In this document: positions 1 to 64,000 of the stretch, one piece after another
Layout: the number at the start of each line of letters is the position of its first letter
Numbering within the stretch: the first letter of the stretch is position 1
Assembly: GCA_017549285.1 (NCBI GenBank)
Contig: JAFYVE010000035.1
Location: 62,001-126,000, forward strand
Length of the DNA stretch: 64,000 nt
Source: Clostridia bacterium
GTDB lineage: Bacteria > Bacillota > Clostridia > Oscillospirales > Acutalibacteraceae
Reading direction: 5' to 3'
Translations under genes and position numbers: made by a program
The notes under the pieces: model-generated
The model's input: only the letters and a program-made list of their open reading frames with translations
Told to the model about the DNA's origin: nothing
Databases searched by the model: none

Positions 1-1
1 T

Positions 2-724
2 ATGAATGATACTCTCCGTGAAAAAATGTTTATTCAGACAAAGTGCGGTATAGTGCCCGGTGTCAGCTTTGATTTTTCAAAAAAACACATTCTTGAATCC
101 GTAGACGGCAGTCTGAAAAGACTCAATACCGATTATATCGATGTCCTTCTTCTTCACAGACCCGATACTCTTTTTGAGCCTGAAGAAGTATGTGAAGCAT
201 TCGATATTCTCAAATCAAACGGTAAAGTACGCAATTTCGGTGTTTCAAATGAGAATATCTGGCAGATGGAATACCTTAAATCAAATCTCAATGTGCCTCT
301 TGTAGCAAATCAGATGCAGCTGAGTATTGCTCATTGTCCTATGATAAAATCGGGACTCAATGTCAATATGTATAACGATTCTTCGGTTGAAAGAGGCTCG
401 GGAATCATTGAATACTGCCGTATGAATAAAATCACAATTCAGGCGTGGTCACCCTTCCAGCACGGTTTTGCAGCAGGTACCTTCATTGATAATCCTGATT
501 ATGCAGAGCTTAATAAAAAACTCGATGAAATTGCAGAAAAATATTCAGTTTCAAAAACAACAATCGTTATGGCGTGGCTTCTTTCACATCCCGCAAAAAT
601 ACAGCCTATAACAGGTACTCTCAAAAAAGAAAGACTTGCAGAATGTCTTAAGGCATCAGAAATTCAACTCACACGTGAAGAATGGTATGCAATCTTTATG
701 AGTGCAGGTAACATTCTGCCCTAA
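2..724 (+). CDS. Aldo/keto reductase, 5' end cut by window edge
   Basis: C-terminal about 240 residues of an NADP-dependent aldo/keto reductase of the YdhF/YajO type. The visible part contains the TIM-barrel strand with SLKRLNTDYIDVLLLHRPD, the GKVRNFGVSN strand, QMQLSIAH, the IQAWSPF strand and the late cofactor-binding stretch PITGTLKKERL. The family is normally about 300 residues with the catalytic Asp and Tyr near the N-terminus, so roughly 60 residues lie left of the window. The in-frame ATG at base 2 is therefore probably internal. Substrate cannot be predicted. It ends just before the promoter of the SCIFF peptide. Confidence 0.9.
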   Translation: MNDTLREKMFIQTKCGIVPGVSFDFSKKHILESVDGSLKRLNTDYIDVLLLHRPDTLFEPEEVCEAFDILKSNGKVRNFGVSNENIWQMEYLKSNLNVPLVANQMQLSIAHCPMIKSGLNVNMYNDSSVERGSGIIEYCRMNKITIQAWSPFQHGFAAGTFIDNPDYAELNKKLDEIAEKYSVSKTTIVMAWLLSHPAKIQPITGTLKKERLAECLKASEIQLTREEWYAIFMSAGNILP

Positions 725-740
725 AAAATGTCAAGCTGTA

Positions 741-769
741 TTGACAATGCATTTTTCTTGTGATATACT
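741..769 (+). promoter_or_regulatory. Sigma-A promoter of the SCIFF operon
   Basis: TTGACA at 741-746, a 17-base spacer, and TATACT at 764-769 preceded by TG at 761-762 (extended -10). It places the transcript start near 776, about 45 bases before the SCIFF start codon. Confidence 0.8.
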
Positions 770-821
770 TTATAGCGTATTAATTACTGCAAATGCAGAA
801 AAAGAATTGGAGATATGAATT

Positions 822-965
822 ATGGAAAGAATCACAACTCTTGATACTCGTAACCTTTGCGAAAGCGCTCAGAACGGCGGTTGCGGTGAATGCCAGACAT
901 CTTGCCAGTCAGCATGTAAGACAAGCTGCGGTATCGCAAATCAGCAGTGCGAAAACAAGGAATAA
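822..965 (+). CDS. scfA: SCIFF ranthipeptide precursor (six Cys in forty-five)
   Basis: A 47-residue peptide with seven Cys (residues 13, 21, 24, 28, 32, 36, 43) and the family signature around ECQTSCQSACKTSC. SCIFF peptides are near-universal in Clostridia and are converted by their radical SAM partner into thioether-bridged ranthipeptides linked in other clostridia to signalling. Start ATG 822 has GGAG at 809-812. A longer overlapping frame (793-1011) covers the same bases but has no family similarity. The maturase gene follows 67 bases downstream, beyond a hairpin terminator, so precursor and maturase are probably made in unequal amounts. One extra Cys (residue 13) compared with the six of the family name. 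Confidence 0.95.
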   Translation: MERITTLDTRNLCESAQNGGCGECQTSCQSACKTSCGIANQQCENKE

Positions 966-978
966 TCCTTTCAAGATG

Positions 979-1006
979 AATGCCGCTTTGATGCGGCATT
1001 TTTTTC
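979..1006 (+). terminator. Hairpin between SCIFF peptide and maturase
   Basis: Perfect 8-bp stem (979-986 with 993-1000), 6-base loop, then a run of T. It is likely a partial terminator or attenuator that gives a short abundant scfA transcript and lower read-through into the maturase. Confidence 0.75.
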
Positions 1007-1032
1007 TGTAATTTTTGTTTTAAGGTGATATA

Positions 1033-2412
1033 ATGGTACATCAGTATAAATTAAACGGATTCAATATCGTGCTTGACTCCTGCTCTGGCTCTATCCACGC
1101 AGTTGACGAAGTGGCTTACGATATTATTTCTATGTATAAAGAGAAAACACAGGATGAAATAGTAAGTGAAATTCTTACAAAATATTCAGACAGGAAAGAT
1201 GTTACTGCAGAAGATGTGAAACTCTGTATTGAAGATGTGTCTGCTCTTGAAAAGGCAGGTAAACTCTTCACTCCGGACACATTTGAAGCCGATGCAACAA
1301 GATTCAAGGAAAGAAGCGGCAACATTATCAAGGCGCTTTGTCTTCACGTTGCTCATACCTGTAATCTCAACTGTGCTTATTGCTTTGCAAGTCAGGGCAA
1401 TTATCACGGCGACAGAGCAGTTATGTCATTTGAAGTGGGTAAACGTGCACTCGATTTTCTTGTTGAAAATTCGGGCAACAGAACAAACCTCGAAGTTGAC
1501 TTCTTCGGTGGTGAACCGCTTATGAACTGGCAGGTTGTAAAAGACCTTGTTATGTATGCCCGTTCAATTGAAAAGGAAAAGGGCAAGAACTTCCGTTTCA
1601 CACTCACAACAAACGGTGTTCTTGTTGATGACGATGTTATAGAATTTGCAAACAAGGAAATGCATAATGTTGTTCTCAGTCTTGACGGCAGAAAGGAAAT
1701 TCACGATGCTGTCCGTGTAGACTATGCAGGTAACGGCAGCTGGGAAAGAATTGTTCCTAAATTTCAGAAGTTTGTAGAAGCAAGAGGCGACAGGGAATAT
1801 TACATGAGAGGTACATTCACTCATGCAAACCCTGATTTCACAAAAGATATCAACGAAATGCTCCGTCTCGGATTCAATAAGCTGAGTATGGAACCCGTTG
1901 TGTGTTCTCCCGATGATGCAGCGGCACTCACACAGGAAGACCTTCCCGTTGTTCTTGAACAGTATGAAATCCTTGCAAAGGATATGCTTGAAAAGGCAAA
2001 GGAAGGCAATCCCTATACATTCTACCATTATATGATTGACCTTAAGGGTGGTCCCTGTATTTACAAACGTATTTCAGGTTGCGGCTCAGGTACCGAATAT
2101 ATGGCTGTCACTCCTTGGGGTGACCTTTATCCCTGTCATCAGTTCGTAGGTGATGAAAAATTCCTTATGGGTAACGTCTTTGACGGTGTCACAAACAACG
2201 ATGTCCGTGAGGATTTCAGAAGCTGTAACGTTTATGTCCGTCCCGAATGTAAGGACTGCTGGGCAAAGCTCTGGTGCTCAGGCGGATGTGCTGCAAATGC
2301 ATACCACGCAACAGGCTCAATCAGGGGAATTTATGAATACGGCTGCACACTCTTCAAAAAGAGAATGGAATGTGCAATAATGATGCAGGTTGCAAAGGAA
2401 CTCGGCAAATGA
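1033..2412 (+). CDS. scfB: SCIFF maturase, radical SAM/SPASM protein
   Basis: 459 residues, cytoplasmic. The first ~90 residues resemble the PqqD-like peptide-binding (RRE) domain that SCIFF maturases carry at the N-terminus. The radical SAM [4Fe-4S] motif is CNLNCAYC (Cys 110, 114, 117), followed by FFGGEPLMNW. The C-terminal SPASM region has Cys in GGPCIY, SGCGSGTEY, YPCHQF, CNVYVRPECKDCW and LWCSGGCAA, which bind two auxiliary clusters. The enzyme forms thioether bonds from Cys to residue carbons of the adjacent SCIFF peptide. The SD AAGGTG lies just before ATG 1033. The stop codon overlaps the start of the next gene, indicating translational coupling. Confidence 0.95.
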   Translation: MVHQYKLNGFNIVLDSCSGSIHAVDEVAYDIISMYKEKTQDEIVSEILTKYSDRKDVTAEDVKLCIEDVSALEKAGKLFTPDTFEADATRFKERSGNIIKALCLHVAHTCNLNCAYCFASQGNYHGDRAVMSFEVGKRALDFLVENSGNRTNLEVDFFGGEPLMNWQVVKDLVMYARSIEKEKGKNFRFTLTTNGVLVDDDVIEFANKEMHNVVLSLDGRKEIHDAVRVDYAGNGSWERIVPKFQKFVEARGDREYYMRGTFTHANPDFTKDINEMLRLGFNKLSMEPVVCSPDDAAALTQEDLPVVLEQYEILAKDMLEKAKEGNPYTFYHYMIDLKGGPCIYKRISGCGSGTEYMAVTPWGDLYPCHQFVGDEKFLMGNVFDGVTNNDVREDFRSCNVYVRPECKDCWAKLWCSGGCAANAYHATGSIRGIYEYGCTLFKKRMECAIMMQVAKELGK

Positions 2413-3704
2413 ACACGCCGATAGTTGATTTCGTAAAGAAATATGCCGAAAACGGTGTTTCAAGACTTCATATGCCGGGACACAAGGGTGTTTCATTCCT
2501 CGGATGTGAAAATCTTGATATAACAGAAATAAACGGTGCTGACGCCCTGTATCAGGCTCAGGGGATAATTGCAGAAAGTGAAAAGAATGCAACTTCTCTT
2601 TTCGGCTCACTCGGAACATTCTATTCTGCAGGAGGCTCATCGCAGAGCATAAAAGCAATGATGGCACTTGCAAAAAACGGAAAACAGGATTTCACGGTCC
2701 TTGCCGCAAGGAATGTACATAAGTCTTTTGTTTATGCCTGTGCACTGCTCGATATTAAAGTCCGTTGGTTATTTGATGAGAATGAGAATTTTTCTCTCTG
2801 CAGATGTAATATAACACCCGAACAGCTTGAAAAAGAACTGAAAAAAGAAAAAGCCGATGCCGTATACATCACATCACCGGATTATCTCGGCGGAATGAAT
2901 GATATTACATCGCTTACTGAAATTGCACATAAATACGAAGCTCTTATGCTTGTTGATAATGCTCACGGGGCTTATCTTCGTTTTCTCTCTGAGAGTCTGC
3001 ACCCGATAAATCTCGGTGTTGATATGTGCTGTGATTCGGCTCATAAGACACTTCCCGTGCTTACGGGCGGTGCATATCTTCACATAAATAATGAGAAATT
3101 CATAAAGGGTGCAAAATCTGCTCTTGAAATGTTCGGCTCAACAAGTCCTTCATATCTGATATTGCAGTCACTTGATATGTGTAATGCATATCTCAGCAAC
3201 GGTTATAAGGAAAAACTTCAGATTTGTATTAAGAAAATTGAAAATCTGAAAAGGGAACTCGGCAGAAACGGATGGGAAACACTTGAAAGTGACCCTCTGA
3301 AGCTTACAGTTCTTACAAAAGGTACTGATTTTGCGGAAAAACTCAGAAATTCAGGTGTTGAATGCGAATATGAAGACCCCGATTACACCGTAATGATGTT
3401 CACACCCGAAACAGACGATGCAACTTATAAAAAGGTTGTTGATGCGGCAGGGAAGTGCGCTGAAAATATAACAACAGCAAATCTTCATATGACTGTGCCT
3501 GAAAAAGTGCTTTCAATCCGTGAATCGATTTTTTCCGATAATGAAGAAATTGATTTAAATGATTCCGTCGGTCATATTGTTGCCGATACATCTGTCGGTT
3601 GCCCTCCCGCCGTTTCCGTACTTGTAGCCGGTGAAAAAATAACGGCAGAAGCTCTTAAAGTAATGCAATATTACGGTATTTATAACATAAAAGTAATTAA
3701 ATAA
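2409..3704 (+). CDS. Orn/Lys/Arg decarboxylase-family PLP enzyme
   Basis: 431 residues of the fold-type I family that includes SpeA-like and clostridial YaaO-type decarboxylases. Visible landmarks are RLHMPGHKG near the N-terminus, DALYQAQGII, the Asp of LMLVDNAHGA that contacts the PLP ring nitrogen, and the Schiff-base Lys in DSAHKTLPVLTGGAY. The C-terminal sub-domain follows (around DLNDSVGHIVADTSVGCPP). ATG 2409 overlaps the maturase stop (ATGA). Substrate (Arg, Lys or Orn) cannot be read from sequence. Whether the tight link to SCIFF is functional or merely transcriptional is unknown. Confidence 0.9.
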   Translation: MNTPIVDFVKKYAENGVSRLHMPGHKGVSFLGCENLDITEINGADALYQAQGIIAESEKNATSLFGSLGTFYSAGGSSQSIKAMMALAKNGKQDFTVLAARNVHKSFVYACALLDIKVRWLFDENENFSLCRCNITPEQLEKELKKEKADAVYITSPDYLGGMNDITSLTEIAHKYEALMLVDNAHGAYLRFLSESLHPINLGVDMCCDSAHKTLPVLTGGAYLHINNEKFIKGAKSALEMFGSTSPSYLILQSLDMCNAYLSNGYKEKLQICIKKIENLKRELGRNGWETLESDPLKLTVLTKGTDFAEKLRNSGVECEYEDPDYTVMMFTPETDDATYKKVVDAAGKCAENITTANLHMTVPEKVLSIRESIFSDNEEIDLNDSVGHIVADTSVGCPPAVSVLVAGEKITAEALKVMQYYGIYNIKVIK

Positions 3705-3709
3705 TTCAA

Positions 3710-3747
3710 CACGACAGTATCTTTTTTTGATACTGTCGTGATTTTTT
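3710..3747 (+). terminator. Terminator of the SCIFF-decarboxylase operon
   Basis: Perfect 11-bp stem (3710-3720 with 3730-3740) with a T-rich loop, followed by ATTTTTT. Confidence 0.9.
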
Positions 3748-3778
3748 ACAAAATAATAAAACAATCCAAAAAAATATG

Positions 3779-3807
3779 TTGCAAATATCTTGTTATGTAC
3801 TTATAAT
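3779..3807 (+). promoter_or_regulatory. Sigma-A promoter of the small dockerin protein
   Basis: TTGCAA (3779-3784), 17-base spacer, TATAAT (3802-3807). The leader is about 80 bases and contains a strong SD with a three-codon ORF at 3837-3848. Confidence 0.75.
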
Positions 3808-3836
3808 AATAAATGAGTATAACGGAGGGGATACCA

Positions 3837-3848
3837 ATGGTTTTTTAA
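3837..3848 (+). other. Three-codon micro-ORF (M-V-F-stop) with strong SD
   Basis: GGAGGGG at 3824-3830 sits 6 bases before ATG GTT TTT TAA. The SD is better than that of the following gene. It may be a decayed gene start or a minimal leader ORF. Evidence is limited to the SD and codons. Confidence 0.3.
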
Positions 3849-3895
3849 TTTGACAAATACAGCTAAAAATACAAGCAAAGAAAGGAAGAGTATTT

Positions 3896-4771
3896 ATGAA
3901 AAAAAGTATTAAAGTAAGTATATCATTAGTATTATTTGTTGTTACAGTTTTGCTTTCGACAACAGGAGTATATGCACAAGATAAAATTGTTATGTCAGAT
4001 TTTTATCTTCCGTTTGAAGTGTATCAGGGTGAAGGTGATGTTTCAGTTGTTCTGGATGCTTATTCGGAAGAAATCAACTCATATTTGATTCTTGAAAAAT
4101 TTGATAAACTGACATACAAAGATAATGAAGTTGACGAAAAATATTATGAAATATCAGATGTTGATAACCTTGTAAAAATAACATTAAAAGAAGAATATCT
4201 GCGTACATTCGATGATGATACATATTATTTTGATGCTGTATTTGAACGCATTGATATAGGACTCAAGCTTTATGTTATAACGGAAAAAGCAATAGTCAAG
4301 GATGTTGTATTCAAAAACACGTGGAACGGAAAAGAGAGTGCAGGTTTTGTAATTTCAGGTATTGATTATCCTCTCGGTGCTGATCTTATCGAATATATAA
4401 GTCTGAACGGTAAAAAACTTGACAAAAATGATTATGTTTCAAACTTTATGGGTAACAGCGGTTTTGTTGCAATAACTAAGGATTATCTTGATACACTTCC
4501 TGCAGGAACATACATTTTTGATGTTGAATTTCTTAGTGTAAGCGGTATTAAATTAGAGCTCACCATTCCTGATTTCTATTGTAAAGGTGATGCAGACGGT
4601 AACGGTAATGTTACAGCCGCAGATGCAAGACTTGTTCTTCGTGCATCCGCTAAACTTGAAAAACTTACAGCAGAAGCAACCGCTTGTTGTGATGTAAACA
4701 ACGATAATGTAATCAACAGCAGTGATGCAAGAAAAATTCTCAGAGCTTCGGCAAAGCTTGAAAGCTTTTAG
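3896..4771 (+). CDS. Secreted protein with C-terminal dockerin-like module
   Basis: 291 residues. A Sec signal peptide (KKS, then a hydrophobic core, cleavage near VYA-QDK) is followed by about 200 residues that form two similar beta-rich units (VMSDFYLPFEVYQGEG... and FKNTWNGKESAGFVISGIDYPLG...), probably Ig/X2-like domains. The last ~60 residues are a dockerin-like pair of Ca-binding repeats: GDADGNGNVTAADARLVLR and DVNNDNVINSSDARKILR. The protein would be exported and held by a cohesin-type partner, none of which is encoded here. SD AAAGGAAGAG precedes ATG 3896. No catalytic motif seen; the role of the N-terminal part is unknown. Confidence 0.85.
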   Translation: MKKSIKVSISLVLFVVTVLLSTTGVYAQDKIVMSDFYLPFEVYQGEGDVSVVLDAYSEEINSYLILEKFDKLTYKDNEVDEKYYEISDVDNLVKITLKEEYLRTFDDDTYYFDAVFERIDIGLKLYVITEKAIVKDVVFKNTWNGKESAGFVISGIDYPLGADLIEYISLNGKKLDKNDYVSNFMGNSGFVAITKDYLDTLPAGTYIFDVEFLSVSGIKLELTIPDFYCKGDADGNGNVTAADARLVLRASAKLEKLTAEATACCDVNNDNVINSSDARKILRASAKLESF

Positions 4772-4809
4772 TTTTCATTGAACCGATAAAATGCCGCTTT
4801 ATGAATAAA

Positions 4810-4840
4810 AAAATCAGCCGCACTTGCGGCTGATTTTCTT
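4810..4840. terminator. Bidirectional terminator
   Basis: Perfect 12-bp stem (4810-4821 with 4826-4837), ACTT loop, A-run before and T-run after. It serves both the plus-strand dockerin gene and the converging peptidase gene. Confidence 0.9.
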
Positions 4841-4848
4841 TATGCTAT

Positions 4849-6090
4849 TTACTGTTTTGCGCCTTCGTCGAATTTTTCAAGAACTTTTACACTTACTGCA
4901 TAGCAGTCTGCAAGACCTTCAAGATTCATATTGTCATATGTATCTCTTCTTGTGTGGTAATAGTCTTCAAGTGCGTGGTTAAGACCTGTGATACCTGCTG
5001 AACGGAAACCTGCCTGGCTGAATGCTGCGTTATCTGTTGCACCGCCGAGAGGAGGAACCATACCCTTAAGACAATGGATGCCGAGGTCTTCTGCACATTC
5101 CATAAAGAGGTCTGTAACATCTTTGTCTGATTTAACTGTTGCATTAAGATCACGGTAGTTTGCCATAAGATATTTGGGGTCGTGAATTGTGTCATATGAA
5201 TAGAAGAATGTGGGAACATCTCTGAATTCATCCTTATGAGCTTCACACCATGCTTTTGAACCACGAAGACCTGCTTCTTCTGAGCCTGTGATAACAACGC
5301 CTATTTCTGTGTTTTCAAATTCAATGCCTTCATCCTGAAGAGCTTTGAGGATTGCAATACCGATATAGCAACCTGAAAGGTTATCGTTTGCACCGTCAAC
5401 AACTCTCTTCTTGTCCCACATCTTGTAAAGACCGAGCATAAAGGGAACAAAAACAAGACCGACGAGTGAAGCGATGAAAAGAGGTTCTTCTGTTGTGAAC
5501 GGAACATAACCGAAACCGAACTTTGCAAGCTTGATTACTGAAAGGATAAGATAATAGAGTGCACCAAGAACGCAGATAATTGCGTGCATTTCAAATGCAA
5601 TACCGCCGAAACGGTAGTTAACGGGCCATTCCCAACAGGCATCGGGGTGACCGTTGAAGAGAATTCTTCTCTTTACTTCACCTTTACAGCTCTTGATTGC
5701 CGTAACATTTGTACCTGTCTTTTCAGGGAAGAACTTATCAACAACCTTCTTGTACATACCGAACTGCAGAACCATAATTGTGAAACCTGCAAGAACGAGT
5801 ATTACTGATGCAAGGGGGAAGAAGAAGAACATAGGGATTGCAAGAAGTGCAAATGTAATTGTAAAATAAATCCATCCGAAGAATGAACCGGGGTTCTCTT
5901 TGAATGATTCAATCTGGATTCTGTCACATCCGCAGTCATTTTTGAGTGTTTCAGCCATATATTCACAGGACTGTCTTTCACCCTTTGAACCGGGATCACG
6001 TTTTTCAAAATTCTTGATGATATAGGTGATTTCATCAACCATATACTGTGCTGCCCAGTTTTTCTTATCAATAAGCTTCTGAAGATTCAT
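4849..6090 (-). CDS. Membrane-embedded M28-family metallopeptidase
   Basis: 413 residues. The zinc-aminopeptidase fold is seen in FNGHPDACWEW (first metal ligands), DGANDNLSG (bridging Asp), GSEEAGLRGS (catalytic Glu), SYDT and the late ligand region YYHTRRDT. The domain is interrupted by two hydrophobic stretches: a hairpin at about residues 70-110 (FFGWIYFTITFALL...ASVILVLAGFTIMV) and another at about 170-225. This implies membrane association, unlike the soluble members of the family. GGAGG lies 9 bases before ATG. The natural substrate (peptides or amino-acyl conjugates) is unknown. Confidence 0.85.
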   Translation of the reverse strand: MNLQKLIDKKNWAAQYMVDEITYIIKNFEKRDPGSKGERQSCEYMAETLKNDCGCDRIQIESFKENPGSFFGWIYFTITFALLAIPMFFFFPLASVILVLAGFTIMVLQFGMYKKVVDKFFPEKTGTNVTAIKSCKGEVKRRILFNGHPDACWEWPVNYRFGGIAFEMHAIICVLGALYYLILSVIKLAKFGFGYVPFTTEEPLFIASLVGLVFVPFMLGLYKMWDKKRVVDGANDNLSGCYIGIAILKALQDEGIEFENTEIGVVITGSEEAGLRGSKAWCEAHKDEFRDVPTFFYSYDTIHDPKYLMANYRDLNATVKSDKDVTDLFMECAEDLGIHCLKGMVPPLGGATDNAAFSQAGFRSAGITGLNHALEDYYHTRRDTYDNMNLEGLADCYAVSVKVLEKFDEGAKQ

Positions 6091-6254
6091 AATATGTTTG
6101 CCTCCGATAAAAATTTACATTATTTTAACACATTTTTAATGTGACAATTGTAAATCACTCGTCAACTATTAATGAATTTTTTGTTAAATTCTCTGTTACA
6201 TATGTTATATCTTTACTGATATTAAAAAATAATATTAAAATAAAGTAAAGTTAC

Positions 6255-6283
6255 TTGAATATTATTTCTGATTGTGATAGAAT
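6255..6283 (+). promoter_or_regulatory. Sigma-A promoter of the YfhO-LysM gene
   Basis: TTGAAT (6255-6260), 17-base spacer, TAGAAT (6278-6283) with an upstream TG at 6275-6276 (extended -10). The open frame formally extends back to TTG 6255, but that codon is the -35 box, so translation must begin further downstream. Confidence 0.75.
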
Positions 6284-6320
6284 AACAGTATCTATGTTGA
6301 AAATGAAAGGATCGATCATT

Positions 6321-9300
6321 TTGAAGGCGAAAAAACTTGGCAGAAAATCAAACATCTTCGCCCGTAATTCAGAGTGTTTTCTCTCTGCAATAATTGCGGC
6401 TGTTATAATGGTGTTTGCGTATGCTGTATGGAAATTCTTTCCTTTTGGTGAAAACATCATTCTCCGAATGGACCTTTACCATCAGTATGCTCCTCTTTAC
6501 GGTGAATTTATTGAGCGTGTGTTCGGTGCCGATTCTCTGCTTTACTCATTCACATCGGGTCTTGGCAGCGGATTCTTAGGTAACTATTTCAATTACCTTT
6601 CAAGCCCCACGCTGTTTATAGTTCTTCTTTTCGGACATTTCAATCTTCCCGAAGCTATTGCAACGGTTGTTCTTGTAAAGGCTTCCGCATCAGCTTACAC
6701 ATTTACTTATTTCCTCGGAAAAATCACAAAGAAATCAGACATTTCAACAGCTGCATTCGGTCTTATGTATGCTTTCTGCGGTTACTTTGTGGCTTATTAC
6801 TGGAACATTATGTGGCTTGATGCAATGGTTGCATTCCCTCTTGTAATGCTCGGTGTCTGGTACATTATCAATAAACACAAGCCTGTTATGTATATTTGTT
6901 CACTTGCTTATGTAATGATGACAAACTACTATATGGCTTATATGACCTGCATACTTTCAGTTATTTTCTTTCTCTATTTTTATTTTGCAGATCATTCAAT
7001 GGCTGAAAAGCTCGGTAGCGGAGATTATATCATCAAACCAAAATATAAGAAAGCTGCAGGTTACACATTCTTCAGTTCAAGATTCCTTACAACCGGCTTC
7101 ACCTTTGCAGGTTCTTCTGTTCTTGCAGCACTCATAGGCTGTTTCGCTCTTCTTCCCGTTATTTTCATTCTCAGCGGTTCATCAGCAACAAATTCAAGTT
7201 TTCCCTCAACATTTTCAACATATTTCAACGTTTTTGATTTCCTTGCAAATCATCTTGCAGGTGTGGAACCCACAATCAGAAGCAGCGGAGATACCGTTCT
7301 TCCCAATGTTTACTGCGGTATCATAAGCCTTGTGCTTGTTCCCGTTTATATGTTCTCAAAGAAGTTCAGCGTAAAAGAAAAGATTGCAACAACTGCTGTT
7401 ATTGCAGTATTTTTCCTGAGCTTCAATATCAATATGGTAAACTATATCTGGCACGGATTCCATTTCCCCAATGACCTTCCTTACAGATTCTCGTTTGCAT
7501 ATTCATTCTTCATTCTCTTTATTGCTTACAAGGTTGTAGCATCAATCGAAAAGATTTCAGGTAAAGATATCCTTATGTCTGCCTGCTTTATTGCTGCATT
7601 TGCTATGTTTGTTGAAAAAATCGGGTCAAAGAATGTTGACCAGACTGTTGTTTGGACAAGTATCGCATTCGCAGTTATCTATGCAGTAGTCCTTGTATTC
7701 CTCAAGAATCCCAAGTATGCAAAGGCTTCTGTTTCAATCCTTCTTCTCACAGCAGTATGTGCTGAAATCCTTATTGCAGATACTCCAAACTACAAAGTCA
7801 CACAGACAAAGGATGCTTACACAAGCTCTTATGAAGACACAGAAGCGGCAATTGATATTATCGAAAACCTTGAAGGTGAAGACGGCTTCTACCGTATGGA
7901 ACTCGCATCACTTCTTACAAGAATGGATAACAGCTGGTTCTATTATCCCGGTGTTTCAACATTCACTTCAATGGCTTACGAAAAGGTTGCAAATCTTCAG
8001 TACTGTCTCGGTCTTTACGGCAACGAAATAAATTCTTATACTTATAACTGTCAGACAGGTATCTATAACTCAATGATGTCACTCAAATATATCGTTGACA
8101 ATAATTCATATGTACCTACCGACAACTATAAGCCTGTTATGGACGGTAATTTCCTTTACACTGAAGTTGATTCCGTCAATGATATGACAATCTATAAGAA
8201 CAACTATTGGCTTCCCGTTGCATTCTCCGTAAATGAAGGCACAGATATAAACTGGGTATATAACAACGGTGATGAATCAAGAAACGATATCAATCCTTTC
8301 GTTTCACAGAATGACTTCTTCTATAACGCTTCAGGTGTTTCAGATATTCTCACACCCATCGATGGTGTTGCTTCTGATTACAGAAACATTGAAGAAGTTG
8401 ATGATATGTCAGTTCAGACAGGTAAGTTCAATGTCTATAAAGTGAACACAAATGAAAAGTCAAATGAAATCACTTTCAAATATGAAATCAAGGATACACA
8501 GAACATCTATGTATACGTTGATGCAAATGAAGTGGATTCAGTTCTTGTTTCAACAGGTTCATTCACTTACAATCAGTCAATTGACAGTGATCCCTATATT
8601 CTTGATGTTGGCACTGTTAAGGGTGGCACAGATCTTTATATTTCATACAGCATCAAGGATGACAAGAACAGTTCAAACGTAAATCAGTATGTTTACGGTA
8701 TGGATCAGAACAAGTTCATCAAGGCTTACAACACAATTGTTGAAAACGGTGTTCTTGATGTAACAGAAAACAGAGAAAGCTATCTCAAGGGTACAATCAA
8801 CCTTGCTGAAGGCAAGATGCTTTACACTTCAATTCCTTATGATAAAGGCTGGTCAGTCTTTGTTGACGGTGCTGAAGTTGCCGATGAAGATATTGTAAAA
8901 ATCGGCGATGCTCTTATGGGTGTATATATGGAATCAGGTGAACACACCGTTGAATTCAGATTTACTCCCAGAGGTCTTGTTGCAGGTCTTGGTATTTCAG
9001 CATTCGGCATCCTTCTCCTTGTAATTCTCCTTATACTCAAAAAGAAAGAAAAATTATTCTTCGGCCCTGCATTCAGAGCAGATTATGTTGAATTCGGCAA
9101 ATGGAGAGACCTTGCTGCTGAGGCAGAAAAAGCTGAGGCAATTGCTCTTGAACAGGCTTATCTTGACGAAATCGTTGAATATGAACTCAGTCAGCAGACT
9201 CAGGAAGAAGAAAACGATTCACCCTGGGCTCAGGCTATAGCCGCTGCAGAAAACTATGCAAGAGTTTCTTCTCAGGAAGAAGTTGCAGAGCCCGAAGCAC

Positions 9301-10055
9301 CTGAAATTGAAGACGTTCCTGCTGAAGAAGTTCAGGTTAATGAAGTTCCCGTTTCAGATGCTCCCGTTCTTTTCGATGAACCCGATGTTGAAGAGTTTGA
9401 AATGGACGAATCTTCACTCGATGATATGCTTGATGAGTTTGAAAAAGCAACTGATAATATGGAGAGTCATCAGCAGCCGAAACTTACAGCTGAAGAAAAA
9501 AAAACGGCTCAAAAAAAAAGAGTTAGTTTAGTTATATTCATAATTATCACAATTGTTGCTATAATTGCTTCGGTTGCAATAATGCTTTATGCGGCAAACA
9601 ATGGAATAAACAAGCCTGAAGAACAGTCAGACGATGATGTATTTGTTCCTTCATATGAAACCGAAGCTGTGACAGTTGAAGAGGATTCTTCTCTGGAGCT
9701 TACCACAATAAGTACAACAAAGCCTCAGGAAACAACAACTGAGAAGCCGACAGAAACAACTACCAAAAAGCCGGAAACCACAAAACCTGTCACAACAACA
9801 AAACCCGTTACAACAACAAAGAAACCTGAAACAACGAAGCCTCCTGTAACAACAACCAAGGCTCCCGTAACTGAGTATCAGGGAGAGTTTGTGAATTACA
9901 CTCTCAAATACGGTGACACATACTATTCAATTCTCCGTGATCACGGTATTTCTCCCACACCTCAGAAGGTACAGAAATTCTGTGAAATCAACGGTATCAA
10001 TACATGGACAACTCTTAATCCCGGAACAGTCCTCAAAGTACCTCTTGATTTCTGA
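6321..10055 (+). CDS. YfhO-family polytopic membrane protein fused to a LysM-type tail
   Basis: About 1,244 residues from TTG 6321 (AAAGGA at 6306-6311; in-frame ATGs at 6294 and 6303 are alternatives). The first ~400 residues hold about a dozen membrane helices with the YfhO/GT-C-like start (FPFGENIILRMDLYHQYAPLYGEF) and are followed by a large extracytoplasmic domain and a last helix near residue 900. YfhO proteins help glycosylate cell-wall polymers such as lipoteichoic acid. Unusually, a ~150-residue acidic, Glu/Ala-rich cytoplasmic segment follows, then another membrane helix (VSLVIFIIITIVAIIASVAI), a TTTKP-type Thr/Pro linker, and a C-terminal LysM-like domain (YTLKYGDTYYSILRDHG). Two nine-A tracts precede the extra helix. 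Confidence 0.8.
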   Translation: MKAKKLGRKSNIFARNSECFLSAIIAAVIMVFAYAVWKFFPFGENIILRMDLYHQYAPLYGEFIERVFGADSLLYSFTSGLGSGFLGNYFNYLSSPTLFIVLLFGHFNLPEAIATVVLVKASASAYTFTYFLGKITKKSDISTAAFGLMYAFCGYFVAYYWNIMWLDAMVAFPLVMLGVWYIINKHKPVMYICSLAYVMMTNYYMAYMTCILSVIFFLYFYFADHSMAEKLGSGDYIIKPKYKKAAGYTFFSSRFLTTGFTFAGSSVLAALIGCFALLPVIFILSGSSATNSSFPSTFSTYFNVFDFLANHLAGVEPTIRSSGDTVLPNVYCGIISLVLVPVYMFSKKFSVKEKIATTAVIAVFFLSFNINMVNYIWHGFHFPNDLPYRFSFAYSFFILFIAYKVVASIEKISGKDILMSACFIAAFAMFVEKIGSKNVDQTVVWTSIAFAVIYAVVLVFLKNPKYAKASVSILLLTAVCAEILIADTPNYKVTQTKDAYTSSYEDTEAAIDIIENLEGEDGFYRMELASLLTRMDNSWFYYPGVSTFTSMAYEKVANLQYCLGLYGNEINSYTYNCQTGIYNSMMSLKYIVDNNSYVPTDNYKPVMDGNFLYTEVDSVNDMTIYKNNYWLPVAFSVNEGTDINWVYNNGDESRNDINPFVSQNDFFYNASGVSDILTPIDGVASDYRNIEEVDDMSVQTGKFNVYKVNTNEKSNEITFKYEIKDTQNIYVYVDANEVDSVLVSTGSFTYNQSIDSDPYILDVGTVKGGTDLYISYSIKDDKNSSNVNQYVYGMDQNKFIKAYNTIVENGVLDVTENRESYLKGTINLAEGKMLYTSIPYDKGWSVFVDGAEVADEDIVKIGDALMGVYMESGEHTVEFRFTPRGLVAGLGISAFGILLLVILLILKKKEKLFFGPAFRADYVEFGKWRDLAAEAEKAEAIALEQAYLDEIVEYELSQQTQEEENDSPWAQAIAAAENYARVSSQEEVAEPEAPEIEDVPAEEVQVNEVPVSDAPVLFDEPDVEEFEMDESSLDDMLDEFEKATDNMESHQQPKLTAEEKKTAQKKRVSLVIFIIITIVAIIASVAIMLYAANNGINKPEEQSDDDVFVPSYETEAVTVEEDSSLELTTISTTKPQETTTEKPTETTTKKPETTKPVTTTKPVTTTKKPETTKPPVTTTKAPVTEYQGEFVNYTLKYGDTYYSILRDHGISPTPQKVQKFCEINGINTWTTLNPGTVLKVPLDF

Positions 10056-10066
10056 TTAAAATTAAC

Positions 10067-10096
10067 AGGACAGTGATAACCTCACTGTCCTTATTT
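10067..10096 (+). terminator. Terminator after the YfhO-LysM gene
   Basis: 10-bp stem (10067-10076 with 10082-10091), 5-base loop, short T-rich tail TTATTTT. Confidence 0.75.
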
Positions 10097-10109
10097 TAAA
10101 AGGTGATTT

Positions 10110-10751
10110 ATGTCTGTCTGTTACATAATTTCAGCAGGTGACTGCTCACATATTGAAATAAGTAAAAAAAGTGATGATATTATAATTGCCGCAGATGCAG
10201 GAATGAATTACTGCAGACGTGACAATATTGTTCCTGATGTGATTATTGGTGATTTTGATTCACTCGGAAGCATTCCCGAAGAAGGTAATGTTATTAAGTT
10301 GCCCGTCGAAAAGGACGATACCGATACTTCTTTTGCCGTGAAATATGCTATGGAAAAAGGTTATAAAACATTTGTTATTTTTGGTGCTACGGGCGGAAAA
10401 CGTCAGGACCATACTTTTGCAAATATTGCTCTTCTCAGTTATATTTCAAAAAACGACGGTATCGGATTTCTTGTTTCGGGTGATACAACAATTACGGCAA
10501 TAACCGATGCTAAACTGAGTTTTTCCGATTCGCTCAGAGGTGATATCTCTGTATTCTCTTTTGATACTGTTTCTCAGGGTGTAACCGAAACGGGGCTTTA
10601 TTATAATTTTACCGATGCGATTGTTGAAAATTCCGTTGTTACGGGTGTCAGCAATTCATTTACGGGAAAAGAAAGCTCTGTAAGTGTAAGAAAGGGTACA
10701 CTTATAATATATTTTTCGGGAAAATTTTCAGATTGTACTCTTGACAAATGA
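10110..10751 (+). CDS. thiN: Thiamine pyrophosphokinase
   Basis: 213 residues, cytoplasmic; converts thiamine plus ATP to thiamine pyrophosphate. Family motifs in order are ADAGMNYC, PDVIIGDFDSLG, EKDDTDT, FGATGGKRQDH and the C-terminal thiamine-binding SNSFTGKESSVSV. SD AAAGGTG precedes ATG 10110. The end of the gene contains the -35 element of the next, riboswitch-controlled transcript for a thiamine transporter, so uptake and activation genes sit side by side but thiN itself has no riboswitch of its own in view. Confidence 0.93.
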   Translation: MSVCYIISAGDCSHIEISKKSDDIIIAADAGMNYCRRDNIVPDVIIGDFDSLGSIPEEGNVIKLPVEKDDTDTSFAVKYAMEKGYKTFVIFGATGGKRQDHTFANIALLSYISKNDGIGFLVSGDTTITAITDAKLSFSDSLRGDISVFSFDTVSQGVTETGLYYNFTDAIVENSVVTGVSNSFTGKESSVSVRKGTLIIYFSGKFSDCTLDK

Positions 10752-10768
10752 AATCATAGTGGTATAAT
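10741..10768 (+). promoter_or_regulatory. Promoter of the TPP riboswitch-thiT transcript
   Basis: Consensus TTGACA (10741-10746) and TATAAT (10763-10768) with a 16-base spacer. The -35 box is inside the last codons of thiN. Confidence 0.85.
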
Positions 10769-10785
10769 ACACTTGAAAAATGAAT

Positions 10786-10875
10786 ACACACCATATAGGG
10801 GTGCTTTAAAAGGCTGAGATGCACAAAGTGCAAACCCTTTAACCTGATACGGATAATGCCGGCGTAGGGAATATA
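10786..10875 (+). ncRNA. TPP riboswitch aptamer (THI element)
   Basis: Carries the hallmark conserved segments of the class: AGGGGTGC, GGCTGAGAT, ACCCTTT-AACCTGATACGGATAATGCC and GCGTAGGGAA. It lies 22-110 bases downstream of its promoter and upstream of thiT. Binding of TPP should favour the terminator at 10903-10938 and shut off transporter synthesis. Confidence 0.97.
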
Positions 10876-10902
10876 CGGACAGATTGATTTTGTTTTCAAT
10901 TC

Positions 10903-10938
10903 ACGCACTGCATTGGTCGATGTGGTGCGTTTTCGTTT
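10903..10938 (+). terminator. Riboswitch expression-platform terminator
   Basis: 11-bp stem including two G-U pairs (10903-10913 with 10920-10930), 6-base loop, tail TTTTCGTTTTA, placed between aptamer and the thiT start. It acts as the premature terminator of the riboswitch. Confidence 0.8.
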
Positions 10939-10965
10939 TATCTTATATTTTACGGAGTGGTAAAA

Positions 10966-11562
10966 ATGGAAAAAACAAAAAAGACAAATCTGTTGAAACT
11001 CACCGAATGTGCGATAATGCTTGCCCTTGCAACGGTCTTAAGCTTCATCAAAATCATTCAGATGCCTATGGGCGGTTCTGTAACGCTGTGTAGTATGTTA
11101 CCCATTATGCTTATCGGCATCAAGTACGGTAACCTTACAGGCGGACTCGTAGGTCTTATGTATGCAATTCTTCAGCTTGTTCTTGATTTACCCGGCGGAA
11201 ACGTTTTCTATATGGGTATGAGTGCAGGTGTGGTTATTATTGTGGCATTGTTCGATTACCTTGTGCCTTTCACAATGCTTGGTTTTGCAGGAACACTCAG
11301 AAAGGTAAATACAAAAAAAATTCCTATGCTCGGAGCTTATATAGGAGTTGTATGTGTCATAGTCATAAGATTCTGTTGTCATTTTATTACGGGCTTTACC
11401 GTATGGGGACAGTGGGCACCTGAGGGAATGAGCAAATACTATTATTCTCTTGTTTATAACGGTACATATTTATTGCCTGAGCTGGGAATAACATTGGTAG
11501 TAGCTGTTCTTCTGCTTCAGGTTCCTCAGATGAGAAGGCTGCTTTTAAATAATAAAAAATAA
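10966..11562 (+). CDS. thiT: ECF-type thiamine transporter substrate-binding membrane subunit
   Basis: About 198 residues with six predicted membrane helices. It matches the ThiT S-component: N-terminal LTECAIMLALATVLSFIKI, the conserved GGSVTLCSMLPIMLIG loop, and the C-terminal signature around CHFITGFTVWG. It binds thiamine and associates with an ECF energising module (EcfA/A'/T), which is not in this window. ATG 10966 is chosen because GGAGTGG at 10954-10960 is correctly spaced; an in-frame GTG at 10957 overlaps that SD. Control is by the upstream TPP riboswitch. Confidence 0.95.
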   Translation: MEKTKKTNLLKLTECAIMLALATVLSFIKIIQMPMGGSVTLCSMLPIMLIGIKYGNLTGGLVGLMYAILQLVLDLPGGNVFYMGMSAGVVIIVALFDYLVPFTMLGFAGTLRKVNTKKIPMLGAYIGVVCVIVIRFCCHFITGFTVWGQWAPEGMSKYYYSLVYNGTYLLPELGITLVVAVLLLQVPQMRRLLLNNKK

Positions 11563-11585
11563 TATAAAAAAAATTAAAAAAATGC

Positions 11586-11614
11586 TTGACAAATGAAAGT
11601 TATTGGTATATAAT
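11586..11614 (+). promoter_or_regulatory. Promoter of tRNA-Gln
   Basis: Perfect TTGACA (11586-11591), 17-base spacer, TATAAT (11609-11614), 12 bases before the tRNA. Confidence 0.85.
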
Positions 11615-11626
11615 AACTTTCGTCTT

Positions 11627-11700
11627 AGAGGTATAGTGTAACGGTAACACTCCGGACTCTGACTCCGTCATTTAAGGTTCGAATCCTTATACCTCTGCCA
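11627..11700 (+). tRNA. tRNA-Gln (anticodon CTG)
   Basis: Complete cloverleaf. The 7-bp acceptor AGAGGTA pairs with TACCTCT, the D stem is GTGT/ACAC, the anticodon loop is CTCTGAC with anticodon CTG, the T arm is GTTCGAATC, the discriminator base is G and CCA is encoded. The first anticodon-stem pair (C with T) is mismatched. It decodes CAG. It is a stand-alone gene with its own promoter and terminator. Confidence 0.93.
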
Positions 11701-11701
11701 G

Positions 11702-11733
11702 AAAAAAGCACTTGCTTAAGCAAGTGCTTTTTT
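11702..11733 (+). terminator. Terminator of tRNA-Gln
   Basis: Perfect 14-bp stem (11702-11715 with 11720-11733) with TTAA loop; A-run and T-run on the two sides. Confidence 0.9.
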
Positions 11734-11758
11734 ATTTAATGAATAATTCTGTTTCACA

Positions 11759-11783
11759 ACACCTGCCCGTCAGGTGTTTTTTT
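11759..11783 (+). terminator. Second terminator-like hairpin after tRNA-Gln
   Basis: 7-bp stem (11759-11765 with 11771-11777), CCCGT loop, seven T. A tandem terminator that insulates the next secreted-protein gene. Confidence 0.7.
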
Positions 11784-11818
11784 GTTGACAAGAAACTACA
11801 CAATCCAACTATTTCACC

Positions 11819-11847
11819 TTGACAGTTTTGTGAAAATACTGTAAAAT
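11819..11847 (+). promoter_or_regulatory. Promoter of the C39-like secreted protein
   Basis: TTGACA (11819-11824), 17-base spacer, TAAAAT (11842-11847), 33 bases before the start codon. Confidence 0.75.
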
Positions 11848-11879
11848 AATAGTGATTAATTATCTTTAACAGGTGGATT

Positions 11880-14342
11880 ATGACGAAAGTTCTTAAACGA
11901 TTTTTAACTTTTATTATAATATCTGTAATCTGTCTGAATTCCCTGATTATCCCCGTTTATGCAGTCAGTTCAGATGATATAAATATTGAAAGTGTTTTTC
12001 TCAAGCAGGAAACTGCCGTTACTTGCACGCTCTCGAGTGCAACAATGATGTTGCGCCGTACTGCTATTATCGCCGGATTCCCTGATTGGGCTGAAATTAC
12101 AGAGCCCAATATCAGAGATACAGCGTGGATTGACGGTGTCGGCTTGCGTTGGGATTTTTCTTTTTACGGTATGACCGTAGGTCACGGATATTATCCCGAT
12201 GATGCCGATAAAAAGCTGTTTATGATTGAATTGCTTGATAAATTCCCCCAGGGTGTTGTTGTATATAACACAGGTAAAAAAGGTCAGACTCACGCAATCT
12301 TTTTATGTGATTATGATAAAGCAACAGATACATTCTATGTATCTGATCCTGCTTCAAATATTCCTGCAGGTCGTATCCCTCTTATGCAGTCATCAATTGT
12401 CGGAGAAACACAGGCAGATAAAATTGGCAATTTATCGGCTTACTGGTATGTTTCAACTCCCGAAGTCAGATACAAAAACGGTGAATTTACTTCTTCGGGC
12501 ACAGTTTCAAATCCTTATGACCCCACACACGATTCATACAGCTTTGAACAGACAAAGGAACGTATTCACGATTATTATGTTGTAAATTATGATTCCGCTA
12601 AAGGTGTTGCTCTGAGATATTATCCCAGCGGAAGCAGTTCTTCTGCAAAATCTGTCACAAAAGGTACAATTCTTTATGTGACTCATAAAGGAAAAAATAA
12701 TTTCGGTGCCGAGTGGTATAAACTCAATTCGGGACACTATATATTTAGTACAAACTTAATATCATTTGATGAATATTCAGGTGAAATCAAAAAGTTCAAT
12801 AACACAGCCGTCAGTTCAGAAGGTACTTACAAGGCATCGTCTAAAAACGGAACTGTTCCCGTAAGAATTGAGCCGTCAGAAGGCAATAACGTTGTTGCAA
12901 ACATAGAAAATGATGTAAAACTTTATATTACTCATTCGGGTGATAATTCTGTCGGAGCAAAATGGCTTAAAACGGAAGACGGACATTATGTTAAAGCCGA
13001 AGATATGACATTTGTGTCAAAAGGTAAGCTTGAGGGGGAACTTTTCAAAGGAACATATTCTCTTGTTACGGGTGAATATAAATCCGAACCCAAAGAAAGC
13101 AACGGTAATGCAAATACTCCCGAACTCGTTACGGGAAAATATAAAATCACAGCTTCTGCACTTAATCTGAGAAAAGATGCCGTCAACGGTGAAGTTTATA
13201 CAAGTATTCCTAAAGATACCGTTGTTGAGGTTGTTGCGATTTCAGACGGTTGGGGAAAAACCTCATACGATGGTTATGTAGGCTGGATTCTTCTTGATTA
13301 TGCAGTCAAAGTTGAGGAAGACAGATTCAGGATTGAATCTATAAAAATCAGTGCCGATGAAGCTGAAACAGGTGAAGATATCGTCTGCACCGTCAGCGTG
13401 ACCGGTACCGATAAAGCGCTTTATTTGTTCTCCGTATATAACGATTCGGGTGAGAAAATATTCTCTTCAACTTATACTTCAAATAATTCCTACACATATA
13501 AAACAACTCAGTCGGGCAGTTTTTATTTCTTTGTTGAAGTAAAGAATGCAGACAATAAGAAGCTTACTTCTTTCAGCAGAAACTTTAATGTTTATGATAA
13601 ACTTCAGATAGAATCCGTAAAAAGTAACATTGATGAGTTTACATATGTATCTAATGAAATAATGTGGACGGTTGATGCAAGTTCAGTTTCTTCAGATGCC
13701 GTTTATATATATGCTCTTTATTGTGACGGTCAGCTTCTGTTTGAAACGGAATCACGTTTTAATGAGTTTTCATATGTTCCCGAAAAAGCGGGAAAATATC
13801 TTCTTTATGCAACTCTTTCCGATTCAAGAACAAAATCTGAAACTGTTGAAGCTGATGAAGTCAATGTTTATGAAAACGTGAAAATTGCATCTGTGAATGT
13901 GCCTGCAACTGCAGTCAGAGGCTCTCAGGTGAAATTCTCTGCAGAAGCTGTTGGCGGAACAGGTGATTATCAGTATTGTTTTATTGTTTTCAGAGACGGA
14001 ACTATTATCAAAAATGGTCTGTTTTCTTCTTTGAACAGCGATTCATTTATTCCCGAAACTGAAGGAACATACCTTGTTTTCTGCACGGTTATGGACTCAA
14101 GCAATATGATTTCATCTGCTTTTTCCGACGAAATCATTGTTGTGGACGGTTTGACGGGTGATGTTGACAGAAACGGCTCAGTTTCGGCAAGAGATGCAAG
14201 AATTGTTCTCAGACACTCTGCAAAGCTTGAGCTAATGGATGACTCTGCAACCGTTCTTGCTGATGTGAATAAGGACGGTATAATCAATGCATCTGATGCA
14301 AGACGTATTCTAAGATGTGCTGCAAAAATTGAAACTTTTTAA
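11880..14342 (+). CDS. Secreted C39-like papain-fold protein with SH3, Ig-like and dockerin modules
   Basis: 820 residues. Signal peptide (1-28, VYA cleavage), then a C39-like/papain-fold domain at about 35-190 with candidate catalytic residues Gln43, Cys49 (TCTLSSATMML), His138 (THAIFLCDYD) and Asp156 (VSDPAS). Three SH3-like repeats follow at about 230-300, 310-385 and 418-480 (the last has the LNLRKDA...GWGKTSYDGYVGW pattern of SH3b wall-binding domains), then three ~85-residue Ig-like repeats (485-755) and a C-terminal dockerin-like pair (GDVDRNGSVSARDARIVLR, DVNKDGIINASDARRILR). This suggests an extracellular cysteine peptidase or amidase acting at the wall. SD AGGTGG precedes ATG. Confidence 0.85.
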   Translation: MTKVLKRFLTFIIISVICLNSLIIPVYAVSSDDINIESVFLKQETAVTCTLSSATMMLRRTAIIAGFPDWAEITEPNIRDTAWIDGVGLRWDFSFYGMTVGHGYYPDDADKKLFMIELLDKFPQGVVVYNTGKKGQTHAIFLCDYDKATDTFYVSDPASNIPAGRIPLMQSSIVGETQADKIGNLSAYWYVSTPEVRYKNGEFTSSGTVSNPYDPTHDSYSFEQTKERIHDYYVVNYDSAKGVALRYYPSGSSSSAKSVTKGTILYVTHKGKNNFGAEWYKLNSGHYIFSTNLISFDEYSGEIKKFNNTAVSSEGTYKASSKNGTVPVRIEPSEGNNVVANIENDVKLYITHSGDNSVGAKWLKTEDGHYVKAEDMTFVSKGKLEGELFKGTYSLVTGEYKSEPKESNGNANTPELVTGKYKITASALNLRKDAVNGEVYTSIPKDTVVEVVAISDGWGKTSYDGYVGWILLDYAVKVEEDRFRIESIKISADEAETGEDIVCTVSVTGTDKALYLFSVYNDSGEKIFSSTYTSNNSYTYKTTQSGSFYFFVEVKNADNKKLTSFSRNFNVYDKLQIESVKSNIDEFTYVSNEIMWTVDASSVSSDAVYIYALYCDGQLLFETESRFNEFSYVPEKAGKYLLYATLSDSRTKSETVEADEVNVYENVKIASVNVPATAVRGSQVKFSAEAVGGTGDYQYCFIVFRDGTIIKNGLFSSLNSDSFIPETEGTYLVFCTVMDSSNMISSAFSDEIIVVDGLTGDVDRNGSVSARDARIVLRHSAKLELMDDSATVLADVNKDGIINASDARRILRCAAKIETF

Positions 14343-14401
14343 CAATTTTAAATATTCATTTAATGATTCGGTTCTAATATAGTTGTAAAGGTGATTGATA
14401 A

Positions 14402-14812
14402 ATGAATATTGCGTTTTTTCTTAAACCAAAAATATCTGTTGCATTTCTTTATAATGATTATACAATAAGGCAGTCGCTTGAAAAGATGTGTCATTACGGA
14501 TATTCTGCAATTCCTGTTATAAACAGGGAAGGCAGATATGTCGGGACTGTCAGCGAAGGTGATTTTCTGTGGTATCTCACAGATTGTTTCAGCAATAATG
14601 AAGATGTTAATCTTAAAACACTTGAGGAACTTCCCCTTTCAAAAATCCTGAAGCAGAGTGCCTATAAACCTATGAAGGTTACTGCTGATGTTAATGAACT
14701 TATCACTCTTGCAACGAAACAGAACTTTGTTCCCGTTGTGGATGATCTCGGTTCTTTTATCGGGATTGTCACACGACGTGATATCATAAAACATCTGACC
14801 GATAATAAATAA
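14402..14812 (+). CDS. Tandem CBS-domain protein
   Basis: 136 residues made almost entirely of two CBS domains: residues ~15-60 (SAIPVINREGRYVGTVSEGDFL) and ~85-132 (NFVPVVDDLGSFIGIVTRRDII). Such stand-alone pairs usually bind adenine nucleotides and act as regulatory modules. No partner domain and no informative neighbour; cytoplasmic. SD AAAGGTGAT precedes ATG 14402 and a hairpin terminator follows immediately. Confidence 0.88.
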   Translation: MNIAFFLKPKISVAFLYNDYTIRQSLEKMCHYGYSAIPVINREGRYVGTVSEGDFLWYLTDCFSNNEDVNLKTLEELPLSKILKQSAYKPMKVTADVNELITLATKQNFVPVVDDLGSFIGIVTRRDIIKHLTDNK

Positions 14813-14814
14813 AA

Positions 14815-14839
14815 AAAGAACCGACTCGGTCGGTTCTTT
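14815..14839. terminator. Bidirectional terminator between CBS gene and cysK
   Basis: 11-bp stem (14815-14825 with 14829-14839) and a three-base loop, A-rich on the left and T-rich on the right, lying between convergent genes. Confidence 0.85.
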
Positions 14840-14852
14840 ATCATTAAATATT

Positions 14853-15782
14853 TCAATCATCAAAAAGAGGAGTAGAGAAGTATCTCTCAGCTGTATCGGG
14901 AAGAACAGTTACAACAGTTTTTCCCTTACCGAGCTTCTTTGCAAGTTTAAGAGCGGCCGCAACGTTTGTTCCGCTTGAAATTCCGCACATAAGCCCTTCA
15001 TATTTTGCAAGGTCTTTTGCTGTGCCTATAGCTTCTTCGTCTGTAATGATACAGATTGAATCATAAATTTCTGTGTTGAGGATTTTGGGAATAAGACCGT
15101 CTCCGATACCCATCTGGATATGAGTGCCGATGTTTCCGCCTGCAAGAATAGCTGCATTTTCAGGTTCAACAGCCCATATTTCAATATTGGGGTTATGTTC
15201 TTTGAGAACTTCACCTGTTCCCGTGATTGTTCCGCCGGTTCCTATACCGGAGCAGAAACCGTGAATGGGACAATCTGCCTGTTCAAGAATTTCTTTTGCG
15301 GTGTGTCTTCTGTGAACATCGGGATTTGCTTTGTTTTCAAACTGCTGGGGTATGAAAACATTCGGGTCTTCCTTTGCCATATTAACGGCTGTTTCAACGC
15401 ATTTCTCAATGCATTCACCGATATTGCCGTCATCGTGGACAAGGATTACTTCTGCGCCGTAATGTTCAACCAGCTTTTTTCTTTCTATGCTGACTGAGTC
15501 AGGCATAATGATTTTTGTCTTATACCCTTTGACAGCACCTACAAGAGCAAGTCCTATACCCTGATTGCCGCTTGTGGGTTCTACAATGACTGTATTTTCA
15601 TTGAGAATGCCCTGTTTTTCGGCTGAGAGAATCATATTATATGCTGTTCTTGTCTTGATTGAACCGCCTACATTCAGACCTTCGTATTTTACAAGAATCT
15701 GAGCACTGTCTTCGGGAACTATTTTTTTGAGTCTTATGAGCGGTGTACTGCCCATAGCTTTAAGAACGTTATCGTAAATCAT
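14853..15782 (-). CDS. cysK: Cysteine synthase (O-acetylserine sulfhydrylase) family
   Basis: 309 residues, PLP fold-type II. The lysine for PLP is in GGSIKTRTAYN, the substrate loop is EPTSGNQGIGLAL, the phosphate loop is GIGTGGTITGTGEVL, and the C-terminal PDTAERYFSTPLF is typical of CysK. The open frame extends 49 codons upstream, but the family start MIYDNVLKAMGSTPLIRL at 15782 has GGGGTG before it and lies downstream of a perfect promoter, so that start was chosen. Two positions differ from the usual CysK consensus (SVKDR to SIKTR, SGNTG to SGNQG), so the acceptor or donor could differ. Confidence 0.88.
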   Translation of the reverse strand: MIYDNVLKAMGSTPLIRLKKIVPEDSAQILVKYEGLNVGGSIKTRTAYNMILSAEKQGILNENTVIVEPTSGNQGIGLALVGAVKGYKTKIIMPDSVSIERKKLVEHYGAEVILVHDDGNIGECIEKCVETAVNMAKEDPNVFIPQQFENKANPDVHRRHTAKEILEQADCPIHGFCSGIGTGGTITGTGEVLKEHNPNIEIWAVEPENAAILAGGNIGTHIQMGIGDGLIPKILNTEIYDSICIITDEEAIGTAKDLAKYEGLMCGISSGTNVAAALKLAKKLGKGKTVVTVLPDTAERYFSTPLFDD

Positions 15783-15833
15783 AAATACACCCCAGATATA
15801 TAAAAAAAGGTAATTAATTTTCACTGAGAATAA

Positions 15834-15862
15834 ATTATAATATTTATTTTTCTTTTTGTCAA
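15834..15862 (-). promoter_or_regulatory. Promoter of cysK
   Basis: On the minus strand, TTGACA (15862-15857), 17-base spacer, TATAAT (15839-15834): a perfect consensus about 50 bases before the chosen start. It excludes the longer upstream frame. Confidence 0.85.
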
Positions 15863-15899
15863 TTATATAATATGTTAAATTTTGAAAAGAGTGAGTCTT

Positions 15900-16325
15900 T
15901 TGGGTAATTTTGTATTGAAATTTAAGCAATTTATGCAGGGCAGAAACGGTATTGATAAATTAACTTACGGTATTTTTGCTGTTTATTGTGTTCTTTCTGC
16001 AGTAAAGATATTTTTCATCGGTAATAAATGGGGAACAATTATAATAAGTGTTCTTCAGTTTGCTGTAATCGGTTACGGAATATACCGTATTCTGTCAAAA
16101 AATCTTCAGAAAAGATATAACGAAAATTTTAAATTTGAGCAGTTTCTTCTTGCTTGGAAACCCCATATTGAGCATCTGAAATTAAGAATAAAATATTTCA
16201 GAACTCACCGTTTCAGAACCTGTAAAGGTTGTGGTGAGTTCCTCCGTCTTAAAAGAAAAAGCGGCAAAAGACAGCTTGTCTGTCCTAAGTGTGGTAAGGA
16301 GCTTTCATTCTTTATTCTGTTCTGA
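15900..16325 (+). CDS. Small membrane protein with C-terminal zinc ribbon
   Basis: About 141 residues. Two membrane helices (LTYGIFAVYCVLSAVKIFFI and TIIISVLQFAVIGYGIYRIL) are followed by a basic segment and a zinc ribbon with CKGCGEFLRL and VCPKCGKEL. TTG 15900 is preceded by GAGTGAG; TTG 15882 and ATG 15933 are alternatives, so the start is uncertain. Proteins of this build occur widely in Clostridia without assigned function. Its 3' end overlaps the converging pseudouridine synthase gene by 14 bases. Confidence 0.7.
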   Translation: MGNFVLKFKQFMQGRNGIDKLTYGIFAVYCVLSAVKIFFIGNKWGTIIISVLQFAVIGYGIYRILSKNLQKRYNENFKFEQFLLAWKPHIEHLKLRIKYFRTHRFRTCKGCGEFLRLKRKSGKRQLVCPKCGKELSFFILF

Positions 16326-16956
16326 ACATATTCCAGGGATAAACCGAATAATCAGGTTCAGCTTTAAAAGAAACACTTTCTTTTGTGAACGGGTGAATAA
16401 AGCTTATTTCGTGAGAAAACAGCGCAACAGTACATCTGTTGTCACGGCTGCCGTATTTTCCGTCACCCGTAAGCGGCATTTTTCTTGAAGCAAACTGAAC
16501 ACGTATCTGATGTGATCTGCCCGTTTTAAGTTCTATTTCAACGAGTGCGTGATTGTTTTCTTTTGCAATTGTTCTGTAAGATAAGGAAGCTTCTTTTACA
16601 CCTTTACGCATTTTCTTCACAACAAAAACCTTGTTTTTACGTGAGTCTTTGAAAAGAAAATCACAGAGTTCATCAGAGTCTTTTTCGGGAACTGAATCAA
16701 GAACGGCAATGTATTTTTTATAAAGTCCGTCTGATGCAATCATCTGTGAAAACCTGGCGGCAGCTTGCTTTGTTTTTGCATAAATCATTACTCCGCCCAC
16801 AGGTTTGTCAAGCCTGTGCAGAGTATAAATATCTGTATTGAGTGCTTTTTTCAGCATAAATGGAAGGCTTTCGTCTGTTGAAGCTTCTTCCGAGAGCATA
16901 CCCGCTTCTTTTCTGCATACAACTATATGCTCATCCTGATAAAGTATTTCAATCAT
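16312..16956 (-). CDS. RluA-family RNA pseudouridine synthase
   Basis: 214 residues; isomerises specific uridines in rRNA or tRNA. The catalytic Asp is in YTLHRLDKPVGGVM (about residue 49), followed by YKKYIAVL, the conserved LKTGRSHQIRVQFAS and LTGDGKYGS. No S4 domain, so it belongs to the shorter RluA subtypes. ATG 16956 has AGGTGA directly upstream; an in-frame GTG at 16965 is part of that SD. The target RNA position cannot be predicted. Confidence 0.9.
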   Translation of the reverse strand: MIEILYQDEHIVVCRKEAGMLSEEASTDESLPFMLKKALNTDIYTLHRLDKPVGGVMIYAKTKQAAARFSQMIASDGLYKKYIAVLDSVPEKDSDELCDFLFKDSRKNKVFVVKKMRKGVKEASLSYRTIAKENNHALVEIELKTGRSHQIRVQFASRKMPLTGDGKYGSRDNRCTVALFSHEISFIHPFTKESVSFKAEPDYSVYPWNMFRTE

Positions 16957-16975
16957 TTTTTTCACCTATGATATG

Positions 16976-16995
16976 ATATCACATAATCGTGATAT
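16976..16995. promoter_or_regulatory. Inverted repeat, possible operator
   Basis: ATATCAC (16976-16982) and GTGATAT (16989-16995) form a perfect 7-bp inverted repeat with a 6-base spacer, between the divergent pseudouridine synthase gene and the Cys-repeat lipoprotein gene. No regulator is identified. Confidence 0.4.
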
Positions 16996-17025
16996 TAACA
17001 ATAGATTTTTGCCATTTAATTATTA

Positions 17026-17054
17026 TTGACTTAATAACGTGTACGTGTTAAAAT
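17026..17054 (+). promoter_or_regulatory. Promoter of the Cys-repeat dockerin protein
   Basis: TTGACT (17026-17031), 17-base spacer, TAAAAT (17049-17054). Confidence 0.7.
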
Positions 17055-17081
17055 AAAAGTTATGAGAGGATGGTTATAAAT

Positions 17082-18740
17082 ATGAAAAGATTTATAATGA
17101 TATTATCTTTTGTTTTTGCGGTTGTTCTCACGGCCTGTATCTGTGGTACTGCCTCTGTTGAAAAATATGAGGTCAATGAAATAGCAAAAGCAGATTACGG
17201 CACATGCGAAGAACACGTTTATCCCAATGATGGTGAATATATAACTATTGAACCGGGACCTTCCTGTTCAAGAAAAGGTGCAAAATACAGAATATGTGCT
17301 GTCTGCGGATATTACGATATCGTTGAACTTCCCAAAGATCCCGATAAGCATTCTCTTGTTTCAAAAGACCTTACATATGAAGATAAGCCCACCTGTACTG
17401 AAGGTGGTGTCGGTTATTATATCTGTCTTGGCTGTAATAAAGCTGCTGAGAGAGTTGAACTTCCTCCCGACCCCGAAGCTCACGTCAAAGACGGTGACTT
17501 TGTTGTTCTAAAAAAAGAAACCTGTACAAACAACGGTACAATGGCTCATAAATGTAAATACTGCAGTGCTTATTTCAATCATCAGTCAATCCCCTCAGAC
17601 CCTATGATGCACGTTTTAACCGATTCCTCAAAATGGGTTGTTACAAAACTTCCAACCTGTGCTCAAGCCGGTTCTGTTGATGGTTACTGTGATGAATGCT
17701 ATAAAGTGTGCGTGACAAGAACAGTTCCCGCAACAGGTAATCATACTCCCGAAGAAGAATGGCTTGTTGTAACAGAGCCTACCTGTTCTTCAGACGGTGT
17801 GAAAGCACATAAGTGTTCGGTATGTAATCAGCCTGTTGATGAAACGCCCATTCCCTCAGAACCCGAAAAACATACTTTTGCTGATAAATATACGATTGAT
17901 GTGCCTGCTACATGCACAACTGAAGGCTCTGAGTCACGTCATTGTCTTTACTGTGATGCAAAAGTTGACGAAAGAGTTGTTTCTGTTGATGCATCGGCTC
18001 ATTCTTACGGTGATGAGTGGATTGTAACACAGGAACCTTCCTGTTCTCAGTCAGGCTATAAGCACAGAGTATGTAAGCTCTGTAATGAAGATTCAATTGC
18101 AACACTCATTCCCAGAACAGAGCATACATATCCCGATGAATATGAGATAATCAAAGAATCGGCAGACGGCACATCCGTTCAGGTAAAATATATCTGTGAA
18201 GTCTGTTCATATAAATATATTACCATAATCACAATCGGTAATAATCCGGGTGAAGGCAATATCGGTGATACCGTTGACCCGATAACAAAGAAATATTATA
18301 TCAAGCCTGTTGAAAAAACCGTTATCAGAGTTGATTATGACAAAATGATTATTTCAAATGTCGTAAAAGAAATGACAGTTGAAGATTTTCTTGACAAATT
18401 CCTCAACGGTAATGTTTTTGTGATTTATAATCCCAAAGACCGTTTTATCAGCGAAGAAGATAACATAGGTACAGGTTGCCGTCTTAATTATGAAACACCT
18501 GACGGTAATGTTACAAACTACTATGTAAGCGTAACGGGTGACTTGGATTCAAACGGTGAAATCACAGCTGCAGATGCAAGAAAAATCCTTAGAATTTCAG
18601 CGAAAATTGATAACGTAAGTGAACCCTATTTAACAGCTGCTGATGTTAATTACGACGGCAAGATAACAGCTTCCGATGCAAGAAAAACACTTCTTGTTGC
18701 TGCAAATCTTGAATTTTTTGACGAAACTTATGAATATTAA
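17082..18740 (+). CDS. Secreted Cys-repeat protein with lipobox and dockerin-like module
   Basis: About 552 residues. The signal sequence ends in VVLTAC, a plausible lipobox with Cys as lipid anchor. Residues ~45-375 are seven tandem units of ~47 residues, each with the pattern PTC....G...KC..C followed by IP and His (for example EPTCSSDGVKAHKCSVCN), plus a degenerate eighth (YICEVC). The paired Cys and regular His suggest metal-binding or disulfide-stabilised beta units. A spacer domain follows, then a dockerin-like pair (GDLDSNGEITAADARKILR, DVNYDGKITASDARKTL). ATG 17082 fits GGATGG as SD; ATG 17070 is too close to AGAGGA. Function unknown. Its end overlaps the next start by 11 bases. Confidence 0.8.
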   Translation: MKRFIMILSFVFAVVLTACICGTASVEKYEVNEIAKADYGTCEEHVYPNDGEYITIEPGPSCSRKGAKYRICAVCGYYDIVELPKDPDKHSLVSKDLTYEDKPTCTEGGVGYYICLGCNKAAERVELPPDPEAHVKDGDFVVLKKETCTNNGTMAHKCKYCSAYFNHQSIPSDPMMHVLTDSSKWVVTKLPTCAQAGSVDGYCDECYKVCVTRTVPATGNHTPEEEWLVVTEPTCSSDGVKAHKCSVCNQPVDETPIPSEPEKHTFADKYTIDVPATCTTEGSESRHCLYCDAKVDERVVSVDASAHSYGDEWIVTQEPSCSQSGYKHRVCKLCNEDSIATLIPRTEHTYPDEYEIIKESADGTSVQVKYICEVCSYKYITIITIGNNPGEGNIGDTVDPITKKYYIKPVEKTVIRVDYDKMIISNVVKEMTVEDFLDKFLNGNVFVIYNPKDRFISEEDNIGTGCRLNYETPDGNVTNYYVSVTGDLDSNGEITAADARKILRISAKIDNVSEPYLTAADVNYDGKITASDARKTLLVAANLEFFDETYEY

Positions 18741-19461
18741 AGAAACAGAACATATCGAATATATAAATAACGAACTCAGACTCATAGTCTCGAAGGCTCA
18801 CACCTTCGGGACTGATGCTCTTTTACTGGCTTCATTTGCCGCACCTTCAAAAAAGTCACTTGCGTGTGATTTCGGAACGGGCTGTGGAATTATTCCGTTT
18901 TATTGGGTCCGTGAAGATCTTTGTAAGGAGATTTATACTGCGGAAATTCAGGAAAACGGCTATGATCAGCTCTGCCGTTCAATTGAAATCAATGAACTTG
19001 AAAAAATCAAGCCGTTTAATTGTGATTTAAGGGAGCTTCCCAAAGAGTTTCCAAAGGGGCAGTTTGATGTTGTAACGATGAATCCTCCTTATACAAAGGT
19101 CAATGCAGGAATTGAAAGCTCACAGGAAAGCGCAAAAATTGCAAGACACGGTATAACATGTGATTTTGACGATGTCTGTACAGCCGCATCAAAGCTCCTG
19201 AAATTCGGCGGCAGACTCTGTATGTGTATCCGTCCCGAAAGGCTTTTCGAACTTACCTGTGCTATGCAGAAAGTAAAAATCGAGCCGAAAAGACTCCGTT
19301 TTGTTTCTCAGCGTGACGGACTCTCTCCGTGGCTTGTTCTCGTTGAGGGTAAACTCGGCAGAAATCCCGGTGTTATGGTAGAGCCTGAGCTTCATATTGA
19401 AGACGCAGACGGTAAAGAGTCTGAAGAAATGCTGAAAATTATCGGCACTTACAGAAAATAA
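18730..19461 (+). CDS. tRNA1(Val) adenine-N6 methyltransferase-like (TrmN6/YfiC) protein
   Basis: 243 residues, cytoplasmic, SAM-dependent. The SAM motif is ACDFGTGCGIIPF and the N6-amino methylase motif is VVTMNPPYTK. Families of this type methylate A37 of a tRNA. The longer upstream frame was rejected: ATG 18730 begins the conserved IKETEHIEYINNELRLIV region and overlaps the previous stop, implying translational coupling to an unrelated secreted-protein gene. rsmI follows 16 bases downstream, making an RNA-modification pair. Confidence 0.85.
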   Translation: MNIKETEHIEYINNELRLIVSKAHTFGTDALLLASFAAPSKKSLACDFGTGCGIIPFYWVREDLCKEIYTAEIQENGYDQLCRSIEINELEKIKPFNCDLRELPKEFPKGQFDVVTMNPPYTKVNAGIESSQESAKIARHGITCDFDDVCTAASKLLKFGGRLCMCIRPERLFELTCAMQKVKIEPKRLRFVSQRDGLSPWLVLVEGKLGRNPGVMVEPELHIEDADGKESEEMLKIIGTYRK

Positions 19462-19477
19462 GAAAAGGATTTTTATA

Positions 19478-20302
19478 ATGAGCGGAAAACTTTATGTTGT
19501 GGGTACTCCCATAGGAAATTTAGGTGATTTTTCTCCCCGTGCGGTGAAAACTTTTGAAGAAGTTGATTTTATTGCCGCAGAGGACACCAGAGTCACCGTA
19601 AAGCTTCTTAATCACTTTGAAATAAAGAAACCGATGGTCAGCTATTATGAGCATAACAAGGCTCAGAAGAGCTCTCACATCATTTCCCGTATTCTTGACG
19701 GGGAAGACTGTGCTCTTGTAACCGATGCCGGTATGCCTGCCATCTCAGACCCCGGTACAGACCTTGTTGCCCTTTGTCACGAACACGGAATTGATGTTGT
19801 TTCAGTTCCCGGTCCGTCCGCAATCATTACAGCTGCCGCAATAAGCGGTATGGATGTGGGCAGATTCACTTTTGAGGGGTTCCTTACGGGTAACAAACCC
19901 AAGAGAAGAGAACATCTTGAAGAAGTCAAAGACGAAAGACGCACAATGTTTTTCTATGAAGCACCTCATAAGCTTGCTGCAACTCTCCGTGATATGCTTG
20001 AATTCTTCGGTGACAGAAAAATTGCGATAATCAAGGAGCTTACAAAAATTCACGAATCCGTTGAACATACAACACTCAGTGAAGCCGCAGCAAAGTATAG
20101 CGGTGTTAAGCTTAAGGGAGAATATGTTCTCATTATTGAGGGTAAAAAGAAAGAAGAAACACCTGAAGAAGAAATTGACGGTATAACACTTGCAAGAAAT
20201 TATCTTAAAGAGGGTATGTCTGCATCCGAAGCGGCAAAAAGAGCCGCAAAGGAATCGGGAATGAAAAAGGGTGATATCTATAAAGCCCTTATGGAGGATT
20301 GA
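19478..20302 (+). CDS. rsmI: 16S rRNA (cytidine-1402-2'-O)-methyltransferase
   Basis: 274 residues of the tetrapyrrole-methylase fold. Landmarks are the N-terminal KLYVVGTPIGNLGDFSPRA, IAAEDTRVT, ALVTDAGMPAISDPG, VPGPSAIITAAAISG, FYEAPHKLAATL and IIKELTKIHE, all typical of RsmI (YraL). It methylates the ribose of C1402 in the decoding centre. AAAAGGA lies before ATG 19478. It is in an operon with the TrmN6-like gene upstream and a membrane protein 2 bases downstream. Confidence 0.95.
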   Translation: MSGKLYVVGTPIGNLGDFSPRAVKTFEEVDFIAAEDTRVTVKLLNHFEIKKPMVSYYEHNKAQKSSHIISRILDGEDCALVTDAGMPAISDPGTDLVALCHEHGIDVVSVPGPSAIITAAAISGMDVGRFTFEGFLTGNKPKRREHLEEVKDERRTMFFYEAPHKLAATLRDMLEFFGDRKIAIIKELTKIHESVEHTTLSEAAAKYSGVKLKGEYVLIIEGKKKEETPEEEIDGITLARNYLKEGMSASEAAKRAAKESGMKKGDIYKALMED

Positions 20303-20304
20303 TT

Positions 20305-20907
20305 ATGCTTGAATCGTTAAAAGATTTCTGGTATCTGTGGGCAGTTGCCGTTGTTCTTTTGTTTGTTCTGATTTTCGTTGGTATAAAGGTTTCAAAGACT
20401 GTTGCGAAGCGTAATGAAGCAAATGAAAAACTGAGAAAAGATTTTGAAAGAATTAAAATGCTCAAGGAAAAGTATCTGCATATCACAAAAGAGTCAGCAG
20501 AAAATTCAGATGCAAAAGAACTTGCAGAAGGTGTTACCGCCGTTATGCAGTATAAGCTCGAAAAATCACAGACTCCCGATGCTGATTTTGAATCAGAAGA
20601 AAAATGGAGAAGGGAAGTTTACGCACTTTATTACTTCGATGAAGATGTGACGGCACATAGTCTTTCATATTTTTTCAGAAATAACGGTGAACCTCTGCCG
20701 AAAGAAGCAGTAAACGGCATTGAACATATCGGCTATGATAAAATAAAGTCTGTTGTCGGTCAGATGTACGCAATGTGCGATGACAAAAACGAGAATGTTT
20801 CATTTGATAAAAACAGGATTGCAGAACTCGATGAAAAATTCGGAAATATCTATGACAGAGATGAATTTTTTGAAAAAATAAAATTGTATATAGTAAACTC
20901 TATATAA
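20305..20907 (+). CDS. Membrane-anchored protein of unknown function
   Basis: About 200 residues. One N-terminal membrane helix (WYLWAVAVVLLFVLIFVGIKV) is followed by a charged, partly coiled-coil cytoplasmic region (KRNEANEKLRKDFERIKMLKEKY) and a helical C-terminal half without recognised motifs. ATG 20305 has GGAGGA 6 bases upstream; two bases separate it from the rsmI stop. Not recognised; probably co-transcribed with rsmI. Confidence 0.75.
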   Translation: MLESLKDFWYLWAVAVVLLFVLIFVGIKVSKTVAKRNEANEKLRKDFERIKMLKEKYLHITKESAENSDAKELAEGVTAVMQYKLEKSQTPDADFESEEKWRREVYALYYFDEDVTAHSLSYFFRNNGEPLPKEAVNGIEHIGYDKIKSVVGQMYAMCDDKNENVSFDKNRIAELDEKFGNIYDRDEFFEKIKLYIVNSI

Positions 20908-20952
20908 AATTGTGTGCAGAATTATTTTGTGGATTCTGCACAATTTTTTTAT
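20907..20952 (+). terminator. Terminator after the rsmI operon
   Basis: Imperfect long stem (AAATTGTG-TGCAGAAT against ATTCTGCACAATTT, with a 2-base bulge) followed by TTTTTTT. Confidence 0.75.
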
Positions 20953-21053
20953 GTGTTTTTATACATCCTATATTTTAATAAAAACTTGTTTTTTGATTTT
21001 TATTGTTTTATTATATAAGTGTATAATTTTATCCTGAAAGGATGTTGTATTTT

Positions 21054-22139
21054 ATGGACAAAAAAGTAAGAATCGGTGTCGTAGGTTGCGGCGGTATCGC
21101 AAACGGTAAGCATATGCCCAACCTCGCAAAAATTCCCGAAGTTGAAATGGTTGCATTCTGTGATATTATTCCCGAAAGAGCAGAAGCTGCAGCAAAGAAA
21201 TTCGGTACACCCGATGCAAAGACATATACAGACTACAAAGAACTTATCAAAGACGAAACAATTGACGTTGTTCACGTTTGTACTCCCAACCGTTCACACA
21301 GCTTTATTTCAATCGATGCTATGGAAGCAGGCAAGCACGTAATGTGCGAAAAGCCTATGGCTAAGACTTATGCAGAAGCAAAGGCTATGTATGAAGCATC
21401 TGTAAGAACAGGCAAGCTTCTTTCAATCGGCTATCAGAACAGACAGTGCGGTGAAAACCTTTATGCAAAGGCAGTCTGCGATGCAGGTGAAATCGGTGAA
21501 ATCTACTATGCAAAGGCTGTTGCTATCAGAAGAAGAGCTGTTCCCACATGGGGCGTTTTCCTTAATGAATATGAACAGGGCGGCGGTCCTCTTATCGATA
21601 TCGGTACTCACGCTCTTGACCTTACACTTTGGATGATGAACAACTACAAACCCAAGATGGTTGTAGGTAACACATTCAGAAAACTTGCAAATCAGACAAA
21701 CACAGCTAATGCATGGGGCGACTGGGATCCTGAAAAGTTCACTGTTGAGGATTCAGCCTTCGGCTATATCGTAATGGAAAACGGTGCTGTTGTTACTCTT
21801 GAATCAAGCTGGGCACTCAACGTTGCAGAAGCTCGTGAAGCTTGTTTCGTTCTCTGCGGTGACAAGGGCGGTATCGACACTCTTGATGATATCCGTATAA
21901 ACTATGTCAAGAACGGCAGACAGTGTATTGAAACTCCTAATATGGATTGCGGCGGCGTTGCTTTCTATGAAGGTGATTCAGACGATAATTCATTTATCGA
22001 CCAGAGAATCTGGATTGATGCAGTTCTCGGCAAGCGTGAACAGTGTGTCAAGCCCGAACAGGCAATGGTAGTTACTCAGATTCTTGAAGCAATTTATGAA
22101 TCAGCAAAGACAGGCAAACCTGTTTATATCGATAATTAA
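21054..22139 (+). CDS. Gfo/Idh/MocA-family oxidoreductase
   Basis: 361 residues, NAD(P)-dependent sugar dehydrogenase fold. The Rossmann motif is IGVVGCGGIANGKHMPNL, followed by HVCTPNRSHS, HVMCEKPMAKTYAEA (catalytic Lys of the EKP motif) and GGGPLIDIGTHALDLTLW (catalytic Asp/His). ATG 21054 follows GAAAGGATG; an in-frame ATG at 21042 is inside that SD. It heads a cluster with three TIM-barrel sugar isomerase-like proteins. Family members oxidise or reduce sugar hydroxyls, including C3 of glycosides; the exact substrate is unknown. Confidence 0.9.
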   Translation: MDKKVRIGVVGCGGIANGKHMPNLAKIPEVEMVAFCDIIPERAEAAAKKFGTPDAKTYTDYKELIKDETIDVVHVCTPNRSHSFISIDAMEAGKHVMCEKPMAKTYAEAKAMYEASVRTGKLLSIGYQNRQCGENLYAKAVCDAGEIGEIYYAKAVAIRRRAVPTWGVFLNEYEQGGGPLIDIGTHALDLTLWMMNNYKPKMVVGNTFRKLANQTNTANAWGDWDPEKFTVEDSAFGYIVMENGAVVTLESSWALNVAEAREACFVLCGDKGGIDTLDDIRINYVKNGRQCIETPNMDCGGVAFYEGDSDDNSFIDQRIWIDAVLGKREQCVKPEQAMVVTQILEAIYESAKTGKPVYIDN

Positions 22140-22153
22140 GGAGAGAAAATAAA

Positions 22154-22951
22154 ATGATGACACTCGGAATGATTGAATACTGGAGTGAAGAAGGTTTCAA
22201 GCATCTTGCTGACCTTGGTCTCCATGCAGTTGAATTCTGCTATAATAACGGAAATAACCCCGACGACCTTATTGCTCTTATTCCTGATATCAAAAAGTGG
22301 AGTGAGCAGTATGATGTAAAGGTTATGTCAATCGGCAGATGGGGCGCAGATAAGGTTGATGATAACGGTACCATTATCGAAGAAGAACTCAACAATTCAT
22401 ATAAACTCATTGATGTGTGTGCTGAACTTGGCTGTCCCGTTTTTGTTACAGGTGTAAATGAAGTTGAAGACAAGTCATTCTTTGATAACTGTGACTATGC
22501 TGTTGAATACCTTTCAAAGGTTTGCGCATACGGTAAAGAAAAGGGTGTCAAGGTTGCCTGCTACAACTGTGATTGGTCAAACTTTGTAAGAGAACCCAAG
22601 GCATGGCTTGCAATTATGAGCCGTGTTCGTGACCTCGGTATCAAATATGACCCCTCACATTGTATAAATACAGGCTCAGGCAAGTATCTTGAAGAAATAA
22701 ATGATTGGGCAGACAGAATCTATCACTTCCATATCAAGGGAACAATCAATATCAATGGTGACCACGTTGATGATCCCCCTGCAGGTCTTGATATGATTGA
22801 CTGGCGTCAGATTATGGGCCTTCTTTATGAATACAAATATGACGGTATGCTTTCAATCGAACCTCACTCAGGAACATGGCAGGGTGATATGGGCGAATGG
22901 GGTATCAAGCAGACAATTAACTACATTGACCCGATGATTTACAAAGGATGA
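22154..22951 (+). CDS. Sugar phosphate isomerase/epimerase (TIM barrel), first copy
   Basis: 265 residues of the xylose-isomerase-like family. Residues expected as metal ligands appear in IKYDPSHCINTGSG (Asp, His), YHFHIKGT (His) and MLSIEPHSG (Glu); the usual mid-barrel Glu is replaced by a Cys-containing stretch (VACYNCDWSNFV). That substitution is unusual and may affect metal binding. AAGGAGAG precedes ATG 22154, 14 bases after the dehydrogenase stop. Confidence 0.85.
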   Translation: MMTLGMIEYWSEEGFKHLADLGLHAVEFCYNNGNNPDDLIALIPDIKKWSEQYDVKVMSIGRWGADKVDDNGTIIEEELNNSYKLIDVCAELGCPVFVTGVNEVEDKSFFDNCDYAVEYLSKVCAYGKEKGVKVACYNCDWSNFVREPKAWLAIMSRVRDLGIKYDPSHCINTGSGKYLEEINDWADRIYHFHIKGTININGDHVDDPPAGLDMIDWRQIMGLLYEYKYDGMLSIEPHSGTWQGDMGEWGIKQTINYIDPMIYKG

Positions 22952-22956
22952 TTAAT

Positions 22957-23670
22957 ATGAAATACGCAGTACAGTTATATTCACTCCGTGATATGGTAAA
23001 ATGCGGAGATGATTTTCTTAAAATTCTTGAAGAAGTGAAAAAGCTCGGCTTTGACGGTGTTGAATTCGCAGGTTATCACGGTCTTTCAGCAGAAACAATC
23101 AAGGCAAAGCTCGATGAACTCGGTCTTGTTCCTGTCGGATGCCACATCGGTGTTGACAGTTTCTCGGATGAAAATATTGAAGAAACAGTTGCTTTCCATA
23201 AGACACTCGGTGTTCTTAATGTAGGTACGGGCGGAGCTCCTCACGATACGGTTGAAGAGTGTGAACGTGCAGCAGACCTTCTTGCAAAGGGAAGTGCGGC
23301 ACTTGGTGTTCCCGCATATTATCACAATCACACAGAGGAATTCACAGTTCTTGAAAACGGTAAGACTGCTATGCAGATTTTTGCTGAAAAGGTAAAACTT
23401 GAACTTGATACATACTGGAGCTTCTGTGCAGGTATGGATAACTACAAGTACATCACAGAAAACATCAATGATATCATTCTTCTTCATATCAAAGACGGTA
23501 TTGACGGCAAGCCCACAGCACTTACAGAAGGCAATAATGACCTTGATGCTGTTATCAGAGCTGCAAAGGACAACAACATTGAATGGGTTATTCTTGAAAA
23601 TGATGATCCCGTTCCTGACGGTCTCTCTGATGTAACAAGAAGTATGAAGTATCTTATGTCCGTAAAATGA
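22957..23670 (+). CDS. Sugar phosphate isomerase/epimerase (TIM barrel), second copy
   Basis: 237 residues. Begins with KYAVQLYSLRDMV, typical of IolE/xylose-isomerase-like proteins, with PAYYHNHTEEF (metal-site region), VKLELDTYWSFCAG (Asp), ILLHIKDG (His) and WVILENDDP (Glu). ATG 22957 is preceded by AAAGGATG; an ATG at 22948 overlapping the previous stop lies inside the SD. Probably acts on the same pathway as its neighbours; reaction unknown. Confidence 0.85.
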   Translation: MKYAVQLYSLRDMVKCGDDFLKILEEVKKLGFDGVEFAGYHGLSAETIKAKLDELGLVPVGCHIGVDSFSDENIEETVAFHKTLGVLNVGTGGAPHDTVEECERAADLLAKGSAALGVPAYYHNHTEEFTVLENGKTAMQIFAEKVKLELDTYWSFCAGMDNYKYITENINDIILLHIKDGIDGKPTALTEGNNDLDAVIRAAKDNNIEWVILENDDPVPDGLSDVTRSMKYLMSVK

Positions 23671-23671
23671 G

Positions 23672-23790
23672 TAATTAACAATGAGTAATGAGTAACGGAT
23701 GAAGGGGCAATGCCCCTTGCCCCATTATATAAAAACAAGCCGCTGAGCGGCTTCCGACATTACTCGTTAATCACTGCTCATTACTAATTA
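23672..23790. repeat. Palindromic MITE-like repeat element
   Basis: About 120 bases with imperfect terminal inverted repeats (TAATTAACAATGAGTAATGA at 23672 against the complement of TGCTCATTACTAATTA ending at 23790). Inside are two hairpins: GGGGCAATGCCCC (23704-23716) and AAGCCGCTGAGCGGCTT (23737-23753). It sits between two genes that otherwise look like one operon. No coding capacity. Copy number in the genome is needed to call it a mobile family. Confidence 0.6.
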
Positions 23791-23812
23791 TAGAAATTAA
23801 TGAGGTAATACT

Positions 23813-24778
23813 ATGAAATTAGGCGTTTTTACCACTCTTCTGAGCAATCTCAGCCTTGAAGAGTCACTTAAATATTTTAAATCACTCGGCATTGAAGCTG
23901 TTGAAATCGGTTGCGGCGGTTACCCCGGTAACGCTCACGCAAATCCCGAAATTCTTCTCAATGACGATAAAGCTCTTGACACATTCAAGGGTCTTATCAA
24001 GGATTATGACGTTGAAATCAGTGCTCTGAGCTGTCACGGCAACCCCGTACATCCCGACAAGGCAACTGCAAAGTATTTTGATGATGCAATCAGAAATACA
24101 ATTCTCCTTGCTGAGAAAATCGGCATTCATCAGATCAATACATTCTCAGGCTGTCCCGGTGACTGCGAAACTGCAAAATATCCCAACTGGGTAACTTGTC
24201 CCTGGCCTGATGATTTCGGCAAAATCCTTGACTGGCAGTGGAATGATGTTCTTATTCCTTATTGGAAGGATATGGCTGAATTCGCAAAGGCTCACGGCGT
24301 TGACAAGATTGCATTTGAAATGCATCCCGGCTTCTGTGTATATAACACAGACACAATGCTTCATATCCGTGAAGCTGTAGGCCCCACACTCGGTGCAAAC
24401 TTCGATCCCAGCCATCTTATCTGGCAGGGAATGGACCCCGTTGCTGTTATCAGAGCACTCGGTGATGCTATTTTCCACGTTCATGCAAAAGATACAAAGA
24501 TGGATAAATACAACACCGCAAAGACAGGTGTGCTTGATACAAAGCCCTATGGTGATGAAATCAACCGTGCATGGATTTTCCGTTCAGTCGGCTACGGTAA
24601 TGATGAAGTTTACTGGAAGGATATCGTTTCAAATCTCCGTCTTGTCGGTTACGACCATGTTCTTTCAATCGAGCATGAAGATTCACTCATGAGCCAGAAT
24701 GAAGGTCTTTCAAAGGCTGTTGAAATGCTTAAGAGAGTTCTTATCAAAGAAAACCCCGCAGAAATGTGGTGGGCATAA
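23813..24778 (+). CDS. Sugar phosphate isomerase/epimerase (TIM barrel), third copy
   Basis: 321 residues. Longer than the two preceding copies, with metal-binding candidates in KIAFEMHPGF (Glu), GANFDPSHLIWQGMD (Asp, His), IFHVHAKDT (His) and VLSIEHEDSLMS (Glu), and the RSVGYGNDEVYWK loop. This pattern is that of the subgroup found beside Gfo/Idh/MocA dehydrogenases, including DgpC/CarC-type C-glycoside deglycosidase subunits (established family knowledge; the assignment here is inference). GAGG lies 7 bases before ATG. Confidence 0.85.
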   Translation: MKLGVFTTLLSNLSLEESLKYFKSLGIEAVEIGCGGYPGNAHANPEILLNDDKALDTFKGLIKDYDVEISALSCHGNPVHPDKATAKYFDDAIRNTILLAEKIGIHQINTFSGCPGDCETAKYPNWVTCPWPDDFGKILDWQWNDVLIPYWKDMAEFAKAHGVDKIAFEMHPGFCVYNTDTMLHIREAVGPTLGANFDPSHLIWQGMDPVAVIRALGDAIFHVHAKDTKMDKYNTAKTGVLDTKPYGDEINRAWIFRSVGYGNDEVYWKDIVSNLRLVGYDHVLSIEHEDSLMSQNEGLSKAVEMLKRVLIKENPAEMWWA

Positions 24779-24780
24779 AG

Positions 24781-24810
24781 AAAATGCACCCGAAAGGGTG
24801 CATTTTTATT
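24781..24810. terminator. Terminator between sugar cluster and glycosyltransferase operon
   Basis: Perfect 11-bp stem (24781-24791 with 24796-24806), GAAA tetraloop, T-run after. Its right arm touches the stop codon of the converging glycosyltransferase gene. Confidence 0.9.
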
Positions 24811-25783
24811 TCCTGAACTTCAGAAAAACGGGTAAAAAGTGTTTCTGAATAAATGCAACAGAAAATGCGAATGTAAAATTGAGAAAAACATTTTCCGTTC
24901 TTATTATTTTTCTTATAATTTCATTTGCGGTGGAGTTCTGTTTTGATTCCATCGCTTTTTTTACGTCTTCGTCTGTTATGATTTCTTTTATAACAGCTTT
25001 TTTCTCTTCCGAAGTGAGTTTGCAGTTTTCAGCAAAAAGAACAGTCATACAAGACACGATGTTCTTAAGAAACATATAGTCAGCTGTTGATTTGTCTTCA
25101 CAAAGTTCACTGAAATAACAGTTTATTTCCTTACACGCATCAAATTTTTCAGGGATGTAGCCTGAAATCAGGCTTACCGATTTATCGATGTTATAATTAT
25201 AAAGAACATCGGGAATTGTTGTTACTCTCGGTGCGTTTTTAAGCACTTCAGCATTGAAAATTCTGTCTTCCCCGTATCGGTAATCCTTGAAAACGATATT
25301 GTTATTTATAAGAAATTCTCTTCTGTAAACTTTATTCCACACCTGATTCAGAAGATTGTTTCTGTAATACTCAGAAACAGTGAAAGGCGAGTCGGATGAA
25401 TAGATTTTATCCTGAGCCTTACTGTAAAAATTCTGCCTGAAACCGAAAATGAGCAGGTCGGTGTCGTTATTAAGACTTGATGAAACAGCTTTAAAAGCCT
25501 TTTTTCTGAAAGTGTCATCACTGTCAAGAAACATTACAAAATCGCCTGTAGCGAGTTTCAGGCCGACATTTCTTGCATTTGCAGGGCCTGAATTCTTTAT
25601 TCTTTCTGTTTTGATACAACTGTAACTGTTTTTAAGGTTGTTTATAACAGACTGTGTGCCGTCTGTTGAACCGTCATCAATGATTATGATTTCAGTATCC
25701 TTAAAATTTTCAGCAACCGAAAATACGGCTGCTGAAAGAGTGTCTTTACAGTTATATGCAGGAATAATTACGCTTAAAAGCAT
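24806..25783 (-). CDS. Family 2 glycosyltransferase
   Basis: 325 residues. GT-A fold with SVIIPAYNCKDTLSAAV, IIIIDDGSTDGTQ, GPANARNVGL and the metal-binding DxD-type motif VMFLDSDDTF. The C-terminal region has a weak hydrophobic end. ATG 25783 is preceded by GGAGGA; the open frame extends 8 codons further, into the SD. It starts 13 bases after the preceding glycosyltransferase gene, so the two probably build the same glycan. Sugar specificity unknown. Confidence 0.9.
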   Translation of the reverse strand: MLLSVIIPAYNCKDTLSAAVFSVAENFKDTEIIIIDDGSTDGTQSVINNLKNSYSCIKTERIKNSGPANARNVGLKLATGDFVMFLDSDDTFRKKAFKAVSSSLNNDTDLLIFGFRQNFYSKAQDKIYSSDSPFTVSEYYRNNLLNQVWNKVYRREFLINNNIVFKDYRYGEDRIFNAEVLKNAPRVTTIPDVLYNYNIDKSVSLISGYIPEKFDACKEINCYFSELCEDKSTADYMFLKNIVSCMTVLFAENCKLTSEEKKAVIKEIITDEDVKKAMESKQNSTANEIIRKIIRTENVFLNFTFAFSVAFIQKHFLPVFLKFRK

Positions 25784-25796
25784 ATATTTTCCTCCG

Positions 25797-26849
25797 TTAT
25801 TTATCAAATAGTTCGTAAAGACTGTTTTTGATTTTCAGATTATAATAATCAAGACTGTCAAAATGCTTTATATGCTTTTTCTGATTGATGATTGATTTTA
25901 CAATATCATCAGAACCTTCAATATTGTCATTGTATTTTTCAAGATGTTTTTCAAAAATCAGGTCAAGTCCGAGTGCCTTTGCCTCCCAGAGAACAATTCC
26001 CTGACCTTCGTGGCGTGAAGTGAGCACAAGTGAATCCATCTGTGCCATATAAGGATAGGGGTTTTCAACTGCGGGAAGAACAGTTACATATTCACCGAGT
26101 TGAAGAGATTCAATAAGCTGTGCTATTTTAAGCTCTTCGGGACCTGAGCCGAGCAGATAAAGATGGATATCTTTACGCTGTTCAATGGCTTTTGCGAAAT
26201 AATCAAGAAGAATATCAATGCCTTTCTGATGAGTGAATCTGCCCACAAAAATGAAGTTTGTCAGATACCTGTCTACCTGAAAATCAATTTCTTCACGGCT
26301 TTTTTTCAGAATCTGCACCGTGTTGATAATGTTGGGTATTACTGTGATTTTTTTGTCTCTGATGCCCGTCTTTTTTATAAAAGGCTGAACAATACCTTCG
26401 GAAACTGCAACAAACTCATCGTAATACTTATATTTATCTTTGAAAGCAGACCAGAGTATTCTGTATTTGAGTGAATTTCTGTGCTCAATTTCAATATCAT
26501 TGTGAATCCACATTATACGCTTTTTTGCCTTGATACCGAGTGTGCATAGCGCACATTCGTTGCTGTAGCTATTGAAATCAATTGCAAGGTCATATTCCTT
26601 ATCAGGTAAATCATAAATGAAAAGATTTCTCAGCGTGTTGAATTTAATAATTCTGTTGAGATAAAACAGGGGACGTATAATGTAGATGTTGATATTTTTA
26701 AATTCATCTACAGAGCATATTTCAGGCTCGGCGAAAAGAAACAGATCAACTTCATAGCTCGACAAATCCATATTTGTAAGCATATTCAGAAGTGAGCGCT
26801 GAATTCCGCCGATTGACATATCTTTCTGAAATATAGCTATACGTTTCAT
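25797..26849 (-). CDS. Family 4-type glycosyltransferase
   Basis: 350 residues, GT-B fold: MSIGGIQRSLLNML at the N-terminus, the nucleotide-sugar domain with FVGRFTHQKGIDILL, LYLLGSGPEELKI and SRHEGQGIVLWEAKALG (paired Glu of the EX7E-like motif). The start ATG overlaps the upstream GH36 stop by 4 bases (ATGA). The linkage of a glycosidase and two glycosyltransferases suggests remodelling of a cell-surface or storage glycan, but that is inference. Confidence 0.88.
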   Translation of the reverse strand: MKRIAIFQKDMSIGGIQRSLLNMLTNMDLSSYEVDLFLFAEPEICSVDEFKNINIYIIRPLFYLNRIIKFNTLRNLFIYDLPDKEYDLAIDFNSYSNECALCTLGIKAKKRIMWIHNDIEIEHRNSLKYRILWSAFKDKYKYYDEFVAVSEGIVQPFIKKTGIRDKKITVIPNIINTVQILKKSREEIDFQVDRYLTNFIFVGRFTHQKGIDILLDYFAKAIEQRKDIHLYLLGSGPEELKIAQLIESLQLGEYVTVLPAVENPYPYMAQMDSLVLTSRHEGQGIVLWEAKALGLDLIFEKHLEKYNDNIEGSDDIVKSIINQKKHIKHFDSLDYYNLKIKNSLYELFDK

Positions 26850-28537
26850 CTTAAGGGAAATACTTTGCTTATCATCTTCTGGTTGCCGAAGCCTGTTGCA
26901 ATATCAAACCAGAGCATCTGGACGTTGTTGTCCTTGTCAAGAAGCTTGATGATAACTTTCTTGTTGTTGTCTGTATAGTTTGCGTCAAGAATTTTGTATT
27001 CTGACTTTCTGAAGAATGTTTTTACTGATTCTATATCGTCTGCATAGTATTCTTCCATATTGTCTGAAACGAAAAGAACGTCACCGCAGATGTGGTTGAT
27101 GAAGCCGAGAAGAACCTTCTGGTCTGAATTAAACTTGAGGTTTGTATATCTGAAGAAGAATACATCGGGGTCATTGATGAAAACTCTGCCGTTGAGCTGA
27201 CGGCGGAATATTGAGTTGTTGATAGCATTCTGAGCTGACATAATTTCGTTGTTTACGTGGAGTGTGTTATAAATCTTGCCTTTGTATGTAAGGTCAACGT
27301 CACAGCTGATACGGCATGCATCAACCTTGCCGAAAGCAGCACCGAGAGGAACACCGCAACCGAGGATAAGCTTTTCACCGCAGCATTCACGGAGGAATTC
27401 CATAGCTTCACACATAATTGTGCCTCTTGATTTGCCGTTTCTGGGGAACATACACTCACTGTAGAGGAAGTCAAGCTTGACCATATCATAACCCCAGTCG
27501 TTGAGGATAACATCAAAGAAATGCTTTATGTATTCTCTTACTTCAGGATTGTAGATATCAAGTGTATAAGCACCACCCCAGCCTACACAACCGAGGATGG
27601 GTTTACCCTTTTCATCCCTGATAACCCAGTCGGGATGTTCTTTGAATGTTCTTGATTTGATCTGAACGCTGAAAGGAGCAATCCAGATACCTGCCATATA
27701 ACCCTTATCGTGGATGCGCTGTGCAACAGCCTTCATTCCGTCGGGGAACTTTGCAGGGTTGGGATCAAGCCAGTCACCGACGAATGTTTCATAACCATCG
27801 TCAATCTGGAAAATATTTGCTTCTTCTTTGCATACTGCGTCCATAGCATCGAGGTCACGGTAAATGATCTTCTGATCAATTTTCTGGAAGTAGTTATACC
27901 ATGAAGTGTAACCTGCAAGATGGTCGATTTTAGGCTTTTTAACACCCATAAGTTCAAAATATTTATCGAATACGTAAGTTTCGTCGCCTCTGAGAATAAC
28001 AACATTGAAGAGATTGTATTCGCTGTCGATAACAACGCCTTCAACATCCTTTTCAACGATGAAGATGCCGTTGTTCATATCAACTTTAAACATTGTGTAG
28101 CCCTGCTTTTCGGTAAGTGAACCAAGGAAGAGGAAGTTGCCGTCATTCTTGATGTATGTGTAACAATGGCTGCGGAAAACACCGGGGATTTCCTTGTCTT
28201 CACAGAACCATACGTCACTTGATGTGCCTGAAAGCTTGATGAAGGGATACATCTTTGCTAATTTGTTTATGCCGAGCTGAACATCGTTTTTCTTATATTC
28301 TTTTGAAGTTGTCCAGGACTGATAACCGTTTGCAAAGAACTTGTCATCATCCTTGAAATCGTGGTCAAATTCAAAATAAGCAGTTGTGAGCTCAACCTTT
28401 GCCTTGGGTTTGAGTGTGAGATTGATTACATCATCATTTACAGTGTAATCAGCATCAAGATATTCTGAATAGTTACCTGTAAGGCCGTATTCCTTACCGT
28501 TGTACTTGTATTTACAGATTAAGCGGACATCTTTCAT
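26846..28537 (-). CDS. GH36-like alpha-galactosidase
   Basis: 563 residues, no signal peptide, so cytoplasmic. The N-terminal beta domain is followed by a TIM barrel with NIFQIDDGYETFVGDWLD, MAGIWIAPFS, the nucleophile Asp in YDMVKLDFLY (about residue 352) and the likely acid/base Asp in CRISCDVDLTY (about 409). About 100-150 residues shorter than the large dimeric enzymes of the family, like several clostridial members. GGAGAG precedes ATG. Hydrolyses alpha-galactosides by family; other clan-D activities are possible. Confidence 0.85.
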   Translation of the reverse strand: MKDVRLICKYKYNGKEYGLTGNYSEYLDADYTVNDDVINLTLKPKAKVELTTAYFEFDHDFKDDDKFFANGYQSWTTSKEYKKNDVQLGINKLAKMYPFIKLSGTSSDVWFCEDKEIPGVFRSHCYTYIKNDGNFLFLGSLTEKQGYTMFKVDMNNGIFIVEKDVEGVVIDSEYNLFNVVILRGDETYVFDKYFELMGVKKPKIDHLAGYTSWYNYFQKIDQKIIYRDLDAMDAVCKEEANIFQIDDGYETFVGDWLDPNPAKFPDGMKAVAQRIHDKGYMAGIWIAPFSVQIKSRTFKEHPDWVIRDEKGKPILGCVGWGGAYTLDIYNPEVREYIKHFFDVILNDWGYDMVKLDFLYSECMFPRNGKSRGTIMCEAMEFLRECCGEKLILGCGVPLGAAFGKVDACRISCDVDLTYKGKIYNTLHVNNEIMSAQNAINNSIFRRQLNGRVFINDPDVFFFRYTNLKFNSDQKVLLGFINHICGDVLFVSDNMEEYYADDIESVKTFFRKSEYKILDANYTDNNKKVIIKLLDKDNNVQMLWFDIATGFGNQKMISKVFPLR

Positions 28538-28569
28538 TTAAAAATCTCTCCTTAGTTTTTTTTATTTAT

Positions 28570-28598
28570 ATTATGCATTATTTTAAATTTATTGTCAA
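28570..28598 (-). promoter_or_regulatory. Promoter of the GH36-glycosyltransferase operon
   Basis: On the minus strand, TTGACA (28598-28593), 17-base spacer, CATAAT (28575-28570). The -35 box overlaps the end of the carboxypeptidase gene. Confidence 0.6.
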
Positions 28599-29881
28599 GG
28601 TTGACGCCAGAAATACGAGAAGGCAGTGTTGTAGAGGCTTTTCAGGTCTGAATATCTGCCGTATTTTGAAGGACAGTTGTATACAACAGCAACAAATGTT
28701 TTTGTTTTGCCTGTTTTTTCAATCTGTTTTTTCGCAACAGTTACAAGACACTGACCTGCCTGAGAATGTGAACCTGTCTTCATACCGACCATATAGGGAT
28801 AATATCTGTCAGAATAAGGGTTAATTGTTTCGTTTGAGTTAGAGTATGAATAGCTTCCGCCTGATTCGAAATAAGCTGTAGCCCAGGGCTGAGAAACAAC
28901 ATCTCTTATGAGCTTGAATGAATAAGCCTTTGTTGTCATAATTACCATATCATAGGCTGAAACATAGTGGTTGTAATGGGGGAAGCCATCAGGATTCATA
29001 AAGTGAGAATCGTTCATTCCGAGACTCTTTGCATATGTGTTCATCATTGAAACAAATTTGTTGAGAGCCTGTGAAGCTGACAAATTATAGTTGCCCGTTG
29101 CTTTTCTTGCTGCGTGAACGGCAATTGTGTATGCTGCATCACAGCCTGAGGGAACAAGAAGGCACTTGAGAATTTCTTTGAACTTGATGCGCTGTCCCTG
29201 ATAAAGACCGGAACGACTTGTATTCCAGTGAACAAGATTAAGCTCGCTGCCTACAGTAAGAATATCATCAGGTTTGAGATATTCACATGCAAGGGTCGCT
29301 GTAACAACCTTTGTTGTACTTGCAGGGTGGCAGGGGGAGTGCATATTCTTTCCGTAAAGAATCTTGTCGTTGTCATAGTCATAAAGACAGGCATAACGGG
29401 CATAGCTTGTTGAAAATAAATCGCTTGTTGCAACCGTGAATTTTCTTTCAGCGTCAGTTATGGGCTTCTGTGTTGTGGTTTCTGGAGGTTTTGTTGTAGT
29501 TTCGGGAGTGGGCTTGGGTTCTGCGAAAGGATCAAGCTTTGCCGAAACACGAAGAACATATCTTGCATCGGCTGCAGTAACTTTACCGTCCGAATTGTAG
29601 TCGGCAAGATCTTTTTTCTGTGCGTCAAGTTCTTCAAGCTGTGATGATGCTTTGAGAATGATTCTTGCATCTGCCGCTGTGATTGAACCGCTGAGATTAA
29701 CGTCACCCTTTTCATATGTTTTTTCGGGTTCTTTTGTTGTTGATTCTGTTGAAAGTTCCGTTGTGTTTGTTTCTGCGAGAGTTGTTGTTTCCCGTTCTGT
29801 GGCAAAAACAGGGATATATGTACTTATGAGTATTATTGCAACAATAAAAGCTGCAGTAAATGAACGGAAAAATTTATTCAT
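28595..29881 (-). CDS. D-alanyl-D-alanine carboxypeptidase (S11) with N-terminal dockerin-like module
   Basis: 428 residues. Signal peptide (PVFA cleavage), a Thr/Glu-rich stretch, then a dockerin-like pair at ~58-118 (GDVNLSGSITAADARIILK, DYNSDGKVTAADARYVLR), a TTTKPPETTT linker, and an S11 penicillin-binding-protein domain. The catalytic Ser and Lys are in HPASTTKVVTA, the third motif is GMKTGSHSQAG, but the second motif is PSGCDAA, with Cys where SxN has Asn. No C-terminal membrane helix as in classical DacA, so the dockerin may replace it for surface retention. By family it trims D-Ala from peptidoglycan stem peptides. SD AAAGGAG precedes ATG. Confidence 0.88.
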   Translation of the reverse strand: MNKFFRSFTAAFIVAIILISTYIPVFATERETTTLAETNTTELSTESTTKEPEKTYEKGDVNLSGSITAADARIILKASSQLEELDAQKKDLADYNSDGKVTAADARYVLRVSAKLDPFAEPKPTPETTTKPPETTTQKPITDAERKFTVATSDLFSTSYARYACLYDYDNDKILYGKNMHSPCHPASTTKVVTATLACEYLKPDDILTVGSELNLVHWNTSRSGLYQGQRIKFKEILKCLLVPSGCDAAYTIAVHAARKATGNYNLSASQALNKFVSMMNTYAKSLGMNDSHFMNPDGFPHYNHYVSAYDMVIMTTKAYSFKLIRDVVSQPWATAYFESGGSYSYSNSNETINPYSDRYYPYMVGMKTGSHSQAGQCLVTVAKKQIEKTGKTKTFVAVVYNCPSKYGRYSDLKSLYNTAFSYFWRQP

Positions 29882-29893
29882 AATACGGCTCCT

Positions 29894-31057
29894 TTAGTTT
29901 TTTGTGAGAAGAATAATATTTTCAATATGTCGTGTATGCGGGAACATATCAAACGGACGACAGGCTTTTACTTTGTATCCGTTTTTCACAAGATGATGAA
30001 CATCTCTTACCTGAGTTTCGATGTTGCACGATATGTATATGATTTTTTCGGGGGAGAGGGAGATTGCGGCATCAAGGAATTCCCTTGAACATCCGGCTCT
30101 CGGAGGATCTGTGAACAGAACATCAATATGCTCACCGTCTGATGCAAGATTCTGCATAAACTCACCTGCATCAAGAGCGAAGAAACGAGCATTTTTGATA
30201 TTGTTGAGCTTTGCGTTGACTATTGCATCCTTTACGGCATCTTTATTGACTTCCGTACCGATAACGGTCTTTGCCCTGTCAGATGCGGCAATGCCGATTG
30301 TACCTATTCCGCAGTAAGCATCAATGACAGTTTCATTACCTGTAAGCCCTGCAAGGTGAATTGCACAGTTGTAAAGCTTTTCTGTCTGTACGGGGTTTAT
30401 CTGATAGAAAGATTTCGGTGAAATTCTGAATTTCTTGCCGCAGAGGATATCTTCTATGTATCCGTCACCGTAAAGCACTTTCTGTGCATCACCCAGTACC
30501 ATACTTGTGAATTTGTTGTTTATATTCTGAACAATTGTTGTGATTTCGGGATGAATTGAAACAAGCTTTTCAATGAAATGGTTTTTTCCGGGGAAAACAG
30601 GAGTTGAAGTGACCATAACAACCATAACTTCACCCGTCGCAAAGCCTCGTCTGATAAGTACGTGTCGCAGGAAACCTTTTTCAGTGTGCTCATTGTAAGC
30701 TGTGAGTTTAAATTCCCTGAGAAGCTGTCTTATTGTGACAATAATACTGTCTGCCGTTTTGTCTTCAAGTAAGCACGAATCAATTTTTACAATATTATGG
30801 GTGCTTGACTGATAAACACCCGAAATAATCATACCGCTTCGGGTTGTGCCGAAAGCAGCGCTGACTTTATTTCTGTAATTATATGGATTGTCCATCCCTT
30901 CAATCGGGGCTACGGTGCAGTATCTTCCGAAAAGCTTTACAACAGATGCCTGTTTGAAAGCCTTCTGTCTGTCATATGTCATATTCTGAAGCTGACAGCC
31001 GCCGCATTTGCCCGAAACGGGGCAAAGGAAATCCTTTTTTTTCTTGTCGTTTTTCAT
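29894..31057 (-). CDS. 23S rRNA uracil-C5 methyltransferase, RlmD/RumA family
   Basis: 387 residues. Iron-sulfur ligands in LCPVSGKCGGCQLQ (Cys 12, 18, 21), SAM-binding VIDAYCGIGTIGIAA, LFTDPPRAGCS and the catalytic Cys in IIYISCNIETQ. It lacks an obvious N-terminal TRAM domain, being shorter than E. coli RumA. Methylates U1939 and/or U747 of 23S rRNA by family. Its stop lies 12 bases upstream of the carboxypeptidase gene start, so read-through is likely. Confidence 0.9.
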   Translation of the reverse strand: MKNDKKKKDFLCPVSGKCGGCQLQNMTYDRQKAFKQASVVKLFGRYCTVAPIEGMDNPYNYRNKVSAAFGTTRSGMIISGVYQSSTHNIVKIDSCLLEDKTADSIIVTIRQLLREFKLTAYNEHTEKGFLRHVLIRRGFATGEVMVVMVTSTPVFPGKNHFIEKLVSIHPEITTIVQNINNKFTSMVLGDAQKVLYGDGYIEDILCGKKFRISPKSFYQINPVQTEKLYNCAIHLAGLTGNETVIDAYCGIGTIGIAASDRAKTVIGTEVNKDAVKDAIVNAKLNNIKNARFFALDAGEFMQNLASDGEHIDVLFTDPPRAGCSREFLDAAISLSPEKIIYISCNIETQVRDVHHLVKNGYKVKACRPFDMFPHTRHIENIILLTKN

Positions 31058-31126
31058 TAATTTCTTCCAATCAAAAAATATTAATAATAATATAACATAT
31101 AAAGATTAATTTTTCAATTAAAAGAA

Positions 31127-31155
31127 TTGAAAATTTTTCAGTTATGTGTTAAAAT
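31127..31155 (+). promoter_or_regulatory. Promoter of the lacZ operon
   Basis: TTGAAA (31127-31132), 17-base spacer, TAAAAT (31150-31155), about 30 bases before the lacZ start. Confidence 0.7.
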
Positions 31156-31169
31156 ATTTTTAACTCTAA

Positions 31170-34241
<3,072 letters not shown>

Positions 34242-34245
34242 TAAA

Positions 34246-36795
34246 ATGTCTGAAATAAGAATTGTTGAGGGAAACCTTGTAAATGAACTGAGAAAAGAAG
34301 TTTTTTCAGTTGAACAGGGTTATCCCGAAGATAAGCTTTTTGATGATAAAGAAAATTCAGCCGATTTTCTTGCCTGTTTTGATGCAGGCAGGGCAGTCGG
34401 CTGCGGCCGTTTCTTCAAAGAGAATGAAACGGACTGGCATATAGATAATATTGCATTCGGCAAAGAGATAAGAGGAAAGGGAATGGGTAAAAAGCTTGTT
34501 CTTTCTCTTTGTGACGAATGTAAGAAAAACGGTGCACAACGTGTGACGGTAAATGCAAGGGCAGATGCAGTAAAGTTTTATGAAAAATGCGGATTTGCTG
34601 TCTGCGGATGTGAATTTACCGATGAAAATTTCAGCCGTGTGCCTATGGTCAGGTCATTTGAATTTGACAACTGCACTTATGTTATGACAGAAAACGGTGT
34701 TCAGGCTTATTATGTCAGAAAAACCTTCGACTGCAAAGATGTTGTGTCAGCAATTGTCAGAATCAATGCGATGGGCTTTGTTGAGCCTTATTTTAACGGC
34801 GAAAAGCTTACGGATGAGATGTTTATCCCTGCGTGGACAAATTATGAAAGCCGTGATTTGTCAAGGGTATCATTCCCCATTTTTGATACAATGACACAGC
34901 GCAGATATTATCTTGAATATGATATAACAGATAAAATTTCAAAGAAGAATGCACTTGTTCTTCATATCGGTAACGGCTGGTACTGTCAGACAGAAAATCA
35001 CGCAGAATATATGCCGAAATGGGGTGACCCGAAGGTCATTTTCAAAGTCATTCTCACAATGAAGGACGGCACAGTCCGTGAAATCAATTCTGACTCCACA
35101 GCACGTTATAAAACAAGCTTTATCACACGCACAAACATCTACCTCAACGAAACAATGGACGGCAGAAACTATGACGAAAGCCTTTTTTCTGCTGATTATG
35201 ACGATTCTGCGTGGCTTAATGTCAGAGAAACCGAAGTTGAACCCTGCGTTATGGTAAAACAGTTTTTTGAGGGTGATAAGTTCGATTTCAATATTGAACC
35301 AAAGCTTATTGCAAACGATGAAAGAGGTAAACTCTACGATCTTTGCGCCGATGAATCGGGACTCTGGATTATCCGTTTTGATGATGATGCAAAGCCCGGT
35401 GATGAGGCAATTGTTGTATTTTCTGAAAAAGTTGATGCAAACGGTGATTTCCTTCTCCGTCATACGGGCGGTGAATGGAGAAAGCAGTGTGACAGATATA
35501 TCTGCGGTGAAACAAAGAGGGAATTCAGCCCCGTATTCACCTGGAGAGCAGGAAGATATATCAGAGTAACAGGGAAGGCAAGTCTTGTAAGATTTGATGT
35601 TGTTTATTCTCCCGTACCCGTTACTGCAGAACTTGAAACTTCAAACGAAAACCTCAGCTGGTTTTTTGATGCTTACTGCAACACTCAGAAATGCAATATC
35701 CACGGTATGATACCTTCAGACTGTCCTCATCGCGAAAGACTCGGTTATACGGGTGACGGTCAGCTCTGCTCGGCTGCGGGAATGACCCTTTTTGACAGCG
35801 AAAAGATGTACCGTAAATGGATGGATGATATCGCAGACTGTCAGGATATTTATAACGGTCATGTTCAGCATACGGCTCCGTTTTACGGCGGAGGAGGCGG
35901 TCCCGGAGGCTGGGGCGGTGCCATGGTTATTGTTCCGTGGAATTTCTATAAAAAATTCGGTGATAAGGAAATCCTCTCAAAATATTATCTCAGAATGAAA
36001 AAATATTTTGACTATATGCAGTCAAGATGCGATAACAACATTGTTATGAGAGAAGAAGAGGGCGGCTGGTGTCTCGGTGACTGGTGTGCCCCGAACAATA
36101 TCAACCTTATTCCTGAACCGTTTGTCAATACATATTTCTTCATCAAATGCTGTCAACTCACAAAGAAATCGGCTGAGATTCTCGGTTTCTGTGAAGATGC
36201 AAAGATGCTTGAAGAAAAAATTGAAGTGCTCAAAGACGCTTTCTGCCGTGAGTATTATAACAGCGAAACACATTCATTCCATGACGGTATTCAGGGTGCA
36301 GATGCATATGCGCTTGATATCGGTCTGGGTGATGAAAAGACACTCGCAAACCTTGTCGCACATTATGATGAACTCGGTGAATACGATACGGGTATCTTCG
36401 GTACGGATATTGTCACAAGAATTCTCTTTGAAAACGGATATGCTGACCTTGCTTTCCGTCTTATGACAGGTGACGGTGAAATATCATTCGCAAATATGAA
36501 GCGCACAGGCACTAACACTCTGTGGGAAAACTGGGACGGTTGCGATTCTCTTTCTCATCCCATGTTCGGTGCTGTGAGTGAATATATTTTCAATTACATT
36601 CTCGGTATTAAGCAGACTGATGATTCTGCAGGCTACAGAGAAGTTGAAATCAATCCTGCCGACATTCCCGTATGTGGTGATATTTCAGGCAGTATCTTAA
36701 CAAAGAACGGCAGAATTTCAGTCAGCGTAAAATATGTTGACGGTGAAAAACAGTTTACATACACTCTGCCCGAAGGCATAAAACTCAGCAAGTAA
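34246..36795 (+). CDS. GNAT acetyltransferase fused to a GH78-like alpha-L-rhamnosidase
   Basis: 849 residues. Residues 1-~145 form a GNAT domain (acetyl-CoA loop RGKGMGKKLV near 75-84; VTVNARADAVKFYEKCGF). From ~150 to the end the protein is GH78-like: the beta-sandwich GFVEPYFNGEKLTDEMFIPAWTNY, then the (alpha/alpha)6 barrel signature IPSDCPHRERLGYTGDGQ near residue 491, GWCLGDWCAP, and GTNTLWENWDG. It lacks the large N-terminal bacterial rhamnosidase domains of longer members. Cytoplasmic. No stop, SD or start is visible between the two parts, so it is a single frame. The GNAT substrate is unknown. Confidence 0.85.
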   Translation: MSEIRIVEGNLVNELRKEVFSVEQGYPEDKLFDDKENSADFLACFDAGRAVGCGRFFKENETDWHIDNIAFGKEIRGKGMGKKLVLSLCDECKKNGAQRVTVNARADAVKFYEKCGFAVCGCEFTDENFSRVPMVRSFEFDNCTYVMTENGVQAYYVRKTFDCKDVVSAIVRINAMGFVEPYFNGEKLTDEMFIPAWTNYESRDLSRVSFPIFDTMTQRRYYLEYDITDKISKKNALVLHIGNGWYCQTENHAEYMPKWGDPKVIFKVILTMKDGTVREINSDSTARYKTSFITRTNIYLNETMDGRNYDESLFSADYDDSAWLNVRETEVEPCVMVKQFFEGDKFDFNIEPKLIANDERGKLYDLCADESGLWIIRFDDDAKPGDEAIVVFSEKVDANGDFLLRHTGGEWRKQCDRYICGETKREFSPVFTWRAGRYIRVTGKASLVRFDVVYSPVPVTAELETSNENLSWFFDAYCNTQKCNIHGMIPSDCPHRERLGYTGDGQLCSAAGMTLFDSEKMYRKWMDDIADCQDIYNGHVQHTAPFYGGGGGPGGWGGAMVIVPWNFYKKFGDKEILSKYYLRMKKYFDYMQSRCDNNIVMREEEGGWCLGDWCAPNNINLIPEPFVNTYFFIKCCQLTKKSAEILGFCEDAKMLEEKIEVLKDAFCREYYNSETHSFHDGIQGADAYALDIGLGDEKTLANLVAHYDELGEYDTGIFGTDIVTRILFENGYADLAFRLMTGDGEISFANMKRTGTNTLWENWDGCDSLSHPMFGAVSEYIFNYILGIKQTDDSAGYREVEINPADIPVCGDISGSILTKNGRISVSVKYVDGEKQFTYTLPEGIKLSK

Positions 36796-36822
36796 ATATT
36801 TTTGATAAGGTGTGAAATTAAA

Positions 36823-37341
36823 ATGGCTAAAAAAATGAAAGATTATCAGATATTCAAGTGCCCCTTCTGCGGAAGTGAATATTTTGATGATACAGCCCGT
36901 AAAGGCAAATCAATCGGAAACCCAAGCATAAAATGTCCTTATTGCAAACAGGTTGCATACAGAAAAAATGTTTATGAACCTGCACTTCTTGATGAAAACA
37001 GACATTTTGATATAAGATTTTCATCACTTTACAGTAATTTCAGAACAGGTATGATATGCCTTTATGCAGTATTCCTTTTCTTTATTCTCATTACAAAGGA
37101 TTTTGCTCTCGCAATGAGCTTTATTGTTGCTGCTGCCGTTATTTTTGCCCTGTATATCATTATCAGGGTTGTACATAAGAAAAATTATCTTGAAAGCCCC
37201 GAATATGAGGTTGAAATTACCCGTTCTCTTACACGCTTATCAGATGTGAATTATGCGATAAGAGTTATCAAAAATCAGGGTATTGATGAAACAAGCGTTT
37301 ATTATTATCAGCTTCATCAGAACGGTAACGGTGAATCTTGA
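36823..37341 (+). CDS. Membrane protein with N-terminal zinc ribbon
   Basis: About 172 residues. An N-terminal zinc ribbon (FKCPFCGSEYF...IKCPYCKQVAY) is followed by two adjacent membrane helices (MICLYAVFLFFILI and AMSFIVAAAVIFALYIIIRVV) and a short hydrophilic tail. AAGGTGTG precedes ATG 36823. The stop shares a base with the start of the next gene (TGATG), so the two membrane proteins are probably made together. Function unknown. Confidence 0.75.
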   Translation: MAKKMKDYQIFKCPFCGSEYFDDTARKGKSIGNPSIKCPYCKQVAYRKNVYEPALLDENRHFDIRFSSLYSNFRTGMICLYAVFLFFILITKDFALAMSFIVAAAVIFALYIIIRVVHKKNYLESPEYEVEITRSLTRLSDVNYAIRVIKNQGIDETSVYYYQLHQNGNGES

Positions 37342-38825
37342 TGAAAAAAAGTATCTGTTCTCTTTTTCTTTTTATAATTCTTGTTTTTTCTGTAACCGGT
37401 TTCAATGCAGCTGCTGCTGCAACAGAAATCATTGACGGTGCAGAAATAACCGTTGATATAAATACTGACGGTACTGCATCTGTTTCTGAAATATGGACTG
37501 TATCTTATCTCGGTTCATCTGATGTTTTTTACAGAAACTTTGATGTGTATTCAGCTTCAGGCAGTATGTCACTTCTTGAGAATTATGAAGAAATAAAAGA
37601 TGTAAGCGTAAAAATTGACGGTACGTCTGTTATTGAAGCCGAAAAAGGTGTAAACACCTATTCTGTTTCCGAAAAAGCAGAAACACTTGAAATTGCCGTT
37701 AATTGCCCTTCTTCACAGACTACAAGAGAATATACAATTGAGTATACTCTGACGGGTTCTCTCAAAAAGGTCGGCAAACAGGCTTGTTTTTCATCAATGC
37801 TTCTCGGTGATTCATTTGTTTACACAAGCAATAATGTTTCTGTAAATGTTATTTTCCCTGAAGGCACAAAGGGTGTCCGTATCCCTGACGGTGTAGATGC
37901 TGCAGTAAACGGAAATACAGCTTCTTTTATCTCAAAAAGAGTTTTTGATGTGTTCTCCGTTGAAGTTTATGCAGATGACTCTGTATTTGAAGAGGGCGCA
38001 CTTGTGCGTTATTCTCAGGCTAAAGACGGTCTTCATAAAGCAGGCAGTCTTTTAGTATCCGTTATTCCTTGGATTCTTGCTGTTATCGGCGCATTTCTTG
38101 TTGTTATTCTTGTTCTCCTTCCCGAAAGGCTTATGAGAATTCCCTGTGAAAGAAGAGCCGGCAAAATGATGAAAGCTGACGGTGCGAATACTCAGCTTCC
38201 CGCAATAATCACTCCCTGTACAGCATATAAAATGCTTTGTCCCGCTTCAAGAATAAGACCTAAATCATCAGCAAAAAAAGTTCCCGTACTTTTCGGTATG
38301 GCAATTCTTGAATGTATTGAAAACGGATATATCATTCCTGACGGAAATGATCTTATTGTAGGCACTCCCGCAGAAAAAATCCCTGAATATATTTCAAGTG
38401 TTCTTAATTTCCTTAAAACATTCAGTGATAAAAAGGGAAATAAGTTTGTTATTGATAAATCATTTGCAGAAAAAGTTTCAAATGAATGCACAACAAGATA
38501 TGATGTTATAACAAACTATCTTGCAACATTTTATTCGCTTATTCCTTCTGCAGGTGCAAAGTTCTTTAGAGATGAAAATAATAAAGAACTTTATGAAAAT
38601 GCATTTATTGCAAAAGAAACTGCAACACACGAAAAACATAAAACTGATTTTGCACGTGCACTCGGTATGGTTCTTTCGGGAACAGGTGTGAGAGAAAACT
38701 CAGTTTTTAGTCTTCTTTTCGCATCTGTTAGTGAAAAAACATTTGCTTCAGGTGGCAGAACAGGGGAGCAGGCTCTGTGCGAAGCTCTGCAATCGATGTA
38801 TAAAGTCTATACAAAATCAAAATAA
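37341..38825 (+). CDS. DUF2207-like secreted/membrane protein
   Basis: About 494 residues. Signal peptide, then an extracytoplasmic beta domain of ~200 residues (DGAEITVDINTDGTASVSEIW, as in DUF2207 proteins), one membrane helix at about 235-260 (VSVIPWILAVIGAFLVVILVL) and a ~230-residue cytoplasmic region with helical content but no recognised catalytic motif. GGTGA lies 6 bases before ATG 37341. It overlaps the preceding zinc-ribbon membrane protein gene. Role unknown. Confidence 0.7.
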   Translation: MKKSICSLFLFIILVFSVTGFNAAAAATEIIDGAEITVDINTDGTASVSEIWTVSYLGSSDVFYRNFDVYSASGSMSLLENYEEIKDVSVKIDGTSVIEAEKGVNTYSVSEKAETLEIAVNCPSSQTTREYTIEYTLTGSLKKVGKQACFSSMLLGDSFVYTSNNVSVNVIFPEGTKGVRIPDGVDAAVNGNTASFISKRVFDVFSVEVYADDSVFEEGALVRYSQAKDGLHKAGSLLVSVIPWILAVIGAFLVVILVLLPERLMRIPCERRAGKMMKADGANTQLPAIITPCTAYKMLCPASRIRPKSSAKKVPVLFGMAILECIENGYIIPDGNDLIVGTPAEKIPEYISSVLNFLKTFSDKKGNKFVIDKSFAEKVSNECTTRYDVITNYLATFYSLIPSAGAKFFRDENNKELYENAFIAKETATHEKHKTDFARALGMVLSGTGVRENSVFSLLFASVSEKTFASGGRTGEQALCEALQSMYKVYTKSK

Positions 38826-38848
38826 TATCAGTTGAAAGGAGTCTTTTT

Positions 38849-39538
38849 ATGTTTTCACCCCAGACGTTTGATTTCCTTATGGAAAACCGTTTTATGAACA
38901 GTAAGGAATGGTTTCTTGAACATAAACCTGTTTATAATGAATATGTTTTAAAACCTCTGACTGAACTTGCAATTGAAATGGCTCCTTCAATTGAAATGCT
39001 TGACCCTGCTATCGTCACAACACCGAAAATCAATAAGGTGCTGTCACGTATTTACCGTGATACACGTTATTCAAAGGATAAAATGCTTTTCAGGGAATCA
39101 ATATGGCTCAGCTTCAAAAAAGACAAGAAGCAGTTTCCGCATTATCCCGAGTTTTTTGTAGTAATGACTCCTGAGAAGCTTCTTTATGGTTGCGGTTATT
39201 ACTGGATGATGCCGGAAACCGTCAAAGCGATGCGTGAGCTGATTGAAAGCAATCACCCAGCGTGGCAGAATGCTCTGAAAGCTTATGAAAATCAGGATAT
39301 TTTTACACTTGAGAATGATAAATATAAGCGTTCAAAATATTCCGCATATCCCGAAAATATCCGCAACTGGCTCGATAGCAAAAGTATCTGCTGCACAAAA
39401 GAAAGCACTGATTTTGACCTTGTTTTTTCTGATAAACTCGGTCAGAAGCTCTGCGAAGACCTTAAACTCATGAAAGATGTTTATGATTTTCTTGTTGTCT
39501 GTGAAAATCACGCAAGAGGCATTATAAAATATGATTAA
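38849..39538 (+). CDS. DUF2461 family protein
   Basis: 229 residues, soluble. Matches the DUF2461 family in its N-terminal FDFLMENRFMNSKEWFLEHKPVYNEY, the SRIYRDTRYSKDKMLFRESIW block and YGCGYYWMMPE. Function of the family is not established. GAAAGGAG precedes ATG 38849. Last gene of the plus-strand run before a terminator. Confidence 0.88.
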   Translation: MFSPQTFDFLMENRFMNSKEWFLEHKPVYNEYVLKPLTELAIEMAPSIEMLDPAIVTTPKINKVLSRIYRDTRYSKDKMLFRESIWLSFKKDKKQFPHYPEFFVVMTPEKLLYGCGYYWMMPETVKAMRELIESNHPAWQNALKAYENQDIFTLENDKYKRSKYSAYPENIRNWLDSKSICCTKESTDFDLVFSDKLGQKLCEDLKLMKDVYDFLVVCENHARGIIKYD

Positions 39539-39544
39539 AAAAAG

Positions 39545-39580
39545 GCTGTCAGAGATTCATTTCCCTGACAGCTGTTTTTA
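39545..39580. terminator. Terminator between DUF2461 gene and fucosidase
   Basis: Stem of 8 bp (39545-39552 with 39565-39572), 12-base loop, A-run before and TGTTTTT after; between convergent genes. Confidence 0.75.
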
Positions 39581-40966
39581 ATTTACCTGCACATAAAGAA
39601 TTTCAGGTGTTGCTCTGAATTCTTTTATTTTTATTTTTATGCGTGTTGTTTCAACGGGCTTTGTGTGGCAGATTGCCTTGTGACCGATGACTGTTCCTTC
39701 ACCGAAGCTCTTCCATTTACCCTTTACATCAATGTAAATTTCAAATTCTTCAATTTTCTGTCCGTTACGGATGTTCTCCTTGATAACAACCTTGTCAAAC
39801 ATCTGAGGCTCGTCAAATTCAATGACGATTTCAGGCTTTTTATCTTTTTCTGAGGGACACCAGAATGTGTCATTTTCTTCGGCAATGTTTGATGGCTTGT
39901 AGAGAGCACTCAGTTCACTTGAAGCTGTGATTCTGCACGGATCTTTGAGAATGTTATAACCAAAAATCACTTTCATTTCATGCCCTGTGGACTGAAGAAT
40001 CTGTAAATCCTGATCATAGAGTCGCCCTCTCTTGTCGGGAGTGATGCCGAGCATCAGATTCATATTTGCGCCGACGGTCTTGTAGTACCAGTTGAGAAGC
40101 TTGTCCTTTGTTTTTGCAAGCATATCGTCATCTTTTTTATAGAACCAATGAGGACGCATCGGAATTGAAACCTCGCAGGGGGCAAAACGGAATTCGGTTT
40201 CTTTTTTGATGAATTTTCTTGAGCCGATATCCATTTCCATCTGTCCCGGTTTCGGTTTTATAACGGAGCGGGGAACTGTGCCATCTTCATTGTATGTATA
40301 TGAAGCAGGAACAACGCTCCATTCGGATTTTCTGATAACACCGCGTCCGTTACCGAGCCATCTGCCGTCGGGACCTCTGAAAACAATGGCACAGTCGGGC
40401 TGATGCTCACGGACAAGTGAGTAAATTGCTTCGTAATCGATATAGGGCATTAAATCATCGCATCTGTCGTCAAGCCATAAAGTGAAAAGCTCACCGTAAT
40501 TCGTCACAAGCTCTTTAATCTGAGCTAAGAAGAACTTATTATAACTGTCGTCGTTCTCTCTGAATGAGGGCTCGTGTCTGTCCCACACGGGAATATAAAG
40601 ACCGAATTTAAGACCGTGCTTTCTTGCCGAAGTTCCGACCATCTTTACAAGGTCACCTTTTCCTTCAAGCCAGTTTGAACTTTTAACGGAGTAATCGGTA
40701 GTCTCTGTCTGCCAGTTGCAGAAACCGTCATAATGTCTTGCTGTAAGAACAAGACCTGACATATTTCCGTCTGAAACAGCCTTTGCCCATTCATCCGTGT
40801 CGATATTTTCAGGGCAGAATGTTTCAGGTACGGCAAAACCGTCACCGATATCCTTTCCCGTGAATGTATTCATGCCGTAATAAACAATGGCATAATACTC
40901 CATATCCATCCACCTGAGCTGTCTTTCCGTTGGCTTTACTTGTGATGCGATTTCGTAAGCTTTCAT
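39578..40966 (-). CDS. Alpha-L-fucosidase, GH29
   Basis: 462 residues, no signal peptide. TIM-barrel landmarks are VYYGMNTFTGKDIGDG, LTARHYDGFCNW (substrate-binding His/Tyr), GLYIPVWDRHEPSF and the nucleophile Asp in FTLWLDDRCDD (about residue 170). The last ~120 residues form a discoidin-like (F5/8C) beta domain (VIEFDEPQMFDKVVIKENI). Removes L-fucose from oligosaccharides in the cytoplasm, so it fits a host-glycan or milk-oligosaccharide diet together with lacZ. Monocistronic in appearance. Confidence 0.9.
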   Translation of the reverse strand: MKAYEIASQVKPTERQLRWMDMEYYAIVYYGMNTFTGKDIGDGFAVPETFCPENIDTDEWAKAVSDGNMSGLVLTARHYDGFCNWQTETTDYSVKSSNWLEGKGDLVKMVGTSARKHGLKFGLYIPVWDRHEPSFRENDDSYNKFFLAQIKELVTNYGELFTLWLDDRCDDLMPYIDYEAIYSLVREHQPDCAIVFRGPDGRWLGNGRGVIRKSEWSVVPASYTYNEDGTVPRSVIKPKPGQMEMDIGSRKFIKKETEFRFAPCEVSIPMRPHWFYKKDDDMLAKTKDKLLNWYYKTVGANMNLMLGITPDKRGRLYDQDLQILQSTGHEMKVIFGYNILKDPCRITASSELSALYKPSNIAEENDTFWCPSEKDKKPEIVIEFDEPQMFDKVVIKENIRNGQKIEEFEIYIDVKGKWKSFGEGTVIGHKAICHTKPVETTRIKIKIKEFRATPEILYVQVN

Positions 40967-41014
40967 AATTTCACCATAGATAAAAAGCCGTAGTTTGTGC
41001 TACGGCTTATGATT

Positions 41015-41377
41015 TTATTTTCCTTCGTCGTTGTTTGTTGCGACAATGTCAACACCCGTACCGCATACGTTTTCAATGAAAACATCACCGATTTTAACGG
41101 GGGCATCAACTGTTACTTTGTTGATTTCCTTCATAACATCAAATATTGCACCCTTGGGGATGGGACCTGATGTCTTGCAGGGGACAACGGGGTAGTAACC
41201 GCCGTTTACTTTTACTGTTGAATGGATTGAACGCATGGGGTTCTTGATTTCTGTTCTCGCATACGCATCACCACGTTTACAGGTGTTGCCCGTAACAGAA
41301 ACTACTTCGTCGTTTTCGATTTCAACTGTTATCTGACAGCCTAAAGGACAGGCTACGCAAGTCATTTCTTTTTTCAT
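41015..41377 (-). CDS. DUF1667 protein
   Basis: 120 residues. The conserved MTCVACPLGCQITVEI, GNTCKRGDAYARTE and ENVCGTGVDIVATNN segments identify DUF1667, a small Cys-containing protein (probable iron-sulfur binding) that almost always follows the GlpA-like and FAD-oxidoreductase genes, as here. It is likely part of an anaerobic glycerol-3-phosphate or related dehydrogenase complex. Its start is 3 bases after the preceding stop. Confidence 0.9.
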   Translation of the reverse strand: MKKEMTCVACPLGCQITVEIENDEVVSVTGNTCKRGDAYARTEIKNPMRSIHSTVKVNGGYYPVVPCKTSGPIPKGAIFDVMKEINKVTVDAPVKIGDVFIENVCGTGVDIVATNNDEGK

Positions 41378-41380
41378 CGT

Positions 41381-42640
41381 TTAACCCTCCACTCTGACCT
41401 TTATAGTGCTGTTTTCATTAAGTGTTGCAAGAACATCTGCAGGAATAACAACGTTTTCCATTTCACCGGGAGCAAGCTTTACTTTTTTCTTTGAAGAAAT
41501 CACGTTGCCGTCAACTTCAACTGTGAGTTTCTTATTCATATAGATAGCACCCACACGGAAATAGAGCTTGATATCTTCCTTTGATTTTATGTTTACTTTC
41601 TGAGGTACAATATATCTTACACCGTTTTCGGGAGTAGTATTGATGTAAACTTTTTCTTCGGTGTCTTTGCCGAGAATGTATCTTGCCGCACCTTCACCTG
41701 CAATCTGTGATTCGAGTGTAACATAGTCAACAAGGTCATGAACCTGAAGAACGTTACCGCATGCAAAAATACCTTCGTGGTCTGTTTCTCTCATTTCGTT
41801 AACAACAGCACCGCTTGTGATGTTGTCAATTGCAATGCCTGCCTGTTTTGTAAGCTCGTTTTCGGGGATAAGACCGACTGAAAGCATAAGTGTATCACAT
41901 TCAATGTATTCTTCTGTGCCGGGAATGGGCTGAAGTCTTTCGTCAACCTTTGCGATTGTGACACCTTCAAGTCTTTCTTTACCGTGAGTTTCGATAACTG
42001 TTGTTGAGAGCTTAAGGGGAATGCCGAAATCGTCAAGACACTGAACGATGTTTCTTGTGAGACCGCCTGAGAAAGGCATAAGTTCGCATACAACCTTTAC
42101 TTCTGCACCTTCAAGTGTCATTCTTCTTGCCATAATAAGACCGATATCACCTGAGCCGAGGATTACAACCTTTTTACCGGGCATATATCCGTCAATGTTA
42201 ACATATTTCTGAGCTGTACCTGCAGTCATGATACCTGCGGCACGTGTACCTGCAATCTGGAGTGCTCCACGGGGTCTTTCACGGCAACCCATAGCAAGGA
42301 TAACTGCAGTAGCTTTAATCTGAATAAGTCCGTCTGTTGTGTTGACTGCTGTGACAACCTTATCGTCACTTACAGAAAGAACCATTGTATTGACTTTTAC
42401 GTCAATGTCTGTTTCTTTAAGCATATCAATGAACTTTGCGGCATATTCGGGTCCTGAAAGTTCTTCACCGAAGTAGTGAAGACCGAAGCCTGTGTGAATA
42501 CACTGTTCAAGGATACCGCCGAGAGTTTCGGCTCTTTCGAGAACGATGATTTTCTCTACACCGCATTCTCTGGCTTTGAGAGCCGCCGCCATACCTGCGG
42601 GGCCGCCACCTACAACAACAAGATCATAGTTTAACATCAT
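41381..42640 (-). CDS. FAD-dependent pyridine nucleotide-disulfide-type oxidoreductase
   Basis: About 419 residues. FAD motif DLVVVGGGPAGMAAALKAREC, the second dinucleotide motif VVILGSGDIGLIMARRM, and the late FAD motif GIFACGNVLQVHDLV. GAGGTGA lies just upstream of two adjacent ATGs (42640, 42637); the open frame reaches 33 codons further but inside the previous gene. Middle gene of the GlpA-like/oxidoreductase/DUF1667 trio; likely passes electrons from the dehydrogenase to NAD or another acceptor. Confidence 0.88.
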   Translation of the reverse strand: MMLNYDLVVVGGGPAGMAAALKARECGVEKIIVLERAETLGGILEQCIHTGFGLHYFGEELSGPEYAAKFIDMLKETDIDVKVNTMVLSVSDDKVVTAVNTTDGLIQIKATAVILAMGCRERPRGALQIAGTRAAGIMTAGTAQKYVNIDGYMPGKKVVILGSGDIGLIMARRMTLEGAEVKVVCELMPFSGGLTRNIVQCLDDFGIPLKLSTTVIETHGKERLEGVTIAKVDERLQPIPGTEEYIECDTLMLSVGLIPENELTKQAGIAIDNITSGAVVNEMRETDHEGIFACGNVLQVHDLVDYVTLESQIAGEGAARYILGKDTEEKVYINTTPENGVRYIVPQKVNIKSKEDIKLYFRVGAIYMNKKLTVEVDGNVISSKKKVKLAPGEMENVVIPADVLATLNENSTIKVRVEG

Positions 42641-42647
42641 TCTCACC

Positions 42648-44078
42648 TCACTTTGTTCTCTCGTAAAGAATATTTGAATTTCCGCCGAATTTTGTGATTT
42701 CGTTAATACTGCAACCGAGTTCACGTGCAAGAATTTCAACTACCTTTGAACCGCAGAAACCGCCCTGACATCTGCCCATACCGGCTCTTGTTCTTCTCTT
42801 TACACCGTCAACGTCTCTTGCACCTGCAGGAGCCTTGATTGCATCAATAATTTCACCCTCTGTGATTGTTTCACAGCGACAGATGATTCTGCCGTAAGCG
42901 GGGTTTTTCTTTATAAGCTCGGCTCTTTCTTCATCAGTCATATGTCTGAATCTTACGGGAGCCTCTCTTGTGTCGTCATAATCAGCTTTTACTTCGAGTT
43001 CACCGAAAACTGATTTTACGATTTCACCGATATATTTTGCAATTGCGGGAGCTGATGAAAGTCCGGGAGACTCGATACCTGCCGCATTGATAAGTCTTTC
43101 ATTCTTTTCGCTGATACCGATAAGGAATTCATGAGCAGCTGCGTGAGCACGAAGACCTGTGAATGATGTGATAGCATTTCTTGTATTGACTGAAGGAACG
43201 CTCTTGATTGCATACTTTCTTACATCATTAAGACCTGAGTTTGAAGTTGCAACATTTGTCTTGTCGTCAATATCTTCAGCAGTGGGGCCAACAAGGAGAT
43301 TGCCGTCAACCGTGGGAGAAACAAGAATACCTTTACCCATTTTGCTCGGGCACTGGAAAATAGTGTGGCTTACGGTGTTGCCTACAGCTCTGTCAAGAAG
43401 GAAATATTCGCCTTTTCTTGCAGTGATGCTGATTGTATCGTCACCTGCCATACGTGCAAGGTCATCTGAGAAAACACCTGCCGCATTGATGACGTATTTA
43501 GCTGAAATCTGTCCCTGAGTTGTGTCAAGAACAAGGCATTCGTCAGTTGTTTCAACTGCTTTTACTTCGCAGTTTCTTATGAATTCAACACCGTTTGAAA
43601 CAGCGCATTCAGCTGCCGCAATAGTAAGCTCGTAAGGACATACGATACCTGCAGTGGGAGCATAGAGTGCACCGAATGAATCGGGGCTGAGATTGGGTTC
43701 TTTTGCGAGGAGTTCTTCTTTTGAAAGAATGCTGATTTCGGGAACACCGTTTGTCTTTCCTCTTTCAAGAAGGACTTCAAGATGCTTCATTTCGTCATCT
43801 GAAAATGCAACAACAAGTGAGCCGTTGTTTACATAGGGAACATGGAGCTTTTCGCATGTTTCGGGCATCAATGCACAGCCTTCAACGTTCATCTTTGCCA
43901 TAAGACTGCCTTCTGCGGCGTCAAAGCCTGCGTGAACTATACCGCTGTTTGCTTTTGTAGCACCCATAGCCACATCGTTACACTTTTCAATGAGAGCGAT
44001 TCTGAGATTGTACTTTGACAGCTCTCTTGCTGTCATTGCACCGGTGACACCTGCACCGACAATTGCAATATCGTACAT
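42648..44078 (-). CDS. GlpA-like FAD-dependent dehydrogenase with BFD-type [2Fe-2S] domain
   Basis: 476 residues. N-terminal FAD motif DIAIVGAGVTGAMTARELSKY, a DAO-type fold, then at ~395-455 a BFD-like domain with Cys in RIICRCETITEGEI and GMGRCQGGFCGSKV. Resembles anaerobic glycerol-3-phosphate dehydrogenase subunit A; the same family also includes other 2-hydroxyacid oxidases, so the substrate is inferred. AAAGGAG precedes ATG. First gene of a three-gene operon. Confidence 0.87.
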   Translation of the reverse strand: MYDIAIVGAGVTGAMTARELSKYNLRIALIEKCNDVAMGATKANSGIVHAGFDAAEGSLMAKMNVEGCALMPETCEKLHVPYVNNGSLVVAFSDDEMKHLEVLLERGKTNGVPEISILSKEELLAKEPNLSPDSFGALYAPTAGIVCPYELTIAAAECAVSNGVEFIRNCEVKAVETTDECLVLDTTQGQISAKYVINAAGVFSDDLARMAGDDTISITARKGEYFLLDRAVGNTVSHTIFQCPSKMGKGILVSPTVDGNLLVGPTAEDIDDKTNVATSNSGLNDVRKYAIKSVPSVNTRNAITSFTGLRAHAAAHEFLIGISEKNERLINAAGIESPGLSSAPAIAKYIGEIVKSVFGELEVKADYDDTREAPVRFRHMTDEERAELIKKNPAYGRIICRCETITEGEIIDAIKAPAGARDVDGVKRRTRAGMGRCQGGFCGSKVVEILARELGCSINEITKFGGNSNILYERTK

Positions 44079-44115
44079 TTTTAATATCTCCTTTAAAATT
44101 TATTCATACTCATTC

Positions 44116-44144
44116 ATTATATCAAATCAACTTTGCAAAATCAA
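44116..44144 (-). promoter_or_regulatory. Promoter of the GlpA-like operon
   Basis: On the minus strand, TTGATT (44144-44139), 17-base spacer, TATAAT (44121-44116) preceded by TGA (extended -10). Confidence 0.75.
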
Positions 44145-44164
44145 TATAGTATAATAAAATAAAT

Positions 44165-44188
44165 AAAAAACAGACACCGCAGTGTCTG
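44165..44188 (-). terminator. Terminator of the metallophosphoesterase gene
   Basis: 7-bp stem (44171-44177 with 44182-44188), CGCA loop, followed on the minus strand by six T (44170-44165). Confidence 0.8.
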
Positions 44189-44195
44189 AATTTTC

Positions 44196-45500
44196 TTATT
44201 TATTGATTGTTGTTGTAAGGGGAGTGCTGATGTTGCCCCATACATCTTCGGCAACGACATTTACATTATATGTGCCTGCCGAAACTTTGAATGAATCAAA
44301 TTTGACTGTATCGGGAACTGTTGCGAAATAATATTCTGAAAGTGCCCAATCGGTATGAACAACGTTTCCGTTTTCATCGGTTACGGTTAATCTGTAAAGA
44401 TAAACCTTGTTGTCACCCGTTGTTTCTGCCTGAGGAATTTTTACGGTGTATTTGCCTGCGATTTTGCTTACTTTAAGCTGTGCATCTTCGCTGAATACGG
44501 GAGCTGTTGAAAGTGAAGCTCTGTATTCATGGTTATATTTTGTCTTCTGAGCATCCGTAACATTATCAATAAGATATTCGTCAACAAACTTACTCTTATT
44601 GACATCAAGAACTTTAACAAGCACTCTGTTTTCTGCATCAACTTCAATAACAAGAGCCTGTGTCATTGTTTTGCTGCCCGAGGGATGAACCGATGTTTCA
44701 TTGTAAACGGTAAATTCGTAGTAGGAAAGTCCGCCGTCATTGAGTGCAGTGAATGTATCCTGCCAGATAGCTCTCGGGTCATTTGCGGGGTAGTGTGAAT
44801 GACCTGAAATGTCGATAACCTGCGGATATTTTTCAAATACTTCGGTGAAAACATCAAGTCCCCATCCGTCATTTGAACGGCTTCCGAAAACGGTGTTGAG
44901 AACGTGTTCGTGATTGAATACGAAAACGGGCTGATCGGGAGCATCAGCAACAGCTTGTGCAAGCTGTTCATCAAGCCATTTTACCTGTTCTTCGGTGTAC
45001 TGATATTCTTCGGAATCGGATGTTGAAATACCTATGAAATGGAAACCGTTGATAATTCTGTGGAAGTCGGTTTCCTGACCTGTAAGTTCTGTAAATATGC
45101 CAAGAGCTTTCTTACCGTAATTTGAGCAGTCGTGTGACTTTGCAACAACGGCAAGTCTTTCGGTGCCTTCTCTGAGTACGTTGTCAGTTGCGGCAACGAA
45201 TGATGCATATGAAATTATTGCGCCGTCATCGGTGATATCACCCGAGAAAAGCACGGCATCAAGTGCTGTGTAATCAGCATCGGCATCAGCATATGCGTAA
45301 GTTGTGTTTATCATTTTTGCAACTCTTGTGCTGCCGATATCACCGGGTGTGATGATATGTGAGTCACTTGTTGCAACAAAACGGAGTACCGGTACAAAGT
45401 CATCATCATTGTTTTCGGGTGTTGCAACAGGTGTTGCAAGGGGAGCCAGAAAAGTTGTGACAGCAATACAGATACTTAAAATTAAAGAATAGAATGACAT
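44196..45500 (-). CDS. Secreted metallophosphoesterase
   Basis: 434 residues. A hydrophobic N-terminal signal or anchor (YSLILSICIAVTTFLAPLATP), then a calcineurin-like domain with FVATSDSHI, VLFSGDITDDG, VVAKSHDCSNYG, VFVFNHEHVL and DISGHSHYPAND. The fourth motif is normally GNHD; here Asn is replaced by Ser (KSHD), a ligand change worth noting. The last ~120 residues are a beta-sandwich domain. The phosphoester substrate is unknown. GGAGGTAG precedes ATG. Confidence 0.85.
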   Translation of the reverse strand: MSFYSLILSICIAVTTFLAPLATPVATPENNDDDFVPVLRFVATSDSHIITPGDIGSTRVAKMINTTYAYADADADYTALDAVLFSGDITDDGAIISYASFVAATDNVLREGTERLAVVAKSHDCSNYGKKALGIFTELTGQETDFHRIINGFHFIGISTSDSEEYQYTEEQVKWLDEQLAQAVADAPDQPVFVFNHEHVLNTVFGSRSNDGWGLDVFTEVFEKYPQVIDISGHSHYPANDPRAIWQDTFTALNDGGLSYYEFTVYNETSVHPSGSKTMTQALVIEVDAENRVLVKVLDVNKSKFVDEYLIDNVTDAQKTKYNHEYRASLSTAPVFSEDAQLKVSKIAGKYTVKIPQAETTGDNKVYLYRLTVTDENGNVVHTDWALSEYYFATVPDTVKFDSFKVSAGTYNVNVVAEDVWGNISTPLTTTINK

Positions 45501-45520
45501 AATAATCTACCTCCGGAATT

Positions 45521-45549
45521 ATTATACAATTATACTTTGATAATATCAA
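45521..45549 (-). promoter_or_regulatory. Promoter of the metallophosphoesterase gene
   Basis: On the minus strand, TTGATA (45549-45544), 17-base spacer, TATAAT (45526-45521). The -35 box overlaps the stop of the PHP gene. Confidence 0.7.
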
Positions 45550-46385
45550 GAACAATTTCTGAAATTTTCTATTAATTCATACGGAATCTGCAGATTACCT
45601 TTGCCTGTTCCGATTTCATATCCGTCTTTGTTAGTGCCGTGAAAATCGGAACCGCCCGAAAGCATAAGACCGGTATTTTCAGCCATTTTTCTGTAACGTG
45701 TATTCATATCATCGGTGTATTCGGTGTAATAACCTTCAATGCCGTCAAGACCGTACTTTTTCAGATGTGTAAGGAGCTCATAAAGCTCATTATCAGACTT
45801 GCCTGTCTGATTAAGATGTGCAAGAAAAGCTTTGCCACCGCTTTTATGAATGATATCAATTGCTTTTTCGGGAGTAAGTGTGCTTCTTTCAACAAATGCA
45901 GGCTTACCGAATGCAAGATACTTGTCAAAAGCTTCTTTTATGGACGAAACATAGCCCTTTTTGAGCATAACCTTTGCAATCTGACTTCTCCCCGTAACGG
46001 GTGAAGTAGCCTCTGCGTGAATTTCATCAATTGTGATGTGAATACCAAGTTTTTCAAGCAGTTCAATAACAATGTAATTTCTTTTTTCACGCTGAACAAT
46101 CATTTCATCAAGAATATCTGTAATAGCAGGGCAGTCAAGGTCAAAATCAAGCCCTAAAAGATGCATTTCCGTGTCACCTGCAACAGAAAATTCAATTCCC
46201 GTTATAACTTCAATTCCGATTTCTTTTCCTGTTTCAATTGCCTCGTGAAGTCCGTCAATTGTGTCGTGGTCTGTAAGTGCTATTGCCGAAAGTCCTTTTT
46301 CTTTTGCAAGTTTTACTACTTCTGACGGGGTAAGCGTGCCGTCAGAACAAGTTGAATGTGTGTGTAAATCAATAAACTTATTCAT
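45546..46385 (-). CDS. PHP-domain phosphoesterase (YciV/nucleoside 3',5'-bisphosphate type)
   Basis: 279 residues. Metal-binding motifs of the PHP fold: DLHTHSTCSDGTLTP, AIALTDHDTIDG, ITGIEFSV, AFLAHLNQ and GGSDFHGTNK. The closest described relatives are RNase AM/YciV-like enzymes that remove phosphates from nucleotides or short RNAs; exact activity is inferred. The start overlaps the preceding Cys-cluster gene by 8 bases. Confidence 0.85.
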   Translation of the reverse strand: MNKFIDLHTHSTCSDGTLTPSEVVKLAKEKGLSAIALTDHDTIDGLHEAIETGKEIGIEVITGIEFSVAGDTEMHLLGLDFDLDCPAITDILDEMIVQREKRNYIVIELLEKLGIHITIDEIHAEATSPVTGRSQIAKVMLKKGYVSSIKEAFDKYLAFGKPAFVERSTLTPEKAIDIIHKSGGKAFLAHLNQTGKSDNELYELLTHLKKYGLDGIEGYYTEYTDDMNTRYRKMAENTGLMLSGGSDFHGTNKDGYEIGTGKGNLQIPYELIENFRNCS

Positions 46386-46881
46386 CGGTCATTTCCTTTG
46401 CAAAGTTTTCGATTTCATCAAGCATTGAATTGATGTCAGATATGTAATTTTTCAATGTTTCGTCACGGTCAAACAGACGTGCAATTTTTCTTACCTGTCT
46501 TATAAAAGCATAGTCGGGCTTTATGTTTTTATAAAGTACAGGACAAGATGAGATTCCTCTTATGTCGGCTCTGACATCGTAGCTGTCATCGGTTATCATG
46601 GGAAAGTAAGGATAAATACGGCACGCAAGAGGACGTGTTTTTCTGTCACAGGTGCCACCACAAATAACCATTTTGTAACCCATATTGCCTTCACATTCTT
46701 TGAGTGTGAAACCGTCAATATTTTTCAGAAGCTCTTCTTCATAGGGGAAAAGCCACATTCCCGTGTCTCCGTCACCTTTGCAACAAAGCCCGCCGCAGAG
46801 TTTACCGCAGTCATAGGTCAGGGGAGTGACACGTTCAAGAAGTTCGTATGCCTTTTTTATATAATAAATTTTATCTGTCAT
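46378..46881 (-). CDS. Cys-cluster (YkgJ-like) protein
   Basis: 167 residues with Cys spacing typical of zinc- or iron-chelating YkgJ-type proteins: YDCGKLCGGLCCKGDGD, MVICGGTCDRKTRPLACRIYPYFP and SSCPVL. ATG 46881 is preceded by CGGTGA with a consensus promoter upstream. Function unknown; co-transcribed with the PHP phosphoesterase. Confidence 0.78.
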   Translation of the reverse strand: MTDKIYYIKKAYELLERVTPLTYDCGKLCGGLCCKGDGDTGMWLFPYEEELLKNIDGFTLKECEGNMGYKMVICGGTCDRKTRPLACRIYPYFPMITDDSYDVRADIRGISSCPVLYKNIKPDYAFIRQVRKIARLFDRDETLKNYISDINSMLDEIENFAKEMTDE

Positions 46882-46897
46882 TTCAATCACCGTTTTT

Positions 46898-46926
46898 ATT
46901 ATATAATAATCTGTAATTTATATCAA
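46898..46926 (-). promoter_or_regulatory. Promoter of the Cys-cluster/PHP operon
   Basis: On the minus strand, TTGATA (46926-46921), 17-base spacer, TATAAT (46903-46898). Confidence 0.75.
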
Positions 46927-46975
46927 GATAAAACAAAATTTGGCAGAAACAAAAATATAAAAGTTTTGATAATGT

Positions 46976-47050
46976 GTAGGCATCGGTCCCTACAAAATTT
47001 GTTTTTCCTGAAATCATTGTACATTGTAAATTGTACATTGTACATTGAAA
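46976..47050. repeat. Short repeat-rich fragment
   Basis: Contains GTAGGCATCGGTCCCTAC (46977-46994), which can fold back at its ends, and several copies of TTGTACATTG/TTGTAAATTG units between about 47018 and 47048. It looks like the eroded end of a dispersed intergenic repeat. No coding potential. Confidence 0.5.
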
Positions 47051-47080
47051 AAAGGGTCTGCCGTATTGCTACAGCAGACC
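47049..47080 (-). terminator. Terminator of the epimerase gene
   Basis: 7-bp stem (47055-47061 with 47074-47080), 12-base loop, followed on the minus strand by C and six T. Confidence 0.8.
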
Positions 47081-47111
47081 GTATAATTATGCAGTATATA
47101 CAGAAGAAAAA

Positions 47112-48653
47112 TTATCTCTTCTTTTCCCAGCCTTCGAAGATTTCATCGAAGTAGTAAACGTTGTGTTCATCCTTTTCGTGTTCACAGTACCATACCTGTG
47201 CAAAGAAGGGATTTGTTTTTGCAACTTCGTCGTAGTTCCACTTTTCTGTGGGAACGAAGCATTTGGGACACCAGTGACCACCCTTGAGGATAAGTGTGGG
47301 GCTTGCTTCGAATTCTTCACCGCAGGTGCCGCACTTCCATGTAAGCTTTGTTCTCATGTCGCCCTTTGTCATCTTCTTGCTTAAGCACTGACCGCCTCTG
47401 AATTCAGCAGCTTTCTTCATATCCTTGAGGTCAAGTTCTGAAGTGGGCTTGCTTTCATCGTAACCGTGGTCGAGTTTGTACTGTTCAGCAGCAGAAATTC
47501 TCTTATCGTATGTCTTAAGCTCGAACATTGACCAGTAACCGCCGATCTTCTGCCAGTCTTCGTATGTGCCGTAGTAAGCAGTAAGTCTGTCCTGATCCTT
47601 ATTCTTGATCCAGTCAAGAGTACCCCATCTGGGAGTTGTTGCAATCTTCTTCATGAAGGGCTTTGCACAAGCTGAGATAAGACCCTTTGTGGGGATATAC
47701 TTGGGAATTCTGAAGTAGGGTTCAACCATTGTAGCCATTCTGTCGAAATACATTTCAACAGGAAGGTTTTCACGGAAGTGAAGGTATCCTTCAAGTTTAT
47801 CTGAGTCAGCATAGAACTGACCGTGGAAGTTCTTGAGTGTGAACCAGTTGGGGTCGAAGAGAGTTTTGGGGTCTCCGAGACCGATACAGCCGAGAAGGAG
47901 TTTTTCAAATTCATAGTTTGTAAGTCTGTAATCCTTACCTGAACCGATGTTGTAGAAGCTGCACCAGAATTCTTCGGGAAGGTCATCAGCAAATACAAAG
48001 TTAGCCATAAGACGGCCTGAGTCTTCAACAGTTGCCCATTCAAGAACACCGTTAAGGGGAACGTGATACATGATGGGTTCCATGTTGTGAAGAAGAGCAG
48101 GGTAGAGGATACCTGACTGTCTCATTACAACCCAGTTCTTGATGCCGCTTTCAACAAATGTCTTTTCAGCAATTGTCTTTGAAATAGCATAGTGGTCGTA
48201 GATTGAGATTTTGATGGGGTCACCTGTACGTCCCCAGTGGATAGGATAGCCACGGTTACCTGTTTCAGCAACAGTACCGATGTAACATACCTTGATATCG
48301 TCAGCATTGGGCTGAGCAAGAACTGCCTTACAGATGTATTCGGCAGCAGTTGTGTTTGTTTTGAGAGTAGTGTAGGGCTTGTAGTCAGCAGCGGGAGAAA
48401 CCATACCGCCGATGTGAAGAACATAATCAGCACCTGTAACACCTTCGAGGATTGAATCGTAATCAAGAAGGTCACCCCATACAACTGTTACGTTGGGGTA
48501 TGAGAGATAATCTTTGAGAAGCTCAAAGTTCTTCTTACCTTTTCTTGCAAGAAGCTTGATATGTACTTCGTTGGGTTTTTTGAGAAGCTCCTGGAAAGCA
48601 GCCCAACCCATTGTACCGGTACCGCCGGTCATAAATACGGTTTTCTTTGCCAT
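47112..48653 (-). CDS. NAD-dependent epimerase/dehydratase with C-terminal zinc ribbon
   Basis: 513 residues. Extended short-chain dehydrogenase fold: FMTGGTGTMGWAAFQELL (NAD motif), DYVLHIGGMVSPAADY, the catalytic pair in YDHYAISKTIAEKT (Tyr and Lys near 153-157), and VMRQSGILYP. After ~350 residues comes an extension with a zinc ribbon (WKCGTCGEEFEASP...HWCPKCFVPTEKW, about residues 439-466), like the recognition domain found in unrelated DNA/RNA-binding proteins. GGAGG precedes ATG. The sugar or lipid substrate is unknown; the ribbon is unusual for the family. Confidence 0.82.
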   Translation of the reverse strand: MAKKTVFMTGGTGTMGWAAFQELLKKPNEVHIKLLARKGKKNFELLKDYLSYPNVTVVWGDLLDYDSILEGVTGADYVLHIGGMVSPAADYKPYTTLKTNTTAAEYICKAVLAQPNADDIKVCYIGTVAETGNRGYPIHWGRTGDPIKISIYDHYAISKTIAEKTFVESGIKNWVVMRQSGILYPALLHNMEPIMYHVPLNGVLEWATVEDSGRLMANFVFADDLPEEFWCSFYNIGSGKDYRLTNYEFEKLLLGCIGLGDPKTLFDPNWFTLKNFHGQFYADSDKLEGYLHFRENLPVEMYFDRMATMVEPYFRIPKYIPTKGLISACAKPFMKKIATTPRWGTLDWIKNKDQDRLTAYYGTYEDWQKIGGYWSMFELKTYDKRISAAEQYKLDHGYDESKPTSELDLKDMKKAAEFRGGQCLSKKMTKGDMRTKLTWKCGTCGEEFEASPTLILKGGHWCPKCFVPTEKWNYDEVAKTNPFFAQVWYCEHEKDEHNVYYFDEIFEGWEKKR

Positions 48654-48806
48654 TTGATTTTCCTCCGGACTTTAATAAATTTTTAACAATCCTTTTTAAT
48701 TATATATTAAAAAAAAGCGTTAATGGTTATCTGTTTTTTAACAAAAGTGCTTTAAATGTGAACAATTTGTAAATAAAACGTCAGTTTGTTCAAAATTAAA
48801 TACATA
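48654..48806. other. Intergenic region upstream of the epimerase gene
   Basis: AT-rich. A minus-strand TATAAT is visible near 48697-48702 without a convincing -35 box; it probably holds the epimerase promoter. Nothing else recognised. Confidence 0.4.
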
Positions 48807-48838
48807 AAAAGGATACCGACTGAAATATCAGCCGATAT
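48807..48838 (-). terminator. Terminator of the 25-residue peptide gene
   Basis: 14-bp stem with wobble pairs (AGGATATCGGCTGA against TCAGTCGGTATCCT on the minus strand), TAT loop, followed by TTTTTAT. It sits just after the small ORF's stop. Confidence 0.8.
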
Positions 48839-48856
48839 CCTGATAAATGTATTTAC

Positions 48857-48934
48857 TTATGCATTAAAAGCAATCATTTCCAGAAGCTTCATAAGATAAC
48901 GGAAAAAAGTCATAAAAATATCTTCGAATGACAT
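48857..48934 (-). CDS. 25-residue amphipathic peptide
   Basis: Encodes a 25-residue peptide beginning MSFEDIFMTFFRYLMKLLEM and ending IAFNA. GAGGAGG is 7 bases before ATG 48934, an extended -10 (TGCTAATAT) lies at 48964-48972, and a strong terminator follows the stop, so it is a self-contained transcription unit. As a helix it would place Phe, Leu, Ile and Met on one face. It aligns without gaps to the C-terminal helix of the 2,543-residue surface protein in this window (identical at Ser, Phe, Phe-Phe-Arg and Ile). It could be a secreted/membrane-active peptide or a signalling peptide; no function is known. Confidence 0.65.
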   Translation of the reverse strand: MSFEDIFMTFFRYLMKLLEMIAFNA

Positions 48935-48963
48935 ACTAGTGCCTCCTCTTACTTTTTGTCCAA

Positions 48964-48972
48964 ATATTAGCA
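48964..48972 (-). promoter_or_regulatory. Extended -10 of the 25-residue peptide gene
   Basis: TGCTAATAT on the minus strand, about 30 bases upstream of the start codon. No good -35 box; TG extension may compensate. Confidence 0.5.
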
Positions 48973-49013
48973 TAAGATAATAAATTTTAAATTAACTTAT
49001 CATTAACTGTCAG

Positions 49014-49787
49014 TTAAAATTTCACTCTGCTTTGTTTTTTCTGTGTCCCATTGTGGTCAATCGTGAAATTATCATAATAAATCAGCTCACCTACGGACAC
49101 AAATGAATACCCCTGCCCAGACAGTAAACTGAGAATTTCAGGTAAAGCCTGAGCCGTATGCTCAGTACCTGTGTGAAACTGTATAATCGACCCGTTTCCG
49201 ACCTTAGTCATAACCCGCGTTACAATCTCATCGGCAGAAATATTTTTCCAGTCGAGAGAATCCACATCCCATTGTATTGTCATCATGCCGAGGTTTTCTG
49301 CGGCGGAGATTGTTTTGTTATCGTATGCTCCCGAAGGGGGTCTTAAAAGAGTGGGTGAGTGTCCCGTGATATTTCTTATCGTTTCATTACATTTCTGAAT
49401 ATCGAGCAGAATGTTTTCATAATTCATTGTCGGCAAATCCTTGTGCGAATAACCGTGGTTGCCGATTTCGTGCCCTGCATCGTAAATTTTCTGCACTTCT
49501 TCTATATAATCATCAGCCCACAATCCTAAAAGAAAAAATGTTGCCCTGACATTATATTTATCAAGTGTTGTAAGAATTGAATCCATATCACTGTTTCCTA
49601 CAGCACAGTTGAAAGTTATTGCAACTTTCTTTTCATCTGTTTCAACATTGTAAATAGGTATCATTCTCGCTTCACCCGAAACCGCATCAGACAGCGTGTG
49701 AGCAGTCATAAAAATACCGAAAACAACAATGAGTATAACAATTATTGTTATAATTACAGATTTCAGTTTAACAGCTAATATTTTCAT
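49014..49787 (-). CDS. Polysaccharide deacetylase (CE4/NodB)
   Basis: 257 residues. An N-terminal membrane anchor (VIITIIVILIVVFGIFMTA) places the NodB domain outside. Motifs: AITFNCAVGNSD (usual first catalytic Asp replaced by Asn; metal Asp retained), EIGNHGYSHKDLP (His ligands), RPPSGAYDN and IQWDVDSLDW. Resembles clostridial PdaA/PdaB-like proteins acting on peptidoglycan or spore cortex. The missing catalytic Asp casts doubt on standard activity. Confidence 0.85.
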   Translation of the reverse strand: MKILAVKLKSVIITIIVILIVVFGIFMTAHTLSDAVSGEARMIPIYNVETDEKKVAITFNCAVGNSDMDSILTTLDKYNVRATFFLLGLWADDYIEEVQKIYDAGHEIGNHGYSHKDLPTMNYENILLDIQKCNETIRNITGHSPTLLRPPSGAYDNKTISAAENLGMMTIQWDVDSLDWKNISADEIVTRVMTKVGNGSIIQFHTGTEHTAQALPEILSLLSGQGYSFVSVGELIYYDNFTIDHNGTQKKQSRVKF

Positions 49788-49908
49788 ATAAACACCTCTT
49801 TAATTTATATGTTATATTTATATCAGTATGAAAACAAAACAGGGCAGACAGTTCAGTAATAAGTTGTTCCCGTCTTTTATTTATAAAAAATTACTTGTAA
49901 AAATTAAT

Positions 49909-49959
49909 TTGTAAGAACTTTGTAAGAAGTTTTGTGGTATTATGATATTATTGTAAGAA
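49909..49959. repeat. TTGTAAGAA direct repeats upstream of the two-component genes
   Basis: TTGTAAGAA occurs at 49909-49917, 49920-49928 and 49951-49959 (steps of 11 and 31 bases, about one and three helical turns) around the candidate -10 TGGTATTAT (49936-49943... TATTAT at 49938-49943). Looks like a regulator binding array. Confidence 0.5.
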
Positions 49960-49976
49960 ATAAAAGGGGTAAAAGG

Positions 49977-51818
49977 ATGTTTAAGCAAAAGAAGATAAAT
50001 AATAAAGAAGGCTTTATATTTGCTTCGGTGATACTGTTTTTCGTGCTTTCCTGCATATTACTTGTCAATGCGGTTCTTAATAACTCGCAGGCAGACTGGG
50101 CAATTGTACCTGACATAAGACTTGTCGGTGAATACAAAATCGGGGACGGTGAATGGAAGCCTATAGTTGAAGGGGAGCATATATCTTCCACAAAAGGCGA
50201 CGTCAGGCTAAAGGGCGTGCTTGAAATCTGCGACCCTGAAACAAATGATTTTTACGGGAAACTTCCCGATGGTTCACTTGTGACTTTTACATTCAACCAT
50301 ATAAATCTTGCTCTGACCGAAAATAATCAGATAACCGAAGTATATGACATAGAAAATCCCGATATCGGTGAAGATGCCTGCGGATATAACAGTATGGTAG
50401 CTCAATACAGCGGTGAAGACGGATATTTTGAAGGGGTGATACGTAACTATCACAGCTTCGGAAATGAAACTGCTGTTGATGAGTTCCTTTCTTCAATGAA
50501 GCTTTATGCAAGTGATTATTCTGAAAAAACCGCTCTGCGTTCAGGTAATACTGAAAGAGTGGTTGCAATAATGATTATAATTTTTGCACTTCTTATTCTG
50601 GGTATTTCAATTTTTTCTTATATGCTTGATAAAAATAATTTCAGAAATTATCTGTTCAGCGGATTTCTGATACTTTCAGCAGGCATTTTCTTCCTTTTTA
50701 CCTCGGAAGCTATATATTTATGGTCTGACCTGATGATTGTAAATACTATGCTCAGAGGGATTTCCGCAATGTCTTATCTTTTGTTTGGTTTTATGCTTAT
50801 ACAGGGACTGTTTTCAGGCAAAAAAGAACTTGCGGCACACATAATCACCATAATATACGCACTTTTTATATGTGTAAATATTATTGTTCCGATGTTCACA
50901 AAAATTTATTTTTACGATATGTTAGGAATATGGACAATCGGTGCTGCTCTTGTTTCTGTGATTTTTACAGTATCAGCTTTGCATTCGGCAATAAAGGCAT
51001 CGGGCAGACAAAAGCTTCCGTATATTTTTATAAGCCTCGGACTGATTCTGTTTTTAGTTGATATTGCAGCTGTTTATTTCGGATTCTGGCAAACAGGTCT
51101 CGCATCCAAGATTTATTTTCTCATAGGATTTATGATTTCGGCTGTTGTTTCCTTGCGTATTGTACCTAAAAATATTAAAGCTGCAAAAAAGGCAGAACAG
51201 CTTGAAAAAGAAAAAATCAGACTCGATGCAGAGCTTTCAAGAAGCCGTATTTCAACGCTTATGAGTCAGATTCGTCCTCATTTTATTTATAACACTCTCG
51301 GCAGCATTGAACAGCTCTGTGAACTTGACCCTCCGAAAGCGGCAAAGCTTGTTAATGATTTTTCAAAATATCTAAGAGGTAATTTCGGTGAGCTGGATAA
51401 TCAGGGACTTATCCGTGTTTCAAAAGAGCTTAAACATACTGAATATTATATCGGTATTGAAAAGGTGCGTTTCCCCGATATTGAATTCATTACAGAAATG
51501 ACCTGCTGTGATTTCAGCATCCCTGCACTCACCATTCAGCCGATAGTTGAAAATGCCGTCAAGCACGGTATTCTCAGAAGAGAAGAGGGCGGCACGGTCA
51601 GGGTAAAAATTTATGAAACCGACAGCAGTTATTTTATTACTGTAAAGGATAACGGTGTCGGCTTCGATGTGACCGAGCTTGAGAGTAAGAATCATATCGG
51701 ATTAAGAAATATAAAAAGCAGACTTGAGGCAATGTGCGGAGGTATTCTCCACATTGAAAGCATATCGGGTGTAGGTACAAAGATAACAGTTGAAATTCCG
51801 AAGGAGACAGACAGATGA
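49977..51818 (+). CDS. LytS/YehU-type sensor histidine kinase
   Basis: About 613 residues. One N-terminal helix, a ~170-residue extracytoplasmic sensor domain, seven membrane helices (about 195-395), a coiled coil (KKAEQLEKEKIRLDAEL), and the His_kinase domain with phosphoacceptor His in SQIRPHFIYNTLGSIEQL (about residue 436), then an ATPase domain (TIQPIVENAVKHGI, KDNGVGFD, GIGLRN-like HIGLRNIKSRLE). The layout is that of 7TMR-DISM sensor kinases. ATG 49977 has AAGGGG 7 bases upstream. The ligand is unknown. It overlaps its response regulator by 4 bases. Confidence 0.9.
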   Translation: MFKQKKINNKEGFIFASVILFFVLSCILLVNAVLNNSQADWAIVPDIRLVGEYKIGDGEWKPIVEGEHISSTKGDVRLKGVLEICDPETNDFYGKLPDGSLVTFTFNHINLALTENNQITEVYDIENPDIGEDACGYNSMVAQYSGEDGYFEGVIRNYHSFGNETAVDEFLSSMKLYASDYSEKTALRSGNTERVVAIMIIIFALLILGISIFSYMLDKNNFRNYLFSGFLILSAGIFFLFTSEAIYLWSDLMIVNTMLRGISAMSYLLFGFMLIQGLFSGKKELAAHIITIIYALFICVNIIVPMFTKIYFYDMLGIWTIGAALVSVIFTVSALHSAIKASGRQKLPYIFISLGLILFLVDIAAVYFGFWQTGLASKIYFLIGFMISAVVSLRIVPKNIKAAKKAEQLEKEKIRLDAELSRSRISTLMSQIRPHFIYNTLGSIEQLCELDPPKAAKLVNDFSKYLRGNFGELDNQGLIRVSKELKHTEYYIGIEKVRFPDIEFITEMTCCDFSIPALTIQPIVENAVKHGILRREEGGTVRVKIYETDSSYFITVKDNGVGFDVTELESKNHIGLRNIKSRLEAMCGGILHIESISGVGTKITVEIPKETDR

Positions 51819-52597
51819 TTGCAATTGCAATAGATGATGAACAACTTATGCTGTATGCGCTTGTGAAGGCTGTGAAGGCATCGGATGATATAGACGAGGT
51901 TGCAGGTTTTTCAAACTGTGATGAGGCACTTGACTGGGTTGAAATCAATACTCCCGATGTGGCTTTTCTCGATATCAATATGCGTGGTATCAACGGACTC
52001 GGTCTTGCAGAAAAAATAACAGCACTTCATCCTGAATGTAAGATTGTTTTCTGTACAGGTTATGAGGAATATGCAGTTTCAGCATTTAAAATTCATGCAT
52101 CAGGTTATCTGCTCAAACCGATTTCAGCTGAGGATGTGCAGAAAGAAATTGATGTTATAAAGAACAGAAAAACAGAAAAAGGCATACTTAAAGCAAAATG
52201 CTTCGGCAACTTTGATATTTTATGTAACGGTGAAAAACTCACTTTCAGAAGAAGCAAAAGCAAGGAGATGCTGGCATTTCTCATTGACCGTAACGGTGCT
52301 GATGTTTCTTCAAAGGAAATAGCCGCAGTACTCTGGGAAGACGGCACAAAGGAAAATAACAGAAATTATTTTCATCAGGTGCTGTTTGACGTGCGTCAGA
52401 CTCTTGAAAAAGTCGGTGCGGAAGATGTGTTGAAAAAGAACGGTTATCTTTACTCTGTTGACACGGAAAAAATATCCTGTGACTATTATTCTTATCTGAA
52501 AAACGGTCAGCCGGAGTTTCAGGGTGAATATATGACACAATACAGCTGGGCTGATGAAACCTGCGGTTTCCTCTGGAGAAAAAGCAATAACAAATAG
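51815..52597 (+). CDS. Response regulator with SARP/OmpR-like winged-helix output domain
   Basis: 260 residues. Receiver domain with IDDE, the phospho-acceptor Asp53 in VAFLDINMRG, Thr of VFCTGYEEYAV and Lys of GYLLKPIS. The output domain (from ~130) has the winged-helix pattern ILCNGEKLTFRRSKSKEMLAFL and SSKEIAAVLWEDG seen in SARP-like regulators rather than LytTR, which is less usual for a LytS-type partner. ATGA overlap with the kinase gene. Expected to act on the operon's own upstream repeats or on surface genes such as the convergent operon. Confidence 0.9.
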   Translation: MIAIAIDDEQLMLYALVKAVKASDDIDEVAGFSNCDEALDWVEINTPDVAFLDINMRGINGLGLAEKITALHPECKIVFCTGYEEYAVSAFKIHASGYLLKPISAEDVQKEIDVIKNRKTEKGILKAKCFGNFDILCNGEKLTFRRSKSKEMLAFLIDRNGADVSSKEIAAVLWEDGTKENNRNYFHQVLFDVRQTLEKVGAEDVLKKNGYLYSVDTEKISCDYYSYLKNGQPEFQGEYMTQYSWADETCGFLWRKSNNK

Positions 52598-52610
52598 TAT
52601 ATAAAAAATT

Positions 52611-52650
52611 ATCCTCCTGCATCATGGTGTTCGGTGCAGGAGGATTTTAT
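52611..52650. terminator. Terminator between response regulator and the peptide operon
   Basis: Perfect 11-bp stem (52611-52621 with 52635-52645), 13-base loop, AT-rich flanks on both sides; serves both convergent units. Confidence 0.8.
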
Positions 52651-52674
52651 TGTAAGCAAACATAAAATTATTAT

Positions 52675-52941
52675 TTATTCATCAAGAAGATTATAACTTC
52701 TCATACCGTCAAGGAACTCTCTGATGTCAGCAACAGCCTGCTCCTGAGAAACTTCAAAATTATCAGTAACTGCTTTGAGAATATCATCAAAACTGACGTC
52801 ATTTTCAAGACACTGCCAGATAACAAGACTTACGGAATTGAGCATAATCATATTGTTGAATTCAATTGCAGTATTGCCGACAGGCAGCACTACCGTGTCA
52901 TCAAGAATCTGACGTGTAATAAATTCGCCTCGGATTTTCAT
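52675..52941 (-). CDS. PqqD-like peptide-binding (RRE) protein
   Basis: 88 residues. Matches the stand-alone PqqD fold: FITRQILDDTVVLPVG, AIEFNNMIMLNSVSLVIWQCLE, and a helical VSQEQAVADIREFLDGMRSYNLLD end. In RiPP pathways such proteins bind the leader peptide and present it to a radical SAM enzyme. GGAGGAT precedes the start, which shares a base with the radical SAM stop (TGATG). Last gene of the five-gene operon. Confidence 0.88.
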   Translation of the reverse strand: MKIRGEFITRQILDDTVVLPVGNTAIEFNNMIMLNSVSLVIWQCLENDVSFDDILKAVTDNFEVSQEQAVADIREFLDGMRSYNLLDE

Positions 52942-54065
52942 CAGTTATCCTCCTTGTGAGTAATTTCATTTATCAGTCTGTTTCTTTCGGTATAAAAGGA
53001 GCTTACGTATCTGCAACGGTATTCGGGAGCTTTATCAAAACATCCGTTTTCCGAAATAACCATTGCCGCACAGGCTCTGCATTCTTTTTTCAATCTGCAT
53101 TCCGCACAATCGGCAGGAAGCCTTATCTTATCGGTCATGTCTTTTGTGTATGCCCATAATTCATCAAAACTGCCCTCAAAAGCATTTTTTTCTGCGTTAC
53201 GGGGAAACATACCGCAAGGAAGAATCTGTCCGTCCCAGGTAATCCAGAAACTGCATTTTCCTGCTCTGCATTTTATCCCTTCACCTGTTTTCCCGCAATT
53301 ATCATCGTTGTCGGCAGGAATAACGGCATCCTTTGAGAAAGAGAGGAATTTATCCTTCCCGTTGATAAGATAATCAATATAAGCCGTGTAATATGCCGCT
53401 TTTTCGGGTGAAAAACGGAATTCATTGTTTGTTTCTGTACTTTTTTTATTTGACGGGAACATATATGCCGTCGGCTGAATAACTATTTCATTACGTTTTG
53501 CGTAGCTTATTATTTCAGGTAAATCATCTGCATTGTAAGGCGTAACGCTGCAATTGATTTTTATGTTGATGCCGTTTTCTTTAAGAAGCATTATTGCTTT
53601 GTCTGCCTTTGAAAAACCGTCAGGACATCGGCAGAGTCTTTTGTATGTATCATTGTCTGCACCGTAAAGTGTTACATTGATTCTTGCAGGCGGCACTTTT
53701 TTCAGCCAGCTGACCGTTTCTTCATCAATCATTGTTCCGTTTGTATTGATTGTCAGAATAAAGCCCATTCTGTGAAGCTCTTCAATGATTGTTCTGATTT
53801 CAGGATGAGTAAACGGTTCACCGCCTGTTATAAGCAGAAAAAGCATTCCTGCATCTTTGCATCGCCGTGCAAGATTCAGCCATTCTTCTGCTGATTTTAA
53901 TTCACCTCTTGCCGTCTGTTCTTCTTTAGACAGTCTGACATAGCACATTGAGCAATTCATATTGCACAGGGGAGTCAGTTCAAAGGTACCGCTTATCGGT
54001 GAGCCAGATGCCGATGCTTTCTGATATAAATATTCAACCATTGCAGCTTCAACCGGCATATTCAT
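52941..54065 (-). CDS. Radical SAM/SPASM peptide maturase
   Basis: 374 residues. [4Fe-4S] motif CNMNCSMC (Cys 34, 38, 41), then LLITGGEPFTHP. The SPASM region supplies Cys in CGKTGEGIKCRAGKCSF, ILPCGM, ADCAECRLKKECRACAAM and YRCRYVS, enough for two auxiliary clusters. It resembles sactipeptide/ranthipeptide and related peptide maturases. GGAGGTG lies before the ATG, which overlaps the kinase-like stop in TGATG. Placed directly between an HprK-like and a PqqD gene, its likely substrate is the 82-residue peptide at 54946-55194. Confidence 0.92.
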   Translation of the reverse strand: MNMPVEAAMVEYLYQKASASGSPISGTFELTPLCNMNCSMCYVRLSKEEQTARGELKSAEEWLNLARRCKDAGMLFLLITGGEPFTHPEIRTIIEELHRMGFILTINTNGTMIDEETVSWLKKVPPARINVTLYGADNDTYKRLCRCPDGFSKADKAIMLLKENGINIKINCSVTPYNADDLPEIISYAKRNEIVIQPTAYMFPSNKKSTETNNEFRFSPEKAAYYTAYIDYLINGKDKFLSFSKDAVIPADNDDNCGKTGEGIKCRAGKCSFWITWDGQILPCGMFPRNAEKNAFEGSFDELWAYTKDMTDKIRLPADCAECRLKKECRACAAMVISENGCFDKAPEYRCRYVSSFYTERNRLINEITHKEDN

Positions 54066-54925
54066 CAGTAAACACCTCCGTCAATCAATGTCTTATATAA
54101 TAATTCTGCGGCACTCCTGTCAGGCAGGCAGGATAATTTATATACCGGTGTGTGTTCAATAACACAGAGCAGCAGCCGTGATGCTTTGTCAACACAACTT
54201 TTTTCCCATTGATGAACCGATATCTGAGGGTAAAGGTGCATAAATGCTTCGGAAGGACTCAATAACGAAATTGAGTTTTCTCTGCCTTGTGACAAAACGA
54301 TTATTGCCCCCGTTTGAGAAGAACGGTTATTGCATATATCGGATGTGCCTGAAAACGGTACTCCGTGTGCAGAACAACAGCCGTTTTCAACAGCTACGGC
54401 AGCTCTGTCATCATTGATAATTTCTGCACCGAAGCAGTCTTTCCATAAACGTGCCTGAGTTGATTTTCCCGTTTCGGAAGGAGCTGAAAACAGGAGAGCC
54501 TTTTCTTTGTGTATAATAAAAGAACAATGAAGCATCAGTCTGTTGCAGTCGAGTAACAGACTTTCAAAACCCATTTTATGAAAAACAGCGGTTGTGCTGT
54601 CAAACATACTTTCTGCCACACTCCGATAACTGAGAATAACTCTGTTATTGTTATAAAACTCAGCCACGGCAAAGGGAACCGAACCCGGATTGTGTGAGAA
54701 AAAAATTCTTTTGCCTGAAGCCGTCATTTCATAATGCGAAACTCCGTTTGTATAATACGGAATACCTGCATCAGGCAATTTTTCTGTTTTTTTCAGTATT
54801 ATTTCATATCCGATATTTTCAGGTGCATCGGATAAAAGAAACGGGCTCATTTTGTCCGATATTGCTATGTGTGTGTCTGCTTCAAGTCTGACTGAAACGC
54901 CTGCAACACAAAAATACCGCAACAA
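54065..54925 (-). CDS. HPr-kinase-like protein of the peptide operon
   Basis: About 286 residues. P-loop SAPSETGKSTQARLW (about residues 147-160), followed by AEIINDDRAAV (Walker-B-like acidic pair) and GVPFSGTSD; this is the HprK C-terminal fold seen in RiPP-associated kinases such as those of paeninodin-type lasso clusters. The frame opens with TTG 54949 overlapping the peptide stop (TTGA), but TTG 54925 has AAGGAG 9 bases upstream and is preferred. Expected role: phosphorylate a peptide or use nucleotide to support modification. Activity is inferred. Confidence 0.82.
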   Translation of the reverse strand: MLRYFCVAGVSVRLEADTHIAISDKMSPFLLSDAPENIGYEIILKKTEKLPDAGIPYYTNGVSHYEMTASGKRIFFSHNPGSVPFAVAEFYNNNRVILSYRSVAESMFDSTTAVFHKMGFESLLLDCNRLMLHCSFIIHKEKALLFSAPSETGKSTQARLWKDCFGAEIINDDRAAVAVENGCCSAHGVPFSGTSDICNNRSSQTGAIIVLSQGRENSISLLSPSEAFMHLYPQISVHQWEKSCVDKASRLLLCVIEHTPVYKLSCLPDRSAAELLYKTLIDGGVY

Positions 54926-54945
54926 ATGAACCCACTCCTTAAAAA

Positions 54946-55194
54946 TCAAGATCTGAACATATAGAACCCGTCACCCGGATTGTTATAACAGGCATAGCCG
55001 AAACTGTCACCGTCTTCCATACAAACCGGACCGGGGACAAAGATAATCAGTCCGCCAAGATCCCATCCGCATTTCGGTGCATCATTCAGATTTACCTGAT
55101 CCTGAGGAATTCCGTCCCAGCAATCACGTGCCGAAGATTGAGCGAGAGATAAGGAACCAACAGCCAACATCGGTTTTTTATATGAACTTTTCAT
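54946..55194 (-). CDS. Candidate RiPP precursor peptide (82 residues)
   Basis: 82 residues. The N-terminus has YKKPMLAVG (Tyr5, Pro8, Leu10, Gly13), close to the YxxPxLxxxG leader motif that RRE domains bind. The C-terminal ~58 residues have four Cys (25, 42, 58, 69), two near Trp (DCWDG, KCGWD), many Gly/Asp/Asn, and end in Ser. It has no signal peptide or double-Gly cleavage site. GGGAGG precedes the ATG, which overlaps the stop of the giant surface-protein gene (TGATG). Placement beside HprK-like, radical SAM and PqqD genes makes it the probable substrate. Confidence 0.75.
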   Translation of the reverse strand: MKSSYKKPMLAVGSLSLAQSSARDCWDGIPQDQVNLNDAPKCGWDLGGLIIFVPGPVCMEDGDSFGYACYNNPGDGFYMFRS

Positions 55195-58100
55195 CAGTAT
55201 TCGCCTCCCGATAATGTGCTGAAAATATTTGTGATAAATTCAATTATCTTTCTGAAAAATCCTATCAGTTTTTCAATGAATGATAATGAATTTACATCTT
55301 CATTATCTGTTCCGTTGTTCTCCTGACCGTCTGAATTGTCCGTCGAGGGTTCCTTTTCTGGGATGTCTGTATCCTCTTCAGGGATTTCAGGTTCAGCAGG
55401 TCTCATTCTCAGCGCAAATGCTGACATAAACATAACTGCTTCTTCTGCAACCGCAGGAAGAATTCCGCAATCCTCATCAACAGTATTGTAAACATTTGTA
55501 ACCCTTAATTTTGTAAGAGAAAGAACAGAATTATTGTCAGATGCGTTTTCTATAACGATATATCCGTCAATCGGAGTAATCTCATAGTACATATCAGTTG
55601 AATGGTTAAGCACAATCGTTGTCGGTTCTGCCTTGCTGATTCCGCAGACATTTGCTTTTACCGTTGAACCGTCAATGCTCTTCATTCCGACATAATAATT
55701 GTTTACAGAATCAACTTTAAGAACAATTGACTGTGAAGGGCTGAGATATATTTCATTTTTAGGACCGTAGGATTCAAAAGTTCCGATTTCATACGTATGT
55801 GTGCCGTCAGCTACGATGTCGTCACCGCTTGTCTGACCGTCCTTGATTGAGTCAATGAAAACGGCACCTGCTTTTCCGTCATTACTGTCATCCGTATCGG
55901 TATTGAAATCACCGTAATCAAGAAGAATATCACGGATTTCTATGAATCTGGCGTTAAGTTCTTTACCGTAACCTTCTTTTACCTGCTCTGAGGCTTCGGT
56001 CTGGTCTGTGTTGAGCGGATTATATACTCTTACACCGTCAAGATAATATTCAAATCTCTTGTAGCCTGTTGCAACATCGGATGAAGCGGAGGCAAGAAGT
56101 TTTACCTTGTAAGTGCCGTATTCAAGAGAGCTGAATGATATTGTGGGAATGTGATAATAATCACCCGAAACAGACAGGTTGTCCATTATAATATTCTGAA
56201 CACCGGGAACGGGCTGTTCTTTAGATATTACGTTGCCGTTATCATCTGTTGTTCTGACAATTTTCTTTATCATTGCAACAACAAGACCGGTTTCGCTGTT
56301 TGTTCTTGTGTAAACGTCAACACCTGTTCCCGTAAATGTGAATTCTACACTTGCACCGTATTTACCGTCAAGTCCGGTACCGTGGGCGCTTGAGTCTGAA
56401 TATCCGTTATCGTCACCGACCGAATCAATCCAGCCGTGAACATCACCGAATTCGGGGCTTTCAAGATGTTCGGGTGTTTCGGTATTCTTATCGGCATCAT
56501 TCTGATATCCCGAATAAACAGGAGTCCATGTTCCGCTGTAAGTGAAACCGTCGTAACCGTTCACATCGGTATCGGGTGTTGTTTCAAAGGTGTCTTCATA
56601 ATAAATGTTGTTTGCGGGGATTATGGTGACTTTTGTCCACAGATTTCCGTTTGTGTTTGCATCCTGTGTCAGGACTGTTTCATTTTCCGTGTCACCAAAA
56701 ATATAGAACTGTTCGGGTTTGCCCCAGTTCAATGAGGTGGGAGTATATGTTACAACACCGTCATTGATTGTTATATTGCCGTATTCTGCATTTAAAAGAC
56801 TCGATGTTGAAGGATTGTTTTCATCAAACCAATTCATACCGTCAGAGATTTCAGTATCAATATGAACTGCGCCGATTTTTTCGTTTCCTTCAATTTTGTC
56901 AAAGAACCAGCCTGAAAGTTCAAAAGGTTTTGCGTAGTCAACGACATATGTTCTTTCAACAAAAATGGTTGAAGGCTGATCAAAGGGAAGAAGAAGTTCT
57001 CTGTTTCCGTTTGCATCGGCAGGAAGCCATAAGCCTGACACTTCGTTGTTGGTAAGTGAAGAACGTCCCCAGTTTACAGAGTCACGTGCTTCAATGCAGG
57101 TGATTTCAACATAGAGTTTATATCCTTCGGGATGCATATCGCTGATAAACCAGTTTTCAAAGTCATAACCCGTGATATCAACTGTATGAGGGTGATAATC
57201 CGAGCTGTCCGGATCAGTTGTATTCGTTGCATCGTAGTTGAAAACCTGAATGTATGAAACTGTTTTTTCAATACCGTCCGGTGTATTGTCAAGAAGAACC
57301 TTTTCCTGAGATTCGGTCCTGCCTTCTGAAAGGTCAAGGCTTGCAACTTTTTCAAGAGCAGGAGTCCCGTCGGCATTCAGCTTCCAGTCTATATCTTGTG
57401 TAATTGCATTGTATGTTCCCGGCTGTCTGTAGGCTGTGATAACCGTTTTGGATGAAAGCTCAAGACCTGTTCCCACAATATCACGGAGAATAGTATCCTC
57501 GTGAAGGATAATCTCTGTTGTAATTTTTGTTGTGATTTCCTTCATGACATAGGAGAAGTAGTCAACAAGCTCCTCAACGCTGTCCGTTGTTGAATAATAA
57601 CCTGAATTGGTTGTAGCCTGATAACCGCCCGAGTTACCGCTGATAGTATAATTACCGATTTTACTGCTTCGTCCGACAGTTGCATTAAGCTCTGTTGTAA
57701 CAAGAGTATTTTTTGAACCGTCATTATAGTACCAGCCTGTATATGTACGGTTTGAGCTTGTGAATGTGCCGTAGTTTAATTCATAATAGTTTGTTGTTGA
57801 GTTCCACCAGCTTGAAGTTGTGACTTTGACATAATATTTCTTGCCGTCATTTATGTTTGTTCCCTGAGCGGCATCATAATATGAAGCGGTTTTATATACA
57901 TCAGTCATCTGTTTTGCTGTAGGATAATTTGAAGATACGGCATTCATGTATATGCTTACATCACTTGTTGAAGAAACACCGTTGCTGGGATAAAGACCGA
58001 TTGTGTAGGAATATGCATTGTGTGTATTCTTGCTTGTGTAAGCCTGATTGATTGCTTCATTCGCAACATTTGAATCAAACGTACCGATACCGGGAAGACC

Positions 58101-61100
58101 GTCAGTAAACATAATCATAATTCTGACTCTGCCTTCAGCGGGGTCAAGAGGATTTGCGGCAAAGACTTTGTTAGCCATTTCAATACCGTACTGAACATAA
58201 GTACCGCCGTTTGAACCCAGCCCGTTTGAAGCTTTGATAAGACCGGGGTTGATACTTCCCGAACCGTTGTCACCGACTGAAACAGGAACAAGTGCATCTT
58301 TATAAACATTAAGATGCGGACCGTTGTTTTTTGTTTCCGTTCTTATATAAAGTCCTGAATGACCATCAGTACAGGTATAGTTGTTGCCTGTACCGTAAGC
58401 GTGAATCTGTCTTTCATTCATTCCTTCACGGTGTGTCCAGACGTCTTCGTGATACGTAAAGAATTCGTCTGATGAATAAAGCAGTTTTTCTTCACCGTAA
58501 AGCCAGAGACCGCTCAGATTTCTTGACAGCGGAACAAAAGTGCCTTTGACATTTCCGTAAACCTGAGTTCCGTAAAGATGCTCGATTCGTGCTGTATTTT
58601 CATCAATAAGATGATAATAAGTATCGTGATGCATAAGAAGCAGATACTCGTCTCCGCTTTTTACGTAATATGTTCCGTTGGCTGTGGGATTCTCATTTGT
58701 TGATGTGTAATTGAAACCTGTAACGGGGTAGGGATGGAAATCGCCGTTTGAATCAAAAACACCCGTATTGACCCATTCACTTGTGTTACCGCCCGCAATA
58801 GGATGTGTGGATGTGTTTGTGCTTGTGGGGGCTTCTGTTGCGTTACCTGCATAACCCACCATTGCAATTCTGTGGTCAACTTTATTCTCTCTGCCGTGGT
58901 CTGCAATAAGTGATATGAAGTTTTCAACAGCACTCTCAAGTTCATCAAGGTATCCGCTGTTGATAATTGAACCTGACTGGTCAAGAACAAGCACGATATC
59001 AAGTGGTGTATTCTGCATTATCTGAGTAGTGATGGGATTATCCTTTGTGTAAGTCTCCATCGTAATGGTATATGTACCGTTATTCTCAAGAGTTGCAGTT
59101 TTGTTAAGTGAAAGATTGCTTTCAACCTGTTCTGTATAACCGTCACTTCCGTCAGGAATATAATAAATTGTAATCATATTCTTGTTGTTGTCACGGTTTA
59201 CCGTCAGGTCGGGTGCCTCGTTATTACTGTAATATTCACCGTTAATGCTGACACCTTCATATTTGTATCCGAGAATTTCAATATGCTCGTTGTGAGGATG
59301 AATCGTCTGACCTTCTGTTACGCCGCTTACAACCTTTGCACCGTGGAGAACATTGTTTGTGTTAAGTTCAAGATAACGCACGGTATAACAGATTCCGTCA
59401 AGCTTTTCCCATTCAGCCGTAAGTGTCACATCTTCGGCAAGAGCTGCGGCAATTGTGATATAGCCGTCATTGTTAATGAATACACCGACATTATTGCTTG
59501 TCCATCCTTTGAAGACATATCCGGGTCTGTACGGGAATGCAATGATTCTGTCATCGAAACTCCATGTATGGCTGTATGAGTAATAATGACCGCCTTTGTT
59601 GTCATCCGTTACATAATTTTCCATACCGAGAACAGTTTCTTCTTCGTCAAGTCCCATATCGAACGTTATTTTGTAGGTTTTGGGTTCAATAACTGCGGTG
59701 AGTGCACCCGAAGCTGTGTCAGATGCCGCATCCCACCATGCAGTTGACTTATATCTGATTGTATAGGGAAGTGATGAATTATTATCGTATTCCGTACCGT
59801 CCTGCGAATAGACACCCTCAATTGTGCCGTAAAGTTTTTCTATACTCATACGGTATTCATATCTGGTACCGTTTGTGTGCCACTTCCAAACATCGTAACC
59901 TTCCTGTCCCTGACCGTCTGAACCTATTGAAATCATAGAACCGTAGGGAGGAACAAGATGCTGGCTGATGATTCTGAATTCTGTATCATCCTGAGAACCG
60001 AGGTCACGGTAAGTAATCTGTGCAAGAATATCTGTGGGACGGTATTTTTCATTGATTCTGCTTGTATCAACAACACTCATTTGATAATAACTTTCGGGAG
60101 AAAGCTCAAGATAAGCATCCACAGTTGCACCGTGAGCATCGCCGAGAATTATATCAAATTCATCGGGAGCGAAAATGCCGTCTTTGTTGTTATCATATCC
60201 GCATGAATAGTTCAGAACAAGAATATAGATGCTGTATGATGCACCGTCATCGGGAATTGTGAATTCATATGTGCCTGTTGCAAGGTCTGATTCATCATAA
60301 TTACCGAATGTTACAATACTTTGTGCGAAGTCGTTATATACACCGTCTGTGAATTTCTTTAAGACTACCATAACGGATTCTGCACGTGAATCTGCAGGGA
60401 CGGATGCAGTTTCATCCCCCAGACGGTAAGAGCCGTTTATGGTTATTGTTCCGGAAACGCTCAGAGGATTGCTCCATTTTGCAGTATAAATAATATCTTC
60501 ATTAAGGAGCTGACCTGCTTTGTTTTCTGCATTAAGGCTGTTTTCCTGCCAGCCGAAGAATGTTTTTCCTTCTTCATCGGGTACAGGGGAGTAGTTATAA
60601 AGATTGGGATATCTGTACTGATTCGTAAGTGTAACGTTTTTTTTACCGTTGATTGTACCTTCTGTCGCATCAAAAACAACATCAAAACCCTCAGCACTTA
60701 TTGTAATAAGAGGTACACCGTGCTGCATTTCATTTTCAAAATATCCGCCGTAAAGGTCTGTATTGCTTTCTGAAGGATATGCGGGAACTCTGCCTTCACC
60801 TTCAATGCCGACACTTGCTTTGAAAACAGACGAGCCGTCTGCTTTGTATGTAATGTTATCATCGGTTGATGCAGCTACGATTGAGCCGTCGGGAAGTATA
60901 AATGAAGTGATTTCAACACGGTATTCATAGGCATGGTCACCTTCTGTTGACCATGTTTTCCATACGGGGAAAAAGCCTGCGCCTTCACCGTCAGTAAGAT
61001 TTACCGTAACGGGGAATCCGTCACCGTCCTGCTGTGTGATTGTATGCCAGCCGAGTTCATTTGATGCATTGTAACCCCAATAAGTAACTTTTACGTTTAC

Positions 61101-62825
61101 TGCAACGGGATGAAGATCTTTGTGTGTGTTTTCATCAACCCTGACATTGAAATGAAAATCGAAATTATTAGGTGCATAAATGTATTCGATATAAATTGAT
61201 TTTCCGTCATCGCTTTTTGTCAATGTAAGCTCATAACCTGATTTTACCGTTGCTACATTGTATTCAGCCTGCGGCATATCTGTAAATGAATATGTGTATG
61301 TGGAACAGTTATCCTGCAGTTTATATCCGGGATAAGTATCGTCAAGAGTGATATTTCCGTTTTCAACAGGCATATTGACTCCGTTTTCAACGGTAAGAAG
61401 CTGAAAATTGATTAAATCCTTATTTGAATCATTATCTGCACCGCCCGAAGTACCCTCGTGATTGATTGAAATCTGAACGGTGATTGTATTCGTTTCTTCC
61501 CATATTGCAGTAAGCTCTGCGGGGTCCTTGATTGCTTCTGTCAGAAGGTCGCCTGCATTGTATATATTCCCTTCACTGTCTGTCCATCCTTTGAAGGTAT
61601 ATCCGTTACGTACAGGAATTTTATCTGTTGCAAAAACAACAGAATTTGCATGAAAACATTCTGTCCATGCAGGTGTTGATGCATCATCACCTGTATTGTA
61701 TGTCACGCTGTAATTCTGAAGTGTTGTGCTGCCGCTCTGGTTGTATATGATAACCTGATGTCCCGCAACCTGTTCATAATTACCTTCTGTATCTTTAAAA
61801 TAGACATGATATGTTCCGTTTTTGTGAACATCATAAGTATAAATACCGTCTGTTGTTTCTGAAAGCTCAAAAAATGTTGTTCCGTCTTCGCTTATGCAGA
61901 TTGCAGATACATTACCGTTGATTTTATTGATGTCTGTGGGTGTGCCGTCAAGATTGGTTGTTATTGTTACCGAATATTTGATCTGTGTGTACCATTTTGC
62001 ATATAACGTTACATTATGATATTCGACTGTCAGGGTGTCACCGGGCATATAATCAATACCTGACCCGTCAGCAGCAGTATTCCAGCACTTGAAGAGATAT
62101 GTGTCACCGTCTTCAACCTTTTTCAGGTCAGCAGAAGGACTTTTTACTGTATGTGTTTTTCCTGTTTCAAGCTCTTCAATATCTGAGGGGACAGAGCCGA
62201 CAGTTGCACCGTTTGCATCATAACCGATTGTATATTCAGGATTTTCAAGAGTAACTTTTTTGAAAAGATAAACGTGAGAACCGTTGTAGTGAGATATATT
62301 ACTGCCGTTTACACCGTAGCTGTATAATGTAGCCCATTGATTTTCGCTGTTTACGCCGAGAAACTGCAGATTTGTATTTGAGCCGCCTTCAAGGTGAATA
62401 CCATATCTGCCTTCACCGAGATTTGTGAAATTAAGAGTGGCGGGGTTTGTTTCATATCTTGTGTATTGCGAAATGTTTAGGTAGTAGTTGTGTGTGCTTA
62501 CAGTACCTTTTGATGAACCGCTGAATGTCCATGTTACGTATGAATCGTTTTCAAAGGCATCAATTGAATTTGCGCCTTGACCCGATTTGATTGTAATGCT
62601 CTGACTTGATGCTTCCCAGGGACGGGTTGCATCCATTTTCAGAGCCATGGCAGCACCGCTTGAAGCAGAAGCGATAATATACTCAGTCCCTGCATCTATT
62701 CCGTCTGTATCAAGAACAAACTGATATCCGTTTTCAGCTGCAGATGCTGACAGCGGAACAGCCCCTACCGACAGACCGGTCCACAGTACAACAAAACATA
62801 AAAATAGTGATATAATCCTTTTCAT
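55194..62825 (-). CDS. Giant secreted VWA/InlB-repeat surface protein (2,543 residues)
   Basis: Signal peptide (1-29, SASA-AE), a jelly-roll-like start (~30-195), at least four InlB-type beta repeats near 195-280, 365-445, 720-790 and 1060-1145 (for example YTFKGWTDSEGN...LTAIWEE), a MucBP-like segment, and a VWA domain at about 1273-1640 with an intact MIDAS start (DIVLVLDQSGS) but an insertion of ~200 residues before FTDGLPG. The rest is beta-rich. There is no LPXTG, dockerin or SLH; the end is a Pro/Glu/Asp stretch followed by an amphipathic helix (SFIEKLIGFFRKIIEFITNI). Likely an adhesin or surface scaffold. AAGGAAGG precedes ATG. First gene of the peptide operon. Confidence 0.88.
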   Translation of the reverse strand: MKRIISLFLCFVVLWTGLSVGAVPLSASAAENGYQFVLDTDGIDAGTEYIIASASSGAAMALKMDATRPWEASSQSITIKSGQGANSIDAFENDSYVTWTFSGSSKGTVSTHNYYLNISQYTRYETNPATLNFTNLGEGRYGIHLEGGSNTNLQFLGVNSENQWATLYSYGVNGSNISHYNGSHVYLFKKVTLENPEYTIGYDANGATVGSVPSDIEELETGKTHTVKSPSADLKKVEDGDTYLFKCWNTAADGSGIDYMPGDTLTVEYHNVTLYAKWYTQIKYSVTITTNLDGTPTDINKINGNVSAICISEDGTTFFELSETTDGIYTYDVHKNGTYHVYFKDTEGNYEQVAGHQVIIYNQSGSTTLQNYSVTYNTGDDASTPAWTECFHANSVVFATDKIPVRNGYTFKGWTDSEGNIYNAGDLLTEAIKDPAELTAIWEETNTITVQISINHEGTSGGADNDSNKDLINFQLLTVENGVNMPVENGNITLDDTYPGYKLQDNCSTYTYSFTDMPQAEYNVATVKSGYELTLTKSDDGKSIYIEYIYAPNNFDFHFNVRVDENTHKDLHPVAVNVKVTYWGYNASNELGWHTITQQDGDGFPVTVNLTDGEGAGFFPVWKTWSTEGDHAYEYRVEITSFILPDGSIVAASTDDNITYKADGSSVFKASVGIEGEGRVPAYPSESNTDLYGGYFENEMQHGVPLITISAEGFDVVFDATEGTINGKKNVTLTNQYRYPNLYNYSPVPDEEGKTFFGWQENSLNAENKAGQLLNEDIIYTAKWSNPLSVSGTITINGSYRLGDETASVPADSRAESVMVVLKKFTDGVYNDFAQSIVTFGNYDESDLATGTYEFTIPDDGASYSIYILVLNYSCGYDNNKDGIFAPDEFDIILGDAHGATVDAYLELSPESYYQMSVVDTSRINEKYRPTDILAQITYRDLGSQDDTEFRIISQHLVPPYGSMISIGSDGQGQEGYDVWKWHTNGTRYEYRMSIEKLYGTIEGVYSQDGTEYDNNSSLPYTIRYKSTAWWDAASDTASGALTAVIEPKTYKITFDMGLDEEETVLGMENYVTDDNKGGHYYSYSHTWSFDDRIIAFPYRPGYVFKGWTSNNVGVFINNDGYITIAAALAEDVTLTAEWEKLDGICYTVRYLELNTNNVLHGAKVVSGVTEGQTIHPHNEHIEILGYKYEGVSINGEYYSNNEAPDLTVNRDNNKNMITIYYIPDGSDGYTEQVESNLSLNKTATLENNGTYTITMETYTKDNPITTQIMQNTPLDIVLVLDQSGSIINSGYLDELESAVENFISLIADHGRENKVDHRIAMVGYAGNATEAPTSTNTSTHPIAGGNTSEWVNTGVFDSNGDFHPYPVTGFNYTSTNENPTANGTYYVKSGDEYLLLMHHDTYYHLIDENTARIEHLYGTQVYGNVKGTFVPLSRNLSGLWLYGEEKLLYSSDEFFTYHEDVWTHREGMNERQIHAYGTGNNYTCTDGHSGLYIRTETKNNGPHLNVYKDALVPVSVGDNGSGSINPGLIKASNGLGSNGGTYVQYGIEMANKVFAANPLDPAEGRVRIMIMFTDGLPGIGTFDSNVANEAINQAYTSKNTHNAYSYTIGLYPSNGVSSTSDVSIYMNAVSSNYPTAKQMTDVYKTASYYDAAQGTNINDGKKYYVKVTTSSWWNSTTNYYELNYGTFTSSNRTYTGWYYNDGSKNTLVTTELNATVGRSSKIGNYTISGNSGGYQATTNSGYYSTTDSVEELVDYFSYVMKEITTKITTEIILHEDTILRDIVGTGLELSSKTVITAYRQPGTYNAITQDIDWKLNADGTPALEKVASLDLSEGRTESQEKVLLDNTPDGIEKTVSYIQVFNYDATNTTDPDSSDYHPHTVDITGYDFENWFISDMHPEGYKLYVEITCIEARDSVNWGRSSLTNNEVSGLWLPADANGNRELLLPFDQPSTIFVERTYVVDYAKPFELSGWFFDKIEGNEKIGAVHIDTEISDGMNWFDENNPSTSSLLNAEYGNITINDGVVTYTPTSLNWGKPEQFYIFGDTENETVLTQDANTNGNLWTKVTIIPANNIYYEDTFETTPDTDVNGYDGFTYSGTWTPVYSGYQNDADKNTETPEHLESPEFGDVHGWIDSVGDDNGYSDSSAHGTGLDGKYGASVEFTFTGTGVDVYTRTNSETGLVVAMIKKIVRTTDDNGNVISKEQPVPGVQNIIMDNLSVSGDYYHIPTISFSSLEYGTYKVKLLASASSDVATGYKRFEYYLDGVRVYNPLNTDQTEASEQVKEGYGKELNARFIEIRDILLDYGDFNTDTDDSNDGKAGAVFIDSIKDGQTSGDDIVADGTHTYEIGTFESYGPKNEIYLSPSQSIVLKVDSVNNYYVGMKSIDGSTVKANVCGISKAEPTTIVLNHSTDMYYEITPIDGYIVIENASDNNSVLSLTKLRVTNVYNTVDEDCGILPAVAEEAVMFMSAFALRMRPAEPEIPEEDTDIPEKEPSTDNSDGQENNGTDNEDVNSLSFIEKLIGFFRKIIEFITNIFSTLSGGEY

Positions 62826-63160
62826 TTTTTATGAATCCTTCCTTTTTCTTATAAGTTAGTAAATCAATTGTTTAATTTAAAAATCAAATTTTCTGTTTAT
62901 TTTTCAGACATAAAATAACAATTATAAATATTATCATATGATATATTACAAAGTGCTTACAAAAATAAGGATAAAATCTCTTAAATATAAAATAAAGGAA
63001 AATTTTCTTGAATTTATTGATAATCTTTTTAAGCTGTATTTTCTTTATATACTGATTCTGACAGTTTATAATTTTGAATCGAGATTGACGGATGTTACTA
63101 TTTTTATATAACCACCTCGCTGATTTAAGTTTTATATTATGACAGTATGAAAAAGACAAA
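62826..63160. other. AT-rich region upstream of the giant-protein operon
   Basis: Very AT-rich. It holds the operon promoter (listed separately), a leader of about 90 bases, and an open frame (62884-63159, minus) with lysine/isoleucine bias and no SD that I do not accept as a gene. Nothing else recognised between 62952 and 63160. Confidence 0.5.
62921..62951 (-). promoter_or_regulatory. Promoter of the giant-protein/peptide operon with spacer palindrome
   Basis: On the minus strand, TTGTAA (62951-62946), a 19-base spacer, TATAAT (62926-62921). The spacer contains the perfect palindrome TATCATATGATA (62932-62943). A long spacer with a central palindrome is the layout of MerR-family-activated promoters. 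Confidence 0.5.
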
Positions 63161-63162
63161 CA

Positions 63163-63190
63163 ACAAAGCAGGGGAGTGATCCCCTGCTTT
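63163..63190 (-). terminator. Terminator of the SNF2 helicase gene
   Basis: Perfect 10-bp stem AAAGCAGGGG/CCCCTGCTTT with AGTGAT loop at about 63164-63189, followed on the minus strand by a T/G-rich tail. Confidence 0.75.
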
Positions 63191-63210
63191 ATACGGAATG
63201 CTTTTATTTT

Positions 63211-64000
63211 TTATTGTGAAAGTAACCTTTGCTGTTCTTCTTTGACCATTTTTGTTATCCATGAACTTTCCTGTGAATTTTGTGCCTCAAGCTGTGTATC
63301 ACCGATAACAGATTCATCAGCAAAGTTATCGAATTCTGTCTGCTTTTTTGAAAGAATTTCAAGCATTCTTTCGTCAATCGTATCATCTGCCAGAAGTCTG
63401 TGAACAAGAACATCTCTGGTCTGTCCCATTCTGTATGCCCTTGAAATTGCTTGATTCTCGATTGCGGGTGTAAGCTGAGGCTCACAGAACACAACAACAC
63501 TTGCAGCCTGAATGTTAAGCCCTGTACCACCTGCCTGCACCTGGCTTACAAGTACGGCACCCGGTTCAGCAGCATTGAATGCATCAACAATTTCCTGCCT
63601 TTTTGCAGGCGATATATCACCCGAAATAGTTTCAAGACATCTGTCACCGAGAAGTTGGTGCACCTTTTCGAGCGTGTTTCTGAAAAATGAAAAAACGATG
63701 ATTTTTCTGCCCTGTTCTTTTGCATCCTCGCAAATTTCATAAAGTCGCATTGCTTTTGAAGAGTCATTGAGATTATCCGTTTGCCATGAAACCTGTCTTA
63801 TTGCCATGAGATTGCCGCTTGCAACGGCATCACGGTAAATGGATTTTTCGGTTTCTCCCAGAACACACCATTGTTCTTTTTCAATAAGGTCGGGCAGTTC
63901 TTTTAGAACATCCTCACGGACACGACGAAGATAAACAGGGGCAAGCTCCTGACGGAACTGTTCTGACGTTGAAATGTTTTTTACTTTTTCAAGACGCTCT
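63211..64000 (-). CDS. SNF2-family helicase, C-terminal part (5' end outside window)
   Basis: About 263 residues visible; the frame is open to the right edge. The beginning (LAPVYLRRVREDVLKELP) matches the SNF2 linker, then helicase motifs follow: IIVFSFFRNTLEKVHQLL (motif IV), SGDISPAKRQEIVDAF, VLVSQVQAGGTGLNIQAASVVV (motif V) and ENQAISRAYRMGQTRDVLVHRL (motif VI, with arginine fingers). A bacterial Swi2/Snf2 ATPase that moves along duplex DNA; sometimes found in defence loci, but no such context is visible. Confidence 0.92.
   Translation of the reverse strand, partial: ERLEKVKNISTSEQFRQELAPVYLRRVREDVLKELPDLIEKEQWCVLGETEKSIYRDAVASGNLMAIRQVSWQTDNLNDSSKAMRLYEICEDAKEQGRKIIVFSFFRNTLEKVHQLLGDRCLETISGDISPAKRQEIVDAFNAAEPGAVLVSQVQAGGTGLNIQAASVVVFCEPQLTPAIENQAISRAYRMGQTRDVLVHRLLADDTIDERMLEILSKKQTEFDNFADESVIGDTQLEAQNSQESSWITKMVKEEQQRLLSQ

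Follow-up and report, generated by a model that had tools for sequence, protein, structure and literature searches.

A RiPP-type gene cassette paired with module-bearing giant exported proteins in gut Clostridia

Introduction

Most work on RiPPs treats them as antibiotics, signals or cofactors, with PQQ and mycofactocin as peptide-derived examples of the last, and both PqqD and SPASM proteins serve cofactor pathways. SPASM radical SAM enzymes also act with Cys-bearing precursors in the sactipeptide, ranthipeptide and streptide-type systems, the first two of which are defined by a thioether between Cys and a carbon of another residue. Varied exported proteins that have one common C-terminal region and are served by dedicated machinery are known from the sortase/LPxTG and PEP-CTERM/exosortase systems.

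Two kinds of cluster combine an HprK-like kinase with an RRE and a precursor bearing a YxxP leader. In paeninodin-like lasso clusters the RRE is of the split B1/PqqD type and the precursor ends in Ser; according to PMC8498205, HPr kinase homologues of lasso clusters phosphorylate this C-terminal Ser, and the rest of the peptide matters little. LPP clusters (Popov et al. 2026, PMC13381572) have a discrete RRE and no cyclase, and their HprK-like kinase phosphorylates Ser3 of the core; the authors make no use of the term 'radical SAM'. A third type, SynChlorMet (ScmC/ScmD/ScmE/ScmF), brings HprK-like, PqqD-like and radical SAM/SPASM proteins together, and no mention of it was found in the literature searched.

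Comparison of the locus with described clusters

The locus described here lies in a window of 64,000 nucleotides from a member of the Clostridia (contig JAFYVE010000035.1, positions 62,001 to 126,000), and comprises genes for a giant exported protein, a precursor-like peptide, an HprK-like kinase, a SPASM radical SAM enzyme and a PqqD-family protein. It resembles paeninodin-like lasso clusters in its RRE, kinase, leader and Ser-ending precursor, but a lasso cyclase and a B2 protease are missing from the five window genes, a SPASM radical SAM enzyme takes their place, and the unit includes a giant surface protein that carries the module common to the family. With LPP clusters it has in common the discrete RRE, the HprK-like kinase, the YxxP leader and the lack of a cyclase, and the FES or FET that follows the YxxP leader in 25 of 77 family peptides is part of the motif given in PMC13381572. 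However, the SpI peptidase, NTP transferase and MsbA-like transporter described there are not among the five window genes, and LPP phosphorylation falls on Ser3 of the core. Sactipeptide, ranthipeptide and streptide-type maturases share the SPASM enzyme and the Cys-bearing precursor, whereas the discrete PqqD, the kinase and the surface partner set the present locus apart. In contrast to sortase-type systems, every giant here is paired with a small peptide whose gene lies next to its own.

The sequence-only reading had likened the gene set to SynChlorMet. Membership was rejected, since all four Scm models scored far below their NCBIfam cut-offs (bits/cut-off: ScmC 18.7/125, ScmD 22.4/100, ScmE 75.9/400, ScmF 65.2/400). 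The cassette lacks tested defining features of SynChlorMet, lasso and LPP clusters, and no publication naming this giant-peptide coupling was found in a search of mostly open-access literature.

Gene organisation

All five genes were confirmed as real and tightly coupled on the minus strand. The giant (55194..62825, an ORF of 2543 aa) is followed by the 82-aa peptide (54946..55194), which has a leader of the YxxP type (YKKP, 55171..55182, a motif interpreted after PMC13381572), four Cys, a CY near the C-terminus and a terminal Ser (codon 54949..54951). Further downstream lie the HprK-like kinase (54065..54949), the 374-aa radical SAM/SPASM enzyme (52941..54065), with a CNMNCSMC motif and a Cys-rich C-terminal region, and the 88-aa PqqD-family protein (52675..52941), a presumed leader-binding protein (RRE).

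One-base TGATG overlaps were read at three junctions (giant/peptide, HprK/SAM and SAM/PqqD), each preceded by a purine-rich ribosome-binding site, and the first of them suggests that the peptide is translationally coupled to the giant. The overlapping operon proposed earlier holds at these junctions, but the four-base overlap between peptide and kinase is probably not real. The mechanical kinase start is the TTG at 54949, and an AAGGAG lies 3′ of it and 5′ of two further TTG codons in frame, at 54925 and 54922, either of which is therefore the likelier start. In the 49–64 kb part of the window, no known RNA family reached its gathering score.

The candidate maturation proteins

The RiPP-type gene set was borne out by profile searches. 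The radical SAM protein matched Radical_SAM (E 2.2e-25) and the PqqD-family protein matched PqqD (E 5.9e-14), both above the Pfam cut-off, the latter match marking a putative leader-binding RRE; the SPASM match, at 20.3 bits, fell just under its Pfam cut-off of 21.5. A short precursor with a recognisable leader is found beside a putative modifying enzyme, as is characteristic of RiPPs. The best PDB match of the radical SAM protein was 5v1q (E 3e-12), and SkfB (6efn) was also matched, in line with its likeness to SPASM maturases. For the PqqD-family protein, TbiB1 was the best PDB match (E 0.012), and the best NCBIfam models were lasso PqqD models, all below cut-off.

The HprK-like protein of the window had no Pfam match and only weak NCBIfam matches (ScmC being the best), yet a profile of 12 members matched the HPr kinase structures 1jb1 and 2qmh (E 8e-4), and its His, GxGKS and Asp-Arg stretches are intact and align with solved HPr kinases. 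At one locus (L058), kinase and radical SAM enzyme are fused in a single ORF of 661 aa.

As noted earlier, a transporter or leader peptidase, which not every RiPP has, is lacking among the five window genes. Moreover, no C39 peptidase match was found in the source genome (88% complete), and C39 export in trans was rejected on this ground. No route out of the cell is therefore evident for the peptide, which counts against an extracellular role. A defence role was likewise rejected, since in PADLOC the radical SAM protein alone of the four short proteins gave a match, and this to viperin models only.

A shared module in otherwise dissimilar giants

The window giant starts with a sequence that by eye looks signal-like, carries List_Bact/InlB-type repeats (TIGR02543 repeat, E 9.6e-13) and ends in ...FSTLSGGEY. 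Its VWA domain (residues 1276–1332) is weak by Pfam (25.7 against a cut-off of 27, and 21.1 against 23.8). Towards the C-terminus lies an unnamed module of about 450 residues (residues 1959–2417; 55575..56951), common to 26/26 peptide-linked giants compared: with blastp, this region of the window giant matched all 25 of the others. The parts in front of the module vary from giant to giant, with VWA, GH2, GH88, lectin or phosphoesterase domains according to Pfam, and 66% of ordered giant pairs have no detectable homology there. The peptide had earlier been described as coupled to a VWA adhesin-like protein; the coupling to a giant stands, but the constant partner is the module behind differing front domains, not the VWA domain.

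No relative of the module was found in the PDB, and no NCBIfam family matched more than one of 15 members, two of which gave a weak match to Pfam Big_9 (Ig). A hydrophobic, amphipathic-looking C-terminal tail (about residues 2512–2543 in the window giant; 55197..55292) is common among the giants, although not universal. The giants as a set do not bear a sortase-type sorting signal, an LPxTG-like motif being found in the last 60 residues of 2/78. A phage or plasmid origin was rejected, as searches of phage, plasmid and viral-contig collections did not turn up the module.

Recurrence of the giant-peptide pair

When the module was taken as the starting point for scanning a species-level genome collection, 256 relatives were obtained, of which the best 80 were kept, several of them on the same contigs as loci from an earlier retrieval. 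Four of these loci lay at a contig edge and one had no intact module frame, leaving 75 evaluable loci. In 67 of these 75 (among the best 80 of 256), a peptide gene was located within 1.6 kb downstream of the module giant, so that the inclusion of the surface protein in the unit, as first proposed, is a property of the family. The gap was at most 50 bp at 61 of the 67 loci; among the other six, three had cassette genes in between (about 1.1 kb), one had a split giant frame, and two had gaps of 95 and 195 bp. Of the eight evaluable loci without a downstream peptide, two have one elsewhere in the locus and six have none recognisable.

Among the 250 family genomes, the module (E<1e-20; defined from peptide-linked giants) was found in 20, the peptide in 20 and both in 18 (hypergeometric 2.9e-23), one of the 18 (G107) having a weak peptide match with an internal stop on a contig other than that of the module. 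Of the two genomes counted as having only the module, G018 in fact carries a peptide, which the profile missed. The giant-peptide arrangement recurs far beyond chance.

Within 8 kb downstream, 37 to 49 of the 67 loci carry each of four partners, namely the HprK-like kinase, the radical SAM/SPASM enzyme, PqqD and an unnamed lipoprotein-like protein whose gene, frequent in other cassettes, is absent from the window. The sequence-only reading was to be refuted if peptide homologues did not lie beside radical SAM/PqqD genes; it withstood this check, a radical SAM gene occurring within this distance at 45/67 loci and a PqqD gene at 37/67. The cassette is also present in the culturable gut commensal Lachnoclostridium sp. 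An76 (L180). At eight of the 67 loci, over 5 kb of sequence is available downstream and none of the four partner genes lies in it, and the source genome holds three further giant-peptide pairs, four in all, one of which (C52) is without local enzymes. Since such enzyme-less pairs exist, the cassette enzymes can probably act in trans. Family-wide conservation of the terminal Ser, the lipoprotein-like gene and the three additional pairs had gone unnoticed in the earlier reading.

These data bear on what the peptide is for. It could be an ordinary RiPP natural product, an antimicrobial or signal that is exported and hits other cells, with the giant as a co-travelling competition or adhesion protein. 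The enzyme set is typical of RiPPs, the core sequences are diverse and one genome has four pairs, all of which would suit such a product. However, the peptide remains with the giant where the enzymes are missing, a single module is common to the giants regardless of their front domains, and, among the labelled neighbours, the gene strings of the loci revealed no recurrent gene besides the lipoprotein-like one. We therefore regard a free natural product as decidedly unlikely. Even less credible is a peptide-derived cofactor or signal made and used in the cytosol, its linkage to the giant being due to operon hitch-hiking or shared regulation: no export route is known and PqqD and SPASM proteins generally occur in cofactor pathways too, but hitch-hiking would lead one to expect neither enzyme-less pairs nor the phyletic match of module and peptide, and no recurrent client enzyme was noticed among the labelled neighbours. 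We give this option hardly any weight.

Peptide and module distances were correlated (rank r 0.69, n=78), falling, in the 48 pairs with both enzymes nearby, to 0.43 given HprK and 0.29 given radical SAM. The correlation of peptide with radical SAM distances was equally strong (0.70), and the correlated peptide-module distances may reflect co-inheritance. In 78/78 cases the nearest module carries the same peptide subtype. Only 5 of the 78 pairs represent the second peptide subtype.

The peptide family and its terminal Ser

With the single 82-aa query, the window peptide matched only itself (1/250 genomes), and the family was recognised via the neighbours of HprK homologues. The first alignment consisted of the window peptide and 14 ORFs picked by eye among such neighbours, leaving out chance-looking frames as well as leader-bearing ORFs at L061, L065 and L073, which lie at loci without a module giant and none of which ends in Ser. 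Eventually, 78 module-peptide pairs distinct by peptide sequence were compiled, of which 77 are intact (L045 being the exception) and form 74 groups at 80% identity.

All 77 intact peptides end in Ser, and an aromatic residue occupies position –3 in 73 of them; a Yxx[PAS] leader is present in 71 and four Cys in 61. In the initial set of 45 peptide rows, a terminal Ser occurs in 43, and the other two (L040 and L045) are broken. Two more peptides, missed by the profile, likewise end in Ser.

Ser-ending precursors are not exclusive to giant loci, and a proposal to this effect was dropped. Five long W-x-x-P precursor-like ORFs (L041, L044, L064 twice, L066) end in Ser at loci where they adjoin HprK and radical SAM genes but no module giant is present, and at L133 a Ser-ending peptide lies beside radical SAM and HprK genes with no giant adjoining. 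The terminal Ser alone is therefore no argument for a link to the giant. These W-x-x-P ORFs do indicate that Ser-ending precursors accompany this type of kinase, and the combination of an HPr kinase homologue with a C-terminal Ser that marks lasso clusters is found here. On the lasso-peptide precedent, the HprK-like kinase may phosphorylate the terminal Ser of the peptide.

An HprK-like gene was present in all 28 peptide genomes (20 + 8), a co-occurrence that is partly ascertained because neighbours of HprK genes supplied the seeds of the peptide profile. In a tree of a random 30 of 74 cassette HprK rows and 17 others, cassette membership required 7 changes against a shuffled mean of 14, which does not support a single clade; the HprKs of L065 and L073 sit elsewhere in the tree. 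An HprK by itself is no proof of a C-terminal site, given the non-Ser peptides at the HprK locus L061 and the HprK/radical SAM loci L065 and L073, and the use of Ser3 by LPP clusters (PMC13381572).

The last Ser might accordingly be conserved for docking or C-terminal ligation while the kinase targets another residue or molecule. The Ser3 site of LPP clusters (PMC13381572) fits this, and the F-x-S ending might serve for docking. Against it stand the action of lasso HPr kinase homologues on a C-terminal Ser (PMC8498205) and the five unrelated-looking precursor ORFs that end in Ser without a module giant, the L065 and L073 peptides not doing so. We judge such another role of the Ser to be possible but unlikely.

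Alternatively, the radical SAM enzyme and the kinase could modify the giant itself, the peptide being a chaperone or adaptor that brings them, comparable to sulfatase-maturing enzymes. The giant-peptide pairing would agree with this, as would a weak resemblance between the radical SAM protein and anaerobic sulfatase-maturating enzymes (E 1e-6). Yet it is the peptide that bears the YxxP leader, the conserved Cys and the terminal Ser, Ser-ending precursors lie beside the enzymes at loci without a module giant, and the module alignments have no invariant Cys, the larger one having a single invariant Ser and Thr. We consider the giant a very unlikely substrate.

Discussion

The pairing of peptide and giant genes, often together with likely modifying enzymes, suggests a joint function of peptide and surface protein, and not that of a free antibiotic. 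We consider it rather probable that the locus is a cassette for maturation of a RiPP-type peptide and that the product is the giant cell-surface protein's dedicated partner. Beyond the pairing, the module and the terminal Ser, which are observed, we infer that the peptide is modified, exported and given a role at the surface. In such a scheme, PqqD would bind the Y-x-x-P leader and deliver the precursor to the SPASM radical SAM enzyme, by which the Cys-bearing core might be modified or cross-linked, and the HprK-like kinase would phosphorylate the conserved C-terminal Ser, as lasso peptides suggest. The product would then act at the shared module of the giant, most likely extracellularly and with the lipoprotein-like protein where present, and could mature, cap, tether or display proteins with very different working domains.

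A more specific version, which we put forward tentatively and hold to be somewhat doubtful, is a peptide-based maturation or anchoring system in which each exported giant, irrespective of its working domains, has its common module served by a ribosomal peptide of its own. Cross-linked by the radical SAM enzyme and phosphorylated at the last Ser, this RiPP would be a structural part or tether of the giant and not a free compound.

The present data describe a RiPP-type precursor in gut Clostridia whose gene is tied to those of a modular class of giant exoproteins. These giants comprise adhesin-like and glycoside-hydrolase-bearing proteins, which may come into contact with mucus, fibre or other cells. 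Should the peptide prove to be a structural partner of the module, it would represent a new way of building the bacterial surface, and would provide a first functional handle on these huge, unannotated proteins.

A cassette coding for a giant surface protein, a peptide and three enzymes

A sequence-only reading had placed five open reading frames on the – strand at 52675..62825, encoding a giant exported surface protein (2543 aa), an 82-aa RiPP-like peptide, an HprK-like protein, a radical SAM/SPASM protein and a PqqD protein, and ORF reading recovered all five at these coordinates. Their proposed arrangement as an overlapping operon held at the giant/peptide, HprK/radical SAM and radical SAM/PqqD junctions, each of which showed a one-base TGATG overlap with a purine-rich ribosome-binding site upstream, but the HprK gene probably starts at a TTG at 54925 or 54922 rather than at 54949. 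The PqqD and radical SAM proteins scored above the Pfam cut-offs, with the SPASM match slightly under its cut-off. The HprK-like protein gave weak matches by single-sequence search, but its profile matched HPr kinases of known structure, and the His, P-loop and Asp-Arg stretches lined up in that match. As had been claimed, the window cassette contained no transporter or leader peptidase; nor did the window's genome (56 contigs, 88% complete; the window lies on contig C32) yield a match for a C39 peptidase, or the cassette gene strings, read by their labels, any further recurrent gene.

Convergent with the cassette lie a histidine kinase and a response regulator gene (49932-51818 and 51815-52597, +, overlapping by 4 bases), which could regulate it. 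Elsewhere in the window, a 47-aa Cys-rich peptide (822-965, +) directly precedes a PqqD-radical SAM-SPASM protein (1033-2412, +), which together resemble a SCIFF precursor with its maturase, a known RiPP pair. Exported proteins with dockerin-like repeats, recognised by eye at 3896-4771, 11880-14342, 17070-18740 and 28595-29881, suggest cohesin-based assemblies in this organism.

The peptide family and its recurrent cassette

As sole query, the window peptide retrieved only its own sequence among 250 family genomes. HprK-like genes were present in 118 of these 250, and 40 fetched stretches, mostly around such genes, revealed a recurrent cassette of giant exported protein, peptide, lipoprotein-like or membrane-anchored protein, HprK, radical SAM/SPASM and PqqD. 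The lipoprotein-like protein (~240 aa; e.g. L050:8332-9075), often encoded between peptide and HprK, had no Pfam match in the one member searched and is absent from the window cassette. In a relative's cassette, a single 661-aa ORF (L058:14666-16651, –) contains both HprK-like and radical SAM domains and is a natural fusion connecting the two enzymes, while L045:7956-8093 is a decayed copy of the peptide, truncated by a stop next to an intact giant.

Alignment of 15 peptides of the family, in which the window peptide is a divergent member, revealed a common Y-x-x-P-type leader, further Cys, a C(Y/K) shortly before the C-terminus and Ser as last residue, with Y5, C25, C69 and S82 invariant; judging from the alignment, a conserved Cys seems to mark the apparent leader end. 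The resulting profile matched 28 of 398 family genomes and 3 of 391 genomes of a class-wide draw, the window's own genome being counted.

A common module behind variable front domains

All 26 giants directly upstream of a peptide shared a ~450-residue module on their C-terminal side, with E 1.3e-73 or better for a profile built from the same giants, and by plain blastp the module region of the window giant (residues 1959-2417) found the 25 others. No relative of this module turned up in the PDB, and neither Pfam nor NCBIfam offered a convincing family for it. Across 78 giants, 93% of ordered pairs covered each other over more than half of the module; the regions preceding it, compared among 75 giants, showed no detectable homology in 66% of ordered pairs and covered each other over more than half in 15%. 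In a Pfam census of 18 giants (E<=0.001), six had PA14, five GH2 domains, three VWA and three List_Bact repeats; GH88, a ricin-type lectin, SpaA and a calcineurin-like phosphoesterase each occurred in a single giant. An LPxTG-like motif was found in the C-terminal region of only 2 of 78 giants.

Module and peptide occur together

Among the 250 family genomes, the module matched in 23 (E<1e-20 in 20 of these) and the peptide profile in 20; with the module counted at the stricter threshold, 18 genomes had both, for which the probability under independence is 2.9e-23. One of the 18 (G107) had a weak peptide match with an internal stop, on a different contig from the module. The two module-only genomes were G018, where the peptide was present yet missed by the profile, and G060, with just a fragment close to a contig end; the two peptide-only genomes had a peptide broken at a contig end (G056) and a weak match (G136). 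An HprK-like gene accompanied the peptide in 28 of 28 genomes versus the 118 of 250 overall, a co-occurrence that is partly ascertained because the peptide seeds came from HprK neighbours. Since the genome handles coincide, the 398-genome draw is taken to contain the 250.

Scanning an 84,980-species collection with the module yielded 256 relatives, the best 80 of which were kept with their flanks; peptide seeds, module definition and these loci overlap in part. In 67 of the best 80, a family peptide lay within 1.6 kb downstream, and in 61 the gap was at most 50 bp. The other 13 comprised four at a contig edge, one without an intact module frame, two whose peptide lay in another part of the locus, and six lacking a peptide. 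On the same strand and no more than 8 kb downstream, the 67 peptide-bearing loci encoded the lipoprotein-like protein in 40, HprK in 49, radical SAM in 45 and PqqD in 37 cases (45, 50, 47 and 40 anywhere in the locus), with all four in 31 and none in 13, eight of the latter having more than 5 kb of downstream sequence and five a truncated stretch. By record names, hosts of the best 80 were mostly Clostridia, Oscillospiraceae and Lachnospiraceae, with single records of Clostridium, Christensenellaceae and unspecified Bacillota, and included the isolates Lachnoclostridium sp. An76, Clostridium celatum DSM 1785 and Pseudoflavonifractor phocaeensis An569.

Peptide and module distances were correlated (rank Mantel 0.69, n=78, p 0.0005). 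Among the 48 pairs that have the two enzymes close by, this correlation was 0.66; it dropped to 0.43 when HprK distance was controlled for and to 0.29 when radical SAM distance was. That between peptide and radical SAM was 0.70, or 0.40 given the module. Such figures fit matched partners, but shared descent would fit them too. The less frequent of two peptide subtypes, which ends in YCKF...S (5 of 78), always adjoined a module whose nearest relative was of the same subtype, also in genomes with both subtypes.

The window's genome itself contains four giant-peptide pairs: the window pair, two on contig C39 and one on contig C52. The C39 tandem reads HprK, radical SAM, giant, peptide, giant, peptide, lipoprotein-like, radical SAM, PqqD; its pairs differ in subtype, as do its two radical SAM genes (4000-23900; L111, with L036). 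The three additional giants carry GH2 and PA14; a weak VWA; and a phosphoesterase with Big_2, VWA and GBS104-like Ig domains (Pfam), and the genome encodes two sortases. No enzyme genes lie near the C52 pair. A stand-alone HprK-like gene on contig C49 (L038:9534-10415) grouped with the cassette HprKs of L117 and L208 and the stand-alone L059 (support 100/99; tree of 47 rows) and may therefore serve in trans, possibly as the kinase for the C52 pair.

The terminal Ser and the type of kinase

All 77 intact peptides among the 78 distinct module-peptide pairs ended in Ser, mostly with F at position –3 (F 67, Y 5, W 1); 61 had four Cys, and the core was acidic (median net charge –6). Two more peptides, which had escaped the profile, follow giants in L052 and L048 and likewise have Ser as last residue. 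The same holds for the weak family member L133 and for five long W-x-x-P precursor-like ORFs (L041, L044, two in L064, L066) that adjoin HprK and radical SAM genes and no module giant, so a terminal Ser also occurs outside giant loci. Precursor ORFs of L065, L073 and L061 end in another residue. Because the HprKs of L041, L044, L064 and L066 cluster together with support and separately from those of L065 and L073, the terminal Ser seems, on tree position, to follow kinase type; the first four loci probably make up a sister group of radical SAM-containing phospho-RiPP clusters. HprK homologues of lasso clusters are reported to phosphorylate a C-terminal Ser (PMC8498205); in linear polyphosphorylated peptide (LPP) clusters, the kinase acts on Ser3 of the core (PMC13381572). 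Phosphorylation of the peptide's last Ser is therefore the likeliest reading.

Relation to known systems and proposed mechanism

The resemblance to SynChlorMet-type cassettes noted in the sequence-only reading was not upheld, with all four Scm models far under cut-off. A lasso peptide cluster was rejected for lack of the cyclase and B2 in the window cassette, and an LPP cluster for lack of the SpI peptidase, NTP transferase and MsbA-like transporter. Both share the RRE/HprK logic with the window cassette, which differs by its additional SPASM enzyme and surface partner; the literature searched gave no description of such a coupling of RiPP-type peptide and giant surface protein. Separately, in L055, L068, L070 and similar loci, HprK-like genes occur with PqqD, with small peptidase-like and ABC-like genes, or with both, which makes these loci similar to the LPP clusters of PMC13381572.

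Gene order, TGATG junctions, module-peptide pairing across species, intact kinase motifs and the peptides' common leader, Cys and final Ser are observed; in the proposed mechanism the peptide would be bound by its leader, modified in its core and phosphorylated, and its product would act at the giant's module outside the cell. Because a common module carries variable cargo and few giants have LPxTG-like motifs, the boldest reading is that the peptide product may tether or cap the giant.
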